Of a DNA stretch of 64,000 nucleotides, positions 1 through 64,000 are shown piece by piece. Position 1 is the stretch's first letter. Each line of letters begins with the position of its first letter. Origin of the DNA: Pimelobacter simplex. Its GTDB lineage: Bacteria; Actinomycetota; Actinomycetes; Propionibacteriales; Nocardioidaceae. The notes beneath the pieces are model-generated. The model made no database searches, was not told where the DNA came from, and worked only from the letters and a program-made list of their open reading frames with translations. The stretch covers positions 3,224,001 to 3,288,000 of the forward strand of contig NZ_CP096276.1 of assembly GCF_024662235.1 (NCBI RefSeq). The letters run 5' to 3'. Made by a program: the position numbers and the translations under genes.

Positions 1-1
1 C

Positions 2-1129
2 GACGTGATCAAGGTCGAGCCCCCGGGCGGCGACTACATCCGCCGGCTCGGCTGGCCGATCGTCGAGGGCCACTCGCTGCTGCACTGGCACGTCAACCGG
101 GGCAAGCGCTCGATCCGGCTCGATCTCCGCGCCCCGGGCGGTCCCGAGGTGTTCCTCGACCTGGTCGAGGGCGCCGACGTCGTCGTCGAGGGCATGCGGC
201 CCGGAGCGCTGGAGCGCCGCGGCCTCGGCTACGACCGGCTCCGCGAGGTCAACCCCGCGATCGTGCTGTGCTCGCTGTCGGGCTTCGGCATCGACGGCCC
301 CTACCGCGACCTGCCCTCGCACGGCGTCGGCTTCGACGCCTGGGCCGGGCTGGCCGCGCCCGCGGTCGACGAGCAGGGGTTCACCTACATCCCCGAGCAC
401 ACGGGCACCGGCACCAAGGTCGGGCCGCTGTGGGGCGCGCTCGCGGCGGTGTCCGCGGTGCTGCGGGCACGTCGTACCGGGGTGGGGTGCCATCTCGACA
501 TCTCCCAGAGCGACGCCGCGGCGTTCAGCAACTGGCTGCCGATCGAGGGCCACCGGGCGTACGAGCGCCCCGAGCCCGAGGTGACCGGCAACCCGGCCGA
601 CGGCGGCGCCCGGCGCCGCCCCGGACCGGGCGGGATGGAGGAGGCCGTGCGCTACCAGTACTACCGGTCGGCCGACGGGCACGTGCTCTTCCAGGCCTCC
701 GAGCAGGAGTTCTGGCGCAACTTCTGCCTCGCCTGCGACCGGATGGACCTCTTCGCGGGCCGCGAGGGCCGGCAGTACGGCGACCACGCCACCGGCGACC
801 GGGACCTGCGCGCCGAGCTGCAGGACCTGTTCGCCACCCGCACCACCGCCGCCTGGGTCGAGCTCGGCCTCGCCATCGACTGCCCCATCGCGCCGGTCAA
901 CGACGCCTCCGGGATCGGCCGTGACCCCCAGTTCGCGCACCGGATGCCCTGGTGGCCGGCCGCCGAGCACGGCGCCGACCTGCTGCCCACCCCGGTCAAC
1001 GTCATCGGCGAGCAGCGTCGTCCACCCCGGCGGGCGCCCGAGGTCGGTGCGGACACCGAGGAGGTGCTCGCCGAGCTCGGGTACGGCGGCGACCGGGTAG
1101 CCTCGCTGCGCCGATCCGGCGTCATCTAG
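2..1129 (+). CDS. CaiB/BaiF (class III) CoA-transferase, 5' partial
   Basis: Class III CoA-transferases move CoA between acyl-CoA and a carboxylic acid through an aspartyl-CoA thioester. The gene is cut by the window start: the reading frame is open from base 2 and enters directly into the family motif D-V-I-K-V-E-P-P-G-G-D, which normally lies 30-50 residues from the N-terminus. The GTG at position 5 is therefore an internal codon. Further family marks are R-S-I-R-L-D-L-R and the segment V-V-V-E-G-M-R-P-G. About 375 residues remain. The SDR gene starts 13 bp after the stop, so both are probably one operon for metabolism of a CoA-activated acid. The substrate cannot be read from the sequence. 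Confidence 0.88.
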   Translation, partial: DVIKVEPPGGDYIRRLGWPIVEGHSLLHWHVNRGKRSIRLDLRAPGGPEVFLDLVEGADVVVEGMRPGALERRGLGYDRLREVNPAIVLCSLSGFGIDGPYRDLPSHGVGFDAWAGLAAPAVDEQGFTYIPEHTGTGTKVGPLWGALAAVSAVLRARRTGVGCHLDISQSDAAAFSNWLPIEGHRAYERPEPEVTGNPADGGARRRPGPGGMEEAVRYQYYRSADGHVLFQASEQEFWRNFCLACDRMDLFAGREGRQYGDHATGDRDLRAELQDLFATRTTAAWVELGLAIDCPIAPVNDASGIGRDPQFAHRMPWWPAAEHGADLLPTPVNVIGEQRRPPRRAPEVGADTEEVLAELGYGGDRVASLRRSGVI

Positions 1130-1142
1130 GGGGAACTGAGCC

Positions 1143-2018
1143 GTGCCGCACCCGAAGGACCACCGCGTCGCCGTCGTCACCGGAGCGAGCCGCGGGCTCG
1201 GCAAGGGCATCGCGCTCGCCCTCGGCGAGGCCGGGTACGTCGTCTACGTCACCGGCCGCACCGTCGACCCCGCCGCGCACGACCTCGGCGGCACCGTCGG
1301 CGAGACCGCCCGTGCCGTCACCGAGCGCGGCGGGACCGGCATCGCCATCGCCTGCGACCACCGCGACGACGACGCCGTCGCGGCGCTCGTCGCCCAGGTC
1401 CGCGCGGAGCACGGCGTGCTCGACGTCCTGGTCAACAACGCGTTCGCGGTGCCCGACGAGGTGACCGCGGGCGGCGGGTTCTGGGAGAAGCCGCTCGACG
1501 CGGTGATGATGTTCGACGTCGGGCTGCGCTCGACGTACACGACGACCTGGCACGCCGCTCCCCTGCTGCTCGCGTCGGCCGAGCGCGCGCCACTGGTCGT
1601 CAACATCTCCGGCTTCGGTGCGACCTGCTACCTGCACGGGCCGGCGTACGGCGCGGTCAAGGCGGGCGTGGACAAGATGACCCACGACATGGGCGTCGAC
1701 CTCGCCGGGACCGGCGTCAGCGTCGTCGCGCTGTGGCCGGGCCTGCTGCGCACCGAGCGCACGATGCGCGTCGTCGACGGCGATCCGGACCTCTACCGCG
1801 ACTCGCTGCCGATCATGGAGCACCCCGAGCTCACCGGCCGGGCGATCGCGGCACTCGACGCCGACCCGGCGCTCAAGCGGGAGCGGTCGGGCCAGGCGCT
1901 GATCGGTGCCGAGCTCGCGGTCGCGCTGGGCGTCACCGACGTCGACGGCCGCACGCCGGTGTCGCGCCGGGCGCTGCTGGGCGGGCCGGCGGGCTACAGC
2001 GACGCGATCGTCCGCTAG
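1143..2018 (+). CDS. SDR family oxidoreductase
   Basis: Short-chain dehydrogenase/reductase of 291 residues, using NAD(P) to oxidise an alcohol or reduce a carbonyl. The N-terminus has the Rossmann motif T-G-A-S-R-G-L-G-K-G, followed by the N-N-A segment (V-N-N-A-F) and an active-site pair Y-G-A-V-K with an upstream Ser in N-I-S-G-F. The GTG start at 1143 has a G-rich ribosome site (GGGGGAA) about 7 bases upstream. The gene follows the CoA-transferase at 13 bp and is probably cotranscribed. It is slightly longer than a typical 250-residue SDR because of an extended C-terminus. The substrate is unknown. Confidence 0.9.
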   Translation: MPHPKDHRVAVVTGASRGLGKGIALALGEAGYVVYVTGRTVDPAAHDLGGTVGETARAVTERGGTGIAIACDHRDDDAVAALVAQVRAEHGVLDVLVNNAFAVPDEVTAGGGFWEKPLDAVMMFDVGLRSTYTTTWHAAPLLLASAERAPLVVNISGFGATCYLHGPAYGAVKAGVDKMTHDMGVDLAGTGVSVVALWPGLLRTERTMRVVDGDPDLYRDSLPIMEHPELTGRAIAALDADPALKRERSGQALIGAELAVALGVTDVDGRTPVSRRALLGGPAGYSDAIVR

Positions 2019-2095
2019 CCACGATCAGGCGGCCCTCAGGTTGGCGCGCTTTGCTGGGAGCAGCAGTCGCTCCCGACGTCATCCAGGGGGACGCC

Positions 2096-3271
2096 ATGTC
2101 ACTCACCGGACCGGTCTTCCTCGACGGGGTCATCGCGCTGACCGTCGCGGCCTTCGTCGCCGTGGTCGTGCTGTGGCCCCGCCTGACCCGGCGCACGCCC
2201 TGGCACGTCGCGGGGCGCGCGACGGCCCTGCTCATCGTCAACGTGATGGTGCTGCTGACGGCGGCGACCCAGCTCAACGCGACGTACCTGTTCTTCGCGA
2301 GCTGGGCCGACCTCCACGGCGCGCTCACCGGTCACCAGGCGCAGACCTCGCTCGACCGGGGCGGGGTGGCGAGCCGGACGCCCGACCTCGCCGCTGCCGG
2401 CCAGGCCGCCCCCGTGGCGCCGGATCCCCAGCCGCCGCCCAACCCAACGGCTGGCCCCGACGGCCTGACCCCGTATGTCGTGCACGGCTCCGCGAGCGGC
2501 CTGACCGGCACCGTCCTCGTCCAGCTCCCGCCGGGCTACTCCTCGTCCTCGGCCGGCACGCGCTACCCCGTGCTGGAGGCCCTGCACGGCTACCCGAGCG
2601 AGCCGCTCAACTGGATCCAGGTCTTCGACCTCCCCCGGGTGATCGACCAGGAGGCCGGCGCCCAGCACCTGCGGGCGCCGCTGCTGGTGATGCCCGAGGT
2701 CGAGATCCCGCGTGGCGTCGACACCGAGGGCGTCAACGGGCCGGCCGGGCAGCCGCAGGTCGAGACCTGGCTGACGCAGGACGTCCCGGCCTGGCTCGGC
2801 CAGCACTTCCGGGTGATCGCCGACCGCGACGCCTGGGCCACGATCGGCTACTCCGCCGGCGGCTTCGACGCCGCCATGGCCGCCGTCCTGCACCCCGCCC
2901 AGTACGGCGCCGGGATCGTGCTCGGCGGCTACTTCCGCCCCGAGTTCGGGCCGTTCTACGACCCGTTCCGCGCCGACAGCCCGCTCGGGCGGCGCTACGA
3001 CCTCGTCCGCGCGGTCGCCGACCGGCCGCCGCCGGTGGCGCTGTGGCTGGAGACCTCGCACGCCGACCACCTCAGCTATCGCTCCAGCGCGCAGTTCCTG
3101 CGCGCGGTGCGTGCGCCGACCGCCGTGCACGCGGTCATCCTGCAGAACGCCGGGCACCGCGACTCGGTGTGGATCGGGCTGCTGCCGGCCGCGCTGCGCT
3201 GGCTGGGCCAGGACGTGCGGGGGTTCAGCCCAGGCGCGGCGTCCCCGCCGCCAGCAGCGCCCCGGCGATGA
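2096..3271 (+). CDS. Membrane-anchored alpha/beta hydrolase (esterase D / mycolyltransferase-like)
   Basis: Protein of 391 residues. Residues 1-80 hold two hydrophobic segments (about 8-25 and 43-65), then a Pro/Ala-rich linker, then a hydrolase domain of the FrmB/antigen-85 esterase type facing outside the membrane. The nucleophile elbow is G-Y-S-A-G-G and a C-terminal H-R-D-S segment could supply the catalytic His. The ATG at 2096 is preceded by CAGGGGGAC and begins at the first membrane segment; the frame is open much further upstream, but that part overlaps the SDR gene. Its end overlaps the convergent GDSL hydrolase gene by 47 bp. The natural ester substrate is unknown. Confidence 0.8.
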   Translation: MSLTGPVFLDGVIALTVAAFVAVVVLWPRLTRRTPWHVAGRATALLIVNVMVLLTAATQLNATYLFFASWADLHGALTGHQAQTSLDRGGVASRTPDLAAAGQAAPVAPDPQPPPNPTAGPDGLTPYVVHGSASGLTGTVLVQLPPGYSSSSAGTRYPVLEALHGYPSEPLNWIQVFDLPRVIDQEAGAQHLRAPLLVMPEVEIPRGVDTEGVNGPAGQPQVETWLTQDVPAWLGQHFRVIADRDAWATIGYSAGGFDAAMAAVLHPAQYGAGIVLGGYFRPEFGPFYDPFRADSPLGRRYDLVRAVADRPPPVALWLETSHADHLSYRSSAQFLRAVRAPTAVHAVILQNAGHRDSVWIGLLPAALRWLGQDVRGFSPGAASPPPAAPRR

Positions 3272-4061
3272 CGTCGTGGCCGGCGGCGTCGGGATGGTCG
3301 CCGTCGTCCGCGATGAGTGAGGTGATGTCGCGCCCGGCGTCCTGGAACGGCCCGAACAGGTCGACGTACTGGGCTCCCGCAGCGGTCACCGCGTCGCTGA
3401 TCACCGCGTTCGCCCGGCGGGTGAGCGTGCGGGCGTTGTCGAGGCCGGCGGCGCCGTAGGCGTCCAGGCCGACCTCGCCGTCCTCGAAGACGTTCCAGTA
3501 GCCGGTGACCAGGACGGTCGTGGGCCGGCCCGCGCGCAGGGACCGGATCGTGTCGAGCACGGTGTCGAGGTTCCGGCCCAGGGTGGCGAGCTCGTCGGCG
3601 ACGCAATCGCCCTCGGCGGCGGTGCACGCGCCGTCGACGACGTCGTCGAGGTGGTCGCCGAAGTCGTTGGCGCCGATCGTCAGCAGCACGATGTCGGAGC
3701 GGCGCACCGCCTCCTGCAGCGCCAGGGTGCCCAGCTCATCGATCAGGTCGGCGGTGTCGCTGCCGTCGACGGCCTCGTTGTCGACCGTGACCTGACTGCC
3801 GGTCCGGGCGCCGAGGCGGGCGCCGTAGGTGACCGGGAAGGGCGCGCAGTCGCAGGCGTACCCGGACGGCACCGAGTCCCCCAGCGCCAGCACCTCGTGG
3901 CCGCCCGGCGCACCGGCCGTGGTGGACAACCGGGCCGCGTCGAGCGCCGGCGGGGTCGGCCCGGCCCCCAGCAGGACGAGCAGGGGCAGGCCCACGACCA
4001 CGACGAGGGCCAGGGGCGCGCGCGAGAGCGTACGGCGGGCCCGCCCCACGGGCTCAGCCAC
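3225..4061 (-). CDS. SGNH/GDSL-family hydrolase, exported or membrane-anchored
   Basis: Predicted lipase/esterase-like hydrolase of 278 residues. An N-terminal basic stretch and a hydrophobic segment (about residues 15-33) form a signal or anchor. Block I is A-L-G-D-S-V-P-S-G-Y with the nucleophilic Ser, block III is G-A-N-D-F, and block V is D-G-D-H-P-D with the catalytic Asp and His. The GTG start overlaps the zwf stop by 8 bp, indicating translational coupling, although no metabolic link to glucose-6-phosphate is evident. The substrate is unknown. Confidence 0.85.
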   Translation of the reverse strand: MAEPVGRARRTLSRAPLALVVVVGLPLLVLLGAGPTPPALDAARLSTTAGAPGGHEVLALGDSVPSGYACDCAPFPVTYGARLGARTGSQVTVDNEAVDGSDTADLIDELGTLALQEAVRRSDIVLLTIGANDFGDHLDDVVDGACTAAEGDCVADELATLGRNLDTVLDTIRSLRAGRPTTVLVTGYWNVFEDGEVGLDAYGAAGLDNARTLTRRANAVISDAVTAAGAQYVDLFGPFQDAGRDITSLIADDGDHPDAAGHDVIAGALLAAGTPRLG

Positions 4062-5511
4062 CCATCGCGTTGGGGTTGCGCCACTGACGCTCGAACGGCA
4101 GCCGCCACGCGTAGGGCGCGATGAGCTGGTGGATCTGGTTCGGCCCCCAGCTGCCCTGGCGGTAGGGCCGGACCACCGGCGGGTTGTCGAGCAGCGGCGC
4201 GGAGACCTCCCACAGCCGCTCGATGCCGGCCGCGGAGGTGAACAGGGTCTGGTCGCCGCGCGCGGCGTCGTAGATCAGGCGCTCGTAGGCCTCGAGCACC
4301 GAGCCCGCCCAGGTGGTGTCGGTCATCGCGAACTGCATGGAGAGCTTGTCGAGCTTCATCCCGGGACCGGGGCGCTTGCCGTAGAACGACAGCGACATCT
4401 TCGCCTTGTCGGCCAGGTCGAAGGTGAGGTGGTCGGGCCCGTGGTCGCCCACACCGGAGTTGTGGGGGAACATCGAGCGCGGGGGCTCCTTGAACGCGAT
4501 CGAGATGATCCGCGCCCCCTCCGCCAGGCGCTTGCCGGTGCGCAGGTAGAACGGGACGCCGGCCCAGCGCCAGTTGTCGATGTAGCACTTGAGCGCGATG
4601 AACGTCTCGGTCTCGGACTCGGGTGCGACACCCTCGATGTCGCGGTAGCCCTCGTACTGGCCGCGCACGACGTTGGCCGGGTCGATCGGCAGCAGCGAGC
4701 GGAAGACCTTGTTCTTCTCGTCGTTGATGGCCGACGGGTCCAGGGATGTCGGCGGCTCCATCGCGGTGAACGCGAGCACCTGGAACAGGTGGGTGACCAC
4801 CATGTCGCGGTAGGCGCCGGTCGACTCGTAGAAGTTCGCCCGCTGCTCGAGCCCGAGCTCCTCCGGTACGTCGATCTGGACGTGGTCGATGTTGTTGCGG
4901 TGCCAGATCGGCTCGAAGAGGCCGTTGGCGAACCGGAAGGCGAGGATGTTCTGGGCCGCCTCCTTGCCGAGGAAGTGGTCGATCCGGTAGATCTGCGACT
5001 CGTCGAAGGTCTTGTGCAGCTCGGCGTTGAGCCGCTGGGCCGAGGCCAGGTCGACACCGAACGGCTTCTCCATGATGATCCGGCTGCCGGCCGCGAGGTC
5101 GGCGTCGTCGAGCGTCTTGACCACCGCGAGCGCCGCCTTGGGCGGCACGCTCAGGTAGTGCAGGCGGATCCGGTCGCCGTCCCAGGTGGACTCGGCCTTC
5201 TCGACCGCCGCCCGCAACCCGGCCGGCCCCTCGGCACCGGGCGCCCAGTGCAGGAGCTGGGAGAACTCCGGCCACGCCGCCATGTCGCCGTCGTCCCCGG
5301 AGAACTCCATGACCGCCTCGTGCACGAACTGCACGAAGGACTCGGTCGTGTGCTCGTCGAGGGAGGTGCCGATGATCTGCAGCTGCGGCAGCAGCCCGGT
5401 CTCGAACAGGTGCAGCATCCCGGGCAGGAGCTTGCGCCGCGCGAGGTCGCCGGTCGCGCCGAACAGCACGACCGTCACCGGCTTCTGGGTCTTCGGTGCC
5501 ATGTCGTCCAC
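4054..5511 (-). CDS. zwf: Glucose-6-phosphate 1-dehydrogenase
   Basis: Oxidises glucose-6-phosphate to 6-phosphogluconolactone with NADP, the entry step of the oxidative pentose phosphate pathway, in the cytoplasm. The 485-residue length matches the family. The nucleotide-binding motif G-A-T-G-D-L-A-R-R-K lies near residue 19 and the substrate/active-site motif R-I-D-H-F-L-G-K-E near residue 178. The GTG at 5511 sits 5 bases after GAGGAGG and is preferred to the in-frame ATG three codons later. The gene is not in the usual tal-tkt-zwf-opcA cluster. Downstream is a translationally coupled GDSL hydrolase. Confidence 0.95.
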   Translation of the reverse strand: MDDMAPKTQKPVTVVLFGATGDLARRKLLPGMLHLFETGLLPQLQIIGTSLDEHTTESFVQFVHEAVMEFSGDDGDMAAWPEFSQLLHWAPGAEGPAGLRAAVEKAESTWDGDRIRLHYLSVPPKAALAVVKTLDDADLAAGSRIIMEKPFGVDLASAQRLNAELHKTFDESQIYRIDHFLGKEAAQNILAFRFANGLFEPIWHRNNIDHVQIDVPEELGLEQRANFYESTGAYRDMVVTHLFQVLAFTAMEPPTSLDPSAINDEKNKVFRSLLPIDPANVVRGQYEGYRDIEGVAPESETETFIALKCYIDNWRWAGVPFYLRTGKRLAEGARIISIAFKEPPRSMFPHNSGVGDHGPDHLTFDLADKAKMSLSFYGKRPGPGMKLDKLSMQFAMTDTTWAGSVLEAYERLIYDAARGDQTLFTSAAGIERLWEVSAPLLDNPPVVRPYRQGSWGPNQIHQLIAPYAWRLPFERQWRNPNAMGG

Positions 5512-5968
5512 AGTGCCTCCTCGGTGTTACCGCCAGCCAAGCACACAAGTGACGGCACACAACACGATGGGCGAACGGTTGTTTCCGCCGGCGCTCGCTG
5601 CCTGGAGGCGCACGTCGCCGTGAAGCACCCCGCCACCTCGCGCCACGAGCGCTCCAGAAGCGTTCCGCAGTGCTTGCAAGCGTGCTCTCGTGCCGCCGGG
5701 ACATGCCCGGGACGGGCACCCGACGTGGCCTCCTGGAGCATCCGCTCCACGAACCGCTTGGGTCCCGAAACGCGCCTACTTCCGGCCACACAACGGACTC
5801 TCCGCGTCAGCATCCGGGCCTGTGCTGAACGAAAGCCCACTGCCGGGTGCACAGATCTGATACCTATGCTCTTGCACTCCGCGCCGCGCACCTGACCGAG
5901 AGCGCTGTCCTGCCGGAAGCATGCTGCGAGCGACGGCCGCTCCTCGCCACCGAAGAGGAAGACCCGCA
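5512..5968. other. Intergenic stretch between divergent zwf and lipoprotein gene
   Basis: About 457 bases without a convincing gene. A minus-strand open frame (5475-5969) crosses it but overlaps zwf and shows no recognisable family, so it was not called. A plausible promoter element for the lipoprotein gene is TATGCT near 5866. No repeat, RNA gene or strong terminator was seen. Base composition looks somewhat less GC-rich than the neighbouring genes, which could mark an old insertion or gene remnant. Confidence 0.4.
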
Positions 5969-6430
5969 TTGAACCTCACCAGGACCGCCATCGGGATCGT
6001 GGCCGTCGCTGCACTCGCGTCCGGGTGTGGCGAGGACGGTGAACCGGACAAGGCGGCCGCCTCGACGCCGGCCGCCAGCACACCCCCTTCGGGGGCGCGA
6101 AGCACTCCGTCACCCACAGGAGGCGGCGAGCCAGGCAATGATCTTCGCAACGCCGTCCAGGCGTACTCAGACGCGTTTCTGTCCGGCGAGCCGACGGCCA
6201 GCTATGACCTTCTGTCCGCGCGGTGCAGAGATCGGCACTCGCTGAGCTACTGGACCGGGGTCATCACCGCTGCATCGGACCGTTACGGCGAGCCGTTGCC
6301 GATCAAGTCCTACGCCGAGAAGGTGAGTGGTGACATGGCGCGGGTGACCTACACCTATTCCGTCGCCGAGATCAATCAGACCGATGAGCCGTGGGTGAAC
6401 GAGAACGGCTGGAAGAACGACGACTGCTGA
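5969..6430 (+). CDS. Small lipoprotein of unknown function
   Basis: Predicted lipoprotein of 153 residues. The TTG start at 5969 is chosen because AGAGGAAG lies 7 bases upstream and the frame then begins directly with a signal peptide (N-L-T-R-T-A-I-G-I-V) ending in the lipobox L-A-S-G-C at about residue 20. A Ser/Thr/Pro/Ala-rich linker (residues 25-60) leads to a globular domain of roughly 95 residues containing R-C-R-D-R-H-S-L. A C-terminal Cys may pair with the earlier one. Similar small lipoproteins with NTF2-like folds are common in actinobacteria, but no family is assigned. It stands alone, convergent with bioQ. Confidence 0.65.
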   Translation: MNLTRTAIGIVAVAALASGCGEDGEPDKAAASTPAASTPPSGARSTPSPTGGGEPGNDLRNAVQAYSDAFLSGEPTASYDLLSARCRDRHSLSYWTGVITAASDRYGEPLPIKSYAEKVSGDMARVTYTYSVAEINQTDEPWVNENGWKNDDC

Positions 6431-6538
6431 GGGTCGGCACGCGCTCGGGTGACGCACCCGCACCGCGCTCTCCCTGTGCACAGCGAGTGAGTGTGGGAGC
6501 AGGTCTGCTCCGACGACGAGGGCGACGTACGACGGTCC

Positions 6539-7030
6539 TCAGTCGAGGCGCGTGCGCAGCCCGCCGAGCACCAGCCCGAGCCCCAGGCTGAAGTCCGCCG
6601 GGTCGTCGTCCTCGTGCGAGAGCACGAACCGGACGAGCGTGCGCGCCCCCACCCGGGCCAGGTCGTCGTCGGCCCCGGCCCGCTCGAGCGCGGCCCGCAG
6701 GGGGCGCTCCAGCGCCTCCGCATCGGACCGGTTGACGTGGGCGATGAGCACGGCGCCGTCGCGGTGGCGGCGCATCGCGTCGCGCAGGCCCACGCACAGC
6801 AGCTGCACCTCGGCGTCCCAGGCCGCGATCTCGGCGGGCCGGCTGCCGCGGCGCAGGATCTCGTCGGCGATCGCGGCGAGCAGGGCGTCCTTGTTGGTGA
6901 AGTGGTGGTACAGCGCTCCCGGCTGGACGCCCAGGTCGGTCGCGAGGCGGCGCATCGACAGCGCGTCGAGCCCATGGGCGTCGAGCACCTCGATCGCGCG
7001 CTCGACCACGTCCGTCCTGCGGTACCGCAC
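6539..7030 (-). CDS. bioQ: TetR-family repressor of the biotin regulon (BioQ-like)
   Basis: Transcriptional regulator of 163 residues with an N-terminal TetR helix-turn-helix (S-M-R-R-L-A-T-D-L-G-V near residue 25, then G-A-L-Y-H-H-F-T-N-K). In actinobacteria BioQ represses biotin genes from TGAAC-N3-GTTCA-type palindromes. Here such a palindrome lies 41 bases upstream of this gene's start, between it and divergent bioY, and a second lies before bioB. The identity rests on this context plus the operator match; the TetR fold alone would not show it. The protein is a little short for TetR. GTG start at 7030. Repression of both its own gene and bioY from the shared site is expected. Confidence 0.8.
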   Translation of the reverse strand: MRYRRTDVVERAIEVLDAHGLDALSMRRLATDLGVQPGALYHHFTNKDALLAAIADEILRRGSRPAEIAAWDAEVQLLCVGLRDAMRRHRDGAVLIAHVNRSDAEALERPLRAALERAGADDDLARVGARTLVRFVLSHEDDDPADFSLGLGLVLGGLRTRLD

Positions 7031-7070
7031 GCTGCCTCCACTTTGACCGTTGTCGAGAGGCCACCTTAAC

Positions 7071-7085
7071 CTGAACAGCGTTCAG
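7071..7085. promoter_or_regulatory. BioQ operator between bioQ and bioYMN
   Basis: Perfect inverted repeat CTGAAC-AGC-GTTCAG with a 13-bp core TGAAC-N3-GTTCA. It lies in the 98-bp gap between the divergent starts of the TetR gene and bioY. The same core occurs before bioB at 10517-10529, which identifies it as the shared operator of the biotin regulon. Confidence 0.85.
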
Positions 7086-7128
7086 TCCGCGTGACCACCG
7101 CGCGGGCCCGGCCCCGAGAGTGATCCCG

Positions 7129-7728
7129 ATGACCCGCCGTACTCCCACCACCGACGTCGCCCTGATCGCCGGTTTCGCCGCGCTCATCGCGGTCTGCGCC
7201 ATCCTTCCCGACATCAAGACCGGGATCGGGATCCCCTACTCGCTGCAGACCTTCGGCGTGCTGCTGACCGGCGCCGTGCTCGGGCCCGTGCGCGGCTTCC
7301 TGAGCGTGCTGCTCTACCTGGTCGCGGGCCTGGTGCTGCCGATCTACTCCGGCGGCGCGTCCGGCATCTCGCACTACAGCGGGGTGACCGCCGGCTACCT
7401 CGTCGCCTTCCCGCTCGCCGCGGCGCTGTGCGGCTACCTGGTCTACCGCAACCACCGCAACGCCACGCAGTTCACCCTCGTGTTCACCTGCGGCCTGCTG
7501 AGCAGCTTCGCCATCGTGCACACCCTCGGGCCGCTCAACCTGGCCTGGCGCGCGGACCTCAGCCTCAAGGAGGCGTTCAGCTTCGACGCCGCCTACTTCC
7601 CCGGCGACATCGCCAAGAACGTCGTGATGGCGCTCATCGCGACGGCCGTGCACCGGGCGTTCCCCGACCTCGCCGCGCGTCGCTCCGTCGCGACCACCAC
7701 GGACGAGCCGGCCGCGCAGTCCGCGTGA
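7129..7728 (+). CDS. bioY: Biotin ECF transporter S component
   Basis: Integral membrane protein of 199 residues that binds biotin and works with the BioM ATPase and BioN scaffold as an energy-coupling-factor importer. Several hydrophobic segments and the BioY signatures Q-T-F-G-V-L-L-T-G-A and a G-R/P-rich loop (L-G-P-V-R-G-F-L) are visible. ATG at 7129 is preferred over GTG at 7120 because GAGAG lies 8 bases before the ATG. The stop overlaps the bioM start as GTGA. The upstream BioQ site predicts biotin-dependent repression. Confidence 0.92.
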   Translation: MTRRTPTTDVALIAGFAALIAVCAILPDIKTGIGIPYSLQTFGVLLTGAVLGPVRGFLSVLLYLVAGLVLPIYSGGASGISHYSGVTAGYLVAFPLAAALCGYLVYRNHRNATQFTLVFTCGLLSSFAIVHTLGPLNLAWRADLSLKEAFSFDAAYFPGDIAKNVVMALIATAVHRAFPDLAARRSVATTTDEPAAQSA

Positions 7729-8426
7729 GCCGGATCGAGCTCGACCGGGTCGTCGTCCGCGCGGCGACGCCCGGCGGGCCGGCCCCCGAGGTCACCGTCC
7801 TGCGCGAGACGACCCTCGACCTGACCGAGCAGCGGATCGCCCTGGTCGGCCCCAACGGGTCGGGCAAGTCGACCCTCGCGCGCCTCGTCAACGGACTGGT
7901 CGAGCCCACCACGGGCCGGGTCGTCCTCGACGGGCTCGACGTCGCCAAGAAGGGCCGCGAGGTACGCCGCAGGGTCGGCTTCGTCTTCACCGACCCGAGC
8001 GCCCAGCTCGTGATGCCCACGGTCGTCGAGGACGTCGCCCTGTCCCTGCGCCACCAGGTGCGCGGCCGCGAGGAGCGGACCGCCGCGGCGCGCGCGGTGC
8101 TGGCGTCGTACGGGCTGGAGGAGCTGGCCGACCGCAGCGTGCACACGCTGTCCGGCGGCCAGCGCCAGCTGCTCGCGCTGGCCGGCGTGCTCGCCACCGA
8201 GCCCGCGGTGCTCGTCGCCGACGAGCCGACGACCCTGCTCGACCTGCGCAACGCGCGGATGATCGGCGACCTGCTCCTGGGGCTCCCCCAGCAGCTCGTC
8301 CTGGCCACCCACGACCTCGACCTCGCGCTCCGCTGCGACCGGGCGCTGCTCGTCGACGACGGCGCGGTCGTCGCCGACGGCGCCCCTGCCGAGGTGGTCG
8401 CGCACTACCGGGCGACGGCCGGCTAG
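7725..8426 (+). CDS. bioM: Biotin ECF transporter ATPase
   Basis: ABC-type ATPase of 233 residues that powers the BioY/BioN biotin importer. It shows a Walker A motif G-P-N-G-S-G-K-S-T, Q-loop region, signature L-S-G-G-Q-R-Q, Walker B V-L-V-A-D-E-P and switch His in A-T-H-D. The GTG start at 7725 overlaps the bioY stop by 4 bp; the frame is open further upstream but only as bioY shadow. bioN follows after 4 bases. Confidence 0.92.
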   Translation: MSRIELDRVVVRAATPGGPAPEVTVLRETTLDLTEQRIALVGPNGSGKSTLARLVNGLVEPTTGRVVLDGLDVAKKGREVRRRVGFVFTDPSAQLVMPTVVEDVALSLRHQVRGREERTAAARAVLASYGLEELADRSVHTLSGGQRQLLALAGVLATEPAVLVADEPTTLLDLRNARMIGDLLLGLPQQLVLATHDLDLALRCDRALLVDDGAVVADGAPAEVVAHYRATAG

Positions 8427-8430
8427 GGCG

Positions 8431-9042
8431 ATGAGCGCCAGCCCGCTCGGCGACTACCAGCCGGGGACCTCCGTCTTCCACCGGCTTCCCGTCGGCGCCA
8501 AGCTGCTCGGCCTGCTGGTGCTGAGCGTGGTCGCGGTGACCTTCCGCGGGGTGCCCACGACGATCGGGCTGCTGGTGCTCGCGGCCCTCGGCTGCGTCGT
8601 CGCCGGCGTCCGCCTGGGCCGCGCGGCCCGGGCGCTGCGCGGGGTGCTCGTCGCGATGACCCTCCTGGCGGCGTACCAGACCTGGCAGCGGGGCGCCGAG
8701 CACGCGTTCGTCGTGGTCGGCGCGCTGATCGCGCTGCTGCTGCTGGCGACGGTCTTCACCACGACCACCTCGGTCGAGCGGATGGTCGACGCGATCACCC
8801 GCTGGCTCGGACCGTGGCGCCGCTTCGGGGTCAACCCCGAGCTCGTCGCGCTCGCGTTCTCCCTGATGATCCGCGGCATCCCGCTCACCCTCGCCATCGC
8901 CGGCGAGACCCGGGACGCCGCCCGCGCGCGGGGCCTCGAGCGCAACCCGCGCGCCTACCTCACGCCCCTCGTGATCCGTGTGGTCGCGCACGCCCGGGCC
9001 ACCGGCGACGCCCTGCACGCGCGTGGTCTCGGCGACGACTGA
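8431..9042 (+). CDS. bioN: Biotin ECF transporter T component
   Basis: Transmembrane scaffold (EcfT type) of 203 residues linking the ATPase to BioY. It has four to five hydrophobic segments and the conserved cytoplasmic coupling segments with A-x-R-A/G motifs, here A-R-A-R-G-L-E-R and a second D-A-L-H-A-R-G-L near the C-terminus, which contact BioM. It is the last gene of the bioYMN uptake operon, 4 bases after bioM. Confidence 0.9.
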   Translation: MSASPLGDYQPGTSVFHRLPVGAKLLGLLVLSVVAVTFRGVPTTIGLLVLAALGCVVAGVRLGRAARALRGVLVAMTLLAAYQTWQRGAEHAFVVVGALIALLLLATVFTTTTSVERMVDAITRWLGPWRRFGVNPELVALAFSLMIRGIPLTLAIAGETRDAARARGLERNPRAYLTPLVIRVVAHARATGDALHARGLGDD

Positions 9043-9110
9043 GCCCGTCTCGTAACGCTCCGGCACCTCCCTGGTGGAGGCTGATCCCGACCACCGGAGG
9101 AGACGGACAC

Positions 9111-9959
9111 ATGGACCCGCTGTCCTGGACCGACGAGCACGCCCGGCTCGTCGCCGACGCCGCACCCGACGACGCGAGCACCGCGCCCGGGGAGGCCGAG
9201 CTCACGCGGACCTGGAACGTCATCCGCGCCGGCCTGGACGACGCCCCGCCCCCGCGGCGGCGACGCCGGCGCCGGCTGATCGCGGCCGGGGTCGCGGCGG
9301 CGGCTCGCGCCGTACCGGCCGGGTTGGCGGCGGCCGACGGCTGGGGCGCGCGCACCGGGCGGAGCGCGGCCGACGCCGAGGACCTGCGGCTCGGAGGTCC
9401 GGGCGAGCACCTCGACCCGGCCGGCGCGGACTTCGGGCAGGTCATCGAGGAGGAGACCCGCGACATCCGGTTCCCGACCGCTGCGACGCGGCGGATCGCG
9501 CTCGACGCCCACGTCGAGGACGCCCGGCGAAGCGGCGCGGCGCCGGGCACGACCGCCGTCAGCACCGGCGCGATCCGCGGGTGGACGGCCATCTTCGCGG
9601 TGTGCGCGTGGTCGAACACCTGGAAGCGCGCGATCGACGACGGCGACACCGCCCTCCGTGACGAGGCGGCGGCGGTCCTGGTCGCGGCGCGGACCTGGCC
9701 GGCGGTCACCGACCTCGACCCGCGCCAGGCCACGAGCACGACGACGATGGACGTGTACGACCCGGAGACGGGCGCGACGACGACCGAGGTGCACGACGAC
9801 CCCACGCAGTACTACTACCTGCGCGAGGTCACCCGCGCCGTGGCGGCCGGCGACGTCGACGCCCTGGGCGCCACCCTCGCCGCCCACGCCTACTGCCTCG
9901 GCCCGGAGCTGATGCCCGACTTCCCGCAGGCCCTCCCCTCCGACGACCCGGTGCGCTGA
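9111..9959 (+). CDS. Anti-sigma-like / unknown protein paired with a broken ECF sigma gene
   Basis: Protein of 282 residues, not assigned to a family. The ATG at 9111 follows GGAGGAGA. Residues 1-45 are acidic and helical, then comes a run of arginines (about 46-53), a moderately hydrophobic Ala-rich segment (about 54-75) that could be a membrane anchor, and a C-terminal domain of about 200 residues with C-A-W-S-N-T-W and a Y-Y-Y stretch. This layout and its place one base before a sigma gene suggest an anti-sigma or sigma-associated factor like the CU044_5270-type proteins of actinobacteria. That role is inferred from position only. Its sigma partner appears inactivated. Confidence 0.6.
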   Translation: MDPLSWTDEHARLVADAAPDDASTAPGEAELTRTWNVIRAGLDDAPPPRRRRRRRLIAAGVAAAARAVPAGLAAADGWGARTGRSAADAEDLRLGGPGEHLDPAGADFGQVIEEETRDIRFPTAATRRIALDAHVEDARRSGAAPGTTAVSTGAIRGWTAIFAVCAWSNTWKRAIDDGDTALRDEAAAVLVAARTWPAVTDLDPRQATSTTTMDVYDPETGATTTEVHDDPTQYYYLREVTRAVAAGDVDALGATLAAHAYCLGPELMPDFPQALPSDDPVR

Positions 9960-9960
9960 C

Positions 9961-10510
9961 GTGGCGCGCCTGCTGACGAGTGCCGAGTTCGAGGAGCTCT
10001 ATCGCGCGAACGCGGCCGAGCTCTTCGGCTACGTCCGGCGCCGGACGACGTCCGACGCCGAGGACCTGGTCGCCGAGGTGTTCGCGACCGCGTGGCGCCG
10101 CCGCGCGGACCTGCCGGCGCCGATGCTCCGCCGCGCCTGGCTGTACGGCGCCGCCCGGCGCCTCCTCCTCGCCCAGGCCCGCCGGCAGGGGCGCGAGGAG
10201 GCCACCGTCGCCGAGCTCGCGAGCCGGCCCGAGCCACCCCGGCCGACGCCGGCGAGGCCCGCCGGCAGGCGGTCCGCGCGGCGCTCGGGCGGCTCTCGCC
10301 GAGCGCGAGGTGCTGCTGCTCGTCGAGTGGGAGCGGCTGACCCCGGCCGAGCTGGCGGTGGCGCTCGGCGTACGAGCCGGTACGGCGCGGGTCCGGCTGC
10401 ACCGCGCCCGGCGGGCGCTGGCGGCCGATCCGGCGCTGCGCGCGCTGCACCCGGACGAGGGCGTGGCGCTGGCCGGCGGTGGCGAGAGCGGCGTCGCGCC
10501 GCTATCCTGA
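9961..10510 (+). pseudogene. ECF-type RNA polymerase sigma factor, disrupted by two frameshifts
   Basis: Region 2 of an ECF sigma factor is read in one frame from the GTG at 9961 (F-E-E-L-Y-R-A-N, then D-A-E-D-L-V-A-E-V-F-A-T-A-W). Near the CCCC run at 10237-10240 the sense continues in another frame (E-A-R-R-Q-A-V-R-A-A-L-G-R-L-S-P). Near 10299-10303 it shifts again to a third frame with the region 4 sequence E-R-E-V-L-L-L-V-E-W-E and a helix-turn-helix L-T-P-A-E-L-A-V-A-L-G-V, ending at 10510. A missing base at each point (or four at the second) restores one reading frame. Either the gene is dead or the assembly has two indels. The stop lies only 6 bases before the bioB operator. Confidence 0.8.
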
Positions 10511-10531
10511 GCAACCTGAACACTGTTCAGG
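10503..10531 (+). promoter_or_regulatory. bioB promoter region with BioQ operator
   Basis: A candidate -10 element TATCCT (10503-10508) is followed by the perfect palindrome CCTGAACACTGTTCAGG (10515-10531), whose core TGAAC-N3-GTTCA equals the site before bioY. Placed at about the start of transcription, a bound repressor would block bioBAFD transcription. Confidence 0.85.
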
Positions 10532-10561
10532 AAGCCTCGCCCACCGCACCAGGGAGTCACC

Positions 10562-11632
10562 ATGAGCGCGCAGTTCGACCAGCTGGCCAGCCGGATCCTC
10601 GACGGCGGAGCCGCCTCCGAGGCCGACGCCCTCGCCGTTCTCCGGGCCCCCGACGCCGACCTCGTGGGCCTCGTCGCCGCCGCCGGCCGGCTGCGCCGCG
10701 AGCACTTCGGCAACACGGTCAAGGTCAACTACCTGGTCAACCTCAAGTCCGGCCTGTGCCCCGAGAACTGCAACTACTGCTCCCAGGCGCTCGGCTCGGA
10801 CGCGCCGATCCTCAAGTACTCCTGGCTCTCCAAGGACGAGACCCTCCAGCAGGCCGGCGCCGGCCTGCGCGGCGGCGCGACCCGGGTGTGCATGGTCTCC
10901 TCGGGGCGCGGGCCCTCCAACCGCGACATCGAGAAGGTCGCCGAGATGACCGAGGCGCTCAAGGACGAGTACCCCGAGGTCGAGGTCTGCGCCTGTCTCG
11001 GCCTGCTCAAGGACGGCCAGGCCGAGCGCCTCAAGGAGGCCGGGGTCGACGCCTACAACCACAACATCAACACCGCCGAGTCGCACCACGACACGATCGT
11101 CCAGACCCACACGTACGACGACCGGGTCGACACGATCGGCAAGGCCAAGTCCGCCGGGCTCTCCCCCTGCTCGGGCCTGATCGCCGGGCTCGGCGAGACC
11201 GACGAGCAGCTCGTCGAGGCGCTGTTCGCGCTCAAGGCCCTCGAGTCCGACTCGATCCCGGTCAACTTCCTCATGCCCTTCGACGGCACGCCGTTCGAGA
11301 ACACCTGGGAGCTCTCCCCCACGCGCTGCCTCAAGATCCTCGCGATGGCACGCTTCGTGTGCCCCGACAAGGAGGTCCGGATCGCCGGTGGCCGCGAGAT
11401 GCACCTGCGCTCGCTCCAGGCCCTCGCGCTGCACGTCGCCAACTCGATCTTCCTCGGCGACTACCTCACCTCCGAGGGCCAGGAGGCCAAGGCCGACATC
11501 GAGATGATCCGCGACAACGGCTTCGTCATCCTCGGCGCCGAGGACGCGCTCGCCGCGACCTCCGACGGGGTCGAGCACGACCCGACCATCCGGCGCCGTG
11601 GCGCGGGCACCGAGGTCGCGGCGAACGCCTGA
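10562..11632 (+). CDS. bioB: Biotin synthase
   Basis: Radical SAM enzyme of 356 residues that inserts sulfur into dethiobiotin to form biotin. The radical SAM cluster is C-P-E-N-C-N-Y-C, followed by the biotin synthase segment near N-H-N-I-N-T-A-E. Length fits the family. ATG at 10562 lies 7 bases after AGGGAG. It is the first gene of bioB-bioA-bioF-bioD, the usual order of steps being F, A, D, B. No bioC or bioH is nearby, so pimeloyl precursor supply lies elsewhere. Confidence 0.97.
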
Positions 11633-11633
11633 C

Positions 11634-12917
11634 ATGACCGCGCTCGTCGACCACGACCTGCTCGCCTTCGACCGCGAGCACCTCTGGCACCCCTACACGT
11701 CGATGATCGCGCCGACCCCGGCGCACCTGGTCACCGGCGCCCGCGGCTGCGAGCTGGAGGTCGACGGCGCCTGGGTGGTCGACGGGATGGCGTCGTGGTG
11801 GTCGGCGATCCACGGCTACCGGCACCCGGCGCTCGACGCCGCGCTCGCCGAGCAGGCCGGCCGGTTCAGCCACGTCATGTTCGGCGGGCTGACCCACGAG
11901 CCGGCCGTCGGTCTCGGGCGCCGCCTCGTCGAGATCACGCCGGCCCCGCTGGAGCGGGTCTTCCTCGCCGACTCGGGCTCGGTGAGCGTCGAGGTCGCGA
12001 TGAAGATGGTGCTCCAGTACCAGCGCGGCCGCGGCCGTCCCGGGCGCACCCGGATGCTCACCGTCCTCGGCGGCTACCACGGCGACACCTTCGACTGCAT
12101 GAGCGTCACCGACCCGGTCGGCGGCATGCACAGCATGTGGGCGGGACTGCTCCCCGACCAGGTCTTCGGGCCCCAGCCCCCGTCGTACGACGCGGGGGCG
12201 CCGGAACTTGCTACCTGGGCCGCCGGACTGCGCTCCCTCGCGGCCCGGCACGCGCACGAGCTGGCCGGGATCATCGTCGAGCCACTGCTCCAGGGCGCGG
12301 GCGGCATGCACCCCTATCCCGCCGCGTGCCTGCAGGTCTTCCGCGAGATCGCCGACGAGCACGGGCTGCTGCTGGTCTTCGACGAGATCGCGACCGGCTT
12401 CGGCCGCACCGGGCACCTCTTCGTGAGCGAGCTCGTCACGCCCGACGTCCTGTGCCTGGGCAAGGCGCTGACCGGCGGCTACCTCACCCTCGCCGCGGTG
12501 CTCACCACCGACGAGGTGGCGCGCGGGATCTCCGCGAGCGAGGCCGGCGTGGTCATGCACGGGCCCACCTTCATGGGCAACCCGCTGGCCTGCGCGGTCG
12601 CGAGCGCCTCGATCGACCTGCTCCTCGGGGGCGACTGGTCCGGCCGGGTGGGCGCTCTCGGCGACGGGCTCGCGACGGGCCTCGCGCCCCTGCGCGGTAC
12701 GCCGGGCGTGCGTGACGTCCGGACGATCGGCGCCGTGGGCGTCGTCCAGCTCGACCACCCGGTCGATGTCGTCGCGGCCACCGACGCCGCCCTCGCCGCG
12801 GGGGTGTGGCTGCGGCCGTTCCGCGACCTCGTCTACGCGATGCCGCCCTACGTCACCGGACCCGCCGAGCTCGACCGGCTCGTCGCCGGCATCACCGCGG
12901 CGGTGCGGGCCGGATGA
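11634..12917 (+). CDS. bioA: Adenosylmethionine-8-amino-7-oxononanoate aminotransferase
   Basis: PLP-dependent class III aminotransferase of 427 residues converting KAPA to DAPA with SAM as amino donor. The W-H-P-Y-T-S-M motif near residue 18 is typical of BioA, as is the active-site region [12 protein letters not shown] with the PLP Lys in [11 protein letters not shown] at 11634 lies one base after the bioB stop; its stop overlaps the bioF start (ATGA). Confidence 0.95.
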
Positions 12918-14041
12918 GCACCTGGGAGACCTGGCTGGCGGCCGAGGCCGCGGCCCGCGAGGACGCCGGTCTCACCCGCCGGCTGCGGGCCCGCGCGGCC
13001 GACGACCCGACCATCGACCTGGCGGGCAACGACTACCTCGGCCTCGCGCGCGACGCCGGGGTACGCCGGGCCGCCGCGGACGCTGCGCTGGCCTGGGGGG
13101 CCGGCGCCAGCGCCTCGCGGCTGGTCACGGGCACCCTCGGCGTGCACGACGAGCTCGAGCGCGAGCTCGCCGACTACCTCGGCCAGCCGGCGGCGCTCGT
13201 GCTCTCGACCGGCTACCACGCCAACCTCGCCGTGGTCACCGCGCTGGCCGACCGCACCACGCGGGTGCTCTCGGACGCGCACATCCACGCCTCGCTCGTC
13301 GACGCCGTGCGGCTCTCGCGGGCGCGGCTGAGCGTCGTACCGCACAGCGACGTGGACGCGGTCCGGGCCGGTCTCCGCGCCGCCGCGGCCGACGGCGAGC
13401 GCGCGATCGTGCTGGCCGAGTCGGTCTACTCGGTGCTCGGCGACGCCGCGCCGCTCGTCGAGCTCGCCGACCTCTGCGCCGAGCACGACGCCCTGCTGGT
13501 GGTCGACGAGGCGCACGGCCTCGGCGTGCACGGACCCGGGCTCGTGGCCACCCTCGGGCTCGCCGGCCTCCCCCATGTCGTCGTCACCGCGACCCTGTCG
13601 AAGTCGCTCGGCGCCCAGGGCGGCGCGGTCCTCGGCTCCCCCGCCCTGCGCGACCACCTGGTCAACCGGGCCCGGCCCTTCATCTTCGACACCGGCCTGG
13701 CCCCCGCGCCCACCGCCGGTGCGCTCGCCGCGCTCCGCACGCTGCGCGACCGGCCCGCGCTGGGCGCCACGGTCCGCAGCCGGGTCGCCGAGCTCGCCGA
13801 CGTCCTGGGCGTGGCCGCACCGGCGGGCGCGGTCCTGTCGGTACCGATGTCCTCACCCCAGGCGGCCGTCGCCGCCCAGGCCGCCGCGCTGGAGGCCGGG
13901 CTGCGCGTCGGCTGCTTCCGGCCGCCCTCGGTGCCCGACGGCATCTCGCGGCTGCGGATCACCGCCAGCGCCGGCGTACCGGACGACGACTGGGCGCGCG
14001 CCGTCGCCACCCTCGCCGCCCTCGTCAAGGAGCACCAGTGA
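12914..14041 (+). CDS. bioF: 8-amino-7-oxononanoate synthase
   Basis: PLP enzyme of the alpha-oxoamine synthase family, 375 residues, condensing pimeloyl-ACP/CoA with alanine. Visible marks are [10 protein letters not shown] near residue 35, [11 protein letters not shown] and the PLP lysine in T-L-S-K-S-L-G. It overlaps bioA by 4 bp and bioD by 4 bp, so it is translationally coupled on both sides. Confidence 0.95.
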
Positions 14042-14718
14042 CCGCGGCCCGGGTCGTCGTCGTGACCGGCACCGACACCGGCGTGGGCAAGACCATCGCG
14101 ACCGCCGCGCTCGCCGCCCGGGCCCAGGCCGAGGGACAGCGCGTCCTGGTCGTGAAGCCCGTCCAGACCGGGATCGGCGGCGCCGACCCCGACCCCCACG
14201 ACGTCGACACGGTCGCCGCGCTCACCGGCGCCGACGTCCTCGAGCTCGCCGCCCTCGACGAGGCGCTCGCGCCCGACACCGCCGCCCGCCGGGCCGGAGC
14301 GCCGCTGCCGACGGTCGCGGACCACGCCGGCCGGATCCGCGCCCTGGCCGCGTCGGGCGAGCACGACCTCGTCCTGGTCGAGGGGGCCGGCGGCCTGCTC
14401 GTCCGGCTCGACCTGGACGACGGCACGCTGCTCGACCTCGCCGTGACCCTCGGCGCCGACGTCGTGGTCGTCGCCCGGGCCGGGCTGGGCACCCTCAACC
14501 ACACCGAGCTCACCGTCGCGGCGCTCCGCGCGCGCGGCGTCGTCCCGCTGGGCGTCGTCATCGGCGCCTGGCCGTGCTCCCCGGGCCTGGCCGAGCGCTG
14601 CAACCGCGACGACCTGCCGCGGGTCACCGGACTGCCCGTGCTCGCCGTCGTTCCGGAGGGGGCGGGGTCGTTGCTGCCCGACGCCTTCGGCGAGGCGGCG
14701 CCGGGCTGGTTCGGCTGA
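14038..14718 (+). CDS. bioD: Dethiobiotin synthetase
   Basis: ATP-dependent carboxylation of DAPA to dethiobiotin. The 226-residue protein starts with the P-loop motif T-G-T-D-T-G-V-G-K-T and has V-E-G-A-G-G-L for the substrate loop. The GTG start overlaps the bioF stop as GTGA. Last gene of the biotin operon; the convergent amidase gene ends 6 bases later. Confidence 0.95.
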   Translation: MTAARVVVVTGTDTGVGKTIATAALAARAQAEGQRVLVVKPVQTGIGGADPDPHDVDTVAALTGADVLELAALDEALAPDTAARRAGAPLPTVADHAGRIRALAASGEHDLVLVEGAGGLLVRLDLDDGTLLDLAVTLGADVVVVARAGLGTLNHTELTVAALRARGVVPLGVVIGAWPCSPGLAERCNRDDLPRVTGLPVLAVVPEGAGSLLPDAFGEAAPGWFG

Positions 14719-14724
14719 GCCGCC

Positions 14725-16149
14725 TCACCACAGCGGCGGGCGGCGGTCCCTCCACGGCAGCGCGGTCTCGAGCTGGGCGGCGAGCGAGAGGAGCAGCTCC
14801 TCCTCGGCCGGACGGGCGGCGAGCATCATGCCGATCGGCAGGCCCGCGGACGTCTGGTGCAGCGGCAGTGAGATCGCCGGCATGCCGGTGACGTTCCAGG
14901 CCGAGGTCCACGGCGTGTAGCGCTTCTGCGCCTCGAAGTCCGCCGCCGGATCGGCGTCGTCGCGCAGCGCGCCGACCAGCGGCGGCGGCGTGGCGACCGT
15001 CGGCGTCAGCACGATGTCGTACGGCGCCAGCGCGACCAGCGCCTCGGCCGCGTGCCGGCGCAGCGCGCCGATCGCCAGACCGAACGCGGGCCCCGAGATC
15101 GCCGCACCGCGCTCCCCCAGCCAGCGGGTCAGCGGACGCAGCGTGGCCTCCTGCTCGGGCGCCAGCCCGACCGTCGACAGCCCGGTCAGCACCGCCCAGC
15201 AGGTCTCGAAGTCGGCGACCGCCTCGCGCGGGAGCGGCACCGGGATGTCCTCGACGACGTGCCCCAGCGAGCTCAGCAGCCGGGTCGTCTCGTCGTAGGC
15301 GCGTCGCACCTCGGGATCGATCTCGGTGTCGGCGATGACGGGCTCGTCGAAGCAGCCGATCCGCAGCCGCCCGGGCTCGCGGCCGGTCGCGGCGAGGAAC
15401 GTGCCGCTCGGCTCGGGCGCCCACGAGGGGTCGCCCGCGCGGCGTCCGGCCATCACGTCGAGGAGCGCGGCGGCGTCGGCGACGGTGCGCGCGAGGGGTC
15501 CGGCGACGGCGAGGCCGATCGGGTCGCCGTACATTGGGAAGCCGCTGATCCGGCCCCGGCTCGGCTTGAGCCCGACCAGCCCGCAGCAGGCCGCCGGGAT
15601 CCGGATCGAGCCGCCGCCGTCGGAGCCCTGCGCCACCGGGACCAGTCCCGCGGCCACCGCGGCCGCCGCGCCGCCGGAGGAGCCGCCGGCCATCCGGGTG
15701 GTGTCCCAGGGCGTCACCGCGGGCGGGCGTCCCTCGGGCTCGGTGTAGCAGGGCGAGCCGAACTCGGGCGTGCTCGTCTTGCCCAGGCTGATCAGCCCGG
15801 CGTCCTCGATCGCGAGCGTCACCCCGTCGGAGATCTCGGGCACGTAGCCCGCGAACGCCGGCGAGCCGAACGCCGTCGGCACGCCCTTGGTCAGGTTGAG
15901 GTCCTTGATCGCCGTCGGTACGCCGGCCAGCGGCGAGGCACCCTCGCCGACCGGTCCTACGGCCGCCACCTCGCGCGCCCGGACCCGGGCGGTGTCGGGG
16001 TCGCGGAACACGAACGCGCCGTCGACGTACTCCTGGGGGAGACGCGCGGCGCGTTCGAGGTAGTGCTCGGTCAGCTCGACAGGGCTGATCTCACCGGAGC
16101 GGATCAGGGCGCCCTGCTCGAGCGCGGTCAGGTCGTGGAGTTCGGCCAC
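14725..16149 (-). CDS. Amidase signature family hydrolase
   Basis: Amidase of 474 residues with a Ser-cisSer-Lys triad. The catalytic Lys lies in A-I-K-D-L-N, the Gly/Ser-rich signature in G-G-S-S-G-G-A-A-A, and the nucleophile region in Q-G-S-D-G-G-G-S-I-R-I-P-A. GTG at 16149 is preferred because the protein then starts at A-E-L-H-D-L-T-A, as usual for this family. Lies 26 bases downstream of an FMN reductase gene on the same strand. The absence of gatB and gatA-type context argues against an amidotransferase subunit. Substrate unknown. Confidence 0.9.
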   Translation of the reverse strand: MAELHDLTALEQGALIRSGEISPVELTEHYLERAARLPQEYVDGAFVFRDPDTARVRAREVAAVGPVGEGASPLAGVPTAIKDLNLTKGVPTAFGSPAFAGYVPEISDGVTLAIEDAGLISLGKTSTPEFGSPCYTEPEGRPPAVTPWDTTRMAGGSSGGAAAAVAAGLVPVAQGSDGGGSIRIPAACCGLVGLKPSRGRISGFPMYGDPIGLAVAGPLARTVADAAALLDVMAGRRAGDPSWAPEPSGTFLAATGREPGRLRIGCFDEPVIADTEIDPEVRRAYDETTRLLSSLGHVVEDIPVPLPREAVADFETCWAVLTGLSTVGLAPEQEATLRPLTRWLGERGAAISGPAFGLAIGALRRHAAEALVALAPYDIVLTPTVATPPPLVGALRDDADPAADFEAQKRYTPWTSAWNVTGMPAISLPLHQTSAGLPIGMMLAARPAEEELLLSLAAQLETALPWRDRRPPLW

Positions 16150-16175
16150 GACCCGACCGTAGTCCCTCGCGGAAA

Positions 16176-16733
16176 TCAGGCGGCGGTGACCTCGGGGGTG
16201 AACTCCGCGAGACGGGCGAGGGCACCGAGCAGCTTGGCCCGGACCTCGGCGTCGGTGGTGGGGTCGACGTCGATCGCGGACTGCGACACGGTCACGTCCT
16301 CGACCACGATCGCACCGGCGATGCCGGCCGAGCGGGCGGTGTCGCCGTGGGCCCACTTGCCGCCGTACGGCGTGGGGGTGGCGCCGACGACGCCGAAGGG
16401 CTTGCCGACCAGGGCGCCGGCGCCGTACGGACGCGAGAGCCAGTCGATCGCGTTGTTGAGCACGGCCGGCATGGTGCCGTTGTACTCCGGGGTGACCGCG
16501 AGGACGCGGTCGGCGCCCTGGACGCGCTCGCGCAGCGCAGCGGCCGTCGCGGGCAGGTTCTCACCGTCGATGTCCTCGTTGTAGAACGGGACCTGGTCGA
16601 GGCCCTCCACGATGTCGAGGGTCACGCCGGCAGGCGCCTCGTCACGGAGGATCTCGGCCAGCTTGCGGTTGAGCGAGTCGGCCCGGAGGCTACCGACGAG
16701 GACGGCGACGCGGGTGTTCGTGGTGTCAGTCAT
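16176..16733 (-). CDS. NADPH-dependent FMN reductase
   Basis: Flavodoxin-like reductase of 185 residues, using NAD(P)H to reduce FMN or quinones. The FMN phosphate loop is G-S-L-R-A-D-S-L-N-R-K, and T-P-E-Y-N-G-T-M-P is the conserved second signature. The start ATG gives M-T-D-T-T-N-T-R-V-A-V-L-V-G-S. Upstream lies a 14-bp palindrome (16745-16758). The gene probably shares an operon with the upstream DUF6630-like gene (64-base gap) and the downstream amidase. Confidence 0.9.
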   Translation of the reverse strand: MTDTTNTRVAVLVGSLRADSLNRKLAEILRDEAPAGVTLDIVEGLDQVPFYNEDIDGENLPATAAALRERVQGADRVLAVTPEYNGTMPAVLNNAIDWLSRPYGAGALVGKPFGVVGATPTPYGGKWAHGDTARSAGIAGAIVVEDVTVSQSAIDVDPTTDAEVRAKLLGALARLAEFTPEVTAA

Positions 16734-16744
16734 GATGGGCGAAA

Positions 16745-16758
16745 CGGACCGTGGTCCG
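16745..16758. promoter_or_regulatory. Palindrome upstream of FMN reductase gene
   Basis: Perfect inverted repeat CGGACC-GT-GGTCCG, 12 bases before the start codon of the FMN reductase gene. Position and symmetry fit an operator, but no regulator can be named. Confidence 0.35.
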
Positions 16759-16797
16759 CTTCTATTCCGGGCTGCCGGATTCTTTTCCCGGATCGCC

Positions 16798-17286
16798 TCA
16801 GCCGAACGTCCGCACCCCGACGTCGACGGCGGCTCCGGCCGCCACGAGCGCCGGCAGCCGGTCGGCCGGGACCGCCACGAGCGGGTAGGCGTCCGAACCC
16901 TCGTCGACCTGCACGACGACCAGTCCGGCCGGGACGAGCAGCCGGCTGATCGCCCCGGCGACCTGCTCCACGCTCCCCTCGCCCGCGGCGTCCAGCGCCA
17001 CGCCCGCCGACCGCACCCGCGGCAGACCCGCGACCTGCGCCCGCACCTCGCCGGCCTCCTCCTTCCAGTCGAGGTAGGCGACCTCGCCCGCGCCGTGGAG
17101 CGCGTCGACCAGGGCGACCACGCCCTCGACCTCGTCGGCCTCCTCGATCCCCCGCTGGAGCAGCGCGTCCTCGTGCGCGGCGAGGTAGCCGGCCGGGTCG
17201 GCGACGGCGAGCCGGACCTGCGGCGCGACCCCGGGATCGTCGGTGAGGAGGGCCGCGAAGCGGTCCCAGGCAGCAAGGTCGGTCAT
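16798..17286 (-). CDS. Unknown protein resembling DUF6630
   Basis: Protein of 162 residues. The ATG at 17286 gives M-T-D-L-A-A-W-D-R-F. The middle contains L-V-D-A-L-H-G-A-G-E-V-A-Y-L-D-W-K, which resembles the D-W-K signature I associate with the DUF6630 family, whose function is unknown. No signal peptide, membrane segment or catalytic motif is seen. It starts 49 bases from the divergent TetR gene and shares a palindromic intergenic region with it. Confidence 0.6.
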   Translation of the reverse strand: MTDLAAWDRFAALLTDDPGVAPQVRLAVADPAGYLAAHEDALLQRGIEEADEVEGVVALVDALHGAGEVAYLDWKEEAGEVRAQVAGLPRVRSAGVALDAAGEGSVEQVAGAISRLLVPAGLVVVQVDEGSDAYPLVAVPADRLPALVAAGAAVDVGVRTFG

Positions 17287-17296
17287 GCGCGGATCG

Positions 17297-17322
17297 TAGG
17301 CGGCTGTCGGCGCCACCGCCTA
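17297..17322. promoter_or_regulatory. Candidate TetR operator between divergent genes
   Basis: Inverted repeat TAGGCGG-N12-CCGCCTA fills the 49-bp gap between the DUF6630-like gene and the TetR gene. A possible -10 element TAGGGT (17321-17326) for the TetR gene overlaps its right arm. The layout fits autorepression plus control of the divergent operon (DUF6630-like, FMN reductase, amidase). Confidence 0.5.
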
Positions 17323-17335
17323 GGGTTGGCGAACC

Positions 17336-18007
17336 ATGTCGAAACCCCTGCCGCTGCTGACCGGCGCGCCGCCCACCGAGCGCGCCGATGCGGCGCGCAA
17401 TCGGGAGGCGCTGCTCCAGGCCGCGACCGAGCTGATCGAGGGCTGCAGCATCGAGGGCGTCACCATGGACGCCGTCGCGGCGCGGGCCGGGGTCGGCAAG
17501 GGCACCGTCTTCCGCCGCTTCGGCAGCCGCGAGGGGCTGATGGCCTCGCTCCTCGACCACCGCGAGCGGGTCTGGCAGGCCGGGGTCATCAGTGGTCCCC
17601 CGCCGCTCGGACCGGGTGCGCCGGCGATGGACCGGCTGCTCGCCTTCGGCGCCTCCCGGATGCGCCTGCACCTCGAGCAGGCCGCGCTCATCGAGGCCGC
17701 GGGCCGGACCTGGGGCGACAACCCCGCGGTGCTCGGCTTCGCCACCCTCCACGTCCGGCTGCTGCTCACCGAGCTGGGGACGCCGGGCGACCTCGACTAC
17801 CTCGCCGGGTCGCTCATCGCGCCGCTCAACGTGCCCGTCCTGCGCCAGCAGATGGGGCCGGGCGGGATGAGCGAGGCACGCGTGCTCGCCGGCTGGGAGA
17901 CGCTCGTACGCCGGGTCGTCGGGGCCGGGACCGGGACCACCCGAGATGAGGCCCCGGCCTCCGTCACTGACGCCGACGCCGACGCCGACGCGGCGGAGCG
18001 AACCTAG
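17336..18007 (+). CDS. TetR-family transcriptional regulator
   Basis: Regulator of 223 residues with an N-terminal TetR DNA-binding domain: A-R-N-R-E-A-L-L-Q-A-A-T, then T-M-D-A-V-A-A-R-A-G-V-G-K-G-T-V-F-R-R-F (residues 45-65). The C-terminal ligand domain is not assignable and ends in an acidic low-complexity tail of D-A repeats. Likely leaderless: TAGGGT ends 9 bases before the ATG. The palindrome in the gap to the divergent genes is its likely binding site. Confidence 0.88.
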   Translation: MSKPLPLLTGAPPTERADAARNREALLQAATELIEGCSIEGVTMDAVAARAGVGKGTVFRRFGSREGLMASLLDHRERVWQAGVISGPPPLGPGAPAMDRLLAFGASRMRLHLEQAALIEAAGRTWGDNPAVLGFATLHVRLLLTELGTPGDLDYLAGSLIAPLNVPVLRQQMGPGGMSEARVLAGWETLVRRVVGAGTGTTRDEAPASVTDADADADAAERT

Positions 18008-18064
18008 TCCCGAGCGCCCGCACCCGGCGCCGCCGCAGGCCCCCTGGTGCGCAAAACGCCGACT

Positions 18065-18922
18065 TCAGGCCTCGCCTGCCGCCTCGGTCAGGTCGACCCG
18101 CAGCACCTGCCCGTCCCAGTCGCGGAACGTGGCGAGCCGGTCCAGGCCCGGCCACCGTGCCGCGACCACGTACAGCCGGTCGCCCTCCACCGCGCACGAG
18201 AAGCCGCCGCGGTCGAGCGCGACGGTGGCGAGCACCGCGCCGCCCTCGGCGACCCGCACGCAGCGCTGGTGCGGTACGTCGGCGTACCAGATCGCACCGG
18301 CGGCATCGAGGCAGATGCCGTCGGGGTTGTCCTCCCCCAGCCCCGCCCAGGTACGCCGCTCCGCCAGCCCGCCGTCGGCGGCGACCGGGAAGGCGACGAG
18401 CTCGTTGCGGTAGGAGTCCGCGACGACGAGCGTCGTGGCGTCGGGCGTGAGCAGCATCCCGTTGGGGAACGCGAGGTCCTCGGCGACGACGCGGGCGGAG
18501 CCGTCGGGCGTGACCAGCGCGACGAATCCGGACCCGCCGGAGCCATCGGTGCCACCGGAGCCGTTGACCTAGACCCGGCCGCGGGGGTCGGCCACCACCT
18601 CGTTGAACGTGGGGGCGGGCGCGAGCCCGGCCAGGTCGGCGTACGGCGCGAGGGAGCCGTCGGGCTCGCGGACCAGCAGCGCCCGCTCCCGGTTGGACGC
18701 CAGCACCAGCCGGCCGTCGGGCAGGAAGTCGAAGCACAGCGGGAGCGAGGCGTGCTCGAGGACCGTCTCGGCGGCGCCCGCGTCGTCGACGGCGATGATC
18801 CGTCCGTGGGTCCAGTCGCTGAACCAGAGCCGGCCGTCGTGGCGGCGCGGCGACTCCACCAGGCCGAGGCCGGTCATCAGGATGTCCATGCCGGGCAGAC
18901 CCGCCGCCCGGCCCGGACTCAT
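18065..18922 (-). pseudogene. SMP-30/gluconolactonase-like beta-propeller gene with in-frame amber codon
   Basis: The frame codes for a SMP-30/gluconolactonase/LRE-like protein of about 285 codons (M-D-I-L-M-T-G-L-G-L-V-E-S-P-R, then L-W-F-S-D-W-T-H-G-R). A TAG at 18569-18571 interrupts it after residue 117, between D-P-R-G-R-V and V-N-G-S-G-G. Homologues usually have Tyr there (R-V-Y-V-N-G), so a single TAC-to-TAG change explains it. Sense continues in the same frame to 18065, with N-G-M-L-L-T-P-D and D-S-Y-R-N-E-L. The intact enzyme would hydrolyse a sugar lactone or similar ester. The rest of the frame is undamaged, so the mutation is recent or a base-call error. Confidence 0.85.
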
Positions 18923-18929
18923 CGCCGGG

Positions 18930-20537
18930 TCAGTCCTGGGTGTGACGCAGCAGGCCGTAGGTGAGCCCGTCGACCAGCGCCTCCCACGACGCCTCGATCA
19001 CGTTGGCCCCCACGCCGACGGTCACCCACGGCGTGGTGCCGTCGGTGGTCTCGATGAGCACCCGGGTGATGGCGTCGGTGCCGTGGCCCTGGTCGAGGAT
19101 GCGGACCTTGAAGTCGATGAGCTCGAACTTCGCGATCTCGGGGTAGGCCTGCACGATCGCCGAGCGCAGCGCCTGGTCGAGCGCGTTGACCGGGCCGTTG
19201 CCCTCGCCGGTGACGACATAGCGGACGCCGGCGGCCTGGAGCTTGACGGTCGCCTCCGACACCGCCTCCTCGCCCGGCTGGGCGTGGGTGAGCGTCTCGG
19301 TGATGACCCGCCAGCTCTCCACGTCGAAGTACGACGGCCGCTGCCCCTCGGCCTCCTCGACCAGGAGCAGCTCGAACGAGGCGTCCGCGGCCTCGAAGGT
19401 GTAGCCGCGCGCCTCGAGCTCCTTGACCCGGGCGGTCACCCGGGTGACCAGCTCCGGGGAGTCGGACAGGTCGAAGCCGAGCTCGCGGCCCTTGAGCTCG
19501 ATGGTGGCGCGCCCGGCCATGTCCGAGACGAGCAGGCGCATGTCGTTGCCGACGCCGGCCGGGTCCATGTGCTGGTAGAGGTCGGGGTCGACCTTGATCG
19601 CGCTCGCGTGGAGACCGGCCTTGTGGGCGAAGGCGGACGTGCCGACGTACGGCTGGCGCGAGGCGGGCGGGACGTTGGTGACCTCGGCGACGGCGTGGGC
19701 GATCCGGGTGGCCTCGGCGAGGAGTCCGGGCGGGAGGACCTGCTTGTCGAGCTTGAGCTCGAGGTTGGCCACGACGTTGACGAGGTCGGCGTTGCCGGTG
19801 CGCTCGCCGTAGCCGTTGATGCAGCCCTGGACGTGGGTGGCGCCCGCGTCGACGGCAGCCAGCGTGTTGGCGACCGCGCAGCCGGTGTCGTTGTGGCAGT
19901 GGATGCCGACGCGGACCTGGGACGCCTCGATCACGTCGTGCACGACGTCGGAGACCCAGCCCGGCAGCATGCCGCCGTTGGTGTCGCAGAGCGCGATCAC
20001 GTCGGCGCCCGCGTCGTACGCGGTGCGGAGGACCTCGAGGGCGTAGGACCGGTCGAGCCGGTAGCCGTCGAAGAAGTGCTCGGCGTCGAGGAAGACCTGC
20101 TGGCCCTCGGCGCGCAGGTGGGAGACGGTGTCGCGGATCATCGCGAGGTTCTCCTCGAGCGTGGTCCGCAGCGCCTTCTCCACGTGCCCGACGTGCGACT
20201 TGGCGACCAGCGTGACCACCCCGGCCCCGCTGTCGCGCAGCGCCGCGACCAGCGGGTCGTCGGCGGCCTTGAGCCCGGCCCGCCGGGTCGAGCCGAAGGC
20301 GGCCAGCCGCGCGTGCTGGAGGTCCAGCTCGAGCGCGGCGCGCCGGAAGAACTCGGTGTCCTTGGGGTTCGACCCCGGCCAGCCGCCCTCGATGTAGCCC
20401 ACCCCGAGTCCGTCGAGCTGGCGCGCGATCGTCAGCTTGTCGGCGACGGAGAGGTTGAGCCCCTCCTGCTGGGCACCGTCGCGCAGCGTGGTGTCGTAGA
20501 CGTGGAAGGAGCCGTGGAGGTCGAGCTGCTGGGTCAT
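18930..20537 (-). CDS. cimA: (R)-citramalate synthase
   Basis: Condenses pyruvate and acetyl-CoA to citramalate, the threonine-independent route to 2-oxobutyrate and isoleucine. The 535-residue protein has the HMGL-like TIM barrel with D-T-T-L-R-D-G-A-Q-Q-E-G at residues 15-26, E-G-G-W-P-G-S-N-P-K, and a C-terminal regulatory LeuA dimer domain. The G-W-P-G-S-N and D-G-A-Q-Q-E-G motifs fit the citramalate synthase (TIGR00977-type) group better than LeuA; a homocitrate-like role is less likely. Expression appears controlled by the leader-peptide attenuator upstream. leuB and ilvE, needed for later steps, lie 4-6 kb away. Confidence 0.88.
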   Translation of the reverse strand: MTQQLDLHGSFHVYDTTLRDGAQQEGLNLSVADKLTIARQLDGLGVGYIEGGWPGSNPKDTEFFRRAALELDLQHARLAAFGSTRRAGLKAADDPLVAALRDSGAGVVTLVAKSHVGHVEKALRTTLEENLAMIRDTVSHLRAEGQQVFLDAEHFFDGYRLDRSYALEVLRTAYDAGADVIALCDTNGGMLPGWVSDVVHDVIEASQVRVGIHCHNDTGCAVANTLAAVDAGATHVQGCINGYGERTGNADLVNVVANLELKLDKQVLPPGLLAEATRIAHAVAEVTNVPPASRQPYVGTSAFAHKAGLHASAIKVDPDLYQHMDPAGVGNDMRLLVSDMAGRATIELKGRELGFDLSDSPELVTRVTARVKELEARGYTFEAADASFELLLVEEAEGQRPSYFDVESWRVITETLTHAQPGEEAVSEATVKLQAAGVRYVVTGEGNGPVNALDQALRSAIVQAYPEIAKFELIDFKVRILDQGHGTDAITRVLIETTDGTTPWVTVGVGANVIEASWEALVDGLTYGLLRHTQD

Positions 20538-20566
20538 CGTGATCTCTCGCTGAGTGCGTCACCTGG

Positions 20567-20654
20567 GCAAAACAAAAGCCTCCCGACAACGAGAGGCTGG
20601 CGCGTCCGACGGTGGTCGGACGCGCTAGGTAATGATCGTGATGAAGGTGGTCAC
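20567..20654 (-). promoter_or_regulatory. Transcription attenuator of cimA (leader peptide plus terminator)
   Basis: On the minus strand a GTG-initiated 9-codon leader (20654-20625) is followed by a perfect 11-bp hairpin with 4-base loop (20600-20625) and then an intrinsic terminator. The terminator stem is 20577-20598 (9 bp, one G-T wobble, loop TTGT) with a T-rich tail TTTTGTTTT. cimA begins 30 bases further on. This is a typical amino-acid attenuator layout: ribosome stalling in the leader should change folding and let transcription continue. Confidence 0.82.
20625..20654 (-). CDS. cimA leader peptide (M-T-T-F-I-T-I-I-T)
   Basis: Nine codons, GTG ACC ACC TTC ATC ACG ATC ATT ACC, then TAG. 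Three of nine residues are Ile and four are Thr, the end product and the alternative precursor of the isoleucine branch. A weak -10 (CAGACT) ends 7 bases before the GTG, so it is probably leaderless. Too short for normal gene finding; support comes from the codon content and the adjoining terminator. Confidence 0.78.
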   Translation of the reverse strand: MTTFITIIT

Positions 20655-20691
20655 GGGCCCTAGTCTGCCACGGATGGGTGAGACGGTGGTC

Positions 20692-22452
20692 TCAGAGTCC
20701 GAACGGGCCGTCGGTCCAGGGCACCCAGGCGACGCCGTTGCCGGCGACCAGGGCGGCGAGCAGCGCGGCGATCCCGAGCAGCACCGCGCAGGTCAGCACC
20801 CAGGGCAGCGGGCGCCGGCACAGCGGGAAGAGGGCCCGGGCGACCGGTGAGCGGAACCGGCTCCCGCCGGGGCCCGACCAGAGAGCGACGCCGAGGGTCG
20901 CGCCGGCGGCGAGGAGGGTCGAGGGGACGTCGAGGGCGACGGCGTAGCCGAGGAGGCCGGCGGCGAGGCCGAGCCCGGCGCTCCAGGAGACGAGGACGAC
21001 GGTGCCGGTCACCGCGCGCAGGCCGTGCCAGGGGCTGGAGAAGGCCCAGCGCAGGCCGTCGTACCACTTGATCCCGCGGACGGTACGACGCTGGGCGACC
21101 GCCGAGGCGGCGAGCGAGCCCGCGCGGAGCAGCCACACGGTGAGAACCACGAGCGCGAGCGCGACCCAGGGCGCGGCGGCGAAGCCGGCGCCGAGGGCGA
21201 GGGCGCCGGCGCCGATGGCGCACCAGCGGCGGATCCGCTCGCCGAGCGGGACCGGGGGCGGGGGCAGCGCGAGGGGGTCGTCGGGGTCGACGACGCCCCA
21301 GGTCTGGTCGAACTCCCGCTCCATCCGGGTCACCGCGTCGGGGGGCGCCACAGCCGGCGCCACCACCGGCGCGGCGACCGGCGCAGCGACCGGGGCCGGC
21401 GGCGGGTACGCCGGGCCCGGCACGGTCGGCGGGGTGAGGACCGGGGTCGGCGCGGCGGCGCTGACCGGCCCCAACTCGTCCGCCGGGGACGAGGAGGCGG
21501 ACTGGGCCTGCGCGGCGAGCGCGAGAGGCAGCGTGAAGTCGTCGGGCTCCGGCGCCGGCTCAGGCTCGGCCGGGACCTCGGGCACGGCCGCGGTCGGCGG
21601 CGCGAACAGCCCGCCCGGCGGCGCCACCCGGGGCAGCTCGGGCCGGGTGCTCAGCGGCCGGAGCCAGGCGAGGAGCTCCTCGAGGAGGGGCCGCGCGAGC
21701 GGGTCCGGGTGGAGCGCGGCGCCGAGGACGTCGGCGAGCGGGCGCTCGATGCCGGACAGGTCGTGCTCGCCGCGGCGGGTGCGGTCCATGACGGCCATGG
21801 CCGGCCCGCGGCCGTAGGGCGCGCGACCGCTCGCGGCGTAGGCGACCGTCGCCGCCCAGGCGTGGACGTCGGCAGCGGGGGTGGCCTCGTCGCCGTACAG
21901 GATCTCGGGGGCGAGGTAGCCCGGCGTCCCCAGCAGCCACCCGGTCTGGGTGAGCCGGACGTCGTCGGCGACCCGGGCCAGCCCGAAGTCGATGAGGATC
22001 GGCGTACGGCCCTCCATCAGCACGTTGCCGGGCTTGACGTCGCGGTGCAGGACGCCGACGGTGTGCACCGCGGCGAGTCCCTCGGCCAGGCACCCGGCGA
22101 GCCAGTACAGGTCGCTGCCGGAGACCGGGCCCTCGCGGGCGACGTGGTCGTGCAGCGAGAGCCCGGGCACGTAGCGGGTGACCACGTAGGGCACGTCGGC
22201 CCAGGGGTCGGCGGCGAGCATCTCGGCGATCCAGGGGCTGCGGACCCGGGTCAGCGAGCTGACCTCACGGGCGAGCCGGCCGCGCGCCTCGTCGTCCCCG
22301 ACGACCTGGTGGCGCAGCACCTTGAGCGCGACCCGGCGCCCGTCGGGACCCTGGGCGAGGTGGACGATGCCCATGCCGCCCTCGCCGAGCTTGGTCAGCA
22401 GCGTGTAGGCGCCCACCTGGGTGGGTGCGCTGCTGTCCGGTCGGGTCGTCAC
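20692..22452 (-). CDS. Transmembrane serine/threonine protein kinase
   Basis: Hanks-type kinase of 586 residues. Residues 13-270 form the kinase domain: glycine loop L-G-E-G-G-M-G, lysine in V-A-L-K-V-L-R, catalytic loop H-R-D-V-K-P-G-N, D-F-G, and Y-L-A-P-E. A Pro/Ala-rich linker (about 275-385) leads to about five hydrophobic segments at the C-terminus (430-580), an unusual multi-pass tail in place of PASTA sensor repeats. The YjbR-like gene lies 9 bases upstream on the same strand. Targets unknown. Confidence 0.9.
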   Translation of the reverse strand: MTTRPDSSAPTQVGAYTLLTKLGEGGMGIVHLAQGPDGRRVALKVLRHQVVGDDEARGRLAREVSSLTRVRSPWIAEMLAADPWADVPYVVTRYVPGLSLHDHVAREGPVSGSDLYWLAGCLAEGLAAVHTVGVLHRDVKPGNVLMEGRTPILIDFGLARVADDVRLTQTGWLLGTPGYLAPEILYGDEATPAADVHAWAATVAYAASGRAPYGRGPAMAVMDRTRRGEHDLSGIERPLADVLGAALHPDPLARPLLEELLAWLRPLSTRPELPRVAPPGGLFAPPTAAVPEVPAEPEPAPEPDDFTLPLALAAQAQSASSSPADELGPVSAAAPTPVLTPPTVPGPAYPPPAPVAAPVAAPVVAPAVAPPDAVTRMEREFDQTWGVVDPDDPLALPPPPVPLGERIRRWCAIGAGALALGAGFAAAPWVALALVVLTVWLLRAGSLAASAVAQRRTVRGIKWYDGLRWAFSSPWHGLRAVTGTVVLVSWSAGLGLAAGLLGYAVALDVPSTLLAAGATLGVALWSGPGGSRFRSPVARALFPLCRRPLPWVLTCAVLLGIAALLAALVAGNGVAWVPWTDGPFGL

Positions 22453-22461
22453 GGCCCGAGA

Positions 22462-22863
22462 TTACCTGCGGGCGTCGAGCTCAGCGATGAGGCGCTTCGG
22501 TGCCACGCGGCGGTAGGACGCATCGGCGAGCTCGGCGATCTCGGTCCAGTCGACGTCCGGGGCGGCGAGGTCGATCGCCCGCCCGCCGTAGGGACCGTAG
22601 TAGGCGGGCACGAAGAAGCGCTCGTCCTCGTCGAGGGCCGGCAGGTCGACCGCGTCGGGGGTGAAGATGAAGGCGCTGGGCACCATCCGGTGCTCCCCGG
22701 GCCGGATCTTCTCGCTGCCGCCGAAGGCCGCGAAGATCTTGCCTGCGCGAAAGGTCGGCCGGCCGTGGCTCACCCGCTCCTCGGCGCCCGGGAAGGCCAG
22801 GCAGATCGCGCGGAGCCCGGCGAGGCCCGGGTCGTCGTCGGAGAACATGATCGGGTGCGCCAT
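22462..22863 (-). CDS. MmcQ/YjbR family protein
   Basis: Protein of 133 residues of the MmcQ/YjbR (CyaY-like fold) family. It shows the typical L-P-G-A-E-E-R-like opening (here F-P-G-A-E-E-R-V-S-H-G-R-P-T-F-R), the K-I-F-A-A-F core strand, and the C-terminal D-W-T-E-I-A-E-L-x-x-x-S-Y-R-R-V-A-P-K-R. A DNA-binding role has been proposed for the family, but function is uncertain. Start ATG at 22863; a shorter upstream extension in the frame lacks conservation signs. It precedes the Ser/Thr kinase gene by 9 bases and is divergent from a hydrolase gene 28 bases away. Confidence 0.85.
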   Translation of the reverse strand: MAHPIMFSDDDPGLAGLRAICLAFPGAEERVSHGRPTFRAGKIFAAFGGSEKIRPGEHRMVPSAFIFTPDAVDLPALDEDERFFVPAYYGPYGGRAIDLAAPDVDWTEIAELADASYRRVAPKRLIAELDARR

Positions 22864-22891
22864 GGGGCCAGTATGCGTGCCACCATGGACC

Positions 22892-23677
22892 ATGGGCTCG
22901 GCCCTCGAGGTGCACCGCCTGGGTGCGGGGGCGCCGCCGCTGCTCCTCGTCCAGAGCGGGCTCACCGCCGACGAGCTCCTCCCCCTCGCCCGCCAGCCGG
23001 TCCTCGACGGGTGCGAGCGGCTCGTCCCGCACCGGCGCGGGTACGCCGGCAGCGGCCCCGTCGCACTCCCCCACCGGATCGCGGCCGACGTCGCCGACTG
23101 CCTGGCGCTGCTCGACGAGCAGGGCCATGAGCGGGCGCACGTCCTCGGCTACTCCTACTCCGGCGCGGTCGCCCTCCAGCTCGCCGCCGACCACCCGGAC
23201 CGGGTCGCCGGGCTGGTGCTGGTCGAGCCGCCGCCGACACTGGCGCCGGAGGTGCGCGAGGACTTCGTCGCGACCGTGGCCGGGCTGCTCGCCGTACGCC
23301 GGGAGTCCGGGGTGACGGCGGCGATCGACGCCTTCTGGGCGATGCTCGGGACGCCGGCGTGGTGGGCCGCGCTCGACGCGCAGGTGCCCGGCGCGCGCGA
23401 CCAGATGCGCCGCGACGCCGCGAGCTTCCTCGTCGCCGACCTCCCAGCCCTGCTGGCCTGGTCCTTCGCGGACGCCGACGCGGCCCGGGTCCGCTGCCCG
23501 GTGCTCCACGTCGGTGCCGACGGCAGCGGTCCCTGGTGGGCGGCCGTGCGCCGCCGGGTGCGGGCGTGGTTCCCCGGCGCCGCCGACGTGGTGGTCGCCG
23601 GCGCCGACCACGGCCTGGTGCTCACCCACGCGGCCGAGGTCGCCGCGGCGATCAGGACGGCAGTGCCCCGCGGCTGA
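22892..23677 (+). CDS. Alpha/beta hydrolase
   Basis: Hydrolase of 261 residues with the nucleophile elbow G-Y-S-Y-S-G, a preceding H-R-R-G-Y-A-G-S-G oxyanion region, an acid in V-L-H-V-G-A-D, and the catalytic His in G-A-D-H-G-L-V-L. The ATG at 22892 is used because it starts directly before the core fold; an upstream in-frame extension would overlap the divergent YjbR gene. Convergent with the L7/L12-like gene, whose stop is 3 bases away. Substrate unknown. Confidence 0.85.
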   Translation: MGSALEVHRLGAGAPPLLLVQSGLTADELLPLARQPVLDGCERLVPHRRGYAGSGPVALPHRIAADVADCLALLDEQGHERAHVLGYSYSGAVALQLAADHPDRVAGLVLVEPPPTLAPEVREDFVATVAGLLAVRRESGVTAAIDAFWAMLGTPAWWAALDAQVPGARDQMRRDAASFLVADLPALLAWSFADADAARVRCPVLHVGADGSGPWWAAVRRRVRAWFPGAADVVVAGADHGLVLTHAAEVAAAIRTAVPRG

Positions 23678-23680
23678 TCC

Positions 23681-23974
23681 TCAGCGCAGCCGGCCGGCGC
23701 GGTACTCGGCCACGAAGCTCTCGACCGCCCGGTTGGCCTCGCGCAGCCCGTCGCCGGTCTCGCGCCGGTACTGCTTGACCGCGTGTACGACCCGGTCGGC
23801 GCGGATGAAGGCCAGCACCTCCTCGGAGGGCCGCAGCGGGCCGGGCACCGCGTGCCCGGCCGCGCCCGCGCCCGCGCTCGGCGCGGTGTACGGCGGCGGG
23901 TGCCCGGCCTGCGCGTAGAGCCAGTTGACGTGCTCCTCGAGCTTGGCGATCCGCGCGTCCAGGTAGGAGTCCAT
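23681..23974 (-). CDS. Small protein with ribosomal L7/L12 C-terminal-like domain
   Basis: Protein of 97 residues. The N-terminal 20 residues are a helical, coiled-coil-like segment (D-A-R-I-A-K-L-E-E-H-V), then a Gly/Ala/Pro linker, then a domain with V-V-H-A-V-K-Q-Y-R-R-E-T-G-D-G-L-R-E-A-N-R-A-V-E, as in the V-K-x-x-R-x-x-T-x-L-G-L-K-E-A-K helix of L7/L12. Actinobacteria encode several such stand-alone proteins of unknown role; it is not the ribosomal stalk gene. It starts 26 bases downstream of ilvE on the same strand. Confidence 0.75.
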   Translation of the reverse strand: MDSYLDARIAKLEEHVNWLYAQAGHPPPYTAPSAGAGAAGHAVPGPLRPSEEVLAFIRADRVVHAVKQYRRETGDGLREANRAVESFVAEYRAGRLR

Positions 23975-24000
23975 GACGCGACCCTACGAGGCGAGTGTGC

Positions 24001-25086
24001 TCAGTCGATCTTGCGCATCCAGCCGAAGGTGTCGTCGGCCCGGCCGAGCTGGACGTCGACGAGCGCCTGCCGGATCCGCATGGTCAGGTCCTGGCTGGCG
24101 GGCGCGGCGGTCTCGCCGCCGGCCCACTTGAGCGCGCCGACCGGGGTCACGACCGCGGCCGTGCCGCAGGCGAAGATCTCGGTGATCCGGCCGCTGGCCA
24201 CGCCCTCGCGCCACTCGTCGATGCCGAACTGGCGCTCGGTGACGTGGTGGCCCATCTTGCCGGCCAGCTCGATGATCGAGGAGCGGGTGATGCCCTCGAG
24301 GATCGTGCCGGTCTCGGGGGTGACGATCGAGCCGTCGTCGAACACGAAGTACATGTTCATCCCGCCGAGCTCCTCGACGTAGGTGCCCTCCTGGGCGTCG
24401 AGGAAGACGACCTGGTCGCACCCGGCGGCGTAGGCCTCCTGCTGGGCGACCAGCGACGAGGCGTAGTTGCCGCCGGTCTTGGCCGCGCCCATGCCGCCGC
24501 GGCCGGCCCGGGTGTACTCCTCGGTGAGCCACAGCGTGACCGGCTTGACGCCGCCCTTGAAGTAGGCGCCTGCCGGGCTCGCGATCACCATGAAGGTGAC
24601 GTGCTGGGCCGGGCGCACCCCGAGGAACTTCTCGGAGGCGAACATGAACGGGCGCAGGTAGAGGCTCTTCTCGCCGCCGTCGGGGTTGCCGGGCACCCAG
24701 CGGGCGTCGGCCTTGACGAGCTCCTCGACGGCCTGGAGGAAGTCGGGGACCTCCAGGACGGGCAGCGCGAGGCGGTGGCTGGAGCGGATCATCCGCTCGG
24801 CGTTGGCCTCGGGGCGGAACAGCCACAGCGAGTCGTCGTCGTGGCGGTAGGCCTTCATGCCCTCGAAGGTCTCCTGCGCGTAGTGCAGGACGGCGGCCGC
24901 GGGGTCGAGCGTGATCGGGCCGTAGGGCGTGATCCGCGCGTCGTACCAGCCCTGCTCCGGGGTCCACTCGACGGTGAACATGTGGTCGGAGAAGTGCGAG
25001 CCGAAGCCGGGGTTGGCCAGGATCTCCGCCAGCCGGGTGTCGTCGGTGGGGTTCGCAGAGAGCGTGGTGGTGATCTGCATGGTCAT
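24001..25086 (-). CDS. ilvE: Branched-chain amino acid aminotransferase
   Basis: PLP class IV aminotransferase of 361 residues making Leu, Ile and Val from their 2-oxo acids. The PLP lysine lies in A-A-K-T-G-G-N-Y-A, and S-P-A-G-A-Y-F-K-G-G and E-E-L-G-G-M-N-M-Y are conserved BCAT motifs. It follows leuB on the same strand with a 76-base gap containing strong hairpins, and with leuB forms part of the branched-chain set. Start ATG at 25086; an alternative in-frame ATG lies two codons inside. Confidence 0.95.
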   Translation of the reverse strand: MTMQITTTLSANPTDDTRLAEILANPGFGSHFSDHMFTVEWTPEQGWYDARITPYGPITLDPAAAVLHYAQETFEGMKAYRHDDDSLWLFRPEANAERMIRSSHRLALPVLEVPDFLQAVEELVKADARWVPGNPDGGEKSLYLRPFMFASEKFLGVRPAQHVTFMVIASPAGAYFKGGVKPVTLWLTEEYTRAGRGGMGAAKTGGNYASSLVAQQEAYAAGCDQVVFLDAQEGTYVEELGGMNMYFVFDDGSIVTPETGTILEGITRSSIIELAGKMGHHVTERQFGIDEWREGVASGRITEIFACGTAAVVTPVGALKWAGGETAAPASQDLTMRIRQALVDVQLGRADDTFGWMRKID

Positions 25087-25102
25087 CAGGTTAGTCCTCG
25101 TT

Positions 25103-25162
25103 AACGCGGGTCGGCAGGGGGCATTCTGCCCGCGTTCCGGAGGGGAGCACTCCGAACGCGGG
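25103..25162 (-). terminator. Overlapping hairpins between leuB and ilvE
   Basis: Two hairpins share an arm: CCCGCGTT at 25129-25136 can pair with AACGCGGG at 25103-25110, or, within the longer arm 25129-25142, with CTCCGAACGCGGG at 25150-25162 (one bulge). Neither is followed by a T tract. They probably reduce read-through or stabilise mRNA ends between leuB and ilvE. No amino-acid-rich leader peptide was found here. Confidence 0.45.
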
Positions 25163-26263
25163 TCAGCCCGCTACTCGTGCCGCGATCGCGTCGCCCACCT
25201 CGGGCGTACGACGCTGCTGGCCGGGCGTGCGCGCCTCGAGGTCGGCGAGGACCGCCGTCTCGATCCGGGCGGCCGCCTCGGGGTGGCCGAGGTGGTCGAG
25301 CAGGAGCGCACCGGACAGGATCGCCGCGGTCGGGTCGGCGATGAGCTGACCCGCGATGTCGGGGGCCGAGCCGTGCACGGGCTCGAACATCGACGGCGCG
25401 GTGCGGTCGGGGTTGACGTTGCCCGACGCGGCCAGGCCGATGCCGCCGGTGATCGCGGCGGCGAGGTCGGTGACGATGTCGCCGAACAGGTTGTCGGTGA
25501 CGATGACGTCGAAGCGCTGGGGGTCGGTGGCGAGGAAGATCATCACCGCGTCGATGTGGCAGTAGTCGGTGGTCACGTCGGGGTACTCCGCCGCGACCTT
25601 CTCGAACAGCCGCCACCAGACCTGACCGGCGTGCACGAGCACGTTGGTCTTGTGGACGAGGGTGAGCTTCTTGCGGGGGCGCTTGCGGGCGCGCTCGAAG
25701 GCGTCGCGCACGACGCGCTCGACGCCGTAGGCGGTGTTGACCGAGACCTCGGTGGCGACCTCGGCCGGCGTACCGACGCGCAGGGCGCCGCCGTTGCCGG
25801 TGTAGGGGCCCTCGGTGCCCTCGCGGACGACCACGAAGTCGATCTCGCCCTTGCCCAGCACCGCGTCGGACAGCGGCGCGACCGAGCCCGGGAACAGGCG
25901 CGAGGGACGCAGGTTGACGTAGTGGTCGAGCTCGAAGCGGAGCTTGAGCAGCAGGCCGCGCTCGAGGATGCCCGGGGGCAGGTTCGGGTCGTTGGGCTTG
26001 CCGCCGACGGCGCCGAGGAGGATCGCGTCCTGGCCCTTGATCTCGGCGAGGACCGCGTCGGGCAGGACCTCGCCGGTCTTGAGGTAGTTCTCGGCACCGA
26101 GGTCGTACTGGGTGCGGGAGAACTTCAGCTCGGCCGGCGCCGCCACCTCGAGCACCTTGAGCGCCTCGGCGGTGACCTCGGGACCGATGCCGTCACCAGG
26201 GATGACGGCGAGGTCGACCTGGCCGGTCGCGGGCGTGAAGGAGGCAGAGGACGTGTCGGTCAT
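25163..26263 (-). CDS. leuB: 3-isopropylmalate dehydrogenase
   Basis: NAD-dependent oxidative decarboxylase of leucine synthesis, 366 residues; LeuB also handles 3-methylmalate in the citramalate route. It has the start motif [10 protein letters not shown], the D-A-V-M-I-F-L metal/substrate region, [10 protein letters not shown], and [12 protein letters not shown]. The ATG at 26263 gives the short lead M-T-D-T-S-S-A typical of actinobacterial homologues. A 60-residue reading frame ends 10 bases upstream. Confidence 0.95.
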
Positions 26264-26273
26264 GACGGCGAGG

Positions 26274-26456
26274 TTAGTTGTCGTCGGGGCGCGCGGCGTC
26301 ACCGTCTCGCAGGTCAACCGCCGCGGCGACCTCGTCGAGCTCGCGGTGGAAGGGGTGCTCGGGGTTGTGCTTGGCCGGGCCCCACTCGGTGCTGCTGGCG
26401 TCGGTGTGCGAGGCGTAGCCGGTCGGGTTGGTCCGGCGGTCGGTGGTCGTGAACAT
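26274..26456 (-). CDS. Small hypothetical protein upstream of leuB
   Basis: Possible 60-residue protein beginning [14 protein letters not shown]. It is hydrophilic, rich in Thr, His, Asp and Pro, with an acidic C-terminus (D-E-V-A-A-A-V-D-L). No family is recognised and the ribosome site is weak. Support is its position 10 bases before leuB on the same strand and a protein-like composition. It could be a short upstream coding leader or a spurious frame. Confidence 0.4.
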
Positions 26457-26894
26457 CGCTGGTTGTCTTTCGTGAGGAGGAGCTGCGCGGGTGGAGGGGA
26501 ACGGGTATTGCCGTCCTGGGCTCCTCCCACCGCGACGGGTGGGTGTCAGCTCGTGGGTCTCACGATGTCGACTGCGACGGGGGTGCGGATCACGCGGTAT
26601 GCCGGCCGGTGGGCCCGTCGCGGTGCTCTGCGGAGAAAGCGCCAGGACTGTCGAGTTGGACGAGCGGCCTGGGCGCCGATACAAGGGAACGCCGCGTTCA
26701 CCGCGGCGAGGTGGCCTCTCTCAGGCCTCGCCGCGGCGCACGATTACGAGAAGAGCGCTCCGCATGGTGGACAGATCCTACGACAGGTGAGACGCGGAGG
26801 CCAGCACCGTCTCGCATGGCGGAGGGCCGGACCGGCCGTCCAGGGGCCGAGACCCACCGTCAGCATCTGAGACACCGGATGTAAGACTCGATCT
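26457..26894. other. Gene-free region with a strong inverted repeat
   Basis: About 438 bases between the divergent leuB unit and the methyltransferase gene; no convincing frame. It holds a perfect 11-bp inverted repeat CCGCGGCGAGG / CCTCGCCGCGG (26701-26736, 14-base loop) without a T tract. A possible -10 for the methyltransferase (TAAGAC, about 26882) lies 7-8 bases before its ATG, so that gene may be leaderless. Several GAGAC/GTCTC words are scattered between 26795 and 26890. Confidence 0.45.
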
Positions 26895-27464
26895 ATGAGC
26901 GCGCCTCCCGAGCTTCCCGACGTCGTCAACCGCGCGTTCGACGTGTCCCGGCGCGCGGGCTACGTGTCGTTCTGCCGCAACGAGACCGGCCGCCTGCTGG
27001 CCGCGCTCGCGGCGACCCGCGAGGGCACGATGGCCGAGTTCGGCACCGGCTGCGGCGTCGGTACGGCGTGGCTGCGCTCGGGCGTGCGCAACGACAAGGC
27101 GCGCATCCTCACCGCCGAGCTCAACCCCAAGCTCGCCGCGGCCGCGGCCGAGATCTTCGAGGACGACGCCCAGGTCGACGTCCTCGCCGCGGACTGGTCG
27201 ACGCTGATGGACAAGGGCCCGTTCTCGCTGCTCTTCCTCGACTCCGGTGACCCCTCGGCGGTCGGCGTCGACAAGATCGCCGACCTGGTCGAGCCGGGCG
27301 GCATCGTGGTGCTCGACGACTTCGTGCCGTGCGAGATGTGGCCGCCGATCACCGGCGGCCGGGTCGACACGCTGCGCGAGGAGTGGCTGACCGACGAGCG
27401 GTTCACCACCGTCGAGGTGATGGTCGCCGTGGACGCCTCGGCGCTCATCGCCACCCGCCGCTGA
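26895..27464 (+). CDS. SAM-dependent methyltransferase, O-methyltransferase-like
   Basis: Class I methyltransferase of 189 residues. The SAM-binding motif I is M-A-E-F-G-T-G-C-G-V-G-T-A-W-L, the acidic motif II is T-A-E-L-N-P-K, and a later D-W-S-T-L and L-F-L-D-S-G-D follow the family pattern of catechol/caffeoyl-type O-methyltransferases, though the usual D-A-D-K metal motif is changed to D-S-G-D. The substrate is unknown. It is followed at its stop codon by a 20-bp tandem repeat. Confidence 0.8.
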   Translation: MSAPPELPDVVNRAFDVSRRAGYVSFCRNETGRLLAALAATREGTMAEFGTGCGVGTAWLRSGVRNDKARILTAELNPKLAAAAAEIFEDDAQVDVLAADWSTLMDKGPFSLLFLDSGDPSAVGVDKIADLVEPGGIVVLDDFVPCEMWPPITGGRVDTLREEWLTDERFTTVEVMVAVDASALIATRR

Positions 27465-27540
27465 ACCGCCCGCGCCGCCGCTGAACCGCCCGCGCCGCCG
27501 CTGAACCGCCCGCACCGCCGCTGAACCGCCCGCACCGCCG
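27461..27540. repeat. Tandem repeat, four copies of a 20-bp unit
   Basis: Four exact-length copies of CTGAACCGCCCGCRCCGCCG (R is G in copies 1-2 and A in copies 3-4), with the start of a fifth degenerate copy at 27541. The first copy contains the stop codon TGA of the methyltransferase gene (27462-27464). It lies in the gap before the convergent FHA gene. Confidence 0.92.
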
Positions 27541-27594
27541 CTGAGCCGGCTCGGGGCGGCCGCGCGCGTCCGCGGCGGGTGCGACCGTCGTCGG

Positions 27595-27702
27595 GTAACA
27601 CGCTGTCCACCGTGCTGACCGGCGGTTGACGTCGCTCCACGCCGTCTGCAACGGCGTGGAAGCAACGACAAGTGGCGCGAACCAACGCGGACAGCGTGTT
27701 AC
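27595..27702. repeat. 108-bp imperfect palindromic element
   Basis: Perfect 14-bp terminal inverted repeats GTAACACGCTGTCC (27595-27608) and GGACAGCGTGTTAC (27689-27702) enclose a central perfect hairpin TCCACGCCGT-CTGCA-ACGGCGTGGA (27636-27660). The segments between outer and central arms are also partly complementary, so the whole element can fold into one long stem. It lies between convergent genes. It has no coding frame and no obvious target duplication. It could be a small non-autonomous mobile element or a bidirectional terminator-like structure. Confidence 0.75.
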
Positions 27703-27740
27703 AGCGGGTGGGGCGCGGCGCGGCGCGGCGGGGGCGGCGC

Positions 27741-28526
27741 TCAGACCTCGCCCGGCTGGGCCCGCCGGACCACCAGCCGGGTCCACGCCCCGAGGTAGAC
27801 GCGGGCGTCCGGGGCGATCTCGCGCTTCTCGCCCGCCGGCACCGGGTCCTTGGGCAGCGGGCCGACGGCCGAGCCGAGGTAGGTGCCGTTGGAGGAGCCC
27901 AGGTCCTCGACCCACCAGCGGCTGCCGTCGGTGGTCAGCTGGCAGTGGCGCCGGCTGATGCCGTTGTCGGAGCCGAGGTCGATGTCGGGGTGGATCCCGC
28001 GGCTGCGCGAGGTGCGCCCGACCAGGATCGACGTCGACCGCAGCGGTACGACGGTCGGCACGCCCGCGGAGGGCAGCGGGTCGGTGGACTCCTGGTCGGC
28101 GTACCAGTCGGGGTCGATCCACACCTCGGCCACCCAGGCCTCGGCCAGCGGCGGCGCGACCGAGACCGGCGGCGCCGGCGGGGCGTCCGGCACGGAGGGC
28201 GCGGACGGCGCCGAGGGCGCGTCGAGGTCGAGCGGCGAGGGCGGGGCGAGCGGGGTGATCGGCCGCGGCATCGAGCCGGTCGTGAAGTCGTAGCCGCAGG
28301 CCTCGCAGAACAGCGCGCTCGGCGGGTTCGCGGCCTGGCAGTTCGGGCACGCGGTGGTGGTCGGCTCGGCAGGGGCCGCCGGAGCGGCCGGAGCGGCCGA
28401 TGCGGCGGCCTCCGCGGCCGGGTCGGCGGCGGGTGCCGGAGCACCGCCGCCGGCCGGGATCGGCAGACCGCAGACGTCGCAGTAGTCGTCGGCGGCCGAT
28501 TCGTGCCCGGACGGGCAGGTACTCAT
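27741..28526 (-). CDS. FHA-domain protein with two zinc ribbons
   Basis: Protein of 261 residues, last gene of the ten-gene PknG operon. Two Cys4 ribbons lie at the N-terminus: C-P-S-G-H-x-C-D-V-C-G-L-P style (residues 4-21) and C-P-N-C-Q ... F-C-E-A-C-G (about 60-77). A Pro/Ala-rich linker follows, then an FHA domain (about 165-245) with I-L-V-G-R-T-S-R, S-R-R-H-C-Q-L and S-S-N-G-T-Y-L-G, the residues that bind phosphothreonine. In mycobacteria PknG phosphorylates the FHA protein GarA, which controls 2-oxoglutarate metabolism. This protein is a candidate reader or target of PknG here, but it lacks a visible GarA-like N-terminal E-T-T-S motif. Start overlaps the VWA stop (ATGA). Confidence 0.88.
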   Translation of the reverse strand: MSTCPSGHESAADDYCDVCGLPIPAGGGAPAPAADPAAEAAASAAPAAPAAPAEPTTTACPNCQAANPPSALFCEACGYDFTTGSMPRPITPLAPPSPLDLDAPSAPSAPSVPDAPPAPPVSVAPPLAEAWVAEVWIDPDWYADQESTDPLPSAGVPTVVPLRSTSILVGRTSRSRGIHPDIDLGSDNGISRRHCQLTTDGSRWWVEDLGSSNGTYLGSAVGPLPKDPVPAGEKREIAPDARVYLGAWTRLVVRRAQPGEV

Positions 28527-29812
28527 GAGGTGGGCTCCTTGCGGATCCTCGTGGTCTTGGTGGAGGCGGTGTCGAGGGCCATCTCGTCGGCCTTGTCGAC
28601 CGCGCGCTTGAGCCGGACGGTGCCGGTCTCCTCGCTGTCGACGTCGACGACCTTGCGGAGCTTGGAGGTCGCCTCGTCGTTGCCGGTCTCGGCGGCGAGC
28701 TGGACGGCGCGGCCGAGCTTGGTGGTCGCGGTCGCCTCGTCGCCGGCGGCCTTGGCCGCGAGCCCCTCCTGGATCATCTGGGCGAGCTCGGCCTGCCCGG
28801 TGTAGTGGGCGACCTGCTGGTCGATCCGGGTGGTGAGCTCGGAGTTGCCCGACCAGGTCGCCTTGACCAGCGCCTGGGTGACGACGTCGCTGCCGAGCGC
28901 GAGCTGGACCCGGGCCGCGAGCTGCTCCTGGCCGATCGCCTTGGCCGGGACCCGGATCGCGACGTGGTAGTCGCGGGACTCGTCGGCCCAGGCGCCCGTC
29001 GGGTAGTCGCCGGTGAGCGGGTTGACCGGCGTCCGCCGGTTGCTGAGGTCCTCGACGGTCGGCGAGACCTGGCGCACGAAGAGCACCTCGGCGCCCTGGG
29101 GCGTCCAGACCCGCAGCGAGGCGTCGGCGACGCCGCGGGACATGGCGTTGCGCATGATCTCCTCGAACTGCGCCTTCATCTCCGCCGGGCGCGGGATGAT
29201 GTCGACGGTGCCGAGCAGGGCCTGGGCGATCCGGCGGATCTCGGCGACCTGCCAGTCGGTGCCGGCGCCGCGGCAGTCGGCCTGGAAGTAGCCGGTCGCG
29301 CGGTTGATCGCGTCGTCGAGCCGGCCGGGGCGCTCGCGGTTCTCGCCGTCGGTGAGCAGCAGGACGTGGCGCTGGGTGACCTCGGCGACGGAGCCGAAGA
29401 GCTGGCCGGCCAGGTCGAGCCAGGTGCTGATCGCGGTGCCGCCGCTGCCGACGAAGCGGCCGATCGCGGCGGCGGCGTCCTGGCGGGTACGGGCGTCCAT
29501 CCGGACCATGCCCGGGCCGCTGGAGACCTGCGGGTAGGCCAGCATCGCGCGGTCGGCGCCGGCGATGACGGCGAAGTAGGTGCCGTCGACGATCTCGGCC
29601 AGCGCGGCCTGCGCGGCCTCCTTGGCGGCAGCCATCGTCGAGGGGCCCATCGAGCCCGAGGTGTCGACGATGATGATCTCGCCCGCGCTGCCCGCGCCGG
29701 ACTGACCGGCGGTGCCGGCCCCCTGGCAGGTGATCGTGACGATCGCGTTGACGTCGGTCCCGCCGTCGGGCAGGAACTCGTTCTGGTAGACGGCGGCGCT
29801 GAACTCAGCCAT
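28523..29812 (-). CDS. VWA-domain protein
   Basis: Cytoplasmic von Willebrand A-domain protein of 429 residues. The metal-ion-dependent adhesion site is complete: D-T-S-G-S-M near residue 50, a Thr in the G-G-T-A-I-S segment, and L-L-T-D-G-E-N. Residues 210-340 form a beta-rich domain and the C-terminus (about 345-429) is helical with short repeats (A-G-D-E-A-T-A-T-T-K). No signal peptide. Overlaps the PP2C gene by 8 bp and the FHA gene by 4 bp. VWA proteins beside PP2C phosphatases and TelA proteins recur in bacterial stress clusters; partner unknown. Confidence 0.88.
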   Translation of the reverse strand: MAEFSAAVYQNEFLPDGGTDVNAIVTITCQGAGTAGQSGAGSAGEIIIVDTSGSMGPSTMAAAKEAAQAALAEIVDGTYFAVIAGADRAMLAYPQVSSGPGMVRMDARTRQDAAAAIGRFVGSGGTAISTWLDLAGQLFGSVAEVTQRHVLLLTDGENRERPGRLDDAINRATGYFQADCRGAGTDWQVAEIRRIAQALLGTVDIIPRPAEMKAQFEEIMRNAMSRGVADASLRVWTPQGAEVLFVRQVSPTVEDLSNRRTPVNPLTGDYPTGAWADESRDYHVAIRVPAKAIGQEQLAARVQLALGSDVVTQALVKATWSGNSELTTRIDQQVAHYTGQAELAQMIQEGLAAKAAGDEATATTKLGRAVQLAAETGNDEATSKLRKVVDVDSEETGTVRLKRAVDKADEMALDTASTKTTRIRKEPTS

Positions 29813-30947
29813 CGCTCGGCTCTCCTCCTGAGGTGCCCGCCGGTGCGGGCGTCGGGGTCTGGTCATTCTGCCCGAGATCGACCCGGGCGACGGCGGCGGT
29901 GATGTTGTCGTGGCCGCCGGCGGCGTTGGCGAAGGCGACGAGCGCCCCCGCGAGGGCGAGCGGGTCCGCCGTGGCGGCGGCGCGCACCTGGGTGTGCATC
30001 TCCTCGGGCGTGGACGCGTAGTTCCACAGTCCGTCGGAGCAGGCGAGCAACCAGCCGGGCTCGGCGACGTCGAGGGTGCCGACGGAGGGCACGAAGTCCT
30101 CGGAGTCGCGCCCGAGCCACTTGGTGATCGCGTGCGCCTGGGGTCCGGACTCGGCGACCTCGCGGGCGATGCCCTCGGCGATCTGGGCCTGGGCCAGCGA
30201 GTCGTCGGTGGTCAGCTGGACCGCCGTACCGGCGTCGGGCACCCAGTAGCAGCGGGAGTCGCCGACGTTGGCCCAGGTGATCCGGCGCCCCTCGAGCACG
30301 GCGGCGGTGAACGTCGCCGACGCGGGGTTGGGCGAGTCGGGGTCGGTGACCGCCACGATCGCGGTGTTGGCGGCCGCCGCGGCCGCCGTCATCACCTTGC
30401 GCACGGCGGCGTCGCGGCTCTCCGGCGTCCCCATGCCCGCAGGCAGCGGCACCCGCAGCACCTCGCGCGCCGCGCGGGCGCCGGCCAGGGAGGCGACATC
30501 GGAGTCGATGGAGTTCGAGACGCCGTCCATCACGATGAGCACCGCGCGCGAGCCCGGCTCGGCACCGGCCAGGAGCGCCATCGCGTCCTCGTTGCGGTTC
30601 TTGCGGATCGCCTTGTCGCACACGCCGGCCACCCACGGCGCCGGCTGCTCCTCGAAGTGGTCGCGCTCGCTGGGCGCCTTGGTGCCGCACTCCACGCAGT
30701 AGAGGTCGGGACCGACCTCTCCCCCGCACTCGGTGCAGGGCCGCCGGCCCGCGGGCGCCGGCGGGTCGGGCAGCGTGCCCGCCGGCTTGCGGGTCGGCGC
30801 GCTGATCGGCGCGTCGCCGAGCGGGTGGTCGGCGGAGGCCGGGGCGACCGGGGCGGGCGCGGCGTCCGCCGTACCGACCGGGGCACCGCAGCCCTCGCAG
30901 AACCGCGCGCCGGGCGCGAGCGCCGCACCGCAGGAGGGACAGGTCAC
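29805..30947 (-). CDS. PP2C-family protein phosphatase with zinc ribbons
   Basis: Ser/Thr phosphatase of 380 residues. Two Cys4 ribbons at the N-terminus (C-P-S-C-G ... F-C-E-G-C-G, residues 3-20; C-T-E-C-G ... Y-C-V-E-C-G, about 67-84) precede a PP2C domain with N-R-N-E-D-A, V-M-D-G-V-S-N, N-V-G-D-S-R-C-Y, A-C-S-D-G-L-W and G-G-H-D-N-I-T, the Asp residues of the two-metal site. The V-M-D-G-V-S-N form differs slightly from the usual D-G-M/V-G-G. It should reverse PknG phosphorylation of targets. GTG start overlaps the pknG stop by 4 bp. Confidence 0.92.
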   Translation of the reverse strand: MTCPSCGAALAPGARFCEGCGAPVGTADAAPAPVAPASADHPLGDAPISAPTRKPAGTLPDPPAPAGRRPCTECGGEVGPDLYCVECGTKAPSERDHFEEQPAPWVAGVCDKAIRKNRNEDAMALLAGAEPGSRAVLIVMDGVSNSIDSDVASLAGARAAREVLRVPLPAGMGTPESRDAAVRKVMTAAAAAANTAIVAVTDPDSPNPASATFTAAVLEGRRITWANVGDSRCYWVPDAGTAVQLTTDDSLAQAQIAEGIAREVAESGPQAHAITKWLGRDSEDFVPSVGTLDVAEPGWLLACSDGLWNYASTPEEMHTQVRAAATADPLALAGALVAFANAAGGHDNITAAVARVDLGQNDQTPTPAPAGTSGGEPSDG

Positions 30948-33397
30948 GTGAGGCTCCAGTTCCGGACGGCGTTGGCCTGGTTGACCAGGTTCACCCGCTC
31001 CTTGAGGTCGACGGCGTCGCGGGCGAGCAGGCGCAGGGCGTTCTCGAGCCCGTCGCGCACGCCCGCCTCGGTCGCGGTGACCGCGCCGATCTTGGTACCG
31101 GCGGGGACGGCGTTGGCGGCCTGGCTGACCACGGGCAGCGCCTCGGTGAGGATCCGCACCGTGAACTGCTGGCGGGTCTGCTGGTCGACGCTGGAGGCCT
31201 CGATCGTGCGCATCGCCTGGTCGAGCACGGTGATGTCGTGCGCACCGCCGGAGAGCAGCACCTCGGCCCGCAGCTGGCGGCTCTCGGTGTAGCCGCGGCT
31301 CGTGGTCGGGACCAGGTCGAGCGCCGCGACGGCACCGACGGTGTCCTGGCGGGCCGCGCGGACCCGGGCCATCCCGAAGGCGGCCGGCGGCACGTACGCC
31401 GCGTCGGTCGACGCGCACACCTGGTAGAGCCCCTCGGCGACCTCGGGCAGGCCACCGCGCTCGCAGGCGAACGCCAGCGCCAGCTTGGGCGCCAGCTCAC
31501 CGGGGACCTGCTGGTAGACGGCGTTGAACGAGGCCTTGGCGGTCTCCCAGTCCTCGGCCTGGACGGCGGCGAGGCCCTCGACCCACAGCGCCCGCCACTC
31601 CCACGGGTCGTCGGTGAGCAGCCGCTGGGCGTGGCCCTTGGCGAGCACCGGGTCCCCGAGGTCGAGCGCCGCGCGGGCCCGGGCCAGCCAGACCTCGGCG
31701 GAGTCCTCGGGCGCGGACTCCAGGTCGGCCAGGCGCCGCTTGGGGTCGTCGTCGCCGATGGTGCTCAGCCAGCTGTACTGGGCGTCGGTGGTGTCCTCGC
31801 GCAGCGCGGGCAGCTGGCTCCAGCCGGTGATCGGCCGGGCCGTGGCGGGCGACTCGAAGAGCACCGAGGCGGCCGACGTGCTCGCCGTGCCCTGGCGGCG
31901 GCGGGCGACCACCTCGCGCAGGACGCCGAGCACCTGGGTGCGCATCTCGTCGACCGAGGCGAACCGGTCGGCCGGGTCGGGCGCGCAGCACTTGGCGATG
32001 AGCTGGTAGAGCGAGTCGTTCTGCTGGAACAGCGGCGTGCTGTCGACCGGCGGCAGGCTGTGCAGGTAGGTGCCCTGGTAGCCGCGGAACTCCATGCACA
32101 GCACGACCAGCGTGCGGCCGATCGTGTAGATGTCCGAGGCGACCGACGGGCCGACCTCGGCGACCTCGGGTGCCTGGTACCCGACCGTGCCGTAGATCGC
32201 CGACTCCTCGTCGTCGATGCGCCGGACGCCGCCGAGGTCGATGAGCTTCATCGCGTCGCCGACCTGGATCATGTTGTCGGGCTTGAAGTCGCAGTAGACC
32301 AGGCCGAGGTCGTGCAGGTACTGGAACGCCGGCAGCAGCTCGAGGATGTAGGCGAGCGCCTGGTCGACCGGCAGGGCGTCGTACTGGCCGCCGTTGGCCG
32401 ACATCCGCTCCTTGAGGATCTGCTTGATCGACTTGCCGCCGACGTACTCCATGACGATGTAGCCGGCACCCTCGTGGGTGACGAAGTTGTAGATCTCGAC
32501 GATGAGCGGGTGCTCGACCTGGGCGAGGAACTGCTGCTCGGCGATGGCCGCGGCGAGCGCGTCGGGGTCGCCGGAGTTGAGCAGGCCCTTGAGCACGACC
32601 CAGCGGTTGGAGACGTTGCGGTCGCGGCCGAGGTAGATCCAGCCGAGGCCGCCGTGGGCGAGCGCGCCGGCGACCTCGTACTGACCGGCGACCAGGTCGC
32701 CCGGCTGGAGCTTGGGGGTGAACGAGAATGGCTGGCCGCAGTTGGGGCAGAAGCCTTCGCTGCGCCCCGGCGTCCCGTCGATGCCGCGGCCGACCGCGTT
32801 GCCGCACTTGGCGCAGCTGCGCTTGTCCTCGGGCACCTGCGGGTCGGCCATGATCGCGCGGGCCGCGTCGACCGGCGGCGCGGGCGGGACGACGGTGAGG
32901 CCGGCGCCGAGGCGCGCGGAGCGCATCCGCTGGGAGCCGGTGCGGGTGCGCCGGGTGGACGACGTACCGCTGGCGCCGGCGCGCTTGGAGCCGATCGCCG
33001 CGGACTGGACCCGGCTCGCCGCCGTCGCCGAGGTGCCCTCGCGACCCGAGAGCGGCTGGGACTCGGCGATCGCGGCCGCCTCGGCGACCCGGGCCCCCGG
33101 CACGGCCGGGGTGCCGCAGACGTCGCAGTAGCCGTCGAGGATCTTGCCGGTGCAGCCGGGCTGCTGGCACGGGCTGCCGTTGGGAGCGGGGACCGCGCGC
33201 GGGGAGGTGCTGACCGTCGCACCGGTCAGGGTGCTGCCGGGGGTGCTGACCGGCGGGCTCGCGGGGGCGCTCGCGGGGGCGCTCGCCGTGGCGGCGGGGG
33301 TCGACGTACCGCCGGTGCCGGGCATGCCGCACACGTCGCAGTAGCCGTCGACGATGCTGCCCGTGCAGCCGGGCTGGGTGCAGGCGCCTGCGCTCAT
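30944..33397 (-). CDS. pknG: Serine/threonine protein kinase G (PknG-type)
   Basis: Soluble kinase of 817 residues with PknG layout. Residues 1-95 add two ribbons absent from mycobacterial PknG (C-x4-C ... Y-C-D-V-C-G, twice). A rubredoxin-like pair C-A-K-C-G-N ... F-C-P-N-C-G-Q-P-F-S-F (about 190-220) precedes the kinase domain (about 235-500): A-H-G-G-L-G-W-I-Y, W-V-V-L-K-G-L, non-RD catalytic loop Y-C-D-F-K-P-D-N, D-L-G, and Y-Q-A-P-E-V. The remainder is a TPR-like helical domain. In mycobacteria PknG answers to amino acids sensed by GlnH/GlnX, both encoded just upstream here. Confidence 0.95.
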   Translation of the reverse strand: MSAGACTQPGCTGSIVDGYCDVCGMPGTGGTSTPAATASAPASAPASPPVSTPGSTLTGATVSTSPRAVPAPNGSPCQQPGCTGKILDGYCDVCGTPAVPGARVAEAAAIAESQPLSGREGTSATAASRVQSAAIGSKRAGASGTSSTRRTRTGSQRMRSARLGAGLTVVPPAPPVDAARAIMADPQVPEDKRSCAKCGNAVGRGIDGTPGRSEGFCPNCGQPFSFTPKLQPGDLVAGQYEVAGALAHGGLGWIYLGRDRNVSNRWVVLKGLLNSGDPDALAAAIAEQQFLAQVEHPLIVEIYNFVTHEGAGYIVMEYVGGKSIKQILKERMSANGGQYDALPVDQALAYILELLPAFQYLHDLGLVYCDFKPDNMIQVGDAMKLIDLGGVRRIDDEESAIYGTVGYQAPEVAEVGPSVASDIYTIGRTLVVLCMEFRGYQGTYLHSLPPVDSTPLFQQNDSLYQLIAKCCAPDPADRFASVDEMRTQVLGVLREVVARRRQGTASTSAASVLFESPATARPITGWSQLPALREDTTDAQYSWLSTIGDDDPKRRLADLESAPEDSAEVWLARARAALDLGDPVLAKGHAQRLLTDDPWEWRALWVEGLAAVQAEDWETAKASFNAVYQQVPGELAPKLALAFACERGGLPEVAEGLYQVCASTDAAYVPPAAFGMARVRAARQDTVGAVAALDLVPTTSRGYTESRQLRAEVLLSGGAHDITVLDQAMRTIEASSVDQQTRQQFTVRILTEALPVVSQAANAVPAGTKIGAVTATEAGVRDGLENALRLLARDAVDLKERVNLVNQANAVRNWSLT

Positions 33398-34527
33398 GGG
33401 GTGCTCTCCTTGGCTAGCCAGGTCTGGTACGTCGTGACGAGCTGCTGGGCCACGCTCATCGGTGCGGGCGAGCGCTGCAGGACCGATCGGGCGGCCTGCT
33501 CGCTCGCGGCGAGGTCGGGGTGGTCGGCCAGACCCGCGGCGCGGGCCTTGGCGACGTAGGCGTCGAGCAGGCCGACGAGCTGGGCGTGCTCGTCGAGCGC
33601 CGCCGCATAGGCGTGCTGGGCGATCTCGAGCGCCTGGGAGACCCGGTCGAGACGCTGCAGGTAGGGCCCGATCGCGTCGGGCGTGACCGGCACCGGACCG
33701 AGCGCACCGACGTCGGGCACCGCGTAGCGCGGCGCCGGGTCGACCGTCGCCACGCAGGTCTCGGCGAGCTTCTGCAGCGCCGCCTCGCGGGCCTCGAGGT
33801 CGGCCCGCAGCTCGCGCGCCGAGATCACCTGGTCGCGCGCGTCGCGGCGCCGGGCGTTGCCGACGATGAGGTCGCGCTCGAAGGTCGTCGCCTCGGTCTC
33901 CAGCGGCCCGAGCATCCCGCCCACGTCACCACCGCGCTCGGCCTTGGCCGTGATCCCCTCGAGCCGCGACATCAGCTCGGCCAGCCGCTGGATCGCGCCG
34001 TCCCGGCTGATCGCCGGCTCCAGCCCGACCTGGTCACGGATCCGCTCCAGCTGGGCCCGCAGCTCGCGGATCCGCGCCGACTGGGCATCGGCCCCCGGCA
34101 CCAGCGAGAGCCGGCTGCGCAGCTGACCGGTCAGCGCGTCGCACAACCGCCCCGCCTCGGGCAGCGAGACCGCCAACCCGCCCGGCAGCTCGGTCGCCCC
34201 GTCGAGCCGACCCCAGATCAGCGCCGAGATCCGCTCCCGCTCCTGCTGGAGCACCCGGCCGCCGTCCCAGGTCGCGAAGACCAGCTGGTGGCGGTCGGCG
34301 ATCGCCTTCCACAGCGCCAGCGCCAGCGACATGTCCCCGGCCAGCTCTCCCCCGCGACCCACCGCCAGCGCGGCCTGGTCGAGCTCGTCGAGCTCGGAGC
34401 GGCGTACCCGGAGCCAGGTGTCGAGCGCGCCGAGGTAGGCCTGGATCGCCGCAGGGTCCAGCGCGTCCCCGAGCTTGCCGGGGGCGGTGGGTGCGGTGGT
34501 GGGCATGGTGGCTTGGTCCACGGTCAC
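33394..34527 (-). CDS. Helical protein of unknown function in the PknG operon
   Basis: Protein of 377 residues placed between glnH and pknG with 4-bp overlaps on both sides (GTG at 34527; stop at 33394). No family is recognised. It is hydrophilic, without signal peptide or membrane segment, and mostly alpha-helical, with heptad-like coiled-coil stretches around residues 140-270 (R-I-R-E-L-R-A-Q-L-E-R-I-R, L-R-A-D-L-E-A-R-E-A-A-L). One Trp-Asp-Gly segment (F-A-T-W-D-G-G-R-V) is notable. Its position suggests a physical link between sensor and kinase, but this is inference. Confidence 0.8.
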   Translation of the reverse strand: MTVDQATMPTTAPTAPGKLGDALDPAAIQAYLGALDTWLRVRRSELDELDQAALAVGRGGELAGDMSLALALWKAIADRHQLVFATWDGGRVLQQERERISALIWGRLDGATELPGGLAVSLPEAGRLCDALTGQLRSRLSLVPGADAQSARIRELRAQLERIRDQVGLEPAISRDGAIQRLAELMSRLEGITAKAERGGDVGGMLGPLETEATTFERDLIVGNARRRDARDQVISARELRADLEAREAALQKLAETCVATVDPAPRYAVPDVGALGPVPVTPDAIGPYLQRLDRVSQALEIAQHAYAAALDEHAQLVGLLDAYVAKARAAGLADHPDLAASEQAARSVLQRSPAPMSVAQQLVTTYQTWLAKESTP

Positions 34528-35453
34528 CGGCCGTAGACCGGGGCAGGCGGCGCGATGTCGACCTTGAGGTAGGGCTTGAGCCACGTCGTGTAGGCCTTCT
34601 GCCACGCGCCGTCGGTCCGCATGTCCTGGAGCACCGAGTTGGCGTACCGGACCAGGTCGACGGCGTTCTTGTCGAACGCCAGGCCGTAGGGCTCGTCGGA
34701 GAGCTTGGTCTGCTGCGGAGGTACGACCGCATAGGGGTCCTGCGCGGCCAGCCCGGCGAGCACGGTGTCGTCACCGGTGATCGCGTCGACGTCACCCTTC
34801 TGGAACAGGATCAGGCAGCCGGTGTGGTTCTTGGCACCGATCGGGTCAGCGGCCGGCGCTACCTCCTCGATCCGGGTGAGGCTGGTCGTGGCCGTGGGTG
34901 CGCAGACCTTCTTGTCGGCCAGGCTCTCGGGTCCCTGGTAGCTCGCGGCCTGGTCCTTGCGGACCAGGACCTTCTGGGTCGCGTTGTAGTAGACCGAGGA
35001 GAACGCGACCTGCTCCCAGCGCTCGCAGTTGACGGTCATGTTGCGCGCGACCATGTCGATGGTGCCGTTCTTGAGGAGCTCCGTGCGATCGGCGGCCGAG
35101 ATGACGCGCAGGTCGAGGGTCACCCCCAGCGCCTTGGCGATGGCCTTGGCGAAATCGATGTCGAAGCCCTTGAGCTCACCGTCGGTCGGGTCGCTGAAGC
35201 CCATCTGGAAGGTGTCACCCGAGACGCCGACGACCAGGCGCCCCTTGTGCTTGAGGTCGGCGACGGCCTTGGCCCGGTCGTTGCTGGGGGCGTAGGACTG
35301 CGTGGGGTTGTCGCACTGGACCGGCTTCGAGGACGACGCCGTCGTCGCGTCGGCGGCTTTGGGCTTCGGGACCGGGGTCGCGTCGTAGCCGCAGGCCGCG
35401 AGCAGGAGGGCGGCGACCGCCAGGGTGGCGGCCAAGGGCCGGGACCGGTTCAC
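34524..35453 (-). CDS. glnH: Extracellular amino-acid-binding lipoprotein (GlnH-type)
   Basis: Substrate-binding protein family 3, 309 residues. Signal peptide with lipobox L-L-A-A-C (Cys about residue 21), linker, then the bilobal domain: G-R-L-V-V-G-V-S-G-D, G-F-D-I-D-F-A-K-A-I-A, and I-D-M-V-A-R-N-M-T-V. No ABC permease or ATPase gene is linked to it, so it more likely senses than transports. In mycobacteria GlnH binds Asp/Glu/Asn and passes the signal to GlnX and PknG. Four-base overlaps with both neighbours. Confidence 0.9.
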   Translation of the reverse strand: MNRSRPLAATLAVAALLLAACGYDATPVPKPKAADATTASSSKPVQCDNPTQSYAPSNDRAKAVADLKHKGRLVVGVSGDTFQMGFSDPTDGELKGFDIDFAKAIAKALGVTLDLRVISAADRTELLKNGTIDMVARNMTVNCERWEQVAFSSVYYNATQKVLVRKDQAASYQGPESLADKKVCAPTATTSLTRIEEVAPAADPIGAKNHTGCLILFQKGDVDAITGDDTVLAGLAAQDPYAVVPPQQTKLSDEPYGLAFDKNAVDLVRYANSVLQDMRTDGAWQKAYTTWLKPYLKVDIAPPAPVYGR

Positions 35454-36724
35454 GAGAACTCCCTCCGTCGCTCGCCGATTCCTCGGGCGAGGAACACCGA
35501 TGCGGCGATGCCGAGCAGGATCGTCAGCCCGCTCAGGATGAGCGCCAGCGAACGACCGCTGCGCAGGTCCTCAGCCGCCGTGCTGCCGTTCTTGTCCGCG
35601 GCCGCCTCGGCCGCACCGGCGAACTTGTCGAAGTCGGCGACACTCTGACCGAGAGCGAGCGCCCGCGCCCGGTCCCAGTTGCCGTCGTCGTCGAGCTTCT
35701 TGATCTCGGCGTGCGTCGCGGCATAGGTCTTCCACTCGCTCAGCGCGCTGGTGCCGGACGCGGCCACCTTGTCCGCGGACTTCTGCCAGTTGTCCTCGTA
35801 GGTCGTGCCGGAACCGCGCTTGATCAGCCGGAGGCTCTCGTTGGCCTTGGCGTCGTTGCCCTCGGTCCTCGCGTTGGCCTCGGCGACGGCCTTGGCGAAC
35901 TCCCCATCGCGCAGGCTGTCGTTGGAGCTGTCCCGGATCCAGGCGCCCACCACCGTCACCAGCGTCACGCCGAGGACGATGAGGGCGGCGATCGCGATGC
36001 CCTTGTTGATCCGCCGCCGGAATCGCTGGGCCAGCTCGCGGTTCAGCCAGAAGAGGACGCCGAGCGCGACGACCCCGAGGAGCAGCAGCCAGAACGGGTG
36101 CTGACCTCCCATCGCGTCCTCAGCCCGCTGCTGGTTGGACTTCACCAGCGCGTCGAGGATCGAGAGGGCACCTCCATCGGCCCGGAGGTCGATGCTCGCG
36201 CCACTGAGGTACTCCGCACCGATCGGGAAGCCCTGACGGTTGTTGTCGCGGGCCTGAGCGACCGCGGTCGTGTAGTTGGTGACCATGACGTTGAGCTGCG
36301 CGAGCGCGGCCTGGTCGGCCGGCTGCGCTCGAGCGGCAGTCGCGATGTTCCTGAGGACCGACTCGATCGCCTTGTCGTACGCCGTGCGCTGCGCGGCGTC
36401 CTCGAGACCACCGCGCAGGAAGGCGTTGGTCGCGGTCGCATCGGCGCTCAGCAACGAGGACTTGATGGTCTGCACGCGCAGCAGCTGGTCGGTGTCGTCC
36501 GCCGCCCGGCCGTCGGACTGCCAGCCCACGAACTGCACGAGCGCGCTGACCAGCCCGAACACGATGGCCACGCTCATCCCGATGAGCTGCCAGCGGTTGA
36601 GCAGCGCCGGCGTGTCCACGTACGACGGCGCGGCCTGCGCGACCGCGGCAGGGGCGGGCGCCGCGACGGCGGCGGCCGGGGCCGGCGGCGGCGGGGCCGC
36701 CTGGGGGGTGGCGGTCTGGCTCAC
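35450..36724 (-). CDS. glnX: GlnX-like four-helix membrane sensor
   Basis: Membrane protein of 424 residues. After a Pro/Ala-rich cytoplasmic start come a first membrane helix (about 48-66), an outside helical domain (70-205), two helices (about 210-260), a second outside helical domain, and a last helix (about 395-415) with a short basic tail. This matches the topology of mycobacterial GlnX, which links GlnH to PknG. Sequence identity cannot be judged here; the name rests on topology and on the neighbours glnH and pknG. GTG start overlaps the AAA+ stop. Confidence 0.75.
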   Translation of the reverse strand: MSQTATPQAAPPPPAPAAAVAAPAPAAVAQAAPSYVDTPALLNRWQLIGMSVAIVFGLVSALVQFVGWQSDGRAADDTDQLLRVQTIKSSLLSADATATNAFLRGGLEDAAQRTAYDKAIESVLRNIATAARAQPADQAALAQLNVMVTNYTTAVAQARDNNRQGFPIGAEYLSGASIDLRADGGALSILDALVKSNQQRAEDAMGGQHPFWLLLLGVVALGVLFWLNRELAQRFRRRINKGIAIAALIVLGVTLVTVVGAWIRDSSNDSLRDGEFAKAVAEANARTEGNDAKANESLRLIKRGSGTTYEDNWQKSADKVAASGTSALSEWKTYAATHAEIKKLDDDGNWDRARALALGQSVADFDKFAGAAEAAADKNGSTAAEDLRSGRSLALILSGLTILLGIAASVFLARGIGERRREFS

Positions 36725-38250
36725 GACTCCTCCTCGGGAGTGGGGAACGGGTCGACCGGTTCGGCCGGTGGGGCCTCGGCGGGCGGTTCGAGCTCGGTGT
36801 CGGCCACGAGGTCCTCGGGCAGGAGGGTGCGCAGCTCGTCGAGGGTGGGCTCTGCGATGTCGCGCAGGCGCCAGGCGTGGTGGCCGATGGCGGCCTCCAT
36901 GAGGTTGCGGACGAAGCGTGCGTTGCCGAACGACGGGCCGCGCGGGGTGACGGCGAGGATCTCGCGGAGCCGCTCGCAGACCGGCTCGCCGGCGTCGTAG
37001 TCGGCGGCGCCGACCATCGAGGAGAAGATCGCGGTGAGCTCGTCGTCGGTGTAGTCGGCGAAGTCGATGGTGGTGCGGAAGCGGCTCTCGAGACCGGGGT
37101 TCTCGGAGATGAAGACGGCCATCGGCAGGGGGTACCCGGCGACGATGACGACGAGGTCGTCGCGCTTGTCCTCCATCTCCTTGACCAGGGTGTCGATGGC
37201 TTCCTTGCCGTACTGGTCGCCGGAGAGCGAGTAGGCCTCGTCGATGAAGAGCACGCCGCCCTCGGCGGACTTGACCACCTCGGCGGTCTTGGCGGCGGTC
37301 TGGCCGAGGTAGCCGGCGACCAGCTCGGAGCGGTCGACCTCGACGAGCTGGCCTTGGGAGAGCAGGCCGAGGGCGCGGTAGATGCCGGCGACCAGGCGCG
37401 CGACCGTGGTCTTGCCGGTGCCGGGGTTGCCGTTGAAGACGAGGTGGCGGGTGATGGTCGGCGACTCCAGGCCGGCCTTCTTGCGCAGGCCCTCGACGCG
37501 CAGGACGGCGGCCTGGCGGTGGATCTCGCCCTTGACGTCGGCCAGGCCGATGAGCGCGTCGAGCTCGGCGAGGAGCTCCTCGACCGACTTGACCGGCTCC
37601 TCGGGCTTCGCCTCCTCGGCGGGCGGGATGGCCGGCTCTGCCGCCTGGGTCTGGACGCCGTCGGCGGCTGCGGGCTCGGGCTCGGTCGGCTCCGGGAGCG
37701 GCGGCGTGCCGGTGGGCGCCGCGGTGTTGAGCGCGCCGAGCTGACGGCGGACCTGGTCGCCCACCCGGCGTACCTGGTCGAGCACCTGGTCGCCGAGCCC
37801 GGGCACCGGTTGCCGGGCCGGCAGGTCGAACGCGCCCGGCGCGGCCGAGGACGGCGTCAGCGACGCGCCTCCCCCGAGCTGGGCGGTGGTGACGGTGGTG
37901 GCCGCGCCGACGGCGTCCGGGCCCGGCTCGCCGAGCTGGGAGCCGGCCAGGGCGACGTCGGCGAGCGCGCCGGCGTAGTCGGCGGAGTCGGCCGACTTGG
38001 CGAGCAGCAGCGCGGCCATGAGGGGCGTCGGGCCGGCCCGGAAGCGGTTGCCGCGCTTGGCGGCGAGCATGTGGTCCTCGGCCGAGCGCTCGCGTCCGGT
38101 CTGGGCGCACCAGTCGACGAAGGCACCCCGGGAGCGCTCGGAGACGGTGGCCGCGACGGCCTCGCCCTCGGCGCGCGCGGCGCTCTCGTCCAGCCCGGCC
38201 TTGCGGGCCGCGGCGACGAGCGCGTCGAGGGCGTCGGCGAGGGAGGTCAT
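36721..38250 (-). CDS. CbxX/CfqX-type AAA+ ATPase
   Basis: AAA+ protein of 509 residues. Residues 1-220 are a helical N-terminal part with a Pro/Glu-rich linker; the AAA+ module (about 225-460) has Walker A G-N-P-G-T-G-K-T-T, Walker B V-L-F-I-D-E-A-Y, the pore-loop-like Y-L-G-Q-T, and an arginine finger region E-S-R-F. The E-A-Y-S-L and Y-L-G-Q-T motifs are those of CbbX and EccA ATPases. No RuBisCO or ESX genes are in view, so its client is probably encoded in this operon. 4-bp overlaps with both neighbours. Confidence 0.9.
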   Translation of the reverse strand: MTSLADALDALVAAARKAGLDESAARAEGEAVAATVSERSRGAFVDWCAQTGRERSAEDHMLAAKRGNRFRAGPTPLMAALLLAKSADSADYAGALADVALAGSQLGEPGPDAVGAATTVTTAQLGGGASLTPSSAAPGAFDLPARQPVPGLGDQVLDQVRRVGDQVRRQLGALNTAAPTGTPPLPEPTEPEPAAADGVQTQAAEPAIPPAEEAKPEEPVKSVEELLAELDALIGLADVKGEIHRQAAVLRVEGLRKKAGLESPTITRHLVFNGNPGTGKTTVARLVAGIYRALGLLSQGQLVEVDRSELVAGYLGQTAAKTAEVVKSAEGGVLFIDEAYSLSGDQYGKEAIDTLVKEMEDKRDDLVVIVAGYPLPMAVFISENPGLESRFRTTIDFADYTDDELTAIFSSMVGAADYDAGEPVCERLREILAVTPRGPSFGNARFVRNLMEAAIGHHAWRLRDIAEPTLDELRTLLPEDLVADTELEPPAEAPPAEPVDPFPTPEEES

Positions 38251-38768
38251 GGGGTTCCTAGCGTGAGGTCGGGGCCGCCCGAGGAGGAGTGGCCGAACTT
38301 GGCGTCGAGGAAGCGGGTGTGGGCGATGAGCGCCTGGGCGTCGGCGCGGTTGGCCGCGTCGAGGATCTGGTCCATCGTCACGCCGAGCAGCTCGAGCGCC
38401 TCGATCAGGATCAGCAGCGCCGTCTTGGGTCCGTCGATGGGCCGGGTGTCGGCCCAGTCGCGCGGCAGCCGCAGGTAGGACTGGAGCGCCTCGGGGAGGT
38501 AGTCGGTCGCGGTCGCCACCACCGAGTACCCCTCCTCGCTGCCGAGGCCGAGCTGGCTCAGCCGCGGCAGCGTCTGGTTGATGGTGCGCGCGATGCGCTC
38601 CACCCGCGAGACGACCACCGGCGGCGCGTTGGCCTCACGCAGCATCGCGTAGACCTGGTTGAGCGCAGCCCGGATGTCCTGCTCGGTCGGCGGCGCCGGC
38701 ACCACGTACGCCGCCTCGTCCGGGGCGCCGCCCCGACCCTTGCGGCGCCACCACGTCTTCAACCCCAC
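38247..38768 (-). CDS. Unknown protein beside TelA in the PknG operon
   Basis: Protein of 173 residues, no recognised family. It begins with a basic stretch (M-G-L-K-T-W-W-R-R-K-G-R) and is otherwise helical, with R-V-E-R-I-A-R-T-I-N-Q-T-L-P and Y-L-P-E-A-L-Q-S-Y-L-R-L-P. In Firmicutes TelA sits next to XpaC, whose C-terminal part has a similar Y-L-P-x-x-L-x-x-Y-x-x-L motif; this may be a divergent counterpart. It lies 13 bases after telA and overlaps the AAA+ gene by 4 bp. Confidence 0.72.
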   Translation of the reverse strand: MGLKTWWRRKGRGGAPDEAAYVVPAPPTEQDIRAALNQVYAMLREANAPPVVVSRVERIARTINQTLPRLSQLGLGSEEGYSVVATATDYLPEALQSYLRLPRDWADTRPIDGPKTALLILIEALELLGVTMDQILDAANRADAQALIAHTRFLDAKFGHSSSGGPDLTLGTP

Positions 38769-38781
38769 CCGATGCCTCAGG

Positions 38782-40011
38782 TCAGCCGATGTCGAGGGTG
38801 CCGGCGGCGTTGCGGGCGTCGTGCTGCTGGACCCGCTCGAGGTAGGCCTTCGACTTCTGCACCTCGGTCTCGAGGACGCCGATCGTCGTGGACATGTTGT
38901 CGAGCGCCTTGAGCTTGAACTCGTCGATGGAGTCCATGGTCGCGTAGATGTTGGCGAACGCGGCCTGCAGCTGCTCCATGCCGATCGTGGACGACGCGGC
39001 CTGCTCCTGGATCGCCGCGGAGTTCTCCTTGAGCATCTCCGAGGTGCGCTGGATCATCGCCGAGGTCGTGGTGTTGAGCGCGGTGATCTGGTCGAGCACG
39101 AGCTTCTGGTTGTTGAGCGCCTGGGCGACGATGACCGCGGTCCGCAGCGCGGAGATGGTCGTCGTGGTGGCCCGGTCGACGCCCTTGATGAGCTCGATGT
39201 TGTTCTTGATGATGATGTCGATCGCCAGGTAGGCCTGGATCGAGACCGCGAGCTGGGTGAGCAGGTCCTGGTGCTTCTGGCGGACGTAGAAGAGCACGTC
39301 CTGGGAGAGCGTCTTGGCCGTCTCGGGGTCGCTCAGCTCGAGCTCGGCGATCTTGGCCGAGAGCTTGGCGTCGAGCTTCTCGGCGACGTAGATGTACTGG
39401 TTGAGCCGGCCCATCACGCCCCAGAGGTTGGTCTTCTCGAGGTTGAGGGCGACGTTGTCGCGGGTCAGCTCGTCCTGGCCACTGCGCAGCGAGTGCAGGA
39501 TGCCGTTGAGCTGGCTCTGGGAGGACTGGTACTTGCGGAAGTAGTCCTCGACCTTGTCGTTGAAGGGCAGCTTGTCCCACCACTTCTTGACGCCGGTGGC
39601 CTGGCCCGGGTCGAGGTCCTCGACGGTACGCCGCAGCGCGAGCAGGGTCTTGCCGACGTCGGAGCCCTGGGCGATGCCGCCCTGCTTGAGCGCGCTGACC
39701 GGCTTGTCGAGCATCCGGTTGGAGGTCTCGGCCGCCTTGCGGATGTCGGCGGAGCCCATCGTGCGCACGTTCTCGGCCTGCGCCGCGAACTCCGGGCTCC
39801 CCGCCTTGGTGTTGGTCAGCGACGTCAGGAAGCTGTCGACCTTCGCGTCGAGCTCGGGCACCATCGTCGCCTCGACCTGGGGCGCCATCTTGGGCGCCTG
39901 GGTCTCCACGACCGGGGCCGGAGCCTCGGGCGCGGTGAGCGTGATGACGGGCTCGGGGGGTGCGAGCGGGGTGGGCTCGGGGGCGGCAGCCTGGGAACCG
40001 TCGGTGGTCAT
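38782..40011 (-). CDS. telA: TelA/toxic anion resistance family protein
   Basis: Cytoplasmic protein of 409 residues of the TelA family, first gene of the ten-gene operon. A Pro-rich start (1-55) is followed by a long helical body: S-L-T-N-T-K, L-R-R-T-V-E-D-L-D-P, K-V-E-D-Y-F-R-K-Y-Q-S-S-Q-S and A-I-D-I-I-I-K-N-N-I-E-L-I-K-G-V-D-R-A-T-T-T-T, the family core. TelA proteins are linked to tellurite and cell-envelope stress by unknown mechanisms. A possible -10 TAGGCT (40019-40024) lies 7 bases before the ATG, so the operon mRNA may be leaderless. Confidence 0.9.
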   Translation of the reverse strand: MTTDGSQAAAPEPTPLAPPEPVITLTAPEAPAPVVETQAPKMAPQVEATMVPELDAKVDSFLTSLTNTKAGSPEFAAQAENVRTMGSADIRKAAETSNRMLDKPVSALKQGGIAQGSDVGKTLLALRRTVEDLDPGQATGVKKWWDKLPFNDKVEDYFRKYQSSQSQLNGILHSLRSGQDELTRDNVALNLEKTNLWGVMGRLNQYIYVAEKLDAKLSAKIAELELSDPETAKTLSQDVLFYVRQKHQDLLTQLAVSIQAYLAIDIIIKNNIELIKGVDRATTTTISALRTAVIVAQALNNQKLVLDQITALNTTTSAMIQRTSEMLKENSAAIQEQAASSTIGMEQLQAAFANIYATMDSIDEFKLKALDNMSTTIGVLETEVQKSKAYLERVQQHDARNAAGTLDIG

Positions 40012-40051
40012 GGAAGCGAGCCTATCCAGCCGACCCGACGTTCATGCAGGG

Positions 40052-40738
40052 TCAGCGCGGAAGATCAGGGTCCGGCTCAGGGATCCCACCGACCTGCGCG
40101 GTACCCGGGAGGTCGACGATGAACCAGGGCAGCAGCCACTGGGTGATCGGTCCGATCGTCAGCGCGAACACCACGGTGCCCAGGCCGAGGGTGCCGCCGA
40201 GGAGCAGTCCGAGCACCACGACGGTGACCTCCAGGCCGGTCCGGACCAGCCGGATCGAGAGCCCGGTACGACGCGCGAGGCCGGTCATCAGCCCGTCGCG
40301 CGGCCCGCGTCCGAGCTGGGCACCGATGTAGAGCGCGGTAGCCAGGCCGCACAGCACGATGCCGCCCACCATGAGCGCGATCCGGGCCGCCATCGGCTCG
40401 GGGGCATCGAAGGTCCCCAGCGTCACGTCGGCGGAGATGCCCACGACGAGCGCGTTGGAGATGGTGCCCAGGCCGGGCTTCTCGCGCAGCGGGATCCAGA
40501 AGACCAGCACGACGAAGCTGAACAGCACGACCGCCTGCCCGAGCGTGATCGGGATGTGCCGGATCACGCCGGAGTGCAGCACGTCCCACGGCGCCAGACC
40601 GATGTCGCCGAGCACCATCAGGGCCAGGCTGACGCCGTAGAGCCACAGGCCGACGTACAGCTGCACGAGACGGCGGGGCAGGCGTCCCGCGCGGAGCTGG
40701 GTGAGCGGTCCGAGGTCGGCGAGCTGGACGGTGGTCAT
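40052..40738 (-). CDS. yczE: YczE-like integral membrane protein
   Basis: Membrane protein of 228 residues with five or six hydrophobic segments. Family marks are L-Y-V-G-L-W-L-Y-G-V-S-L-A-L, G-L-A-P-W-D-V-L-H and L-G-R-G-P-R-D-G-L-M. YczE proteins are usually encoded next to, and controlled by, a MocR-type regulator YczR, as here. The transported or sensed compound is unknown. Its stop lies 41 bases upstream of the telA operon start on the same strand, so some read-through is possible. Confidence 0.82.
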   Translation of the reverse strand: MTTVQLADLGPLTQLRAGRLPRRLVQLYVGLWLYGVSLALMVLGDIGLAPWDVLHSGVIRHIPITLGQAVVLFSFVVLVFWIPLREKPGLGTISNALVVGISADVTLGTFDAPEPMAARIALMVGGIVLCGLATALYIGAQLGRGPRDGLMTGLARRTGLSIRLVRTGLEVTVVVLGLLLGGTLGLGTVVFALTIGPITQWLLPWFIVDLPGTAQVGGIPEPDPDLPR

Positions 40739-40756
40739 GGTCTCCAGCGTGCGGCA

Positions 40757-40783
40757 GATTGGACTGTCTTGAAATAGCCAATC
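40757..40783. promoter_or_regulatory. Inverted repeat in the yczE-yczR intergenic region
   Basis: GATTGG-N15-CCAATC in the 62-bp gap between divergent genes. It is the natural candidate for the MocR-type regulator's binding site; such regulators usually bind direct or inverted half-sites at a divergent target promoter. Confidence 0.55.
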
Positions 40784-40800
40784 GTGATGTACTGGCCTGC

Positions 40801-42246
40801 ATGGTGCAGGCCACTTCCCTCTCCGCGTCCCGGCTCGCGAGCCTGGTCGAGGGCTTCGACCGCTCCCCCGCCTACGCCGGCCTGGCCGACGCCCTGCGCG
40901 AGCTCATCGGCGACGGGCGGATCGGCTACGGCACCCGGCTGCCCAGCGAGCGCGACCTGACCGAGGCGCTCGGGGTCTCGCGCACCACCGTGACCCGGGC
41001 GTACGCCGTGCTGCGCGAGTCCGCCTATGCCGAGGCCCGCCAGGGCTCGGGCACGTTCACCCGCCTGCCCGGCGGCCGGACCCGGGCGCTCGACCGCGCG
41101 CTGTGGCCCAGCGACGTCGGCAACGGCGTCATCGACCTGGTCTGCGCTGCGGCCACCGCGCCCCCGGGGATCGCCGCCGTCTACGCCGAGGCCGCCGCGG
41201 ACCTGCCGGCCCACCTGGGCGGGCACGGCTACTTCCCGGCCGGCATGCCCGACCTCCAGGCCGCCATCGCCGCCACGTACGACGCCCGCGGGCTGCCCAC
41301 CGCCCCCGAGCAGGTCATCGTCACCCCCGGCGCCCTCGCCGCCACCGCCGTCGTCGGGGCCGCGCTCGCCGGGCCACGCGACAAGGTGCTGGTCGAGTCG
41401 CCGACCTATCCCAACGCGGTCCGCGCGCTCCAGGCCGGCGGGGGCCGGATCGCGGCGATCCCCCTCGACCCGTCCGGCTGGGACCTCGACGCGGTCGCAG
41501 CCGCGCTGGGCCGGCACACGCCGCGGCTCGTGCACGTGATGCCCGACTTCCACAACCCGACCGGCCTGGTGCTCGACGACGACGAGCGCGCGGCGTACGC
41601 CGGGCTGCTGCGGCGCCACGGCGCGACCGCGGTCGTCGACGAGGCCCACCAGCTGCTGGCGCTCGACGACTCCCCCGGGCACCCGCCGTTCGCCTCCTAC
41701 ACGAGTGACGCGGTGTGCGTCGGCAGCGCGAGCAAGTCGGTCTGGGGCGGCCTGCGGATGGGCTGGATCCGCGCCCCGCACGCCCTCGTCGACCGGCTCA
41801 CCCGGGCCCGGGTCGGGCTCGACCTCGGCGTGCCCGTGCTGGAGCAGCTGGTGCTGACCCGGCTGCTCGAGGGTGACCTCGACAGCGTCGTGCGCACCCA
41901 GCGCGAGCGGCTGCGCGAGCAGCGCGACGCCCTGGCGGCCGCGCTCACCCGGCGGCTTCCCGACTGGACCTTCCGGATGCCGGCCGGCGGCATGGCGCTG
42001 TGGTGCCGGCTCCCCGTCGCCGCGGCGACCTCCCTGTCGGTCGAGGCCGAGCGGCACGGCGTGCTGCTCGCGCCGGGGCCGTCGTTCGCGCCCGAGGGCG
42101 GCCTGGACCGCTACGTCCGGATCCCCTACGCCGTCGCCGCTCCCCTGCTCGTCGAGGCCGTCGACCGGATCGCCGACGCGTGGGCCGTGGTCGGCGCGGG
42201 CGGTGCCCCCGCGACCGGCGGCGCGGCGCCCGTGCTCGTCGCCTGA
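40801..42246 (+). CDS. yczR: MocR-family PLP-dependent regulator (YczR-like)
   Basis: Regulator of 481 residues: GntR winged helix (about 30-90: G-T-R-L-P-S-E-R-D-L-T-E-A-L-G-V-S-R-T-T-V) fused to a fold-type I aminotransferase domain (about 110-465) with the PLP Lys in S-A-S-K-S-V-W-G-G and H-N-P-T-G. ATG at 40801 is preferred because it directly precedes the winged-helix domain. Divergent from yczE, its probable target. The effector would be PLP or a PLP adduct. Confidence 0.9.
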   Translation: MVQATSLSASRLASLVEGFDRSPAYAGLADALRELIGDGRIGYGTRLPSERDLTEALGVSRTTVTRAYAVLRESAYAEARQGSGTFTRLPGGRTRALDRALWPSDVGNGVIDLVCAAATAPPGIAAVYAEAAADLPAHLGGHGYFPAGMPDLQAAIAATYDARGLPTAPEQVIVTPGALAATAVVGAALAGPRDKVLVESPTYPNAVRALQAGGGRIAAIPLDPSGWDLDAVAAALGRHTPRLVHVMPDFHNPTGLVLDDDERAAYAGLLRRHGATAVVDEAHQLLALDDSPGHPPFASYTSDAVCVGSASKSVWGGLRMGWIRAPHALVDRLTRARVGLDLGVPVLEQLVLTRLLEGDLDSVVRTQRERLREQRDALAAALTRRLPDWTFRMPAGGMALWCRLPVAAATSLSVEAERHGVLLAPGPSFAPEGGLDRYVRIPYAVAAPLLVEAVDRIADAWAVVGAGGAPATGGAAPVLVA

Positions 42247-42308
42247 ACGAGCGCGATTACGTCGAATCCCCATCGCGGGGCGGTCCTCCCCGCGCCCACG
42301 ATCGGGAC

Positions 42309-43862
42309 GTGGACCTCCTTCGCCGCGCCCGCGCGCTCCTGCTCCTCACCGCACTCCCGGCCGGCCTCGTCGCACTCGCCGTCCCGGCCCCGGCCCAGGC
42401 CGCGGCGCCCGGCAACGACAACCGCTCCGACGCGACGACCATGCAGTACGGCCACAGCTACGGGGTGACCACCACCGAGGCGACCACCGAGGCCGGGGAG
42501 GCGCAGCCGTGCGGGGTCCCGTCGGGGCACTCGGTCTGGTACCGCTTCTCCCCCTCGGTGTCGGGGTTCTACGTCCTCGACACCGTCGGCAGTCCGCTCG
42601 ACACGGTGGTCTCGGTCGAGAACTCCACCGGCACCACCCTGGGCTGCAACGACGACGTGGAGCGCGGCGTCTCCGGGTCCCGGCTCGAGATCGCGATGAC
42701 GAGCGGGGCGACCTACTACGTGCGGGTGGCGGGCTACGGCAACGCCTCGGGCAACTTCCTGATGTACCTGCTCGCCAAGGCACCGGCCAACGACGACCGC
42801 GCCGCGGCGGCGAACCTCACCTTCAACGGCAGCCGCGAGGTCGGCCTGCTCCAGGCGAGCACCGAACCGGACGAGCCCTCCGCGGAGTGCGAGGCCGGCC
42901 TGCACAGCACCGTCTGGTACCGCTACGTGCCCACCCAGGCGGGCCGGCTGACCATCGGCAACGGCAACACCTGGGCCGCCCGGATGCGCCTGTTCGACGC
43001 CACCACCAGCACGCCCCAGGCACTCGTGTGCGACAGCTACCACGACGGCGACACCGGTCAGTTCGGCACGATCAACCAGTACGTCCGGCCCGGCCGGACC
43101 TACCTGCTCCAGGTCGGCGCGCCGCCCGGCGTCACCGCCGAGCGGACCACGATCGCGGCCGGATTCACCCCGGGCACCCAGCCGGCCAACGACTCCTTCG
43201 CGACCCCGGTCCGGCTCGGCGGCACCCGGGGCTCCGTCGCCGTCCCCGCGGGGCAGCTGACCACCGAGGCCTTCGAGTGGCCGCTCTACGGAGGCTCCCG
43301 GACCGGCCTGCACTCGGCCTGGTACCGCTGGACCGCGCCGTCGAGCGGGACGCTGCGGCTCACCGTCCCCGACGGCCTCCAGACCGTCCTGGTGTGGAAG
43401 GACGTCGCCTATCCCTGGCTGCTCGACGGGACCGGCCTCGGCACGCGCACCGCCGCGCCCGGCGGTGGCGTCGTCCGGTCGGTGCCGGTGACCCGCGGGA
43501 CGACGTACCGGATCCTCGCCGACTGGCGCAGCCCGGCCGCGTTCACCGTTTCCTACGCCCTCGACACGACGGCCACCGCGCCCGCGGCCCCCGCCCGGCC
43601 CACGGTCAAGGTCCGCCACCGCACGGCCGTGGTGACCTGGCGGGTACCGGCCGACCGCGGAGCCACGATCACCGGCTACACGCTGACGGTGCGCGGCACC
43701 GTCGCCGGGCGCAAGCGCACGATCGTGCGCCAGGTCGGCCCCGCGGCTCGTCGTACCGTGCTGCGCGGGTTGAAGCCGGGCCGCTACCGGGTCGTCGTCA
43801 CCGCCACCAACGCGATCGGTACGTCGCCCGCGAGCCCGTCGGTCCGGTTCCGGATCCGCTGA
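42309..43862 (+). CDS. Secreted protein with three repeats and a fibronectin III domain
   Basis: Exported protein of 517 residues. The GTG at 42309 starts a signal peptide (L-L-R-R-A-R-A-L-L-L-L-T) with a likely A-Q-A-A cleavage region. Three related beta-rich units of about 120-130 residues follow, each opening with (A/G)-N-D-x-(R/S) and containing a W-Y-R-(F/Y/W) strand (S-V-W-Y-R-F, T-V-W-Y-R-Y, S-A-W-Y-R-W), like pre-peptidase C-terminal modules. A C-terminal FN3 domain (about 420-517) has A-T-N-A-I-G-T-S-P-A-S. No catalytic motif is seen; probably surface or matrix binding. Confidence 0.75.
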   Translation: MDLLRRARALLLLTALPAGLVALAVPAPAQAAAPGNDNRSDATTMQYGHSYGVTTTEATTEAGEAQPCGVPSGHSVWYRFSPSVSGFYVLDTVGSPLDTVVSVENSTGTTLGCNDDVERGVSGSRLEIAMTSGATYYVRVAGYGNASGNFLMYLLAKAPANDDRAAAANLTFNGSREVGLLQASTEPDEPSAECEAGLHSTVWYRYVPTQAGRLTIGNGNTWAARMRLFDATTSTPQALVCDSYHDGDTGQFGTINQYVRPGRTYLLQVGAPPGVTAERTTIAAGFTPGTQPANDSFATPVRLGGTRGSVAVPAGQLTTEAFEWPLYGGSRTGLHSAWYRWTAPSSGTLRLTVPDGLQTVLVWKDVAYPWLLDGTGLGTRTAAPGGGVVRSVPVTRGTTYRILADWRSPAAFTVSYALDTTATAPAAPARPTVKVRHRTAVVTWRVPADRGATITGYTLTVRGTVAGRKRTIVRQVGPAARRTVLRGLKPGRYRVVVTATNAIGTSPASPSVRFRIR

Positions 43863-43870
43863 TCCTGGGC

Positions 43871-45460
43871 TCAGACCAGGTCGGCGGCCCGGATCGACGT
43901 CGCCTCGATGGCGGCGGCGATCTGGGCGAGCGAGTCGGCCGGGATGGCGGAGTCGACCGAGAGCGCGACGAGCGCCTCGCCGCCCTTGGTCTCGCGCGAG
44001 ACCTGCATGCCGGCGATGTTGACCTGGGCCTCGCCGAGGATCTGGCCGACGGTGCCGACCATGCCCGGGCGGTCGACGTAGGTGAAGAACGCGAGGTGCT
44101 CGGTCAGCTCGATGTCGACGCTGAAGCCGTTGACCTCGACCAGGCGCTCGTGCTGGGCGATGCCGACGAGCGTGCCGCTGACCGAGACCTGGTTGCCGTC
44201 GGCGAGGGTGCCGCGCAGCGTGATCAGGTTGCGGTGGTCGACGCTGTCGCTGTCGGTGACCAGGCGGACCGCGATCCCGCGCTCGGCGGCGAGGAGCGGG
44301 GCGTTGACGTAGGAGACCTGGTCCTCGACGACGCTGCCGAAGACACCCTTGAGCGCGGCCAGCTCGAGCACCTTGACGTCGTGGTCGGCGATCTCGCCGC
44401 GCACCTCGACGTCGAGCTGCTGGGCGACCTCGCCGGCGACGGCGGTGAAGACCTGGCCGAGCTTCTCGGTGAGCGGGATGCCGGGGCGCACGTCCTCGGC
44501 GATCACGCCGCCCTGGACGTTGACCGCGTCGGGCACGAGCTCACCGGACAGGGCGAGCCGGACCGACTTGGCCACGGCGATGCCGGCCTTCTCCTGGGCC
44601 TCGTCGGTGGAGGCGCCGAGGTGGGGCGTGGCGACGACGTTCTCGAGCTCGAAGAGCGGGCTGTCGGTGCACGGCTCCTTGGCGAAGACGTCGAGGCCGG
44701 CGGCGGCGATCCGGCCGGTCTTGAGGGCGTCGTAGAGCGCGGCCTCGTCGACGATCCCGCCCCGGGCGGCGTTGACCAGGACCAGCGACGGCTTGGCCTT
44801 GGCGAGCGCGTCGGCGTCGATGAGGCCGATCGTCTCGGCGGTCTTGGGCAGGTGCACGGACATGAAGTCCGCCTCGGCCATCAAGGTGTCGAGGTCGACG
44901 AGGCGGACGCCGACCTGGGCCGCGCGCCCGGCCTGGACGTAGGGGTCGTAGGCGATGACGTTCATGCCGAACGCCGCGAGCCGCTGGGCGACGAGGACGC
45001 CGATCCGGCCGAGCCCGACGATGCCCACGGTCTTCTCGAACAGCTCGATGCCGGTGTAGCGCGAACGCTTCCACTCACCGTTGCGCAGGGCCGCGTGGGC
45101 CGGCGAGACGTGGCGGGCGGCGGCGAGCATCAGCGCGACGGCGAGCTCGGCGGCGGAGATGATGTTGGAGGTCGGCGCGTTGACGACCATGACGCCCGAC
45201 TGGGTCGCGGCCTTGACGTCGACGTTGTCGAGGCCCACGCCCGCGCGCGCGACGACCTTGAGCCGCTGACCGGTCGCGAGCGCCTCGGCGTCCACCTTGG
45301 TCGCGGAGCGCACCAGGATCGCGTCGACGTCGACGATGGCCGCGAGCAGCTCGGCCCGGTCCGCGCCGTTGCAGTGGCGGATCTCGAAGTCCGGCCCGAG
45401 CGCCTCGACGGTCGCGGGGCTCAGCTCTTCGGCGATCAGGACGACGGGTCGAACGGTCAC
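43871..45460 (-). CDS. serA: D-3-phosphoglycerate dehydrogenase
   Basis: First enzyme of serine synthesis, NAD-dependent, 529 residues. This is the long form with catalytic and nucleotide-binding domains (V-G-L-G-R-I-G near residue 147, N-A-A-R-G-G-I-V-D, H-L-G-A-S-T with active-site His), an intervening domain, and a C-terminal ACT domain (R-P-G-M-V-G-T-V-G) for serine feedback, as in mycobacteria. GTG at 45460 follows AAGGA; an upstream in-frame extension is not protein-like. Not linked to other ser genes. Confidence 0.95.
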   Translation of the reverse strand: MTVRPVVLIAEELSPATVEALGPDFEIRHCNGADRAELLAAIVDVDAILVRSATKVDAEALATGQRLKVVARAGVGLDNVDVKAATQSGVMVVNAPTSNIISAAELAVALMLAAARHVSPAHAALRNGEWKRSRYTGIELFEKTVGIVGLGRIGVLVAQRLAAFGMNVIAYDPYVQAGRAAQVGVRLVDLDTLMAEADFMSVHLPKTAETIGLIDADALAKAKPSLVLVNAARGGIVDEAALYDALKTGRIAAAGLDVFAKEPCTDSPLFELENVVATPHLGASTDEAQEKAGIAVAKSVRLALSGELVPDAVNVQGGVIAEDVRPGIPLTEKLGQVFTAVAGEVAQQLDVEVRGEIADHDVKVLELAALKGVFGSVVEDQVSYVNAPLLAAERGIAVRLVTDSDSVDHRNLITLRGTLADGNQVSVSGTLVGIAQHERLVEVNGFSVDIELTEHLAFFTYVDRPGMVGTVGQILGEAQVNIAGMQVSRETKGGEALVALSVDSAIPADSLAQIAAAIEATSIRAADLV

Positions 45461-45590
45461 AGCGATGTCCTTGCAGGATTCGTGCGGGTGGGGGTTGCGG
45501 CACGGCGCTGTGCGTGCCGTCCACGATACTCGATCCCGCCCTCCGGGAGCAGGTCCCCGACCACCGTGGACCCTTCGTACGGTCGCCGCC

Positions 45591-46100
45591 ATGCCCGACG
45601 ACATCTCCGCCCGGCTCGCCCGTCTCGAGGCGGTCGCCGCCATCGAGGCGGTCAAGCACCGCTACTTCCGTGCCTGCGACGCCAAGGACCCCGCCGCGTT
45701 CCGCTCCTGCTTCGTCGCGACGGGCTCCTCCCTCGACTACGGCGACCTCGGCCGGACCGACGCCGACGGCATGGCCGCGGTCTTCGCGAAGATCGCCCTG
45801 GAGCGCGATCCCCGGGACGGACGCCACGTCATCCTCGACATGCACCACGGCGTGCACCCCGACATCGAGGTCCTCGATGCCGACCACGCCACGGGCTCCT
45901 GGACCCTGCGCTTCCGCCAGGTCGACCTGACCCAGGGCGTCGAGCGCGTCCTCAGCGGCGAGTACGCCGACGAGTACCGCCGCGAGGACGGTGCCTGGAA
46001 GATCGCCACCTGCACCTTCCGGGCGCAGTGGTCGATCACCCGGCCGCTCGGCGACGACGTCGTCGTGCACGAGCCGGCGGATCAGGCGAACAGCGCCTGA
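45591..46100 (+). CDS. SnoaL-like / NTF2-fold protein
   Basis: Protein of 169 residues resembling SnoaL-like polyketide cyclase or ring-hydroxylating-dioxygenase beta folds: an N-terminal helix (A-R-L-E-A-V-A-A-I-E-A-V-K-H-R-Y-F-R-A-C-D), the strand motif D-G-M-A-A-V-F, H-H-G-V-H-P-D-I and the closing G-A-W-K-I-A-T-C-T-F-R. Many such proteins have no known enzyme activity. ATG at 45591. Its 3' end overlaps the convergent efeB gene by 19 bp. Confidence 0.8.
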   Translation: MPDDISARLARLEAVAAIEAVKHRYFRACDAKDPAAFRSCFVATGSSLDYGDLGRTDADGMAAVFAKIALERDPRDGRHVILDMHHGVHPDIEVLDADHATGSWTLRFRQVDLTQGVERVLSGEYADEYRREDGAWKIATCTFRAQWSITRPLGDDVVVHEPADQANSA

Positions 46101-47350
46101 CCGACGTACTCGCCCTTGCCGACGCCCGGCGGCACGGCGAACAGTGCCGAGCTGGTGAACCGCAGGTACTCCATCAGCGCGTCCGACTTCGCCATCGCCC
46201 GCTGCAGCGGGATGAAGTGCGTGCGCGGGTCGCGGACGTAGGCGATGAAGAACAGCCCGGCGTCGAGACCGCCGACGTCATTGCTGCCGTCGACGAAGTT
46301 GTAGCCGCGGCGCAGCATCCGGACGCCGTCGAACTGGTCGGGGTGCACGACGCGCACGTGCGCGTCGACCGGGATGAGCGGGCCGGCGCTGCCCTTGATG
46401 CCGAAGTCGGGCTCGGTGAACTCCTTGCCGCCCGAGAGCGGCGCGCCGCTGCCCTTGGTGCGCCCGACGAACCGCTCCTGGGCGTCGAGCGACTGGCGGT
46501 CCCAGATCTCGATGTTCATGTTGATCCGGCGGGCGACGAGGTACGAGCCGCCGCTCAGCCAGGCCGCGGCGGGGTCGTCCTCGCCGGCGACCCAGACGTG
46601 CTCATCGAGGGCGCTGCCCTCCTCGGCCTTGATGTTGGCGGTGCCGTCCTTGAAGCCGAACAGGTTGCGCGGGGTGGACTGGCTCGTCGAGGTGGTCGAG
46701 GTGCGGCCGAAGCCGAGCTGGGACCAGCGCACGGCGGTGGTGCCGAAGCCCATCCGGACCAGGTTGCGGATCGCGTGCACGGCGACCTGCGGGTCGTCCG
46801 CACAGGCCTGGATACACAGGTCGCCGCCGCTGCGGGCGGGGTCGATCACGTCGGCGGAGAACAGCGGCAGCGGCTCCAGCGCGGCCGGACGGCGATCCGC
46901 GATGCCGAAGCGGTCCTTGCCGTCGGCGTCGCCGAACAGCGACGGGCCGAAGCCGAAGGTGATGGTCAGGCCGCTGGGCGGCAGCCCGATCGCCTCGCCG
47001 GTGTCGTCCGGCGGCGCGTCGGCCGCGCCCTCGACCGGGCCGACCGGGCCGGCCGAGCCACCCTGGGTCATCCGCTCGGCGGCCTCGGTCCACGCCTGGA
47101 GCAGGCGGACCAGCTCGTCGCGGTCGTCGGTGGTGACGTCGAGCGCGACGAAGTGGAGCCGGTCCTGCGCGGGCGTCACGATGCCGGCCTGCCGCGCCCC
47201 CCGGAAGGGGTACGTCGTCGAGCCGGCCGCCGCGGCCGTCGTACCGTCGGGGGCGGTGGCACGCCCCACCGCGAACGCGCCGACGGCCCCGGCGGCGGCC
47301 ACGCCGCCGCCGAGGAGTCCGCGCCGGCTGACGCGCGACCCGCCGGTCAG
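46082..47350 (-). CDS. efeB: Dyp-type heme peroxidase of the ferrous iron system
   Basis: Tat-exported DyP peroxidase of 422 residues acting outside the membrane with EfeO and EfeU. A twin-arginine signal S-R-R-G-L-L-G-G-G lies near the N-terminus. The heme/peroxide motif is G-F-K-D-G-T, and V-H-P-D-Q-F contains a candidate proximal region. No ATG, GTG or TTG start exists in frame near the Tat signal; a CTG at 47350 overlapping the efeO stop as CTGA is the best start. That would be a rare but translationally coupled start; an upstream frame error is the alternative. Confidence 0.88.
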   Translation of the reverse strand: MTGGSRVSRRGLLGGGVAAAGAVGAFAVGRATAPDGTTAAAAGSTTYPFRGARQAGIVTPAQDRLHFVALDVTTDDRDELVRLLQAWTEAAERMTQGGSAGPVGPVEGAADAPPDDTGEAIGLPPSGLTITFGFGPSLFGDADGKDRFGIADRRPAALEPLPLFSADVIDPARSGGDLCIQACADDPQVAVHAIRNLVRMGFGTTAVRWSQLGFGRTSTTSTSQSTPRNLFGFKDGTANIKAEEGSALDEHVWVAGEDDPAAAWLSGGSYLVARRINMNIEIWDRQSLDAQERFVGRTKGSGAPLSGGKEFTEPDFGIKGSAGPLIPVDAHVRVVHPDQFDGVRMLRRGYNFVDGSNDVGGLDAGLFFIAYVRDPRTHFIPLQRAMAKSDALMEYLRFTSSALFAVPPGVGKGEYVGQALFA

Positions 47351-48537
47351 GAAGTCACCGCCGCGGTCAGCCGCGACAGCGGCTCGGACAGGGCGTTCAC
47401 GGCGTCCGACAGCTCGCGGACCTGGGGCTTGGTGAGCTCGGTGTAGAGCACGAAGCCGTCGCCCGACTTGTGCTGGTCGAGGAGCTTCTGGAGTGCGGCG
47501 AACTTGGTGGTCAGCTCGGTGGCGAGCGGGGCGTCCTTGCTCTCCAGGAGCGGCTGCACGCCCTCGTAGGCGACCCGGGCCCCGTCGATGTTGGCCTGGA
47601 AGTCCCACAGGTCGGTGTGCGACCAGGCCTCCTCCTCGCCGGTGATCTTGCCCTTGGCCACCTCTTCGAGCAGGCCGATGGAGCCGTTGGCGATCGCGTC
47701 GATCGGGTAGGTCAGCGCGTCGGCACCGGTGGCCTGGATGCGGCGGTTGAGCTCGGTGACGTTCTTGAGCAGGTCGTCGCCGTAGGTCTTGCGCTCGGCG
47801 GGCGCCAGCTTCTGGTAGCCCTTGGCCGGCGGCCACAGGTCCTTCTCGATCCGGTGCCAGCCGGTCCACTTCTCACCGGCGGCGAAGTCGACGTCCGCCT
47901 CGCGGGCGTCGGTCAGCGGGTCCAGGTCGCCGAACGACTCGGCGACGGTCTCGATGCGCTCCCAGTGCTCGCGCGCGACCGGGTAGAGCGCGCGGGCCTC
48001 GTCGTCCTTGCCGGCCTCGTAGAGGTCGACGAACTGCTGGGTCTTCTCCAGCAGCTGGCCGGACTGGTCCTGCACGTAGGCGCGGTAGTTGGCCTGGGCC
48101 TGGTCGATGAGCTCCTGGTCCGACGCGCTCGCCTTCTGCTCGTCGTCGGAGGGGTCGACGGTGAACGCCGCCCGGATGCCCTCGCCCACCATGCCCGGCT
48201 TGCAGGCGGTGAAGTACTCACCGGCCGGCGCGTTGACGGTGAGCTTCTTGGTCAGGCTCGGCCCGATGTTCTCGACCTCACCCACGATCCGCAGCCCGTC
48301 GCTGCCCAGCAGGTAGAACTCGGTGACGTCGGAGCCGGTGTTGGTCACGTCGAAGGTCAGCGTCCCCGCCGGCGCCTTGCCGGCCGAGACCTCGCACCCG
48401 TCGGCGCTGGAGGTGACGGTGAGGGCACGCTCATTGCCCCCCTTGGCGCCGTCCTTGTCCGAGGCGTTCTCGGTGCAGGCGGCGAGCGCCGGGACGACGG
48501 CGAGGGCCGCGACCGAGGCGAGCAGGGTCTTGCGCAT
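47347..48537 (-). CDS. efeO: EfeO periplasmic iron-binding lipoprotein (cupredoxin plus imelysin)
   Basis: Protein of 396 residues: signal peptide with lipobox A-L-A-A-C (Cys about residue 21), a cupredoxin-like domain (about 40-130: F-D-V-T-N-T-G-S-D-V-T-E-F), and an M75/imelysin domain with the iron-binding H-x-x-E motif in G-W-H-R-I-E-K-D-L-W. It delivers iron to the EfeU permease. Three bases separate its start from the efeU stop; its stop overlaps efeB. Confidence 0.95.
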   Translation of the reverse strand: MRKTLLASVAALAVVPALAACTENASDKDGAKGGNERALTVTSSADGCEVSAGKAPAGTLTFDVTNTGSDVTEFYLLGSDGLRIVGEVENIGPSLTKKLTVNAPAGEYFTACKPGMVGEGIRAAFTVDPSDDEQKASASDQELIDQAQANYRAYVQDQSGQLLEKTQQFVDLYEAGKDDEARALYPVAREHWERIETVAESFGDLDPLTDAREADVDFAAGEKWTGWHRIEKDLWPPAKGYQKLAPAERKTYGDDLLKNVTELNRRIQATGADALTYPIDAIANGSIGLLEEVAKGKITGEEEAWSHTDLWDFQANIDGARVAYEGVQPLLESKDAPLATELTTKFAALQKLLDQHKSGDGFVLYTELTKPQVRELSDAVNALSEPLSRLTAAVTS

Positions 48538-48540
48538 GGA

Positions 48541-49407
48541 TCAGTGCTCCTGAGGCTGAGGGGCCGGACGAGGCGTCCGGGTCCGGGTGCGGGTGCGGAG
48601 GAGGAAGATCGCGCCGACCGGGACGACGTACAGCGTCCAGACGAGGGCCTCGAGCTTGGTCGTGGCCGGCGAGAAGTTGAAGATGCCCTTGAGCAGGGTG
48701 CCGTACCAGGAGGACGGCGGGATCGCCGACGAGACGTCGAAGGCGAGGTCGTGCAGGCCCGGCAGGATGCCGGCCTCCTGCAGGTCGTGGACGCCGTAGG
48801 CGAGGACGCCGCCGGCCACGATGATGAGGAACGCGCCTGTCCAGGTGAAGAAGACGCTGAGGTTGAGGCGGATCGCGCCCCGGTAGATCAGGTAGCCGAG
48901 GGCCACCGCGACGAGCAGACCGAGCAGGGCCCCGAGCAGCGGCTCCCAGGTCGGCGTGACGGTCCCGATGTCCTCGCGCGTGCCCGCCTTGGTCGCCGCC
49001 CACAGGAAGAGCGCCGTCTCCAGACCCTCACGGCCCACCGCGAGCATCGCCACGAAGGCCAGCGACCAGCGCCCGGCGTCCGCCGCCCGGTCGATCTGAC
49101 CGCGCAGCTCGGACCCGAGCCCGCGCGCGGCGTTGGACATCCAGAAGATCATCCACGTCACGAAGACCACGGCCAGGATCGAGAGGCCGCCCCCGATCGC
49201 CTCCTGCGCCTCGAACGTCAGCCCACGCGGGCCGAACGTCAAGGTGGCACCGAACGCGAGCGAGATCGCCACGGCCAGCGCGACCCCCGCCCAGATCCGG
49301 GGCAGCAGCTCACGGCGCCCGGACTTGACCAGGTACGCCACGAGGATGCTGACCACCAGCGCGGCCTCGAGGCCTTCGCGCAGTCCGATCAGGAAGTTGG
49401 CGAGCAC
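48541..49407 (-). CDS. efeU: EfeU/FTR1-type iron permease
   Basis: Membrane permease of 288 residues with about seven helices. Both iron-binding R-E-G-L-E motifs are present (R-E-G-L-E-A-A-L near residue 10; R-E-G-L-E-T-A-L near residue 125). First gene of efeU-efeO-efeB. A DtxR/IdeR-type box lies 20 bases upstream, so the operon should be switched off when iron is plentiful. Confidence 0.95.
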   Translation of the reverse strand: MLANFLIGLREGLEAALVVSILVAYLVKSGRRELLPRIWAGVALAVAISLAFGATLTFGPRGLTFEAQEAIGGGLSILAVVFVTWMIFWMSNAARGLGSELRGQIDRAADAGRWSLAFVAMLAVGREGLETALFLWAATKAGTREDIGTVTPTWEPLLGALLGLLVAVALGYLIYRGAIRLNLSVFFTWTGAFLIIVAGGVLAYGVHDLQEAGILPGLHDLAFDVSSAIPPSSWYGTLLKGIFNFSPATTKLEALVWTLYVVPVGAIFLLRTRTRTRTPRPAPQPQEH

Positions 49408-49426
49408 AAACGGCGAGCGTACTCCG

Positions 49427-49445
49427 CATGGTTAGCCTTGCCTAA
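49427..49445 (-). promoter_or_regulatory. DtxR/IdeR-type iron box upstream of efeUOB
   Basis: Minus-strand TTAGGCAAGGCTAACCATG matches the IdeR consensus TTAGGTTAGGCTAACCTAA at 14 of 19 positions, including both half-site cores. It lies 20-38 bases before the efeU start, the expected promoter position, and overlaps the last codons of the neighbouring gene. Confidence 0.8.
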
Positions 49446-50032
49446 TGCGACCCGCCTGGCGGGGCGTCGCGCCTCGTTGCGAGACCGACCGCCGGGCGAT
49501 CCCGGTCCCAGGAGCTCGCGCTCGCGCCGTCCAGCAGCCGCTGGTCGACGACGAGCCGATCCACCCAGGGGGCCTGGTCCGGGGCGTCGAGCACGGCGAG
49601 CCAGTCGACCTCCGCCGTCCGCCCACCGAGATCGACGACGAGCGCGACCGTGTCGGCTGGACTCGCCACGGACGTCTCCTCGACGGCGGCCACCACCGCA
49701 TCCGCCTGCGGCACCGACAAGCCGTCGAGGAAGGCCACGACGCAGTGCCGAGCGCGGTTGCCGGTCGCGTCGGGCAGGCGCGACCAGCTGAGCACCAGGT
49801 CCTCCGAGCCCGAGAACCACAGCTGGAAGGTCAGCGCACCGGTCTCGGGCGAGCGCAGGCAGGCCTCGAACTCGGCGTGCCCCGTCGGCACCCGGTCACC
49901 CTCCGCGTCCAGCACCGAGACCGTGCCCGGGGCGCCGGGCGCGTCCAGGGCCAGACCCGCGCGGCGGAGCCGGGCGACCAGGGCCGGAAGGCCGGCACCG
50001 GCCACGTACCACCTCACGAAGGGATCAGGCAC
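49442..50032 (-). CDS. Hypothetical protein upstream of efeU
   Basis: Protein of 196 residues without a recognised family. GTG at 50032 lies 7 bases after GGAGG and yields V-P-D-P-F-V-R-W-Y-V-A-G. The composition and codon use are protein-like, with beta-rich segments (F-Q-L-W-F-S-G-S-E-D-L-V-L-S-W) and V-D-L-G-G-R-T-A-E-V-D-W-L. No signal peptide or membrane segment. Same strand as efeU but separated by the iron box, which overlaps its 3' end. Confidence 0.6.
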   Translation of the reverse strand: MPDPFVRWYVAGAGLPALVARLRRAGLALDAPGAPGTVSVLDAEGDRVPTGHAEFEACLRSPETGALTFQLWFSGSEDLVLSWSRLPDATGNRARHCVVAFLDGLSVPQADAVVAAVEETSVASPADTVALVVDLGGRTAEVDWLAVLDAPDQAPWVDRLVVDQRLLDGASASSWDRDRPAVGLATRRDAPPGGSH

Positions 50033-50170
50033 GGGCCACCTCCTCGGACATGAGCGCCACCGCCGAGCACAGCCTGCCACCACGTCCGGTGCACCTCCGT
50101 CTGTCGGCGCGGCCGTCCGATCCGGCTAAGGTCGGCGGTATCGGTTGCCGGCGACGAAGGAGTCACTGCC

Positions 50171-50623
50171 ATGCGGGTTTTCACGACGTTCGAGGAGGTC
50201 GCCGAGGCGGCCGGGACCGACCTGGGAGCCAGTGACTGGGTCACCGTCGACCAGCGCCGCGTCAACCAGTTCGCCGACGCGACCGGCGACCACCAGTGGA
50301 TCCACGTCGACCTGGAGCGGGCCAAGGAAGGGCCGTTCGGGGGGACGATCGCGCACGGCTACCTGACGCTGTCGCTGGTGCCGTGGCTGGGCAGCCAGGT
50401 CTTCACCCTGCGCACGCCGGGCGCCAAGCTCAACTACGGCGTCAACAAGGTCCGCTTCCCCCACCCGCTGCTGGTCGGCAAGCGCATCCGGCTGCACGTG
50501 CAGATGGGTGAGGTCGTCGACATCCCCAGCGGCAAGCAGCTGACGGTGCGGCACACGGTCGAGATCGAGGGCGAGGACAAGCCGGCCTGCGTCGCCGAGA
50601 CGGTCGTGCTGCTGCTCCCCTAG
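50171..50623 (+). CDS. MaoC-like dehydratase (hot-dog fold)
   Basis: Protein of 150 residues of the (R)-specific enoyl-CoA hydratase group. The hydratase motif is intact: F-A-D-A-T-G-D-H-Q-W-I-H with the catalytic Asp and His, then G-G-T-I-A-H-G-Y-L-T-L-S. It hydrates enoyl-CoA thioesters; the physiological substrate is unknown. Stands alone, convergent with the DsbA-like gene whose stop is 4 bases away. Confidence 0.9.
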   Translation: MRVFTTFEEVAEAAGTDLGASDWVTVDQRRVNQFADATGDHQWIHVDLERAKEGPFGGTIAHGYLTLSLVPWLGSQVFTLRTPGAKLNYGVNKVRFPHPLLVGKRIRLHVQMGEVVDIPSGKQLTVRHTVEIEGEDKPACVAETVVLLLP

Positions 50624-50627
50624 GCGC

Positions 50628-51272
50628 TCAGGCGCTCTCGCGGGTCTCCCACGCCTGCTGCAGCGCCTGGGCGAACAGCTCGGTCGGCTGTGCGCCGGAG
50701 ATCCCGTAGCGGCCGTCGACCACGAAGAACGGTACGCCGGACGAGCCGTACGCCTGGGCCTGGGCGACGTCGGCCATGACGTCGTCGCGGTACTCCGTGC
50801 TGCCCAGCACCTCGTCCACGCGCGTCGCGTCGAGGCCGGCCGCCGCGGCCGCACGGCGCAGCACGTCGTGGTCGCCGAGCGACTCCCCCCGCGTGAAGTA
50901 CGCCGCGAGGAACTCCTCGAGCAGCGCCTCCTGCCGCCCCACCGACTTCGCGAGGTGCAGCAGGCGGTGCGCGGTCAGGGTGCGCGCGTGGAGCGCGTCG
51001 GCGTGGGAGAAGTGGAGGCCCTCTGCGGCGGCGACCTCGTCGGCGCGCGCCATCATCTCGCGGGTGCCGGCCTCGTCGGCGCCGAACTTGCGGCCGAGCA
51101 CGGTCACGGTGGACTCGGTGCCGACCTCGGGGGCGAAGGGGTCCAGTTCGTAGGAGCGGTAGACGAGCTCGACGTCGTCGCGGTGCTCGAAGTCCGCCAG
51201 GGCGTTCTCCAAGCGGCGCTTGCCGATGTAGCACCACGGACACACGACGTCGGCCCAGATCTCGATACGCAC
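50628..51272 (-). CDS. DsbA-family oxidoreductase (FrnE-like)
   Basis: Thioredoxin-fold protein of 214 residues with the redox motif C-P-W-C near residue 11, an inserted helical domain, and the cis-Pro loop G-V-P-F-F-V-V-D-G. No signal peptide, so it is cytoplasmic, as expected for FrnE/polyketide-associated DsbA proteins. ATG at 51272. Confidence 0.9.
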   Translation of the reverse strand: MRIEIWADVVCPWCYIGKRRLENALADFEHRDDVELVYRSYELDPFAPEVGTESTVTVLGRKFGADEAGTREMMARADEVAAAEGLHFSHADALHARTLTAHRLLHLAKSVGRQEALLEEFLAAYFTRGESLGDHDVLRRAAAAAGLDATRVDEVLGSTEYRDDVMADVAQAQAYGSSGVPFFVVDGRYGISGAQPTELFAQALQQAWETRESA

Positions 51273-51403
51273 GACGGGCCCAACGCCGCGGACCCCTGAA
51301 TGCTTCCCCGGTCACCCCCTAGGGGACCCCGGGGCGGCGTCAGGGGCAGGTCAAGGGATCTGCCGGAAGCGGCGGGAGGCCCCCCGCGGACAGGCTGAGG
51401 CCC

Positions 51404-52330
51404 ATGATCACCGTCGAGTCCCTCTCCAAGTCCTACGGCAGCTTCACCGCCGTCGACGACGTGTCGTTCACCGCACGGCCCGGCCGGGTCACCGGCTTCC
51501 TCGGGCCCAACGGGGCCGGCAAGTCCACCACCATGCGGGTCATGGTCGGCCTGACCGGTCCGGGCAGCGGCGAGGTCCGCGTGCTCGGCCGCCGGTTCGC
51601 CGAGCTGCCCGACCCCGGCCGCGAGGTCGGCGTCCTCCTCGACGCCTCCGCCCAGCACGCGGGGCGCACCGGCCGGGAGATCCTGACCATCGCCGCGCTG
51701 ACCATGGGCCTGCCCCGGACCCGGGTCGACGAGATGCTCGAGCGGGTCAGCCTCACGCCGGACGAGGCCAGCCGCCGGGTGCGCAACTACTCCCTCGGCA
51801 TGCGCCAGCGGCTCGGCATCGGCACCGCGCTGATGGGCGACCCGGAGGTGCTCATCCTCGACGAGCCCGCCAACGGACTCGACCCGGCGGGCATCCGCTG
51901 GATGCGGGACCTGCTGCGCGACTTCGCCGACCAGGGCGGCACCGTGCTGCTCTCCTCGCACCTGCTCCACGAGATCGAGGTCATCGCCGACGACCTGGTC
52001 GTCATCGGCAACGGCCGGATCGTCGCCCAGGGCACCAAGGAGGAGCTGCTGGCCGGTGCCGGCACGCTCGTCCGCGCTGCGGACGGCGGCAGCCTGGCCG
52101 CCGCGCTCACCGCCGCCGGCATCGCCGCGCGGCCCACCTCCGGCGGCGCCGTGCTCGCCGAGGCCGACCTGACCCGCGTGGGCCAGGCCGCGTTCGCCGC
52201 CGGCATCGCCGTCACCGAGCTGCGCGCCGCCGACGGCGCCGGCCTGGAGGAGATGTTCCTGGCGCTCACCGCCGAGAGCCAGCGCGACGTCGTCAGCCAC
52301 ACCACGAACCCCGAAGGAGCAGCGGCATGA
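51404..52330 (+). CDS. ABC exporter ATP-binding protein
   Basis: ATPase of 308 residues of the BcrA/CcmA exporter type: Walker A G-P-N-G-A-G-K-S-T, signature Y-S-L-G-M-R-Q-R, Walker B V-L-I-L-D-E-P, and the switch His in L-S-S-H-L-L-H-E-I-E. The C-terminal 80 residues are a regulatory extension. Pairs with the permease gene, whose ATG overlaps its stop by 4 bp. Such exporters often give resistance to peptides or drugs; the substrate is unknown. Confidence 0.93.
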   Translation: MITVESLSKSYGSFTAVDDVSFTARPGRVTGFLGPNGAGKSTTMRVMVGLTGPGSGEVRVLGRRFAELPDPGREVGVLLDASAQHAGRTGREILTIAALTMGLPRTRVDEMLERVSLTPDEASRRVRNYSLGMRQRLGIGTALMGDPEVLILDEPANGLDPAGIRWMRDLLRDFADQGGTVLLSSHLLHEIEVIADDLVVIGNGRIVAQGTKEELLAGAGTLVRAADGGSLAAALTAAGIAARPTSGGAVLAEADLTRVGQAAFAAGIAVTELRAADGAGLEEMFLALTAESQRDVVSHTTNPEGAAA

Positions 52331-53145
52331 CCGCCACCACCGTGGACGCCGTCCCCGACGTCGCCCCCACCGCCACCCGGAGCCGTCCGGTGCCCGCCCC
52401 CACCCCGTTCCGCCGGGTGCTCCGGGTCGAGCTGCGCAAGATGTTCGACACCCGCTCGGGCTTCTGGCTGATGGCCAGCATCGTCATCACCTCGGTCATC
52501 GCCACCGCCCTCACGGTCATCCTCGGCAACCGCGACACCCTCGACTTCGAGGACTTCGCCGCGGCGATCGGCTCCCCCATGTCGATCGTGCTGCCGATCA
52601 TCGGCGTCCTCGCGGTGACCAGCGAGTGGAGCCAGCGCACCGCGCTGACGACGTTCACGCTGGTCCCCCACCGCAGCCGGGTGCTCAGCGCGAAGGTGCT
52701 CAACACCCTGGCCATCGGCCTGGTCTCGATGGTCATCGCCCTCGGCGTCGGCGCACTCGGCAACCTGCTCACCGCGATGATCACCGGCAACGACGCGGTC
52801 TGGAACATCTCGGCCGGCACCTTCGCCCAGATCGTGCTCGCCAACGAGCTCGGGATGCTGCTCGGCTTCGCGCTGGGCCTGCTGTTCCGCAACTCCCCCG
52901 CGGCGATCGTCGGGTACTTCGTGGTCATCCTGGTGCTGCCGACGCTGTCCGGTGCGCTGGCCTCGGCCCAGGACTGGTGGGCCGACAACGCCGGCTGGTT
53001 CGACCTCAACCAGACCCGGTTCCTGCTCTTCGACGGCGGGCTGAGCGGCCAGGAGTGGGCCCAGCTGGGCCTGACCTCCGTGCTGTGGATCGCGCTCCCG
53101 CTCCTCCTCGGCCTGCGGCTGGTGCTGCGCTCCGAGGTCAAGTAG
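52327..53145 (+). CDS. ABC exporter permease
   Basis: ABC-2-like permease of 272 residues with about six membrane helices, beginning after a Pro/Arg-rich cytoplasmic stretch and L-R-V-E-L-R-K-M-F-D-T-R-S-G, typical for this class. Contains W-S-Q-R-T-A-L-T-T-F-T-L-V-P-H-R. Coupled to the ATPase by a 4-bp overlap; a strong hairpin follows 21 bases downstream. Confidence 0.9.
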   Translation: MTATTVDAVPDVAPTATRSRPVPAPTPFRRVLRVELRKMFDTRSGFWLMASIVITSVIATALTVILGNRDTLDFEDFAAAIGSPMSIVLPIIGVLAVTSEWSQRTALTTFTLVPHRSRVLSAKVLNTLAIGLVSMVIALGVGALGNLLTAMITGNDAVWNISAGTFAQIVLANELGMLLGFALGLLFRNSPAAIVGYFVVILVLPTLSGALASAQDWWADNAGWFDLNQTRFLLFDGGLSGQEWAQLGLTSVLWIALPLLLGLRLVLRSEVK

Positions 53146-53166
53146 CCACTCCTCCACCCCCACCGG

Positions 53167-53195
53167 CGGCCCGTCCTGCGATGCAGGGCGGGCCG
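53167..53195 (+). terminator. Hairpin terminator after the ABC exporter operon
   Basis: Stem of 13 bp (CGGCCCGTCCTGC / GCAGGGCGGGCCG, one T-G wobble) with a 3-base loop GAT, 21 bases after the permease stop. No T tract, as is common for GC-rich actinobacterial terminators. Confidence 0.75.
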
Positions 53196-53203
53196 TCGTC
53201 GTA

Positions 53204-53282
53204 GTTGCCCCAAATCGGTGAGTCGCGCCCCGGTGTTTGGTGCGAATCTCGTGCTGTCTCGACCGACTCACCTGGGGGCAAC
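53204..53282 (+). promoter_or_regulatory. Long-range hairpin covering the ribosome site of the PKD protein gene
   Basis: GTTGCCCC (53204-53211) pairs with GGGGCAAC (53275-53282), and GGTGAGTCG (53217-53225) with CGACTCACC (53264-53272). The 3' arm includes the G-rich ribosome site just before the GTG at 53284. The unpaired 38-base interior could fold further. If transcribed, this leader would hide the ribosome site until opened. Confidence 0.6.
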
Positions 53283-53283
53283 T

Positions 53284-56163
53284 GTGCGACGTCGACACCA
53301 CCACGTCCGGATCTTCCTGCTCGTCGCGGCCGTGGTGGCCGCTCTCCTCGCGACCGGCGCCGCGGGACCGCCGGCCACGGCGCAGCCCGCTCACCACCGG
53401 CTGATCCCGTCGGCAGTGCCGGCGACCACGCCGAACATCCTCGACGGCAAGACGCTGGCCATCGCCGAGGTCGGCCGCAAGGTGTTCGTGGGCGGCACGT
53501 TCACCACGACGCAGAACTCCGGGACGAGCGCGCAGCTCGCGACGCCGTACCTGTTCGCGTACGACCGGGTGACCGGCCTGGTCGACCAGACGTTCAAGCC
53601 CGCGCTCGACGGCAGCGTCGTCGCGGTGGTCCCGTCCCCCGACGGCAGTGCGCTCTACGTCGCCGGCACGTTCAAGCTCGCCGGGACCACCAAGGTCCGC
53701 AACGTCATCAAGATCGACACGAGCACCGGCGCACTGGTCACCGCGTTCAAGAACCCGAGCCCCAACGGCAGCGTCCTCGACCTCGCCCTGGTCGGGAACC
53801 GGCTGCTCCTGGCCGGCAGCTTCACCACCGTCGCGACGCTGCCCCGGGCCGGCCTGGCCTCGCTGGACGCCACCACCGGAGCCGTCGACGACTACCTCAA
53901 GGTCGCCGTCGACACCAACCACAACTGGCCCTCCGGTACGGCGAAGGCCCCGGTCGGCGTCGCCAAGCTGGCGGCCAGCCCCGACGGCACGCGCTTGGTC
54001 GCGATCGGCAACTTCAAGCACGCCGACGGCCTCGACCGCGACCAGGTCGCGCTCCTGCGGCTCGGGCCCGACAACGCCTACGTCGACCCCACGTGGGCGA
54101 CCCAGCGCTACACGCCGGCCTGCCAGAAGAACGCCTTCGACTCCTACGTCCGCGACGTCGACTTCTCCCCCGACAGCACCTACTTCGTGATCGCCGCGAG
54201 CGGCGCGGGCTACAACGGCACGCTGTGCGACTCCGCCTCGCGCTTCGACGTCGCCGCGACCGGGACCGCCGTCGAGCCCACCTGGCAGGCCGCGACCGGC
54301 CAGGACTCGCTGCTCTCGGTCGCCGTGGCCGACAACGCGGTCTACGTCGGTGGCCACCAGAAGTGGATGAACGCCATCCAGAGCGGCGCCGACCAGCAGG
54401 CCGGCCAGGTGCCGCGGCCCGGCCTGGCCGCGCTCGACCCGGCCAACGGCATGCCGCTGGCCTGGAACCCCGGCCGGCACCCGCGTGGCGACGGCGCCGA
54501 GGAGCTGCTCGCCACCGACAACGGGCTCTACGTCGGCAGCGACACCGAGTACATCGGCAACCGCCAGTACTACCGCGCGCGGCTCGCGTTCTTCCCCGTC
54601 GACGGCGGCACCGCGCCGGTCGCGGAGCCGGACCCGGTGCTGCCGCGCAGCCTCTACCGGCTCTCCCAGAACACGGTGACCACCCGCCAGTTCACCGGGA
54701 CGACCGCGACCGTGCCGGCCACGGTGACCACCACGGGCGGGGCCAACTGGAACAGCGTGCGCGGCGCCTTCATGATCGGCTCCAAGCTGGTCTACGGCGC
54801 GACCGACAACAAGTTGCACTACCGCACGTTCAACGGCACCGCCTTCGGTCCCGACACCGTGATCGACCCCTACAACGACCCGGTGTGGAGCGATGTCGTC
54901 AGCAGCGGCGGCACGGCGACCTACCGCGGCCGGGTGCCCACCCTCTACGGCCAGCTCTCGGGCGTGACCGGCATGGCCTACGCCAACCACCGGCTGTACT
55001 ACACGCGCTCGGGCAACAGCAAGGTGTTCTGGCGGTGGTTCTCCCCCGACAGCATGGTCGTCGGCGCCGCGGAGTTCAGCGTCCCGTCGTCGGGCTTTCC
55101 CCTCCTGCGCGACGCCCGCAACCTCTTCTACGCCGACGGCAAGCTGTGGGCGGGGATGACCACGAACGACCTGTGGAGCATGCCGGTCACCGACGGCATC
55201 GCGAGCGGCGGCTGGACCAAGATCACCGGTGGCGGCGTCGACACCAACCCACAGTGGTCGAGCGGGACGGTCTTCCTCGGGCCGCTGGCCAACCAGGCAC
55301 CCACCGCCGCGTTCACCTCGGCCTGCACCGGTCAGACCTGCGGCTTCGACGGCCGGGCCTCGGACGACGCCGACGGCACGGTCACCTCGTGGGCCTGGAC
55401 CTTCGGGGACGGCGGCACCGGCACCGGTGCCCAGCCCGACCACGTCTACTCCGCGCCCGGGACCTACCAGGTCACGCTCACCGTGACCGACGACGACGGC
55501 GCGAGCACCGCGCTCGTCCAGCCGGTCACGATCGCCGCCCCGGCCAGCACGATCGGCTTCCGCGACGCCACCGGCAAGGTCACCAACGCGACGAGCATCG
55601 TGACCCCGGTGCCGGCGAGCGCCCAGGCCGGCGACGGGCTGATCGCGGTCGTCTCGGCGGGCACGACCGTCGTACCGGCGGCGCCGCCGGGGTGGACCCA
55701 GGTCGGCGCGCCCGCCAGCACGGACGCGATGACGACCGTCGTGTGGCAGCGGGTCGCAGCGGCGGACGACGCCGGGCGCAACGTGACGGTCTCCTTCGGG
55801 ACCACGGCCGTCAAGGCGACCCTCACCGTGCTCGCCTACTCCGGCACCGATCCCGGCGGGCCGGTCGCGGCGCTGGCCGGGAGCGGGGAGACCACCGCCA
55901 CCACGGCGCACCGCAGCCCGTCGGTCGTCTCGCCCGGCAACTGGGTGGTGACCGTGTGGGCCGACCGCTCCTCGACGACCACGACGTTCACCGAACCGGC
56001 TGGGGCCACCGTGCGCCAGCGGCTGATCGGGACCGGGGGCGGGCACGCCGACCAGCTGGTGGCCGACACCGCGGGCCCGGTCGCGTCCGGACCGTACGGC
56101 GACCAGGTGGCCACCACCGACGCGGCCGCGAAGGGAACCTCGGTGACGCTGGCGCTGCACTGA
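53284..56163 (+). CDS. Large secreted beta-propeller/PKD protein
   Basis: Exported protein of 959 residues. GTG at 53284 follows GGGGGCAAC and starts a signal peptide (R-R-R-H-H-H-V-R-I-F-L-L-V-A-A) ending near A-T-A-Q; an earlier in-frame GTG at 53218 lies inside the leader hairpin. Residues 50-460 carry propeller-like repeats of the form V-(F/Y)-V-(G/A)-G-(T/S/H)-F (V-F-V-G-G-T-F, L-Y-V-A-G-T-F, L-L-A-G-S-F, V-Y-V-G-G). A PKD domain (about 670-752) has A-W-T-F-G-D-G-G and a C-terminal beta domain follows. No catalytic residues recognised; probably adhesion or polymer binding. Confidence 0.85.
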   Translation: MRRRHHHVRIFLLVAAVVAALLATGAAGPPATAQPAHHRLIPSAVPATTPNILDGKTLAIAEVGRKVFVGGTFTTTQNSGTSAQLATPYLFAYDRVTGLVDQTFKPALDGSVVAVVPSPDGSALYVAGTFKLAGTTKVRNVIKIDTSTGALVTAFKNPSPNGSVLDLALVGNRLLLAGSFTTVATLPRAGLASLDATTGAVDDYLKVAVDTNHNWPSGTAKAPVGVAKLAASPDGTRLVAIGNFKHADGLDRDQVALLRLGPDNAYVDPTWATQRYTPACQKNAFDSYVRDVDFSPDSTYFVIAASGAGYNGTLCDSASRFDVAATGTAVEPTWQAATGQDSLLSVAVADNAVYVGGHQKWMNAIQSGADQQAGQVPRPGLAALDPANGMPLAWNPGRHPRGDGAEELLATDNGLYVGSDTEYIGNRQYYRARLAFFPVDGGTAPVAEPDPVLPRSLYRLSQNTVTTRQFTGTTATVPATVTTTGGANWNSVRGAFMIGSKLVYGATDNKLHYRTFNGTAFGPDTVIDPYNDPVWSDVVSSGGTATYRGRVPTLYGQLSGVTGMAYANHRLYYTRSGNSKVFWRWFSPDSMVVGAAEFSVPSSGFPLLRDARNLFYADGKLWAGMTTNDLWSMPVTDGIASGGWTKITGGGVDTNPQWSSGTVFLGPLANQAPTAAFTSACTGQTCGFDGRASDDADGTVTSWAWTFGDGGTGTGAQPDHVYSAPGTYQVTLTVTDDDGASTALVQPVTIAAPASTIGFRDATGKVTNATSIVTPVPASAQAGDGLIAVVSAGTTVVPAAPPGWTQVGAPASTDAMTTVVWQRVAAADDAGRNVTVSFGTTAVKATLTVLAYSGTDPGGPVAALAGSGETTATTAHRSPSVVSPGNWVVTVWADRSSTTTTFTEPAGATVRQRLIGTGGGHADQLVADTAGPVASGPYGDQVATTDAAAKGTSVTLALH

Positions 56164-56205
56164 GCCGGATCGGAGTAGGTTCGCCTTCGACCCCGGAGGT
56201 GGAGC

Positions 56206-56646
56206 ATGGACCTGACGTCGGCCTGGTGGTTCTGGGCACTGCTGTCGGCGGCCTTCGCCGCCCTGACCGCGATCTTCGCCAAGGTGGGGGTCAAGGACGT
56301 CGACTCCGACGTGGCGACGTTCGTGCGGACCGTGGTCATCCTGGTCACGCTCGGGCTGATCCTGCTCGCGCTCGGCAAGCTGCACACCGGGGGGCTCAGC
56401 CAGATCGGGACGCGGACGTGGGTGTTCCTCGTGCTCTCCGGGCTGGCCACCGGGGCTTCGTGGATCTGCTACTTCCGCGCGCTCAAGATCGGGGACGCCG
56501 CCCTGGTCGCGCCGGTGGACAAGCTCAGCGTCGTCCTGGTCGCGATCTTCGGGGTCACCCTGCTCGGCGAGCGGCTCTCGGGCCTGCAGTGGGTCGGGGT
56601 CGCGCTGGTCGGCGGCGGGGCGGTGCTGCTGGCGGTCAGCGGCTAG
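56206..56646 (+). CDS. Single-domain EamA-type membrane protein
   Basis: Membrane protein of 146 residues with about five helices, equal to one EamA (DMT superfamily) half: F-A-A-L-T-A-I-F-A-K-V-G-V near the start and the family end motif V-A-I-F-G-V-T-L-L-G-E-R-L-S. It probably works as a dimer. The stop codon TAG lies inside the 6-bp duplication made by the IS insertion, so the gene escaped damage. Confidence 0.85.
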   Translation: MDLTSAWWFWALLSAAFAALTAIFAKVGVKDVDSDVATFVRTVVILVTLGLILLALGKLHTGGLSQIGTRTWVFLVLSGLATGASWICYFRALKIGDAALVAPVDKLSVVLVAIFGVTLLGERLSGLQWVGVALVGGGAVLLAVSG

Positions 56647-56647
56647 G
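56642..56647. repeat. Target site duplication, left copy (GCTAGG)
   Basis: GCTAGG directly left of the IS end; the identical copy lies at 57729-57734 directly right of the other end. It includes the TAG stop codon of the EamA-type gene. Confidence 0.9.
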
Positions 56648-56659
56648 TGTACCCGGCCA

Positions 56660-57625
56660 TCAGGTTGGTAGCAGCCGGCTGATCGGCGGCTTACCTCCGA
56701 GTGCGCTGTGGCGGCGTTCAGTGTTGTAGTGCTCGAGCCAGGGCGCAAGGGCGGCTACTCGCTCGTCGTTGCTGGCGAAGGCGCGACGGTAGGCCCACTC
56801 GGTGGTCAGGGTCCGGTTGAGGCGCTCCACCTTCCCGTTCTGCCAGGGACAGTGCGGCTTGATGAACCTCTGCTTGATGTCGTGCTCGGCGCATACGGCA
56901 CGTAGCGACCATCGGTAGGCCCAGGCGTTGTCTGTCATCAGACGCTCGATCCGGGTGATGCCATGGGCTGCGAAGTAGTCGATCGCGCGCTCGAGGAACG
57001 CGGCGCAGGTCGGGCCCTTCTCGTCAGGCAGCACCTCGCTGTAGGCCAGGCGGGAGTGGTCGTCGACGAGTGAGTGAACGAAGTCGAACCCGACCTTGGT
57101 GTTGCGATCGCGCATGATCGACCCGGCTCCGCGGCCGTGAGCCTTCCAGCCGCCGCCGGCGGGGATCTTGCCGAGCTTCTTGACATCCATGTGGACCAGC
57201 TCGCCAGGCCGCTCTCGCTCGTAGCGGGTCGCGGTCTGCTTCGAGGATCGGATCACCTCGCCGGTGATCGGATCCAGCTCGCGAAGGTAGGGCACGTGGT
57301 GGCGGCGCAGGATCCGCGACACTGTGCGGGCAGGAACGCCGACCTTCGCTCCGAGGACATCGGGTCCGTCGCGATGCTCGGCACGCGCGGTGAGAACCTT
57401 CTGCTCGACCTCGTTGCTGGTCTTGGTGGGCATCGAGTGGGGGCGTGAGGAGCGGGTGGCCAGGCCGTCTTCGCCTTCGGCGGTGTAGCGGTCGATCCAG
57501 GTCTTCACGCACTTGCGGGACACGCCCATCGCCGCAGCGATGTGGGCTTGTTTCCAGCCTGCTTGGTGGCGTTGGACGATCAGGCGCCGACCGTGAACGG
57601 TCAGCCGGGCACTACCGTGGGACAC
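56660..57625 (-). CDS. IS481-family transposase
   Basis: DDE transposase of 321 residues: N-terminal helix-turn-helix (R-L-I-V-Q-R-H-Q-A-G-W, then M-G-V-S-R-K-C-V) followed by an rve integrase core with D in H-M-D-V-K-K, D in T-D-N-A-W-A-Y, and E in N-G-K-V-E-R-L-N. GTG at 57625 is chosen because GGAGG lies 5 bases upstream; an ATG 15 codons earlier lacks a ribosome site. The ribosome site lies inside a hairpin (57625-57683). Confidence 0.95.
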   Translation of the reverse strand: MSHGSARLTVHGRRLIVQRHQAGWKQAHIAAAMGVSRKCVKTWIDRYTAEGEDGLATRSSRPHSMPTKTSNEVEQKVLTARAEHRDGPDVLGAKVGVPARTVSRILRRHHVPYLRELDPITGEVIRSSKQTATRYERERPGELVHMDVKKLGKIPAGGGWKAHGRGAGSIMRDRNTKVGFDFVHSLVDDHSRLAYSEVLPDEKGPTCAAFLERAIDYFAAHGITRIERLMTDNAWAYRWSLRAVCAEHDIKQRFIKPHCPWQNGKVERLNRTLTTEWAYRRAFASNDERVAALAPWLEHYNTERRHSALGGKPPISRLLPT

Positions 57626-57683
57626 GAGAACCTCCGGGTTGGAGTGGGCCTTAGACAAGCCACATCCCATTCGGAGGTTCTCG
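57625..57683 (-). promoter_or_regulatory. Hairpin masking the transposase ribosome site
   Basis: CGAGAACCTCCG (57625-57636) and CGGAGGTTCTCG (57672-57683) are perfect 12-bp complements. In mRNA read from outside the element the GGAGG ribosome site and part of the start codon would be paired, which would limit transposase made by read-through. This is a known strategy in some insertion sequences. Confidence 0.6.
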
Positions 57684-57751
57684 TTCGTTCAACCAGGCTC
57701 GCCGCTACCAACGTCCTGGCCGGGTACAGCTAGGGCGTACCTAGGGCGGGT

Positions 57752-58048
57752 CTAGGCGCCCGCGCGCAGGTCCGGGCAGTCGGGCGGGAGCAGGTCGGTG
57801 AGCGGCACCTCGAGCACCTGGCAGAGCGCGAGCAGCACCCGCAGCTGGGGGTTCATCGGGGTGTCCGGGCGCGAGCGCCCCTGCTCGTACTTGTAGTAGG
57901 TGTAGCCGGAGATGCCGGCCCGGCGGGCGACCTCCTCCTGGCTCAGGCGCCGGGCCGCGCGGGCCCGCTGGAGGTTGATGCCGAGGGCGCGGGCGTAGGG
58001 CCCCCAGACGAGGTCGACGCGAAGATCCGGATCCGCCACGCCTGTCAT
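57752..58048 (-). CDS. XRE-family helix-turn-helix regulator
   Basis: Small DNA-binding protein of 98 residues with an XRE/Cro-C1 domain: L-Q-R-A-R-A-A-R-R-L-S-Q-E-E-V-A-R-R-A-G-I (about 24-44), then Y-T-Y-Y-K-Y-E-Q-G-R-S-R-P. The ATG at 58048 gives M-T-G-V-A-D-P-D; an adjoining ATG and a much longer upstream frame exist but the latter is low in protein character. Divergent from the DUF6907-like gene, a pairing often seen in Streptomyces and relatives. Confidence 0.82.
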   Translation of the reverse strand: MTGVADPDLRVDLVWGPYARALGINLQRARAARRLSQEEVARRAGISGYTYYKYEQGRSRPDTPMNPQLRVLLALCQVLEVPLTDLLPPDCPDLRAGA

Positions 58049-58206
58049 CATTCCCGGATGACCATGCAGGGACGACCATACTGATGTGGTCTTTCGGGCG
58101 CCGGACCGGCCGGCTGTGGACGACCGAGGGGCGGCAAGGGGGTTCTGTCCGTGGTTCGTCGTATGGTCCCGGGACACGATGGCGATGGACGTGGGGGGCG
58201 GTGACG

Positions 58207-58542
58207 ATGACGGTACGGCGACCGAGCTGGCTCGAGGAGCCCTGCCCGCGCTGGTGCACGCGTGAGCACCGGGAGGAGGACCATCCCGACGATCGCTACC
58301 ACCAGAGCGAGGCGGAGCTCGTGCCCGCGGTCGCGGGCAGCGGTGAGGCGGTCCCCCTCACCGCCACGCTCGCGGCGACCACGCTCGGGGTCCGGGTAGG
58401 GCGCCACGTCGGCGACGACCTGACCTGGTTGGTGGTCGAGGCGCTGGAGGCGCCGCGGCCCCGGCTGGTGCTGACCACCGAGTCGGCCGGGGCGCTGCAC
58501 CGGGCGCTCGGGGCCCAGCTCGAGCTGGCGGCGGGGCGCTGA
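58207..58542 (+). CDS. DUF6907-like protein
   Basis: Protein of 111 residues with C-P-R-W-C-T-R-E-H-R-E-E-D-H-P-D-D-R-Y-H near the start, a Cys/His pattern that could bind metal and that I associate with the DUF6907 family of actinomycetes. The rest is a small beta-rich domain (L-T-W-L-V-V-E-A-L-E-A). ATG at 58207 lies 8 bases after GGGGGG. Function unknown. The 8-bp tandem repeat starts at its stop codon. Confidence 0.68.
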   Translation: MTVRRPSWLEEPCPRWCTREHREEDHPDDRYHQSEAELVPAVAGSGEAVPLTATLAATTLGVRVGRHVGDDLTWLVVEALEAPRPRLVLTTESAGALHRALGAQLELAAGR

Positions 58543-58636
58543 GCCGCCGAGCGGCGGAGCGGCTGAGCGGCTGAGCGGCTGAGCGGCTGAGCGGCTGAGC
58601 GGCGGAGCGGCGGAGCGGCGGAGCGGCGGAGCCGGA
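58541..58636. repeat. 8-bp tandem repeat array (GAGCGGCK)
   Basis: Twelve consecutive 8-base units from 58541; ten of them (58549-58628) are exactly GAGCGGCT or GAGCGGCG, five with T in a block and the rest with G, flanked by one degenerate unit on each side. It starts inside the stop codon of the DUF6907-like gene and lies before the convergent ilvC gene. Confidence 0.93.
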
Positions 58637-58640
58637 GACG

Positions 58641-58690
58641 CCGAACGGGCGGCCCGGCCGCACGAGGTGCGACCAGGTCCGCCCGTTCGG
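58641..58690 (-). terminator. Hairpin downstream of ilvC
   Basis: Perfect 12-bp inverted repeat CCGAACGGGCGG (58641-58652) and CCGCCCGTTCGG (58679-58690), with a 26-base interior that can pair further. It lies 24 bases after the ilvC stop, between convergent genes, and could end transcription from both sides. Confidence 0.6.
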
Positions 58691-58714
58691 AGCGACGCGG
58701 TGGGCGAGGTCAGG

Positions 58715-59746
<1,032 letters not shown>

Positions 59747-59777
59747 CTACTCCTTGCTGGTTGGGGTGGTGGGAATT

Positions 59778-60320
59778 TCAGTCGTTGGCGGCCGGCGGCA
59801 CCGGGACGGCGACGGGCTTGCTGCGCTCGGAGATCGAGCGCGACCCGCGGCCGATGGCCACCATGCCGGACTGCACGAGCTCGCGGATCCCGAAGGGCTC
59901 GAGCACGCGCAGGAAGTCGGCGATCTTGCCGTCGTTGCCGACGATCTGCATGGTCACGGCGTCGGCGGAGACGTCGATGACCTTGGCCTTGAACAGCTGG
60001 ACGACGTCGAGCACCTCGCCGCGGTTGTCCGCGGTGGCGCCGACCTTGACCAGGACGAGCTCGCGCGCGACCGAGGCGGTCGGGTCGAGCTCGACGATCT
60101 TGATGACCTCGACCAGCTTGTTGAGCTGCTTGGTCACCTGCTCGAGGGGCGAGGAGTCCACGTTGACCACGATGGTCATCCGGGAGATCTCGTCGTGCTC
60201 GGTCGGGCCGACCGCGAGCGACTCGATGTTGAAGCCGCGGCGGCTGAACAGCGCCGAGATCCGGGCCAGGACGCCGGGCTTGTCCTCGACGAGGACCGAC
60301 AGGGTGTGCTTGGCCATCAC
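59778..60320 (-). CDS. ilvN: Acetolactate synthase small (regulatory) subunit
   Basis: Regulatory subunit of 180 residues. The N-terminal ACT domain ([17 protein letters not shown]) binds valine for feedback inhibition, followed by the C-terminal IlvH-type domain. Its start overlaps the ilvB stop by 4 bp. Confidence 0.95.
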
Positions 60321-62074
60321 AGATCGTCCTCGTCGAACTGGGGCGCGAGGTCGCGCGCGTACTTGATGTCGTCATTGCTGGTGCCCGCGGCGACCATCGG
60401 CCAGACCATGGCGTCACGGTGCACCCGGAAGTCGACCACGACGGGGACGTCGTTGATCTCCATCGCCTTGGCGATGGTGGCGTCGACGTCGGCGGGCGAG
60501 TCGCAGGAGAGCCCCACGCAGCCGTAGGCGTCGGCGAGCTTGACGAAGTCCGGGATCCGCTTGGAGTGCAGGTCGGTGTTGGAGTAGCGGCTGTTGTAGA
60601 ACAGCGTCTGCCACTGCCGGACCATGCCGAGCGACTCGTTGTTGATGACCGCGACCTTGATCGGGATGTTGTTGATCGCGCAGGTGGCGAGCTCCTGGTT
60701 GGTCATCTGGAAGCAGCCGTCGCCGTCGACCGACCACACGGTGTGGTCGGGCATGGCGACCTTGGCGCCCATCGCGGCCGGGACCGAGAAGCCCATCGTG
60801 CCCAGGCCACCGGAGTTGATCCAGGTGTTGGGCGTCTCGTAGCCGACGAAGTGCGCGGCCCACATCTGGTGCTGGCCGACACCGGCGGTGTAGATCGTGC
60901 CGGGACCGGAGATGGCACCGAGGCGCTCGAGGACGTACTGCGGGGCGAGGCCCTCGGCGGGGGCCTCGTAGCCGAGGGGGTACTGCTTCTTGACCCCGGC
61001 GCAGAACGCCACCCAGCCCTCGTAGTCGCCGGTCCGGCCAGCCTCCTGCTCGGTGCGCAGCGTGGTGATGAGGTCGACGAGCACCTCGCGCACGTCGCCC
61101 ACGATCGGGACGTCGGCGTGGCGGTTCTTGCCGATCTCGGCCGGGTCGATGTCGGCGTGGATCACCTTGGCGCCGGGCGCGAACGAGTCGAGGTTGCCGG
61201 TGACCCGGTCGTCGAAGCGGGCGCCGAGGCTGATGATGAGGTCACTCTTCTGCAGCGCCGCGACGGCCGCCACGGTGCCGTGCATGCCGGGCATGCCCAG
61301 GTGCTGAGGGTGGCTGTCAGGGAAGGCGCCGCGCGCCATCAGCGTGGTCACGACCGGGATGCCGGTGAGCTCGGCGAGGACCGCCAGCTCCTTCGAGGCG
61401 CCCGAGCGGATGGTGCCGCCGCCGACGTAGAGGACCGGCTTGCGCGACTCGAGGATGAGCCGGGCGGCCTCGCGGATCTGCTTGGCGTGGGGCCGGGTCA
61501 CCGGGCGGTAGCCAGGCAGGTTGAGCTCGGTGGGCCATTGGAACGACGTCCCCGACTGGAGCGCGGACTTGGTGACGTCGACCAGGACCGGCCCGGGACG
61601 ACCGGTCGAGGCGATGTGGAAGGCCTCGGCGATCTTGGTCGGGATCTCCGCAGGGTCGGTGACCAGGAAGCTGTGCTTGGTGATCGGCATCGTGATGCCG
61701 CGGATGTCGGCCTCCTGGAAGGCGTCCGTCCCGATCAGCGAGGCGCCGACCTGCCCGGTGATCGCGACCATCGGGAGCGAGTCCATGTGGGCGTCGGCGA
61801 GCGGGGTGACCAGGTTGGTCGCCCCCGGTCCGGACGTCGCCATGCAGACGCCGACCTTGCCGGACGCCGCCGCATAGCCCTGGGCGGCGTGGCCGGCGCC
61901 CTGCTCGTGGCGGACGAGGATGTGCCGGATGCTGCTGTCCATCAGCGGGTCGTACGCCGGGAGGATGGCGCCGCCGGGGATGCCGAAGATGTCGGTGACC
62001 CCGGCCGCCTCCAGCGACCGGACCAGGCTCTGTGCTCCGGTGATGGTCTCGCCCGAGCCCTGCTGCTCACTCAT
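60317..62074 (-). CDS. ilvB: Acetolactate synthase large subunit
   Basis: Thiamine diphosphate enzyme of 585 residues making acetolactate or acetohydroxybutyrate. F-G-I-P-G-G-A near the start, [13 protein letters not shown] with the catalytic Glu, and the ThDP motif G-D-G-C-F-Q-M-T ending in N-N. First structural gene of ilvBNC; expression is probably controlled by the leader-peptide attenuator just upstream. Confidence 0.97.
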
Positions 62075-62121
62075 CCGAGTCGTTCCTTGTCTGTGCTGGG
62101 GGTGGTCACGTCGTACTCAAC

Positions 62122-62228
62122 AAAAAACCCCTCGGTTGCTGGGCAACGAGGGGTGGACGCGCTGGTGGGTCTGACGAGGGTCAGCCTCAGCCGGCGCGTC
62201 CGGAGCGTACGAGAAGCAGGTCATGCAT
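62122..62228 (-). promoter_or_regulatory. Transcription attenuator of ilvBNC
   Basis: A 13-codon leader (62228-62187) is followed by a region that can form a hairpin (GGACGCGC 62155-62162 with GCGCGTCC 62194-62201) and by an intrinsic terminator: stem 62128-62139 / 62143-62153 with a TTTTTT tail (62122-62127). A -10 TACGGT (62235-62240) ends 6 bases before the leader ATG, so the mRNA is probably leaderless. Standard attenuation by charged Leu/Val tRNA is expected, as known for actinobacterial ilvBNC. Confidence 0.85.
62187..62228 (-). CDS. ilvB leader peptide (M-H-D-L-L-L-V-R-S-G-R-A-G)
   Basis: Thirteen codons with three consecutive Leu and one Val (CTG CTT CTC GTA), ending in TGA. The cluster of branched-chain codons and the terminator downstream support a control function. 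The peptide itself is unlikely to act after synthesis. Confidence 0.8.
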   Translation of the reverse strand: MHDLLLVRSGRAG

Positions 62229-62327
62229 GAGACCACCGTACGCCGTCGTACGTCGTGCCGTCGAAAACGTACCGCGGCGTCCCAGATGGCAAGACGCCGG
62301 TCTCAGATTCCAGGCGGCGCGAAAGCC

Positions 62328-63512
62328 CTAGGACAGGTCGAGGGCCGGGCCGGTGCTGGTCCAGAACCCGCCGACGCCGACGGGGTGTCCGCTCGCGATG
62401 CCCAGCGTGGCGCACATCGGCCCGGCGGGGACGTCGACGATGCTCAGCCCGGTCGCTCCCGCCACCGGGGTGAAGCGCTGGGTGGTCTCGTCGAAGGTGC
62501 CGTTGACCGATCCGGCGACGGTGAACGAGCACCATCCGGGACGGTCGAGAGCCAGGGTCACGTTCGTCACCCGCGCGGGCCAGAGCTGACCAGTCGCGTC
62601 CGGCGCGCCGGTCGCCACCAGGGCCCAGGTACCCGCGGGGGCGAGGGTGGCCGACCCCGTGCACCCGCTCGCGGCGATGCTGGGCAGGGTCGCGGCCGCC
62701 GTGCCGTAGGTGCGCGGAGCACCGCTGGCGTCCACGGTGCCGTCGAGGGTGAACGTGGGGCAGGTGGTCAGGTGCTGGTTGGCCGGGAGGTCGTGCAGGC
62801 TCACGTTGGTCCCGGTCAGCGCGAGGCTCGTGCCGCTGGCGGTGTACCCCGCCGCGGCCGTCAGCCCGGTGCTCCCGGACGGCGGGCCATTGGTCCAGGA
62901 TCCTGCGACCTCGAACGTGTCCCCGGGCTGTAGGTCCAGCACCGTGCACCAGACGCCCGTGGGCACGCCCGGCCCGCTCGCCGGGATCGCCAGTCCGGAA
63001 GCCCCGGTGTTGGGCGTGAACCGCTGAGTGGCCGTGTTGAATCGGCCGTTGATCGCTCCCTCGATCCGGAACGTACAACTCGGGTAGCTGAACGCAATGG
63101 CCACGTTGCTGACGCGCACAGGCCACGAGACGGTGCCTCCTGCGGCGGGAGGGCCGGTGAAGGCCAGGTCCCACGACCCGATGGGTGTGAACGTCACCGC
63201 ACCCATCGTCGGGTTCGAGCAGCCGCTGATGGTCTGGGTGGTCAGGGTCGCAGCCGGGCTTCCGTAGGCGCGTGGCGCACCGGGGCTGACGACGGTGCCG
63301 CCGTAGTTGGCGGTGGAGCAGGTGAACTTCTGATACGCCTCGATCGCGGTGAAGGCGATGCTGGAGCCGATCAGGTTGATCCCCGGCCCACCGATCGGGG
63401 TGTAGCCCGTGGCGTGGGCAGCAGGTGCCGGCGCGACGGCCAATGCCAGCGCCACAGCTGACGTTGCCAGCACGCCCATCAGCAGCCTGCGGACACCGCG
63501 GGAGATCCTCAT
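62328..63512 (-). CDS. Secreted protein with two homologous domains, function unknown
   Basis: Exported protein of 394 residues. ATG at 63512 follows GAGGAG; the signal peptide is basic (R-I-S-R-G-V-R-R-L-L) and ends near A-H-A. Two units of about 170 residues repeat the pattern G-A-P-R-(A/T)-Y-G-(S/T)-(P/A)-A-A-T-L ... S-G-C ... W-P-(V/A)-R-V-(S/T)-N-V ... F-(R/T)-(I/V)-(E/A)-G-(A/S)-(I/V)-N-G ... T-Q-R-F-T-P. Conserved cysteines in each unit may form disulfides. No catalytic motif or family recognised. Confidence 0.75.
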   Translation of the reverse strand: MRISRGVRRLLMGVLATSAVALALAVAPAPAAHATGYTPIGGPGINLIGSSIAFTAIEAYQKFTCSTANYGGTVVSPGAPRAYGSPAATLTTQTISGCSNPTMGAVTFTPIGSWDLAFTGPPAAGGTVSWPVRVSNVAIAFSYPSCTFRIEGAINGRFNTATQRFTPNTGASGLAIPASGPGVPTGVWCTVLDLQPGDTFEVAGSWTNGPPSGSTGLTAAAGYTASGTSLALTGTNVSLHDLPANQHLTTCPTFTLDGTVDASGAPRTYGTAAATLPSIAASGCTGSATLAPAGTWALVATGAPDATGQLWPARVTNVTLALDRPGWCSFTVAGSVNGTFDETTQRFTPVAGATGLSIVDVPAGPMCATLGIASGHPVGVGGFWTSTGPALDLS

Positions 63513-63616
63513 GCCAACTCTCCTCGAACCCTCACCCCAGTGCCCGGCGCCGGGCACCTGGAACGAGCCTCCGGCCTCCCCAGCGGGCAGGTCAACGAGT
63601 ACCGGTGGCGCTCACG

Positions 63617-64000
63617 TCAATGACGTACGCCCGTCCGGCCCGGAGCGGCGCGGAGCCGCCGGAGGGCGTCCGGGAGGTCCTCGAGCGCCCGGCTGGCCTG
63701 GGCCTCGACGTGCGCGACGACGAGCGCCGGCGCCCCGGCCGACCACAGGTACGCGGCGAGCAGCACCGCGTCGCGGTGATCGCCGAGGCGGCCCTGGATC
63801 TCCTTGCCGAGGAGCGCGGCGCGGTCGTCGCCGGCGACCTCGGCCACGTGGCGCAGCCGGCGGGCGGCCTTGCGGACCTCGTGGGAGGTCTCGCCGGCGG
63901 CCTCGGCGCGGTCGAGCACCCGCCCGACCTCCCGCCGTACGGCGCGGCGCGCGGTCGACCGCGCCGGGCGGGCCGCGCGCTCGCGGTGGAGCGGGGGCCG
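63617..64000 (-). CDS. CHAD-domain protein, 5' partial
   Basis: The last about 127 residues of a CHAD (conserved histidine alpha-helical) protein; the gene begins beyond the window end. The family motif S-H-E-V-R-K-A-A-R-R-L-R-H and a later L-G-D-H-R-D-A are present. CHAD proteins bind polyphosphate and are often fused to or next to CYTH phosphatases; no CYTH gene is visible here. Confidence 0.82.
   Translation of the reverse strand, partial: RPPLHRERAARPARSTARRAVRREVGRVLDRAEAAGETSHEVRKAARRLRHVAEVAGDDRAALLGKEIQGRLGDHRDAVLLAAYLWSAGAPALVVAHVEAQASRALEDLPDALRRLRAAPGRTGVRH

Follow-up and report, generated by a model that had tools for sequence, protein, structure and literature searches.

A conserved ten-gene operon around PknG in Pimelobacter simplex, with a candidate phospho-switch on the tail of its VWA protein

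The chromosome of Pimelobacter simplex carries a conserved unit of ten genes in which the kinase PknG is encoded together with the GlnX and GlnH proteins, a PP2C phosphatase, a VWA protein, an FHA protein, an AAA+ ATPase, a TelA protein and two helical proteins, h173 and h377. Among bacterial Ser/Thr kinases PknG has received much study; it is known from the three-gene clusters of corynebacteria and mycobacteria, and its best-known output is GarA/OdhI. TelA is known mainly as a resistance protein. We tentatively propose, at somewhat less than even confidence, that the operon is a modular phospho-switch, i.e., an input module, a PknG core that would mark the tail of the VWA protein, and a TelA output.

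Organization of the operon

In the window, i.e., the whole stretch of 64,000 nucleotides that was analysed, the ten genes are all located on the minus strand, as are all the features described below, from telA (40011-38782), the first, to fha (28526-27741), the last. From telA onward, the junctions are a 13-base gap followed by overlaps of 4, 4, 4, 4, 4, 4, 8 and 4 bases, in agreement with the first-pass annotation, which had described ten genes in one direction with eight of nine junctions overlapping by 4-8 bp and one gap of 13 bases. The 8-base overlap is that of the PP2C and VWA genes, given a VWA start at the ATG at 29812, which is preceded by GGAGGAG. The gene upstream of telA (40052-40738), on the same strand and 40 bases away, is YczE-like by eye; it was considered as an eleventh operon gene and rejected, since tblastn finds it only in Nocardioides and Pimelobacter loci, and thus the ten-gene boundary holds. 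A sigma-70-type promoter was looked for and none was found, and the sole terminator-like site found belongs to the opposite strand.

Pfam matches were obtained for TelA, AAA with AAA_lid_6, SBP_bac_3, PknG (rubredoxin, kinase and TPR), PP2C with a zinc ribbon, VWA_3 with VWA_3_C, and FHA with zinc ribbons; h173 and h377 have no Pfam or NCBIfam match. The motifs of the FHA, PP2C, kinase, MIDAS and Walker types are all intact. These family matches and motifs agree with the gene content given in the first annotation.

Conservation and modularity of the gene cluster

The comparison of gene order across genomes that had been suggested earlier revealed that the arrangement is not confined to this strain: among 51 distinct related loci, none departs from the order and strand in those genes that it contains, and the complete set of ten is found in 31 of them. 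Within the order to which P. simplex belongs, the 84 genomes with a strong h377 match all have a strong TelA match (83 of them on the same contig and strand), only 2 of the 86 strong-TelA genomes are devoid of h377, and the presence of both genes is nearly all-or-none over 196 genomes.

The comparison also divides the operon into three modules: the input (glnX-glnH), the core (h377-PknG-PP2C-VWA-FHA) and the TelA module (telA-h173-AAA). In other families the input and the core occur together, or glnX-glnH-pknG stands alone. Of the 19 loci mapped beyond the order and family f12, 10 have a complete input and core, as does Nonomuraea gerenzanensis. The per-gene HMMs of this mapping started from the window proteins and were extended on the very 40 loci being mapped, so that recognition is in part by construction. 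In none of the mapped loci beyond these two groups was the telA-h173-AAA module found beside the core, and thus the link to TelA would be a local add-on. In addition, glnH is absent from 13 of the 51 loci. The second loci of two genomes of one genus (G062 and G124) contain the core with a TPR-less PknG, whose kinase gave no PknG_TPR match; h377, PP2C, VWA and FHA are retained there though the TPR domain and GlnX/GlnH are gone. Two other loci (L073 and L074) keep the genes from telA to PP2C, vwa and fha not being found in the stretch read. In eight other-family loci the best kept genes are telA (0.69) and vwa (0.70), and the least kept are glnX (0.39) and glnH (0.48). Mirror-tree correlations, which range from 0.75 to 0.96 among the genes other than glnH and from 0.58 to 0.74 with glnH, were calculated without a non-operon control and are not counted as evidence. 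The first reading of the cluster as a self-contained device is thus upheld as far as a conserved unit is concerned, and has to give way to a modular one, given the loci without glnH and the local character of the TelA module.

Input and core proteins

The glnX gene (35450-36724) encodes a putative signal transducer of the membrane. Its hydropathy profile shows four hydrophobic segments, and it scores 220.7 bits against NF058618, under the cut-off of 250. The glnH gene (34524-35453) encodes a solute-binding lipoprotein with an SBP_bac_3 domain and a lipobox, whose best PDB match is the mycobacterial GlnH (6h2t/6h1u, E 2e-53). The Asp/Glu side-chain contacts described for the latter are R147, T162 and W232 (PMC6069109). 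When these were mapped by hand, in the numbering of that work, on the PDB-match alignment, R147 was found to be kept, whereas T162 is replaced by N, and W232 by H, N or D, in 27/27 own-genus rows. The change of two out of three contacts weakens the case for Asp/Glu specificity and not that for membership in the relay, and judging from the pocket residues the solute may be other than Asp/Glu. In this respect the first reading, with its growth test on Asp/Glu, may need correction.

The h377 gene (33394-34527) encodes an all-helical protein and adjoins pknG in loci of the window's own order and of families f12, f16, f17 and f18. Its fold has no PDB match at E<=0.001, and its relatives, among 120 listed of 1949, are mostly nameless or annotated as hypothetical protein. 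The pknG gene (30944-33397) encodes a protein of 817 amino acids containing two N-terminal CxxC clusters, a rubredoxin domain, the kinase domain and a TPR domain (residues 535-813; 30959-31795; PknG_TPR, 181 bits). The PP2C phosphatase (29805-30947) also has two N-terminal CxxC clusters, and shows the motifs RxxNED, GDSR, SDGLW and GGHDN.

The threonine tail of the VWA protein

The VWA protein (28523-29812) has a MIDAS motif and a VWA_3_C domain, and matches PDB 4fx5 over residues 3-425 (E 2e-110). Its C-terminal residues 409-422 (DEMALDTASTKTTR; 28547-28588) form a near-invariant threonine motif, since these columns are 96-100% conserved in the window's order and f12 versus a protein mean of 0.81; a second conserved island, GTVRL, is located at residues 397-401 (28610-28624). 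Among 91 distinct tails, which were drawn from related genomes and hence are non-independent, the pattern ST.T[TVLI] is present in 85 and [DE]T.S in 78. The latter matches the ETTS context of the PknG site in GarA/OdhI (PMC8546545). It is absent from 9 of 10 tails of family f17 and from 3 of 14 of f16, and the tail of N. gerenzanensis has neither pattern. From this conservation and likeness, the tail is predicted to be a PknG site and an FHA ligand.

The FHA protein (27741-28526) has N-terminal zinc ribbons and a C-terminal FHA domain. In the 28 loci with a readable VWA gene, the fha gene adjoins it in all 28 and the PP2C gene in 26. In another set of mapped loci, L095 and L098 are exceptions: the VWA gene lies by pknG, no FHA or PP2C gene was found, and the tails are also devoid of the motif. 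The partnering first suggested for the FHA protein has to be refined, since the closest partner of its gene is the VWA gene; this adjacency alone does not prove that the FHA protein binds the tail. An apparent VWA-FHA gene fusion in L163 was rejected, as the record contains a run of N.

The TelA module

The telA gene (38782-40011) encodes a TelA protein (PF05816, 307 bits) of 409 amino acids, the single TelA match in the P. simplex genome; no structure for it was found in the PDB by sequence at E<=1. The h173 gene (38247-38768) encodes a protein akin to the membrane protein that is the fourth product of TelA operons, as deduced from its match to such a protein of Sphaerotilus (BLASTP E 4e-17; hhalign 98.6%). 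Hence, one of the two helical proteins first listed as unknown is related to a TelA-operon protein. In the alignment, h173 lacks the hydrophobic N-terminus of its membrane relative, and its hydropathy shows a marginal peak at 118-136. The AF2 model is helical (pLDDT 84.7), and no PDB match at E<=0.001 identifies the fold. The protein was found in 2 of 396 genomes of the phylum, with at most 8 candidates scored per genome. An assignment to XpaC was considered; in the Pfam search neither h173 nor its membrane relatives gave a match. The AAA+ ATPase (36721-38250) has Walker A and B motifs, a core like those of CbbX, SpoVK and EccA, and an N-terminal region of its own; its scores are all below the equivalog cut-offs (SpoVK 269/423, CbbX 228/459 and EccA 218.7/466.65 bits). 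An overlapping TelA-AAA gene pair is also present in genome G069.

A short TelA operon of genomes of family f18 and of a Sphaerotilus plasmid encodes an SBP-like protein, TelA, a VWA lipoprotein and an h173-like protein, and a genome of f17 (G075) contains its first three genes. It thus resembles the operon of the window in combining TelA and an h173 relative with solute-binding and VWA proteins. However, the hydrophobic N-terminus is missing from the h173 of the window, the VWA protein there belongs to the VWA_3_C type and shows neither a signal nor a membrane segment, and kinase control and the ATPase are added.

Proposed mechanism and alternative explanations

In the phospho-switch that we propose, the GlnH lipoprotein would bind an extracellular amino acid or similar solute, and GlnX would relay the state of GlnH to PknG, probably via the TPR domain, as proposed in relatives. 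PknG would then phosphorylate at least one threonine of the VWA tail (D-T-x-S-T-K-T), the co-encoded FHA protein would bind the phosphorylated tail, and PP2C would strip the mark, with h377 as a putative helical adaptor of the core. The VWA-FHA complex could engage TelA and h173 by the MIDAS face of the VWA protein; these two might constitute an envelope-protection unit at the membrane, whose assembly the CbbX-like ATPase may remodel. We infer each of these signalling steps, and the TelA output, from comparative data.

A rather unlikely alternative is that GlnH, GlnX and PknG simply control GarA/OdhI and 2-oxoglutarate dehydrogenase, the remaining genes being merely co-regulated. This relay has been demonstrated experimentally in relatives (PMC6069109, PMC9769921), its three proteins have family matches here (GlnX under the cut-off), and a GarA/OdhI relative is encoded in 20 of 20 genomes, including that of the window, exceeding the family cut-off in 4. 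In the window's genome this relative (172 bits, under the cut-off of 200; site DATATI) is encoded outside the operon, so the operon FHA protein is no replacement for GarA, and the first reading has to be corrected in that this protein is not the GarA end-point. Within the order, the GarA sites that could be read resemble DATATI/ESTATI instead of ETTS, and the same type occurs in PknG-less Nocardioides, which speaks against the relay as the whole explanation. The T-rich site is nevertheless kept with and without PknG, and thus GarA may still be a substrate. We also considered that PknG had shifted off GarA due to a degenerate site and rejected it, since nine readable PknG-less genomes show the same type, so that site degeneracy does not discriminate. 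Also against the relay alone, the kinase is still accompanied by PP2C, VWA and FHA in the loci that have lost GlnX/GlnH, and 13 of 51 loci do without glnH. The window shares with the known relay a putative GlnX-family membrane protein, a GlnH lipoprotein, a GarA/OdhI relative in the genome and a PknG with rubredoxin, kinase and TPR domains (the corynebacterial PknG is described as lacking the rubredoxin). It differs in that h377 separates glnH from pknG, making the trio non-contiguous, in the genes added after (PP2C, VWA, FHA) and before (telA, h173, AAA), and in the altered GlnH pocket.

Equally improbable in our estimate is a Ter/Tel-like defence against envelope stress or xenobiotics, in which PknG would only gate submembrane structures of TelA and VWA and the input would be stress, not nutrients. 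The tight linkage of TelA within the order and the VWA, solute-binding and h173-like proteins of TelA operons elsewhere are consistent with it. TelA and TerF-VWA have been proposed as submembrane components (PMC7824862), a likeness to the TelA and VWA proteins of the window, and disruption of a Listeria TelA homolog is reported to increase susceptibility to nisin and tellurite (PMC12791056). However, none of the ten proteins matches TerB, TerC or TerD, other families carry the core without TelA beside it, and in a defence-family search with eight of the ten proteins every match was a generic one to kinase, AAA or phosphatase families.

Much less probable than these two is a secretion regulator, either like the type VI threonine phosphorylation system or a type VII accessory with an EccA-like ATPase. 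A single locus of the type VI pathway, PpkA-PppA-Fha, encodes the same trio of a kinase, a PP2C phosphatase and an FHA reader, and the pathway also involves a VWA domain, and the ATPase of the window resembles EccA1. Yet its 218.7 bits are far from the EccA cut-off of 466.65, no gene for a secretion structure was found in a search that covered the operon, and the predicted mark would lie on a separate VWA tail. Finally, inherited hitchhiking, i.e., gene order without shared function, is very improbable: the data are all comparative and related genomes share order by descent, but this order is kept over several families while the Nocardioides neighbours yczE and mocR are not, and TelA and h377 almost always come and go together within the order.

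Implications for PknG and TelA

The ten-gene context suggests a further PknG output, undescribed in the open subset of the literature that was searched. It is possible, albeit doubtful at present, that, apart from the type found in corynebacteria and mycobacteria, PknG drives an h377-PknG-PP2C-VWA-FHA tail switch in many actinobacteria, the GarA/OdhI relay being a reduced branch in which the core was lost, and that TelA has been coupled to this switch in the order of P. simplex. If true, PknG would gain in many Actinobacteria another substrate, together with its reader, that can be put to the test, the joint absence of the TPR domain and GlnX/GlnH in one genus would be explained, and TelA would be linked to a kinase.

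Organization of the operon

The ten genes of the operon all lie on the minus strand, from telA at the start to fha at the end. The first-pass annotation had described ten co-directional genes with overlapping junctions, and this layout was confirmed: eight of the nine junctions overlap, seven by 4 bases and one by 8 bases (with the VWA start taken as the ATG at 29812), and the remaining junction is a gap of 13 bases. Seven of the ten proteins matched Pfam families and GlnX matched NCBIfam NF058618 with a score under the cut-off, while the handle-named proteins h173 and h377 had no family match in Pfam or NCBIfam. The kinase, PP2C, FHA, MIDAS and Walker residues, i.e., those that we take to define these motifs, are all intact. 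The closest named relative of h377 is found in Pimelobacter simplex ATCC 6946 (95% identity), followed by Nocardioides, which makes Nocardioides/Pimelobacter the probable host. PknG and TelA have a single match each in the genome of the window. N-terminal CxxC clusters of the zinc-ribbon type are common to PknG, PP2C and FHA of the window and to GarA (locus L116), and might be a shared docking or redox feature.

Just upstream of the operon there are genes for a YczE-like membrane protein (40052-40738, minus strand) and a divergent MocR-like GntR/aminotransferase regulator (40759-42246, plus strand), names that we presume by eye; among the loci compared, both adjoin the operon in Nocardioides/Pimelobacter only. 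A tandem repeat (27455-27548; 20-base unit, 4.7 copies, 97% match) lies directly beyond the end of the FHA gene.

Conservation of the gene order

We mapped 40 loci from genomes with a G handle and 35 from named organisms; 56 of the loci, 51 of them distinct, belong to the order of the host and to family f12. The order search proposed in the first-pass annotation showed that the genes present hold their order and strand in 51/51 distinct loci, and thus the arrangement is not confined to this strain. All ten genes occur together in 31 of them. Among the remaining 20, seven end at a contig edge (two of these also without glnH), 11 further ones lack glnH (one of them the ATPase too), and vwa and fha were not found in the stretch read of L073 and L074. 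The GlnX-like gene keeps its place in the 13 loci without glnH (L072, L076-L079, L174, L177, L179-L184), being diverged in L076-L079.

Strong h377 matches were found in 84 of the 196 genomes of the order, and all 84 have a strong TelA; in 83 the two share a contig and a strand, the matches being 0.5-5.8 kb apart, and in G316 they are split over contigs. Two genomes have a strong TelA without h377 and 110 have neither, six weak TelA matches and a weak h377 match being scored as absent. In the eight ten-gene loci of other families, VWA (0.70) and TelA (0.69) are the closest to the window, and GlnX (0.39) and GlnH (0.48) the furthest.

The core and input genes outside the order

PknG_TPR was detected in 151/393 genomes of the class, over the cut-off in 149. 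Of 19 loci mapped outside the order and f12 (L083-L101), 10 contain the complete h377-pknG-pp2c-vwa-fha core plus the glnX-glnH input, placed in front of the core in seven and behind it in three; Nonomuraea gerenzanensis has the core with glnX-glnH behind. Only glnX-glnH-pknG was found in L099, L100 and L101; two loci (L087 and L089) are cut, and four (L083, L085, L095 and L098) are either partial or second copies. Neither telA, h173 nor the ATPase gene was found in these 19 stretches.

Two genomes of one genus (G062 and G124) carry a second locus encoding h377, a PknG-like kinase, PP2C, VWA and FHA. The kinase (L259:8905-10194, and the matching locus L260), located between h377 and PP2C-VWA-FHA, has rubredoxin and kinase matches and no TPR match, according to Pfam on the G062 kinase only, and neither GlnX nor GlnH was found in the 16 kb read. 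The joint absence fits the proposal, in the text passages of two papers, that the TPR domain contacts GlnX (PMC8546545, PMC6069109). A similar second locus in G034 showed no PknG relative at E<=0.001.

The TelA module

TelA had no match in any of five PknG-less genomes tested from the genus and family of the window. In G069, which is outside the PknG-positive genomes listed, the gene for TelA overlaps that of an ATPase with 53% identity to the one of the window, and a second TelA adjoins an h173-like protein. In G246 and a Sphaerotilus plasmid, TelA is encoded in a short operon, after a weakly solute-binding-like protein and before a VWA lipoprotein, which in G246 matches SBP_bac_11; the fourth protein is h173-like, with an N-terminus that appears hydrophobic by eye. 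G294 has this layout too, judging from gene calls and a TelA match, and G075 its first three genes. Operons of this short type, in which TelA is accompanied by a VWA lipoprotein and by resemblance to solute-binding proteins (L147, L148, L149, L225), come from Actinobacteria and from a plasmid of a betaproteobacterium.

The window h173 matches the fourth protein of the Sphaerotilus operon (38% over 106 residues, E 4e-17; 98.6% probability in profile comparison). Two h173-like proteins of family f18 match those of Sphaerotilus and G069, and the window h173 only weakly. The hydropathy profile of the window h173 shows only a marginal peak at 118-136. On these matches, h173, one of the two proteins initially called unknown helical proteins, is identified at sequence level as a partner protein of TelA operons, minus the hydrophobic N-terminus.

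The VWA tail and the neighbouring FHA gene

A solved relative of the VWA protein is 4fx5 (PDB; E 2e-110), whose C-terminal end also reads STKTVR, with V instead of the D-T threonine. In the order and f12 set, conservation per column reaches 96-100% over VWA residues 409-422, against a protein mean of 0.81, and 93-100% over GTVRL (397-401). Among 91 distinct tails (L163 was left out because of an N run), ST.T[TVLI] occurs in 85 and [DE]T.S in 78, the latter in 43/43 of the order, 1/1 of f12, 22/23 of f18, 11/14 of f16 and 1/10 of f17. ST.T[TVLI] is missing from six tails (L095, L098, L213, L217, L219 and L220); in L095 and L098, which are second PknG-VWA loci, no FHA or PP2C was found. The Nonomuraea tail has neither motif. 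The PknG target in GarA/OdhI is given as E-T-T-S in the passages of PMC8546545.

We read 30 VWA_3_C loci, among 34 matches listed, and the model recognised the VWA protein in 28; within about 3.1 kb of it, FHA is present in 28/28 and PP2C in 26/28. VWA_3_C is missing from 119/148 genomes of the class, including the PknG-less G066, G079 and G119.

GlnH ligand and the GarA relay

The closest PDB protein to the window GlnH is mycobacterial GlnH, where, as described in passages of PMC6069109, R147, T162 and W232 contact the Asp side chain. The window protein retains R147, T162 is replaced by N and W232 by H; the positions that contact amino acids in general are also retained, namely S164 (as T), R169 and D250. 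Its ligand is likely an amino acid, and specificity for Asp/Glu appears doubtful.

Signaling through GarA/OdhI, the FHA-type PknG substrate of mycobacteria and corynebacteria, has to be weighed as well. A GarA relative was found in 20/20 genomes and in 18/18 of a second set (11 PknG-less and 7 PknG-bearing), with sites in the order such as DATATI, ESTATI and DTTKV. In the second set, sites were read in 9 PknG-less and 4 PknG-bearing genomes, and those of the other five were not recovered. Since the site type is alike in both groups, GarA is no proof of the old relay here, nor does it exclude it.

A proposed phospho-tail switch

In the titles, abstract beginnings and passages of the open PMC literature, we found no report that connects PknG to TelA or to the genes for PP2C, VWA and FHA, which does not prove absence from print. 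The text passages of the PknG operon papers mention only glnX-glnH-pknG, and their figures may show neighbours (PMC8546545, PMC9769921, PMC6069109).

As the most likely reading, albeit a tentative one, we propose a phospho-tail switch in which PknG would mark the C-terminal tail of the VWA protein, FHA would read the mark, PP2C would erase it and TelA would be the output, the VWA-FHA part of this proposal being stronger than the TelA part.
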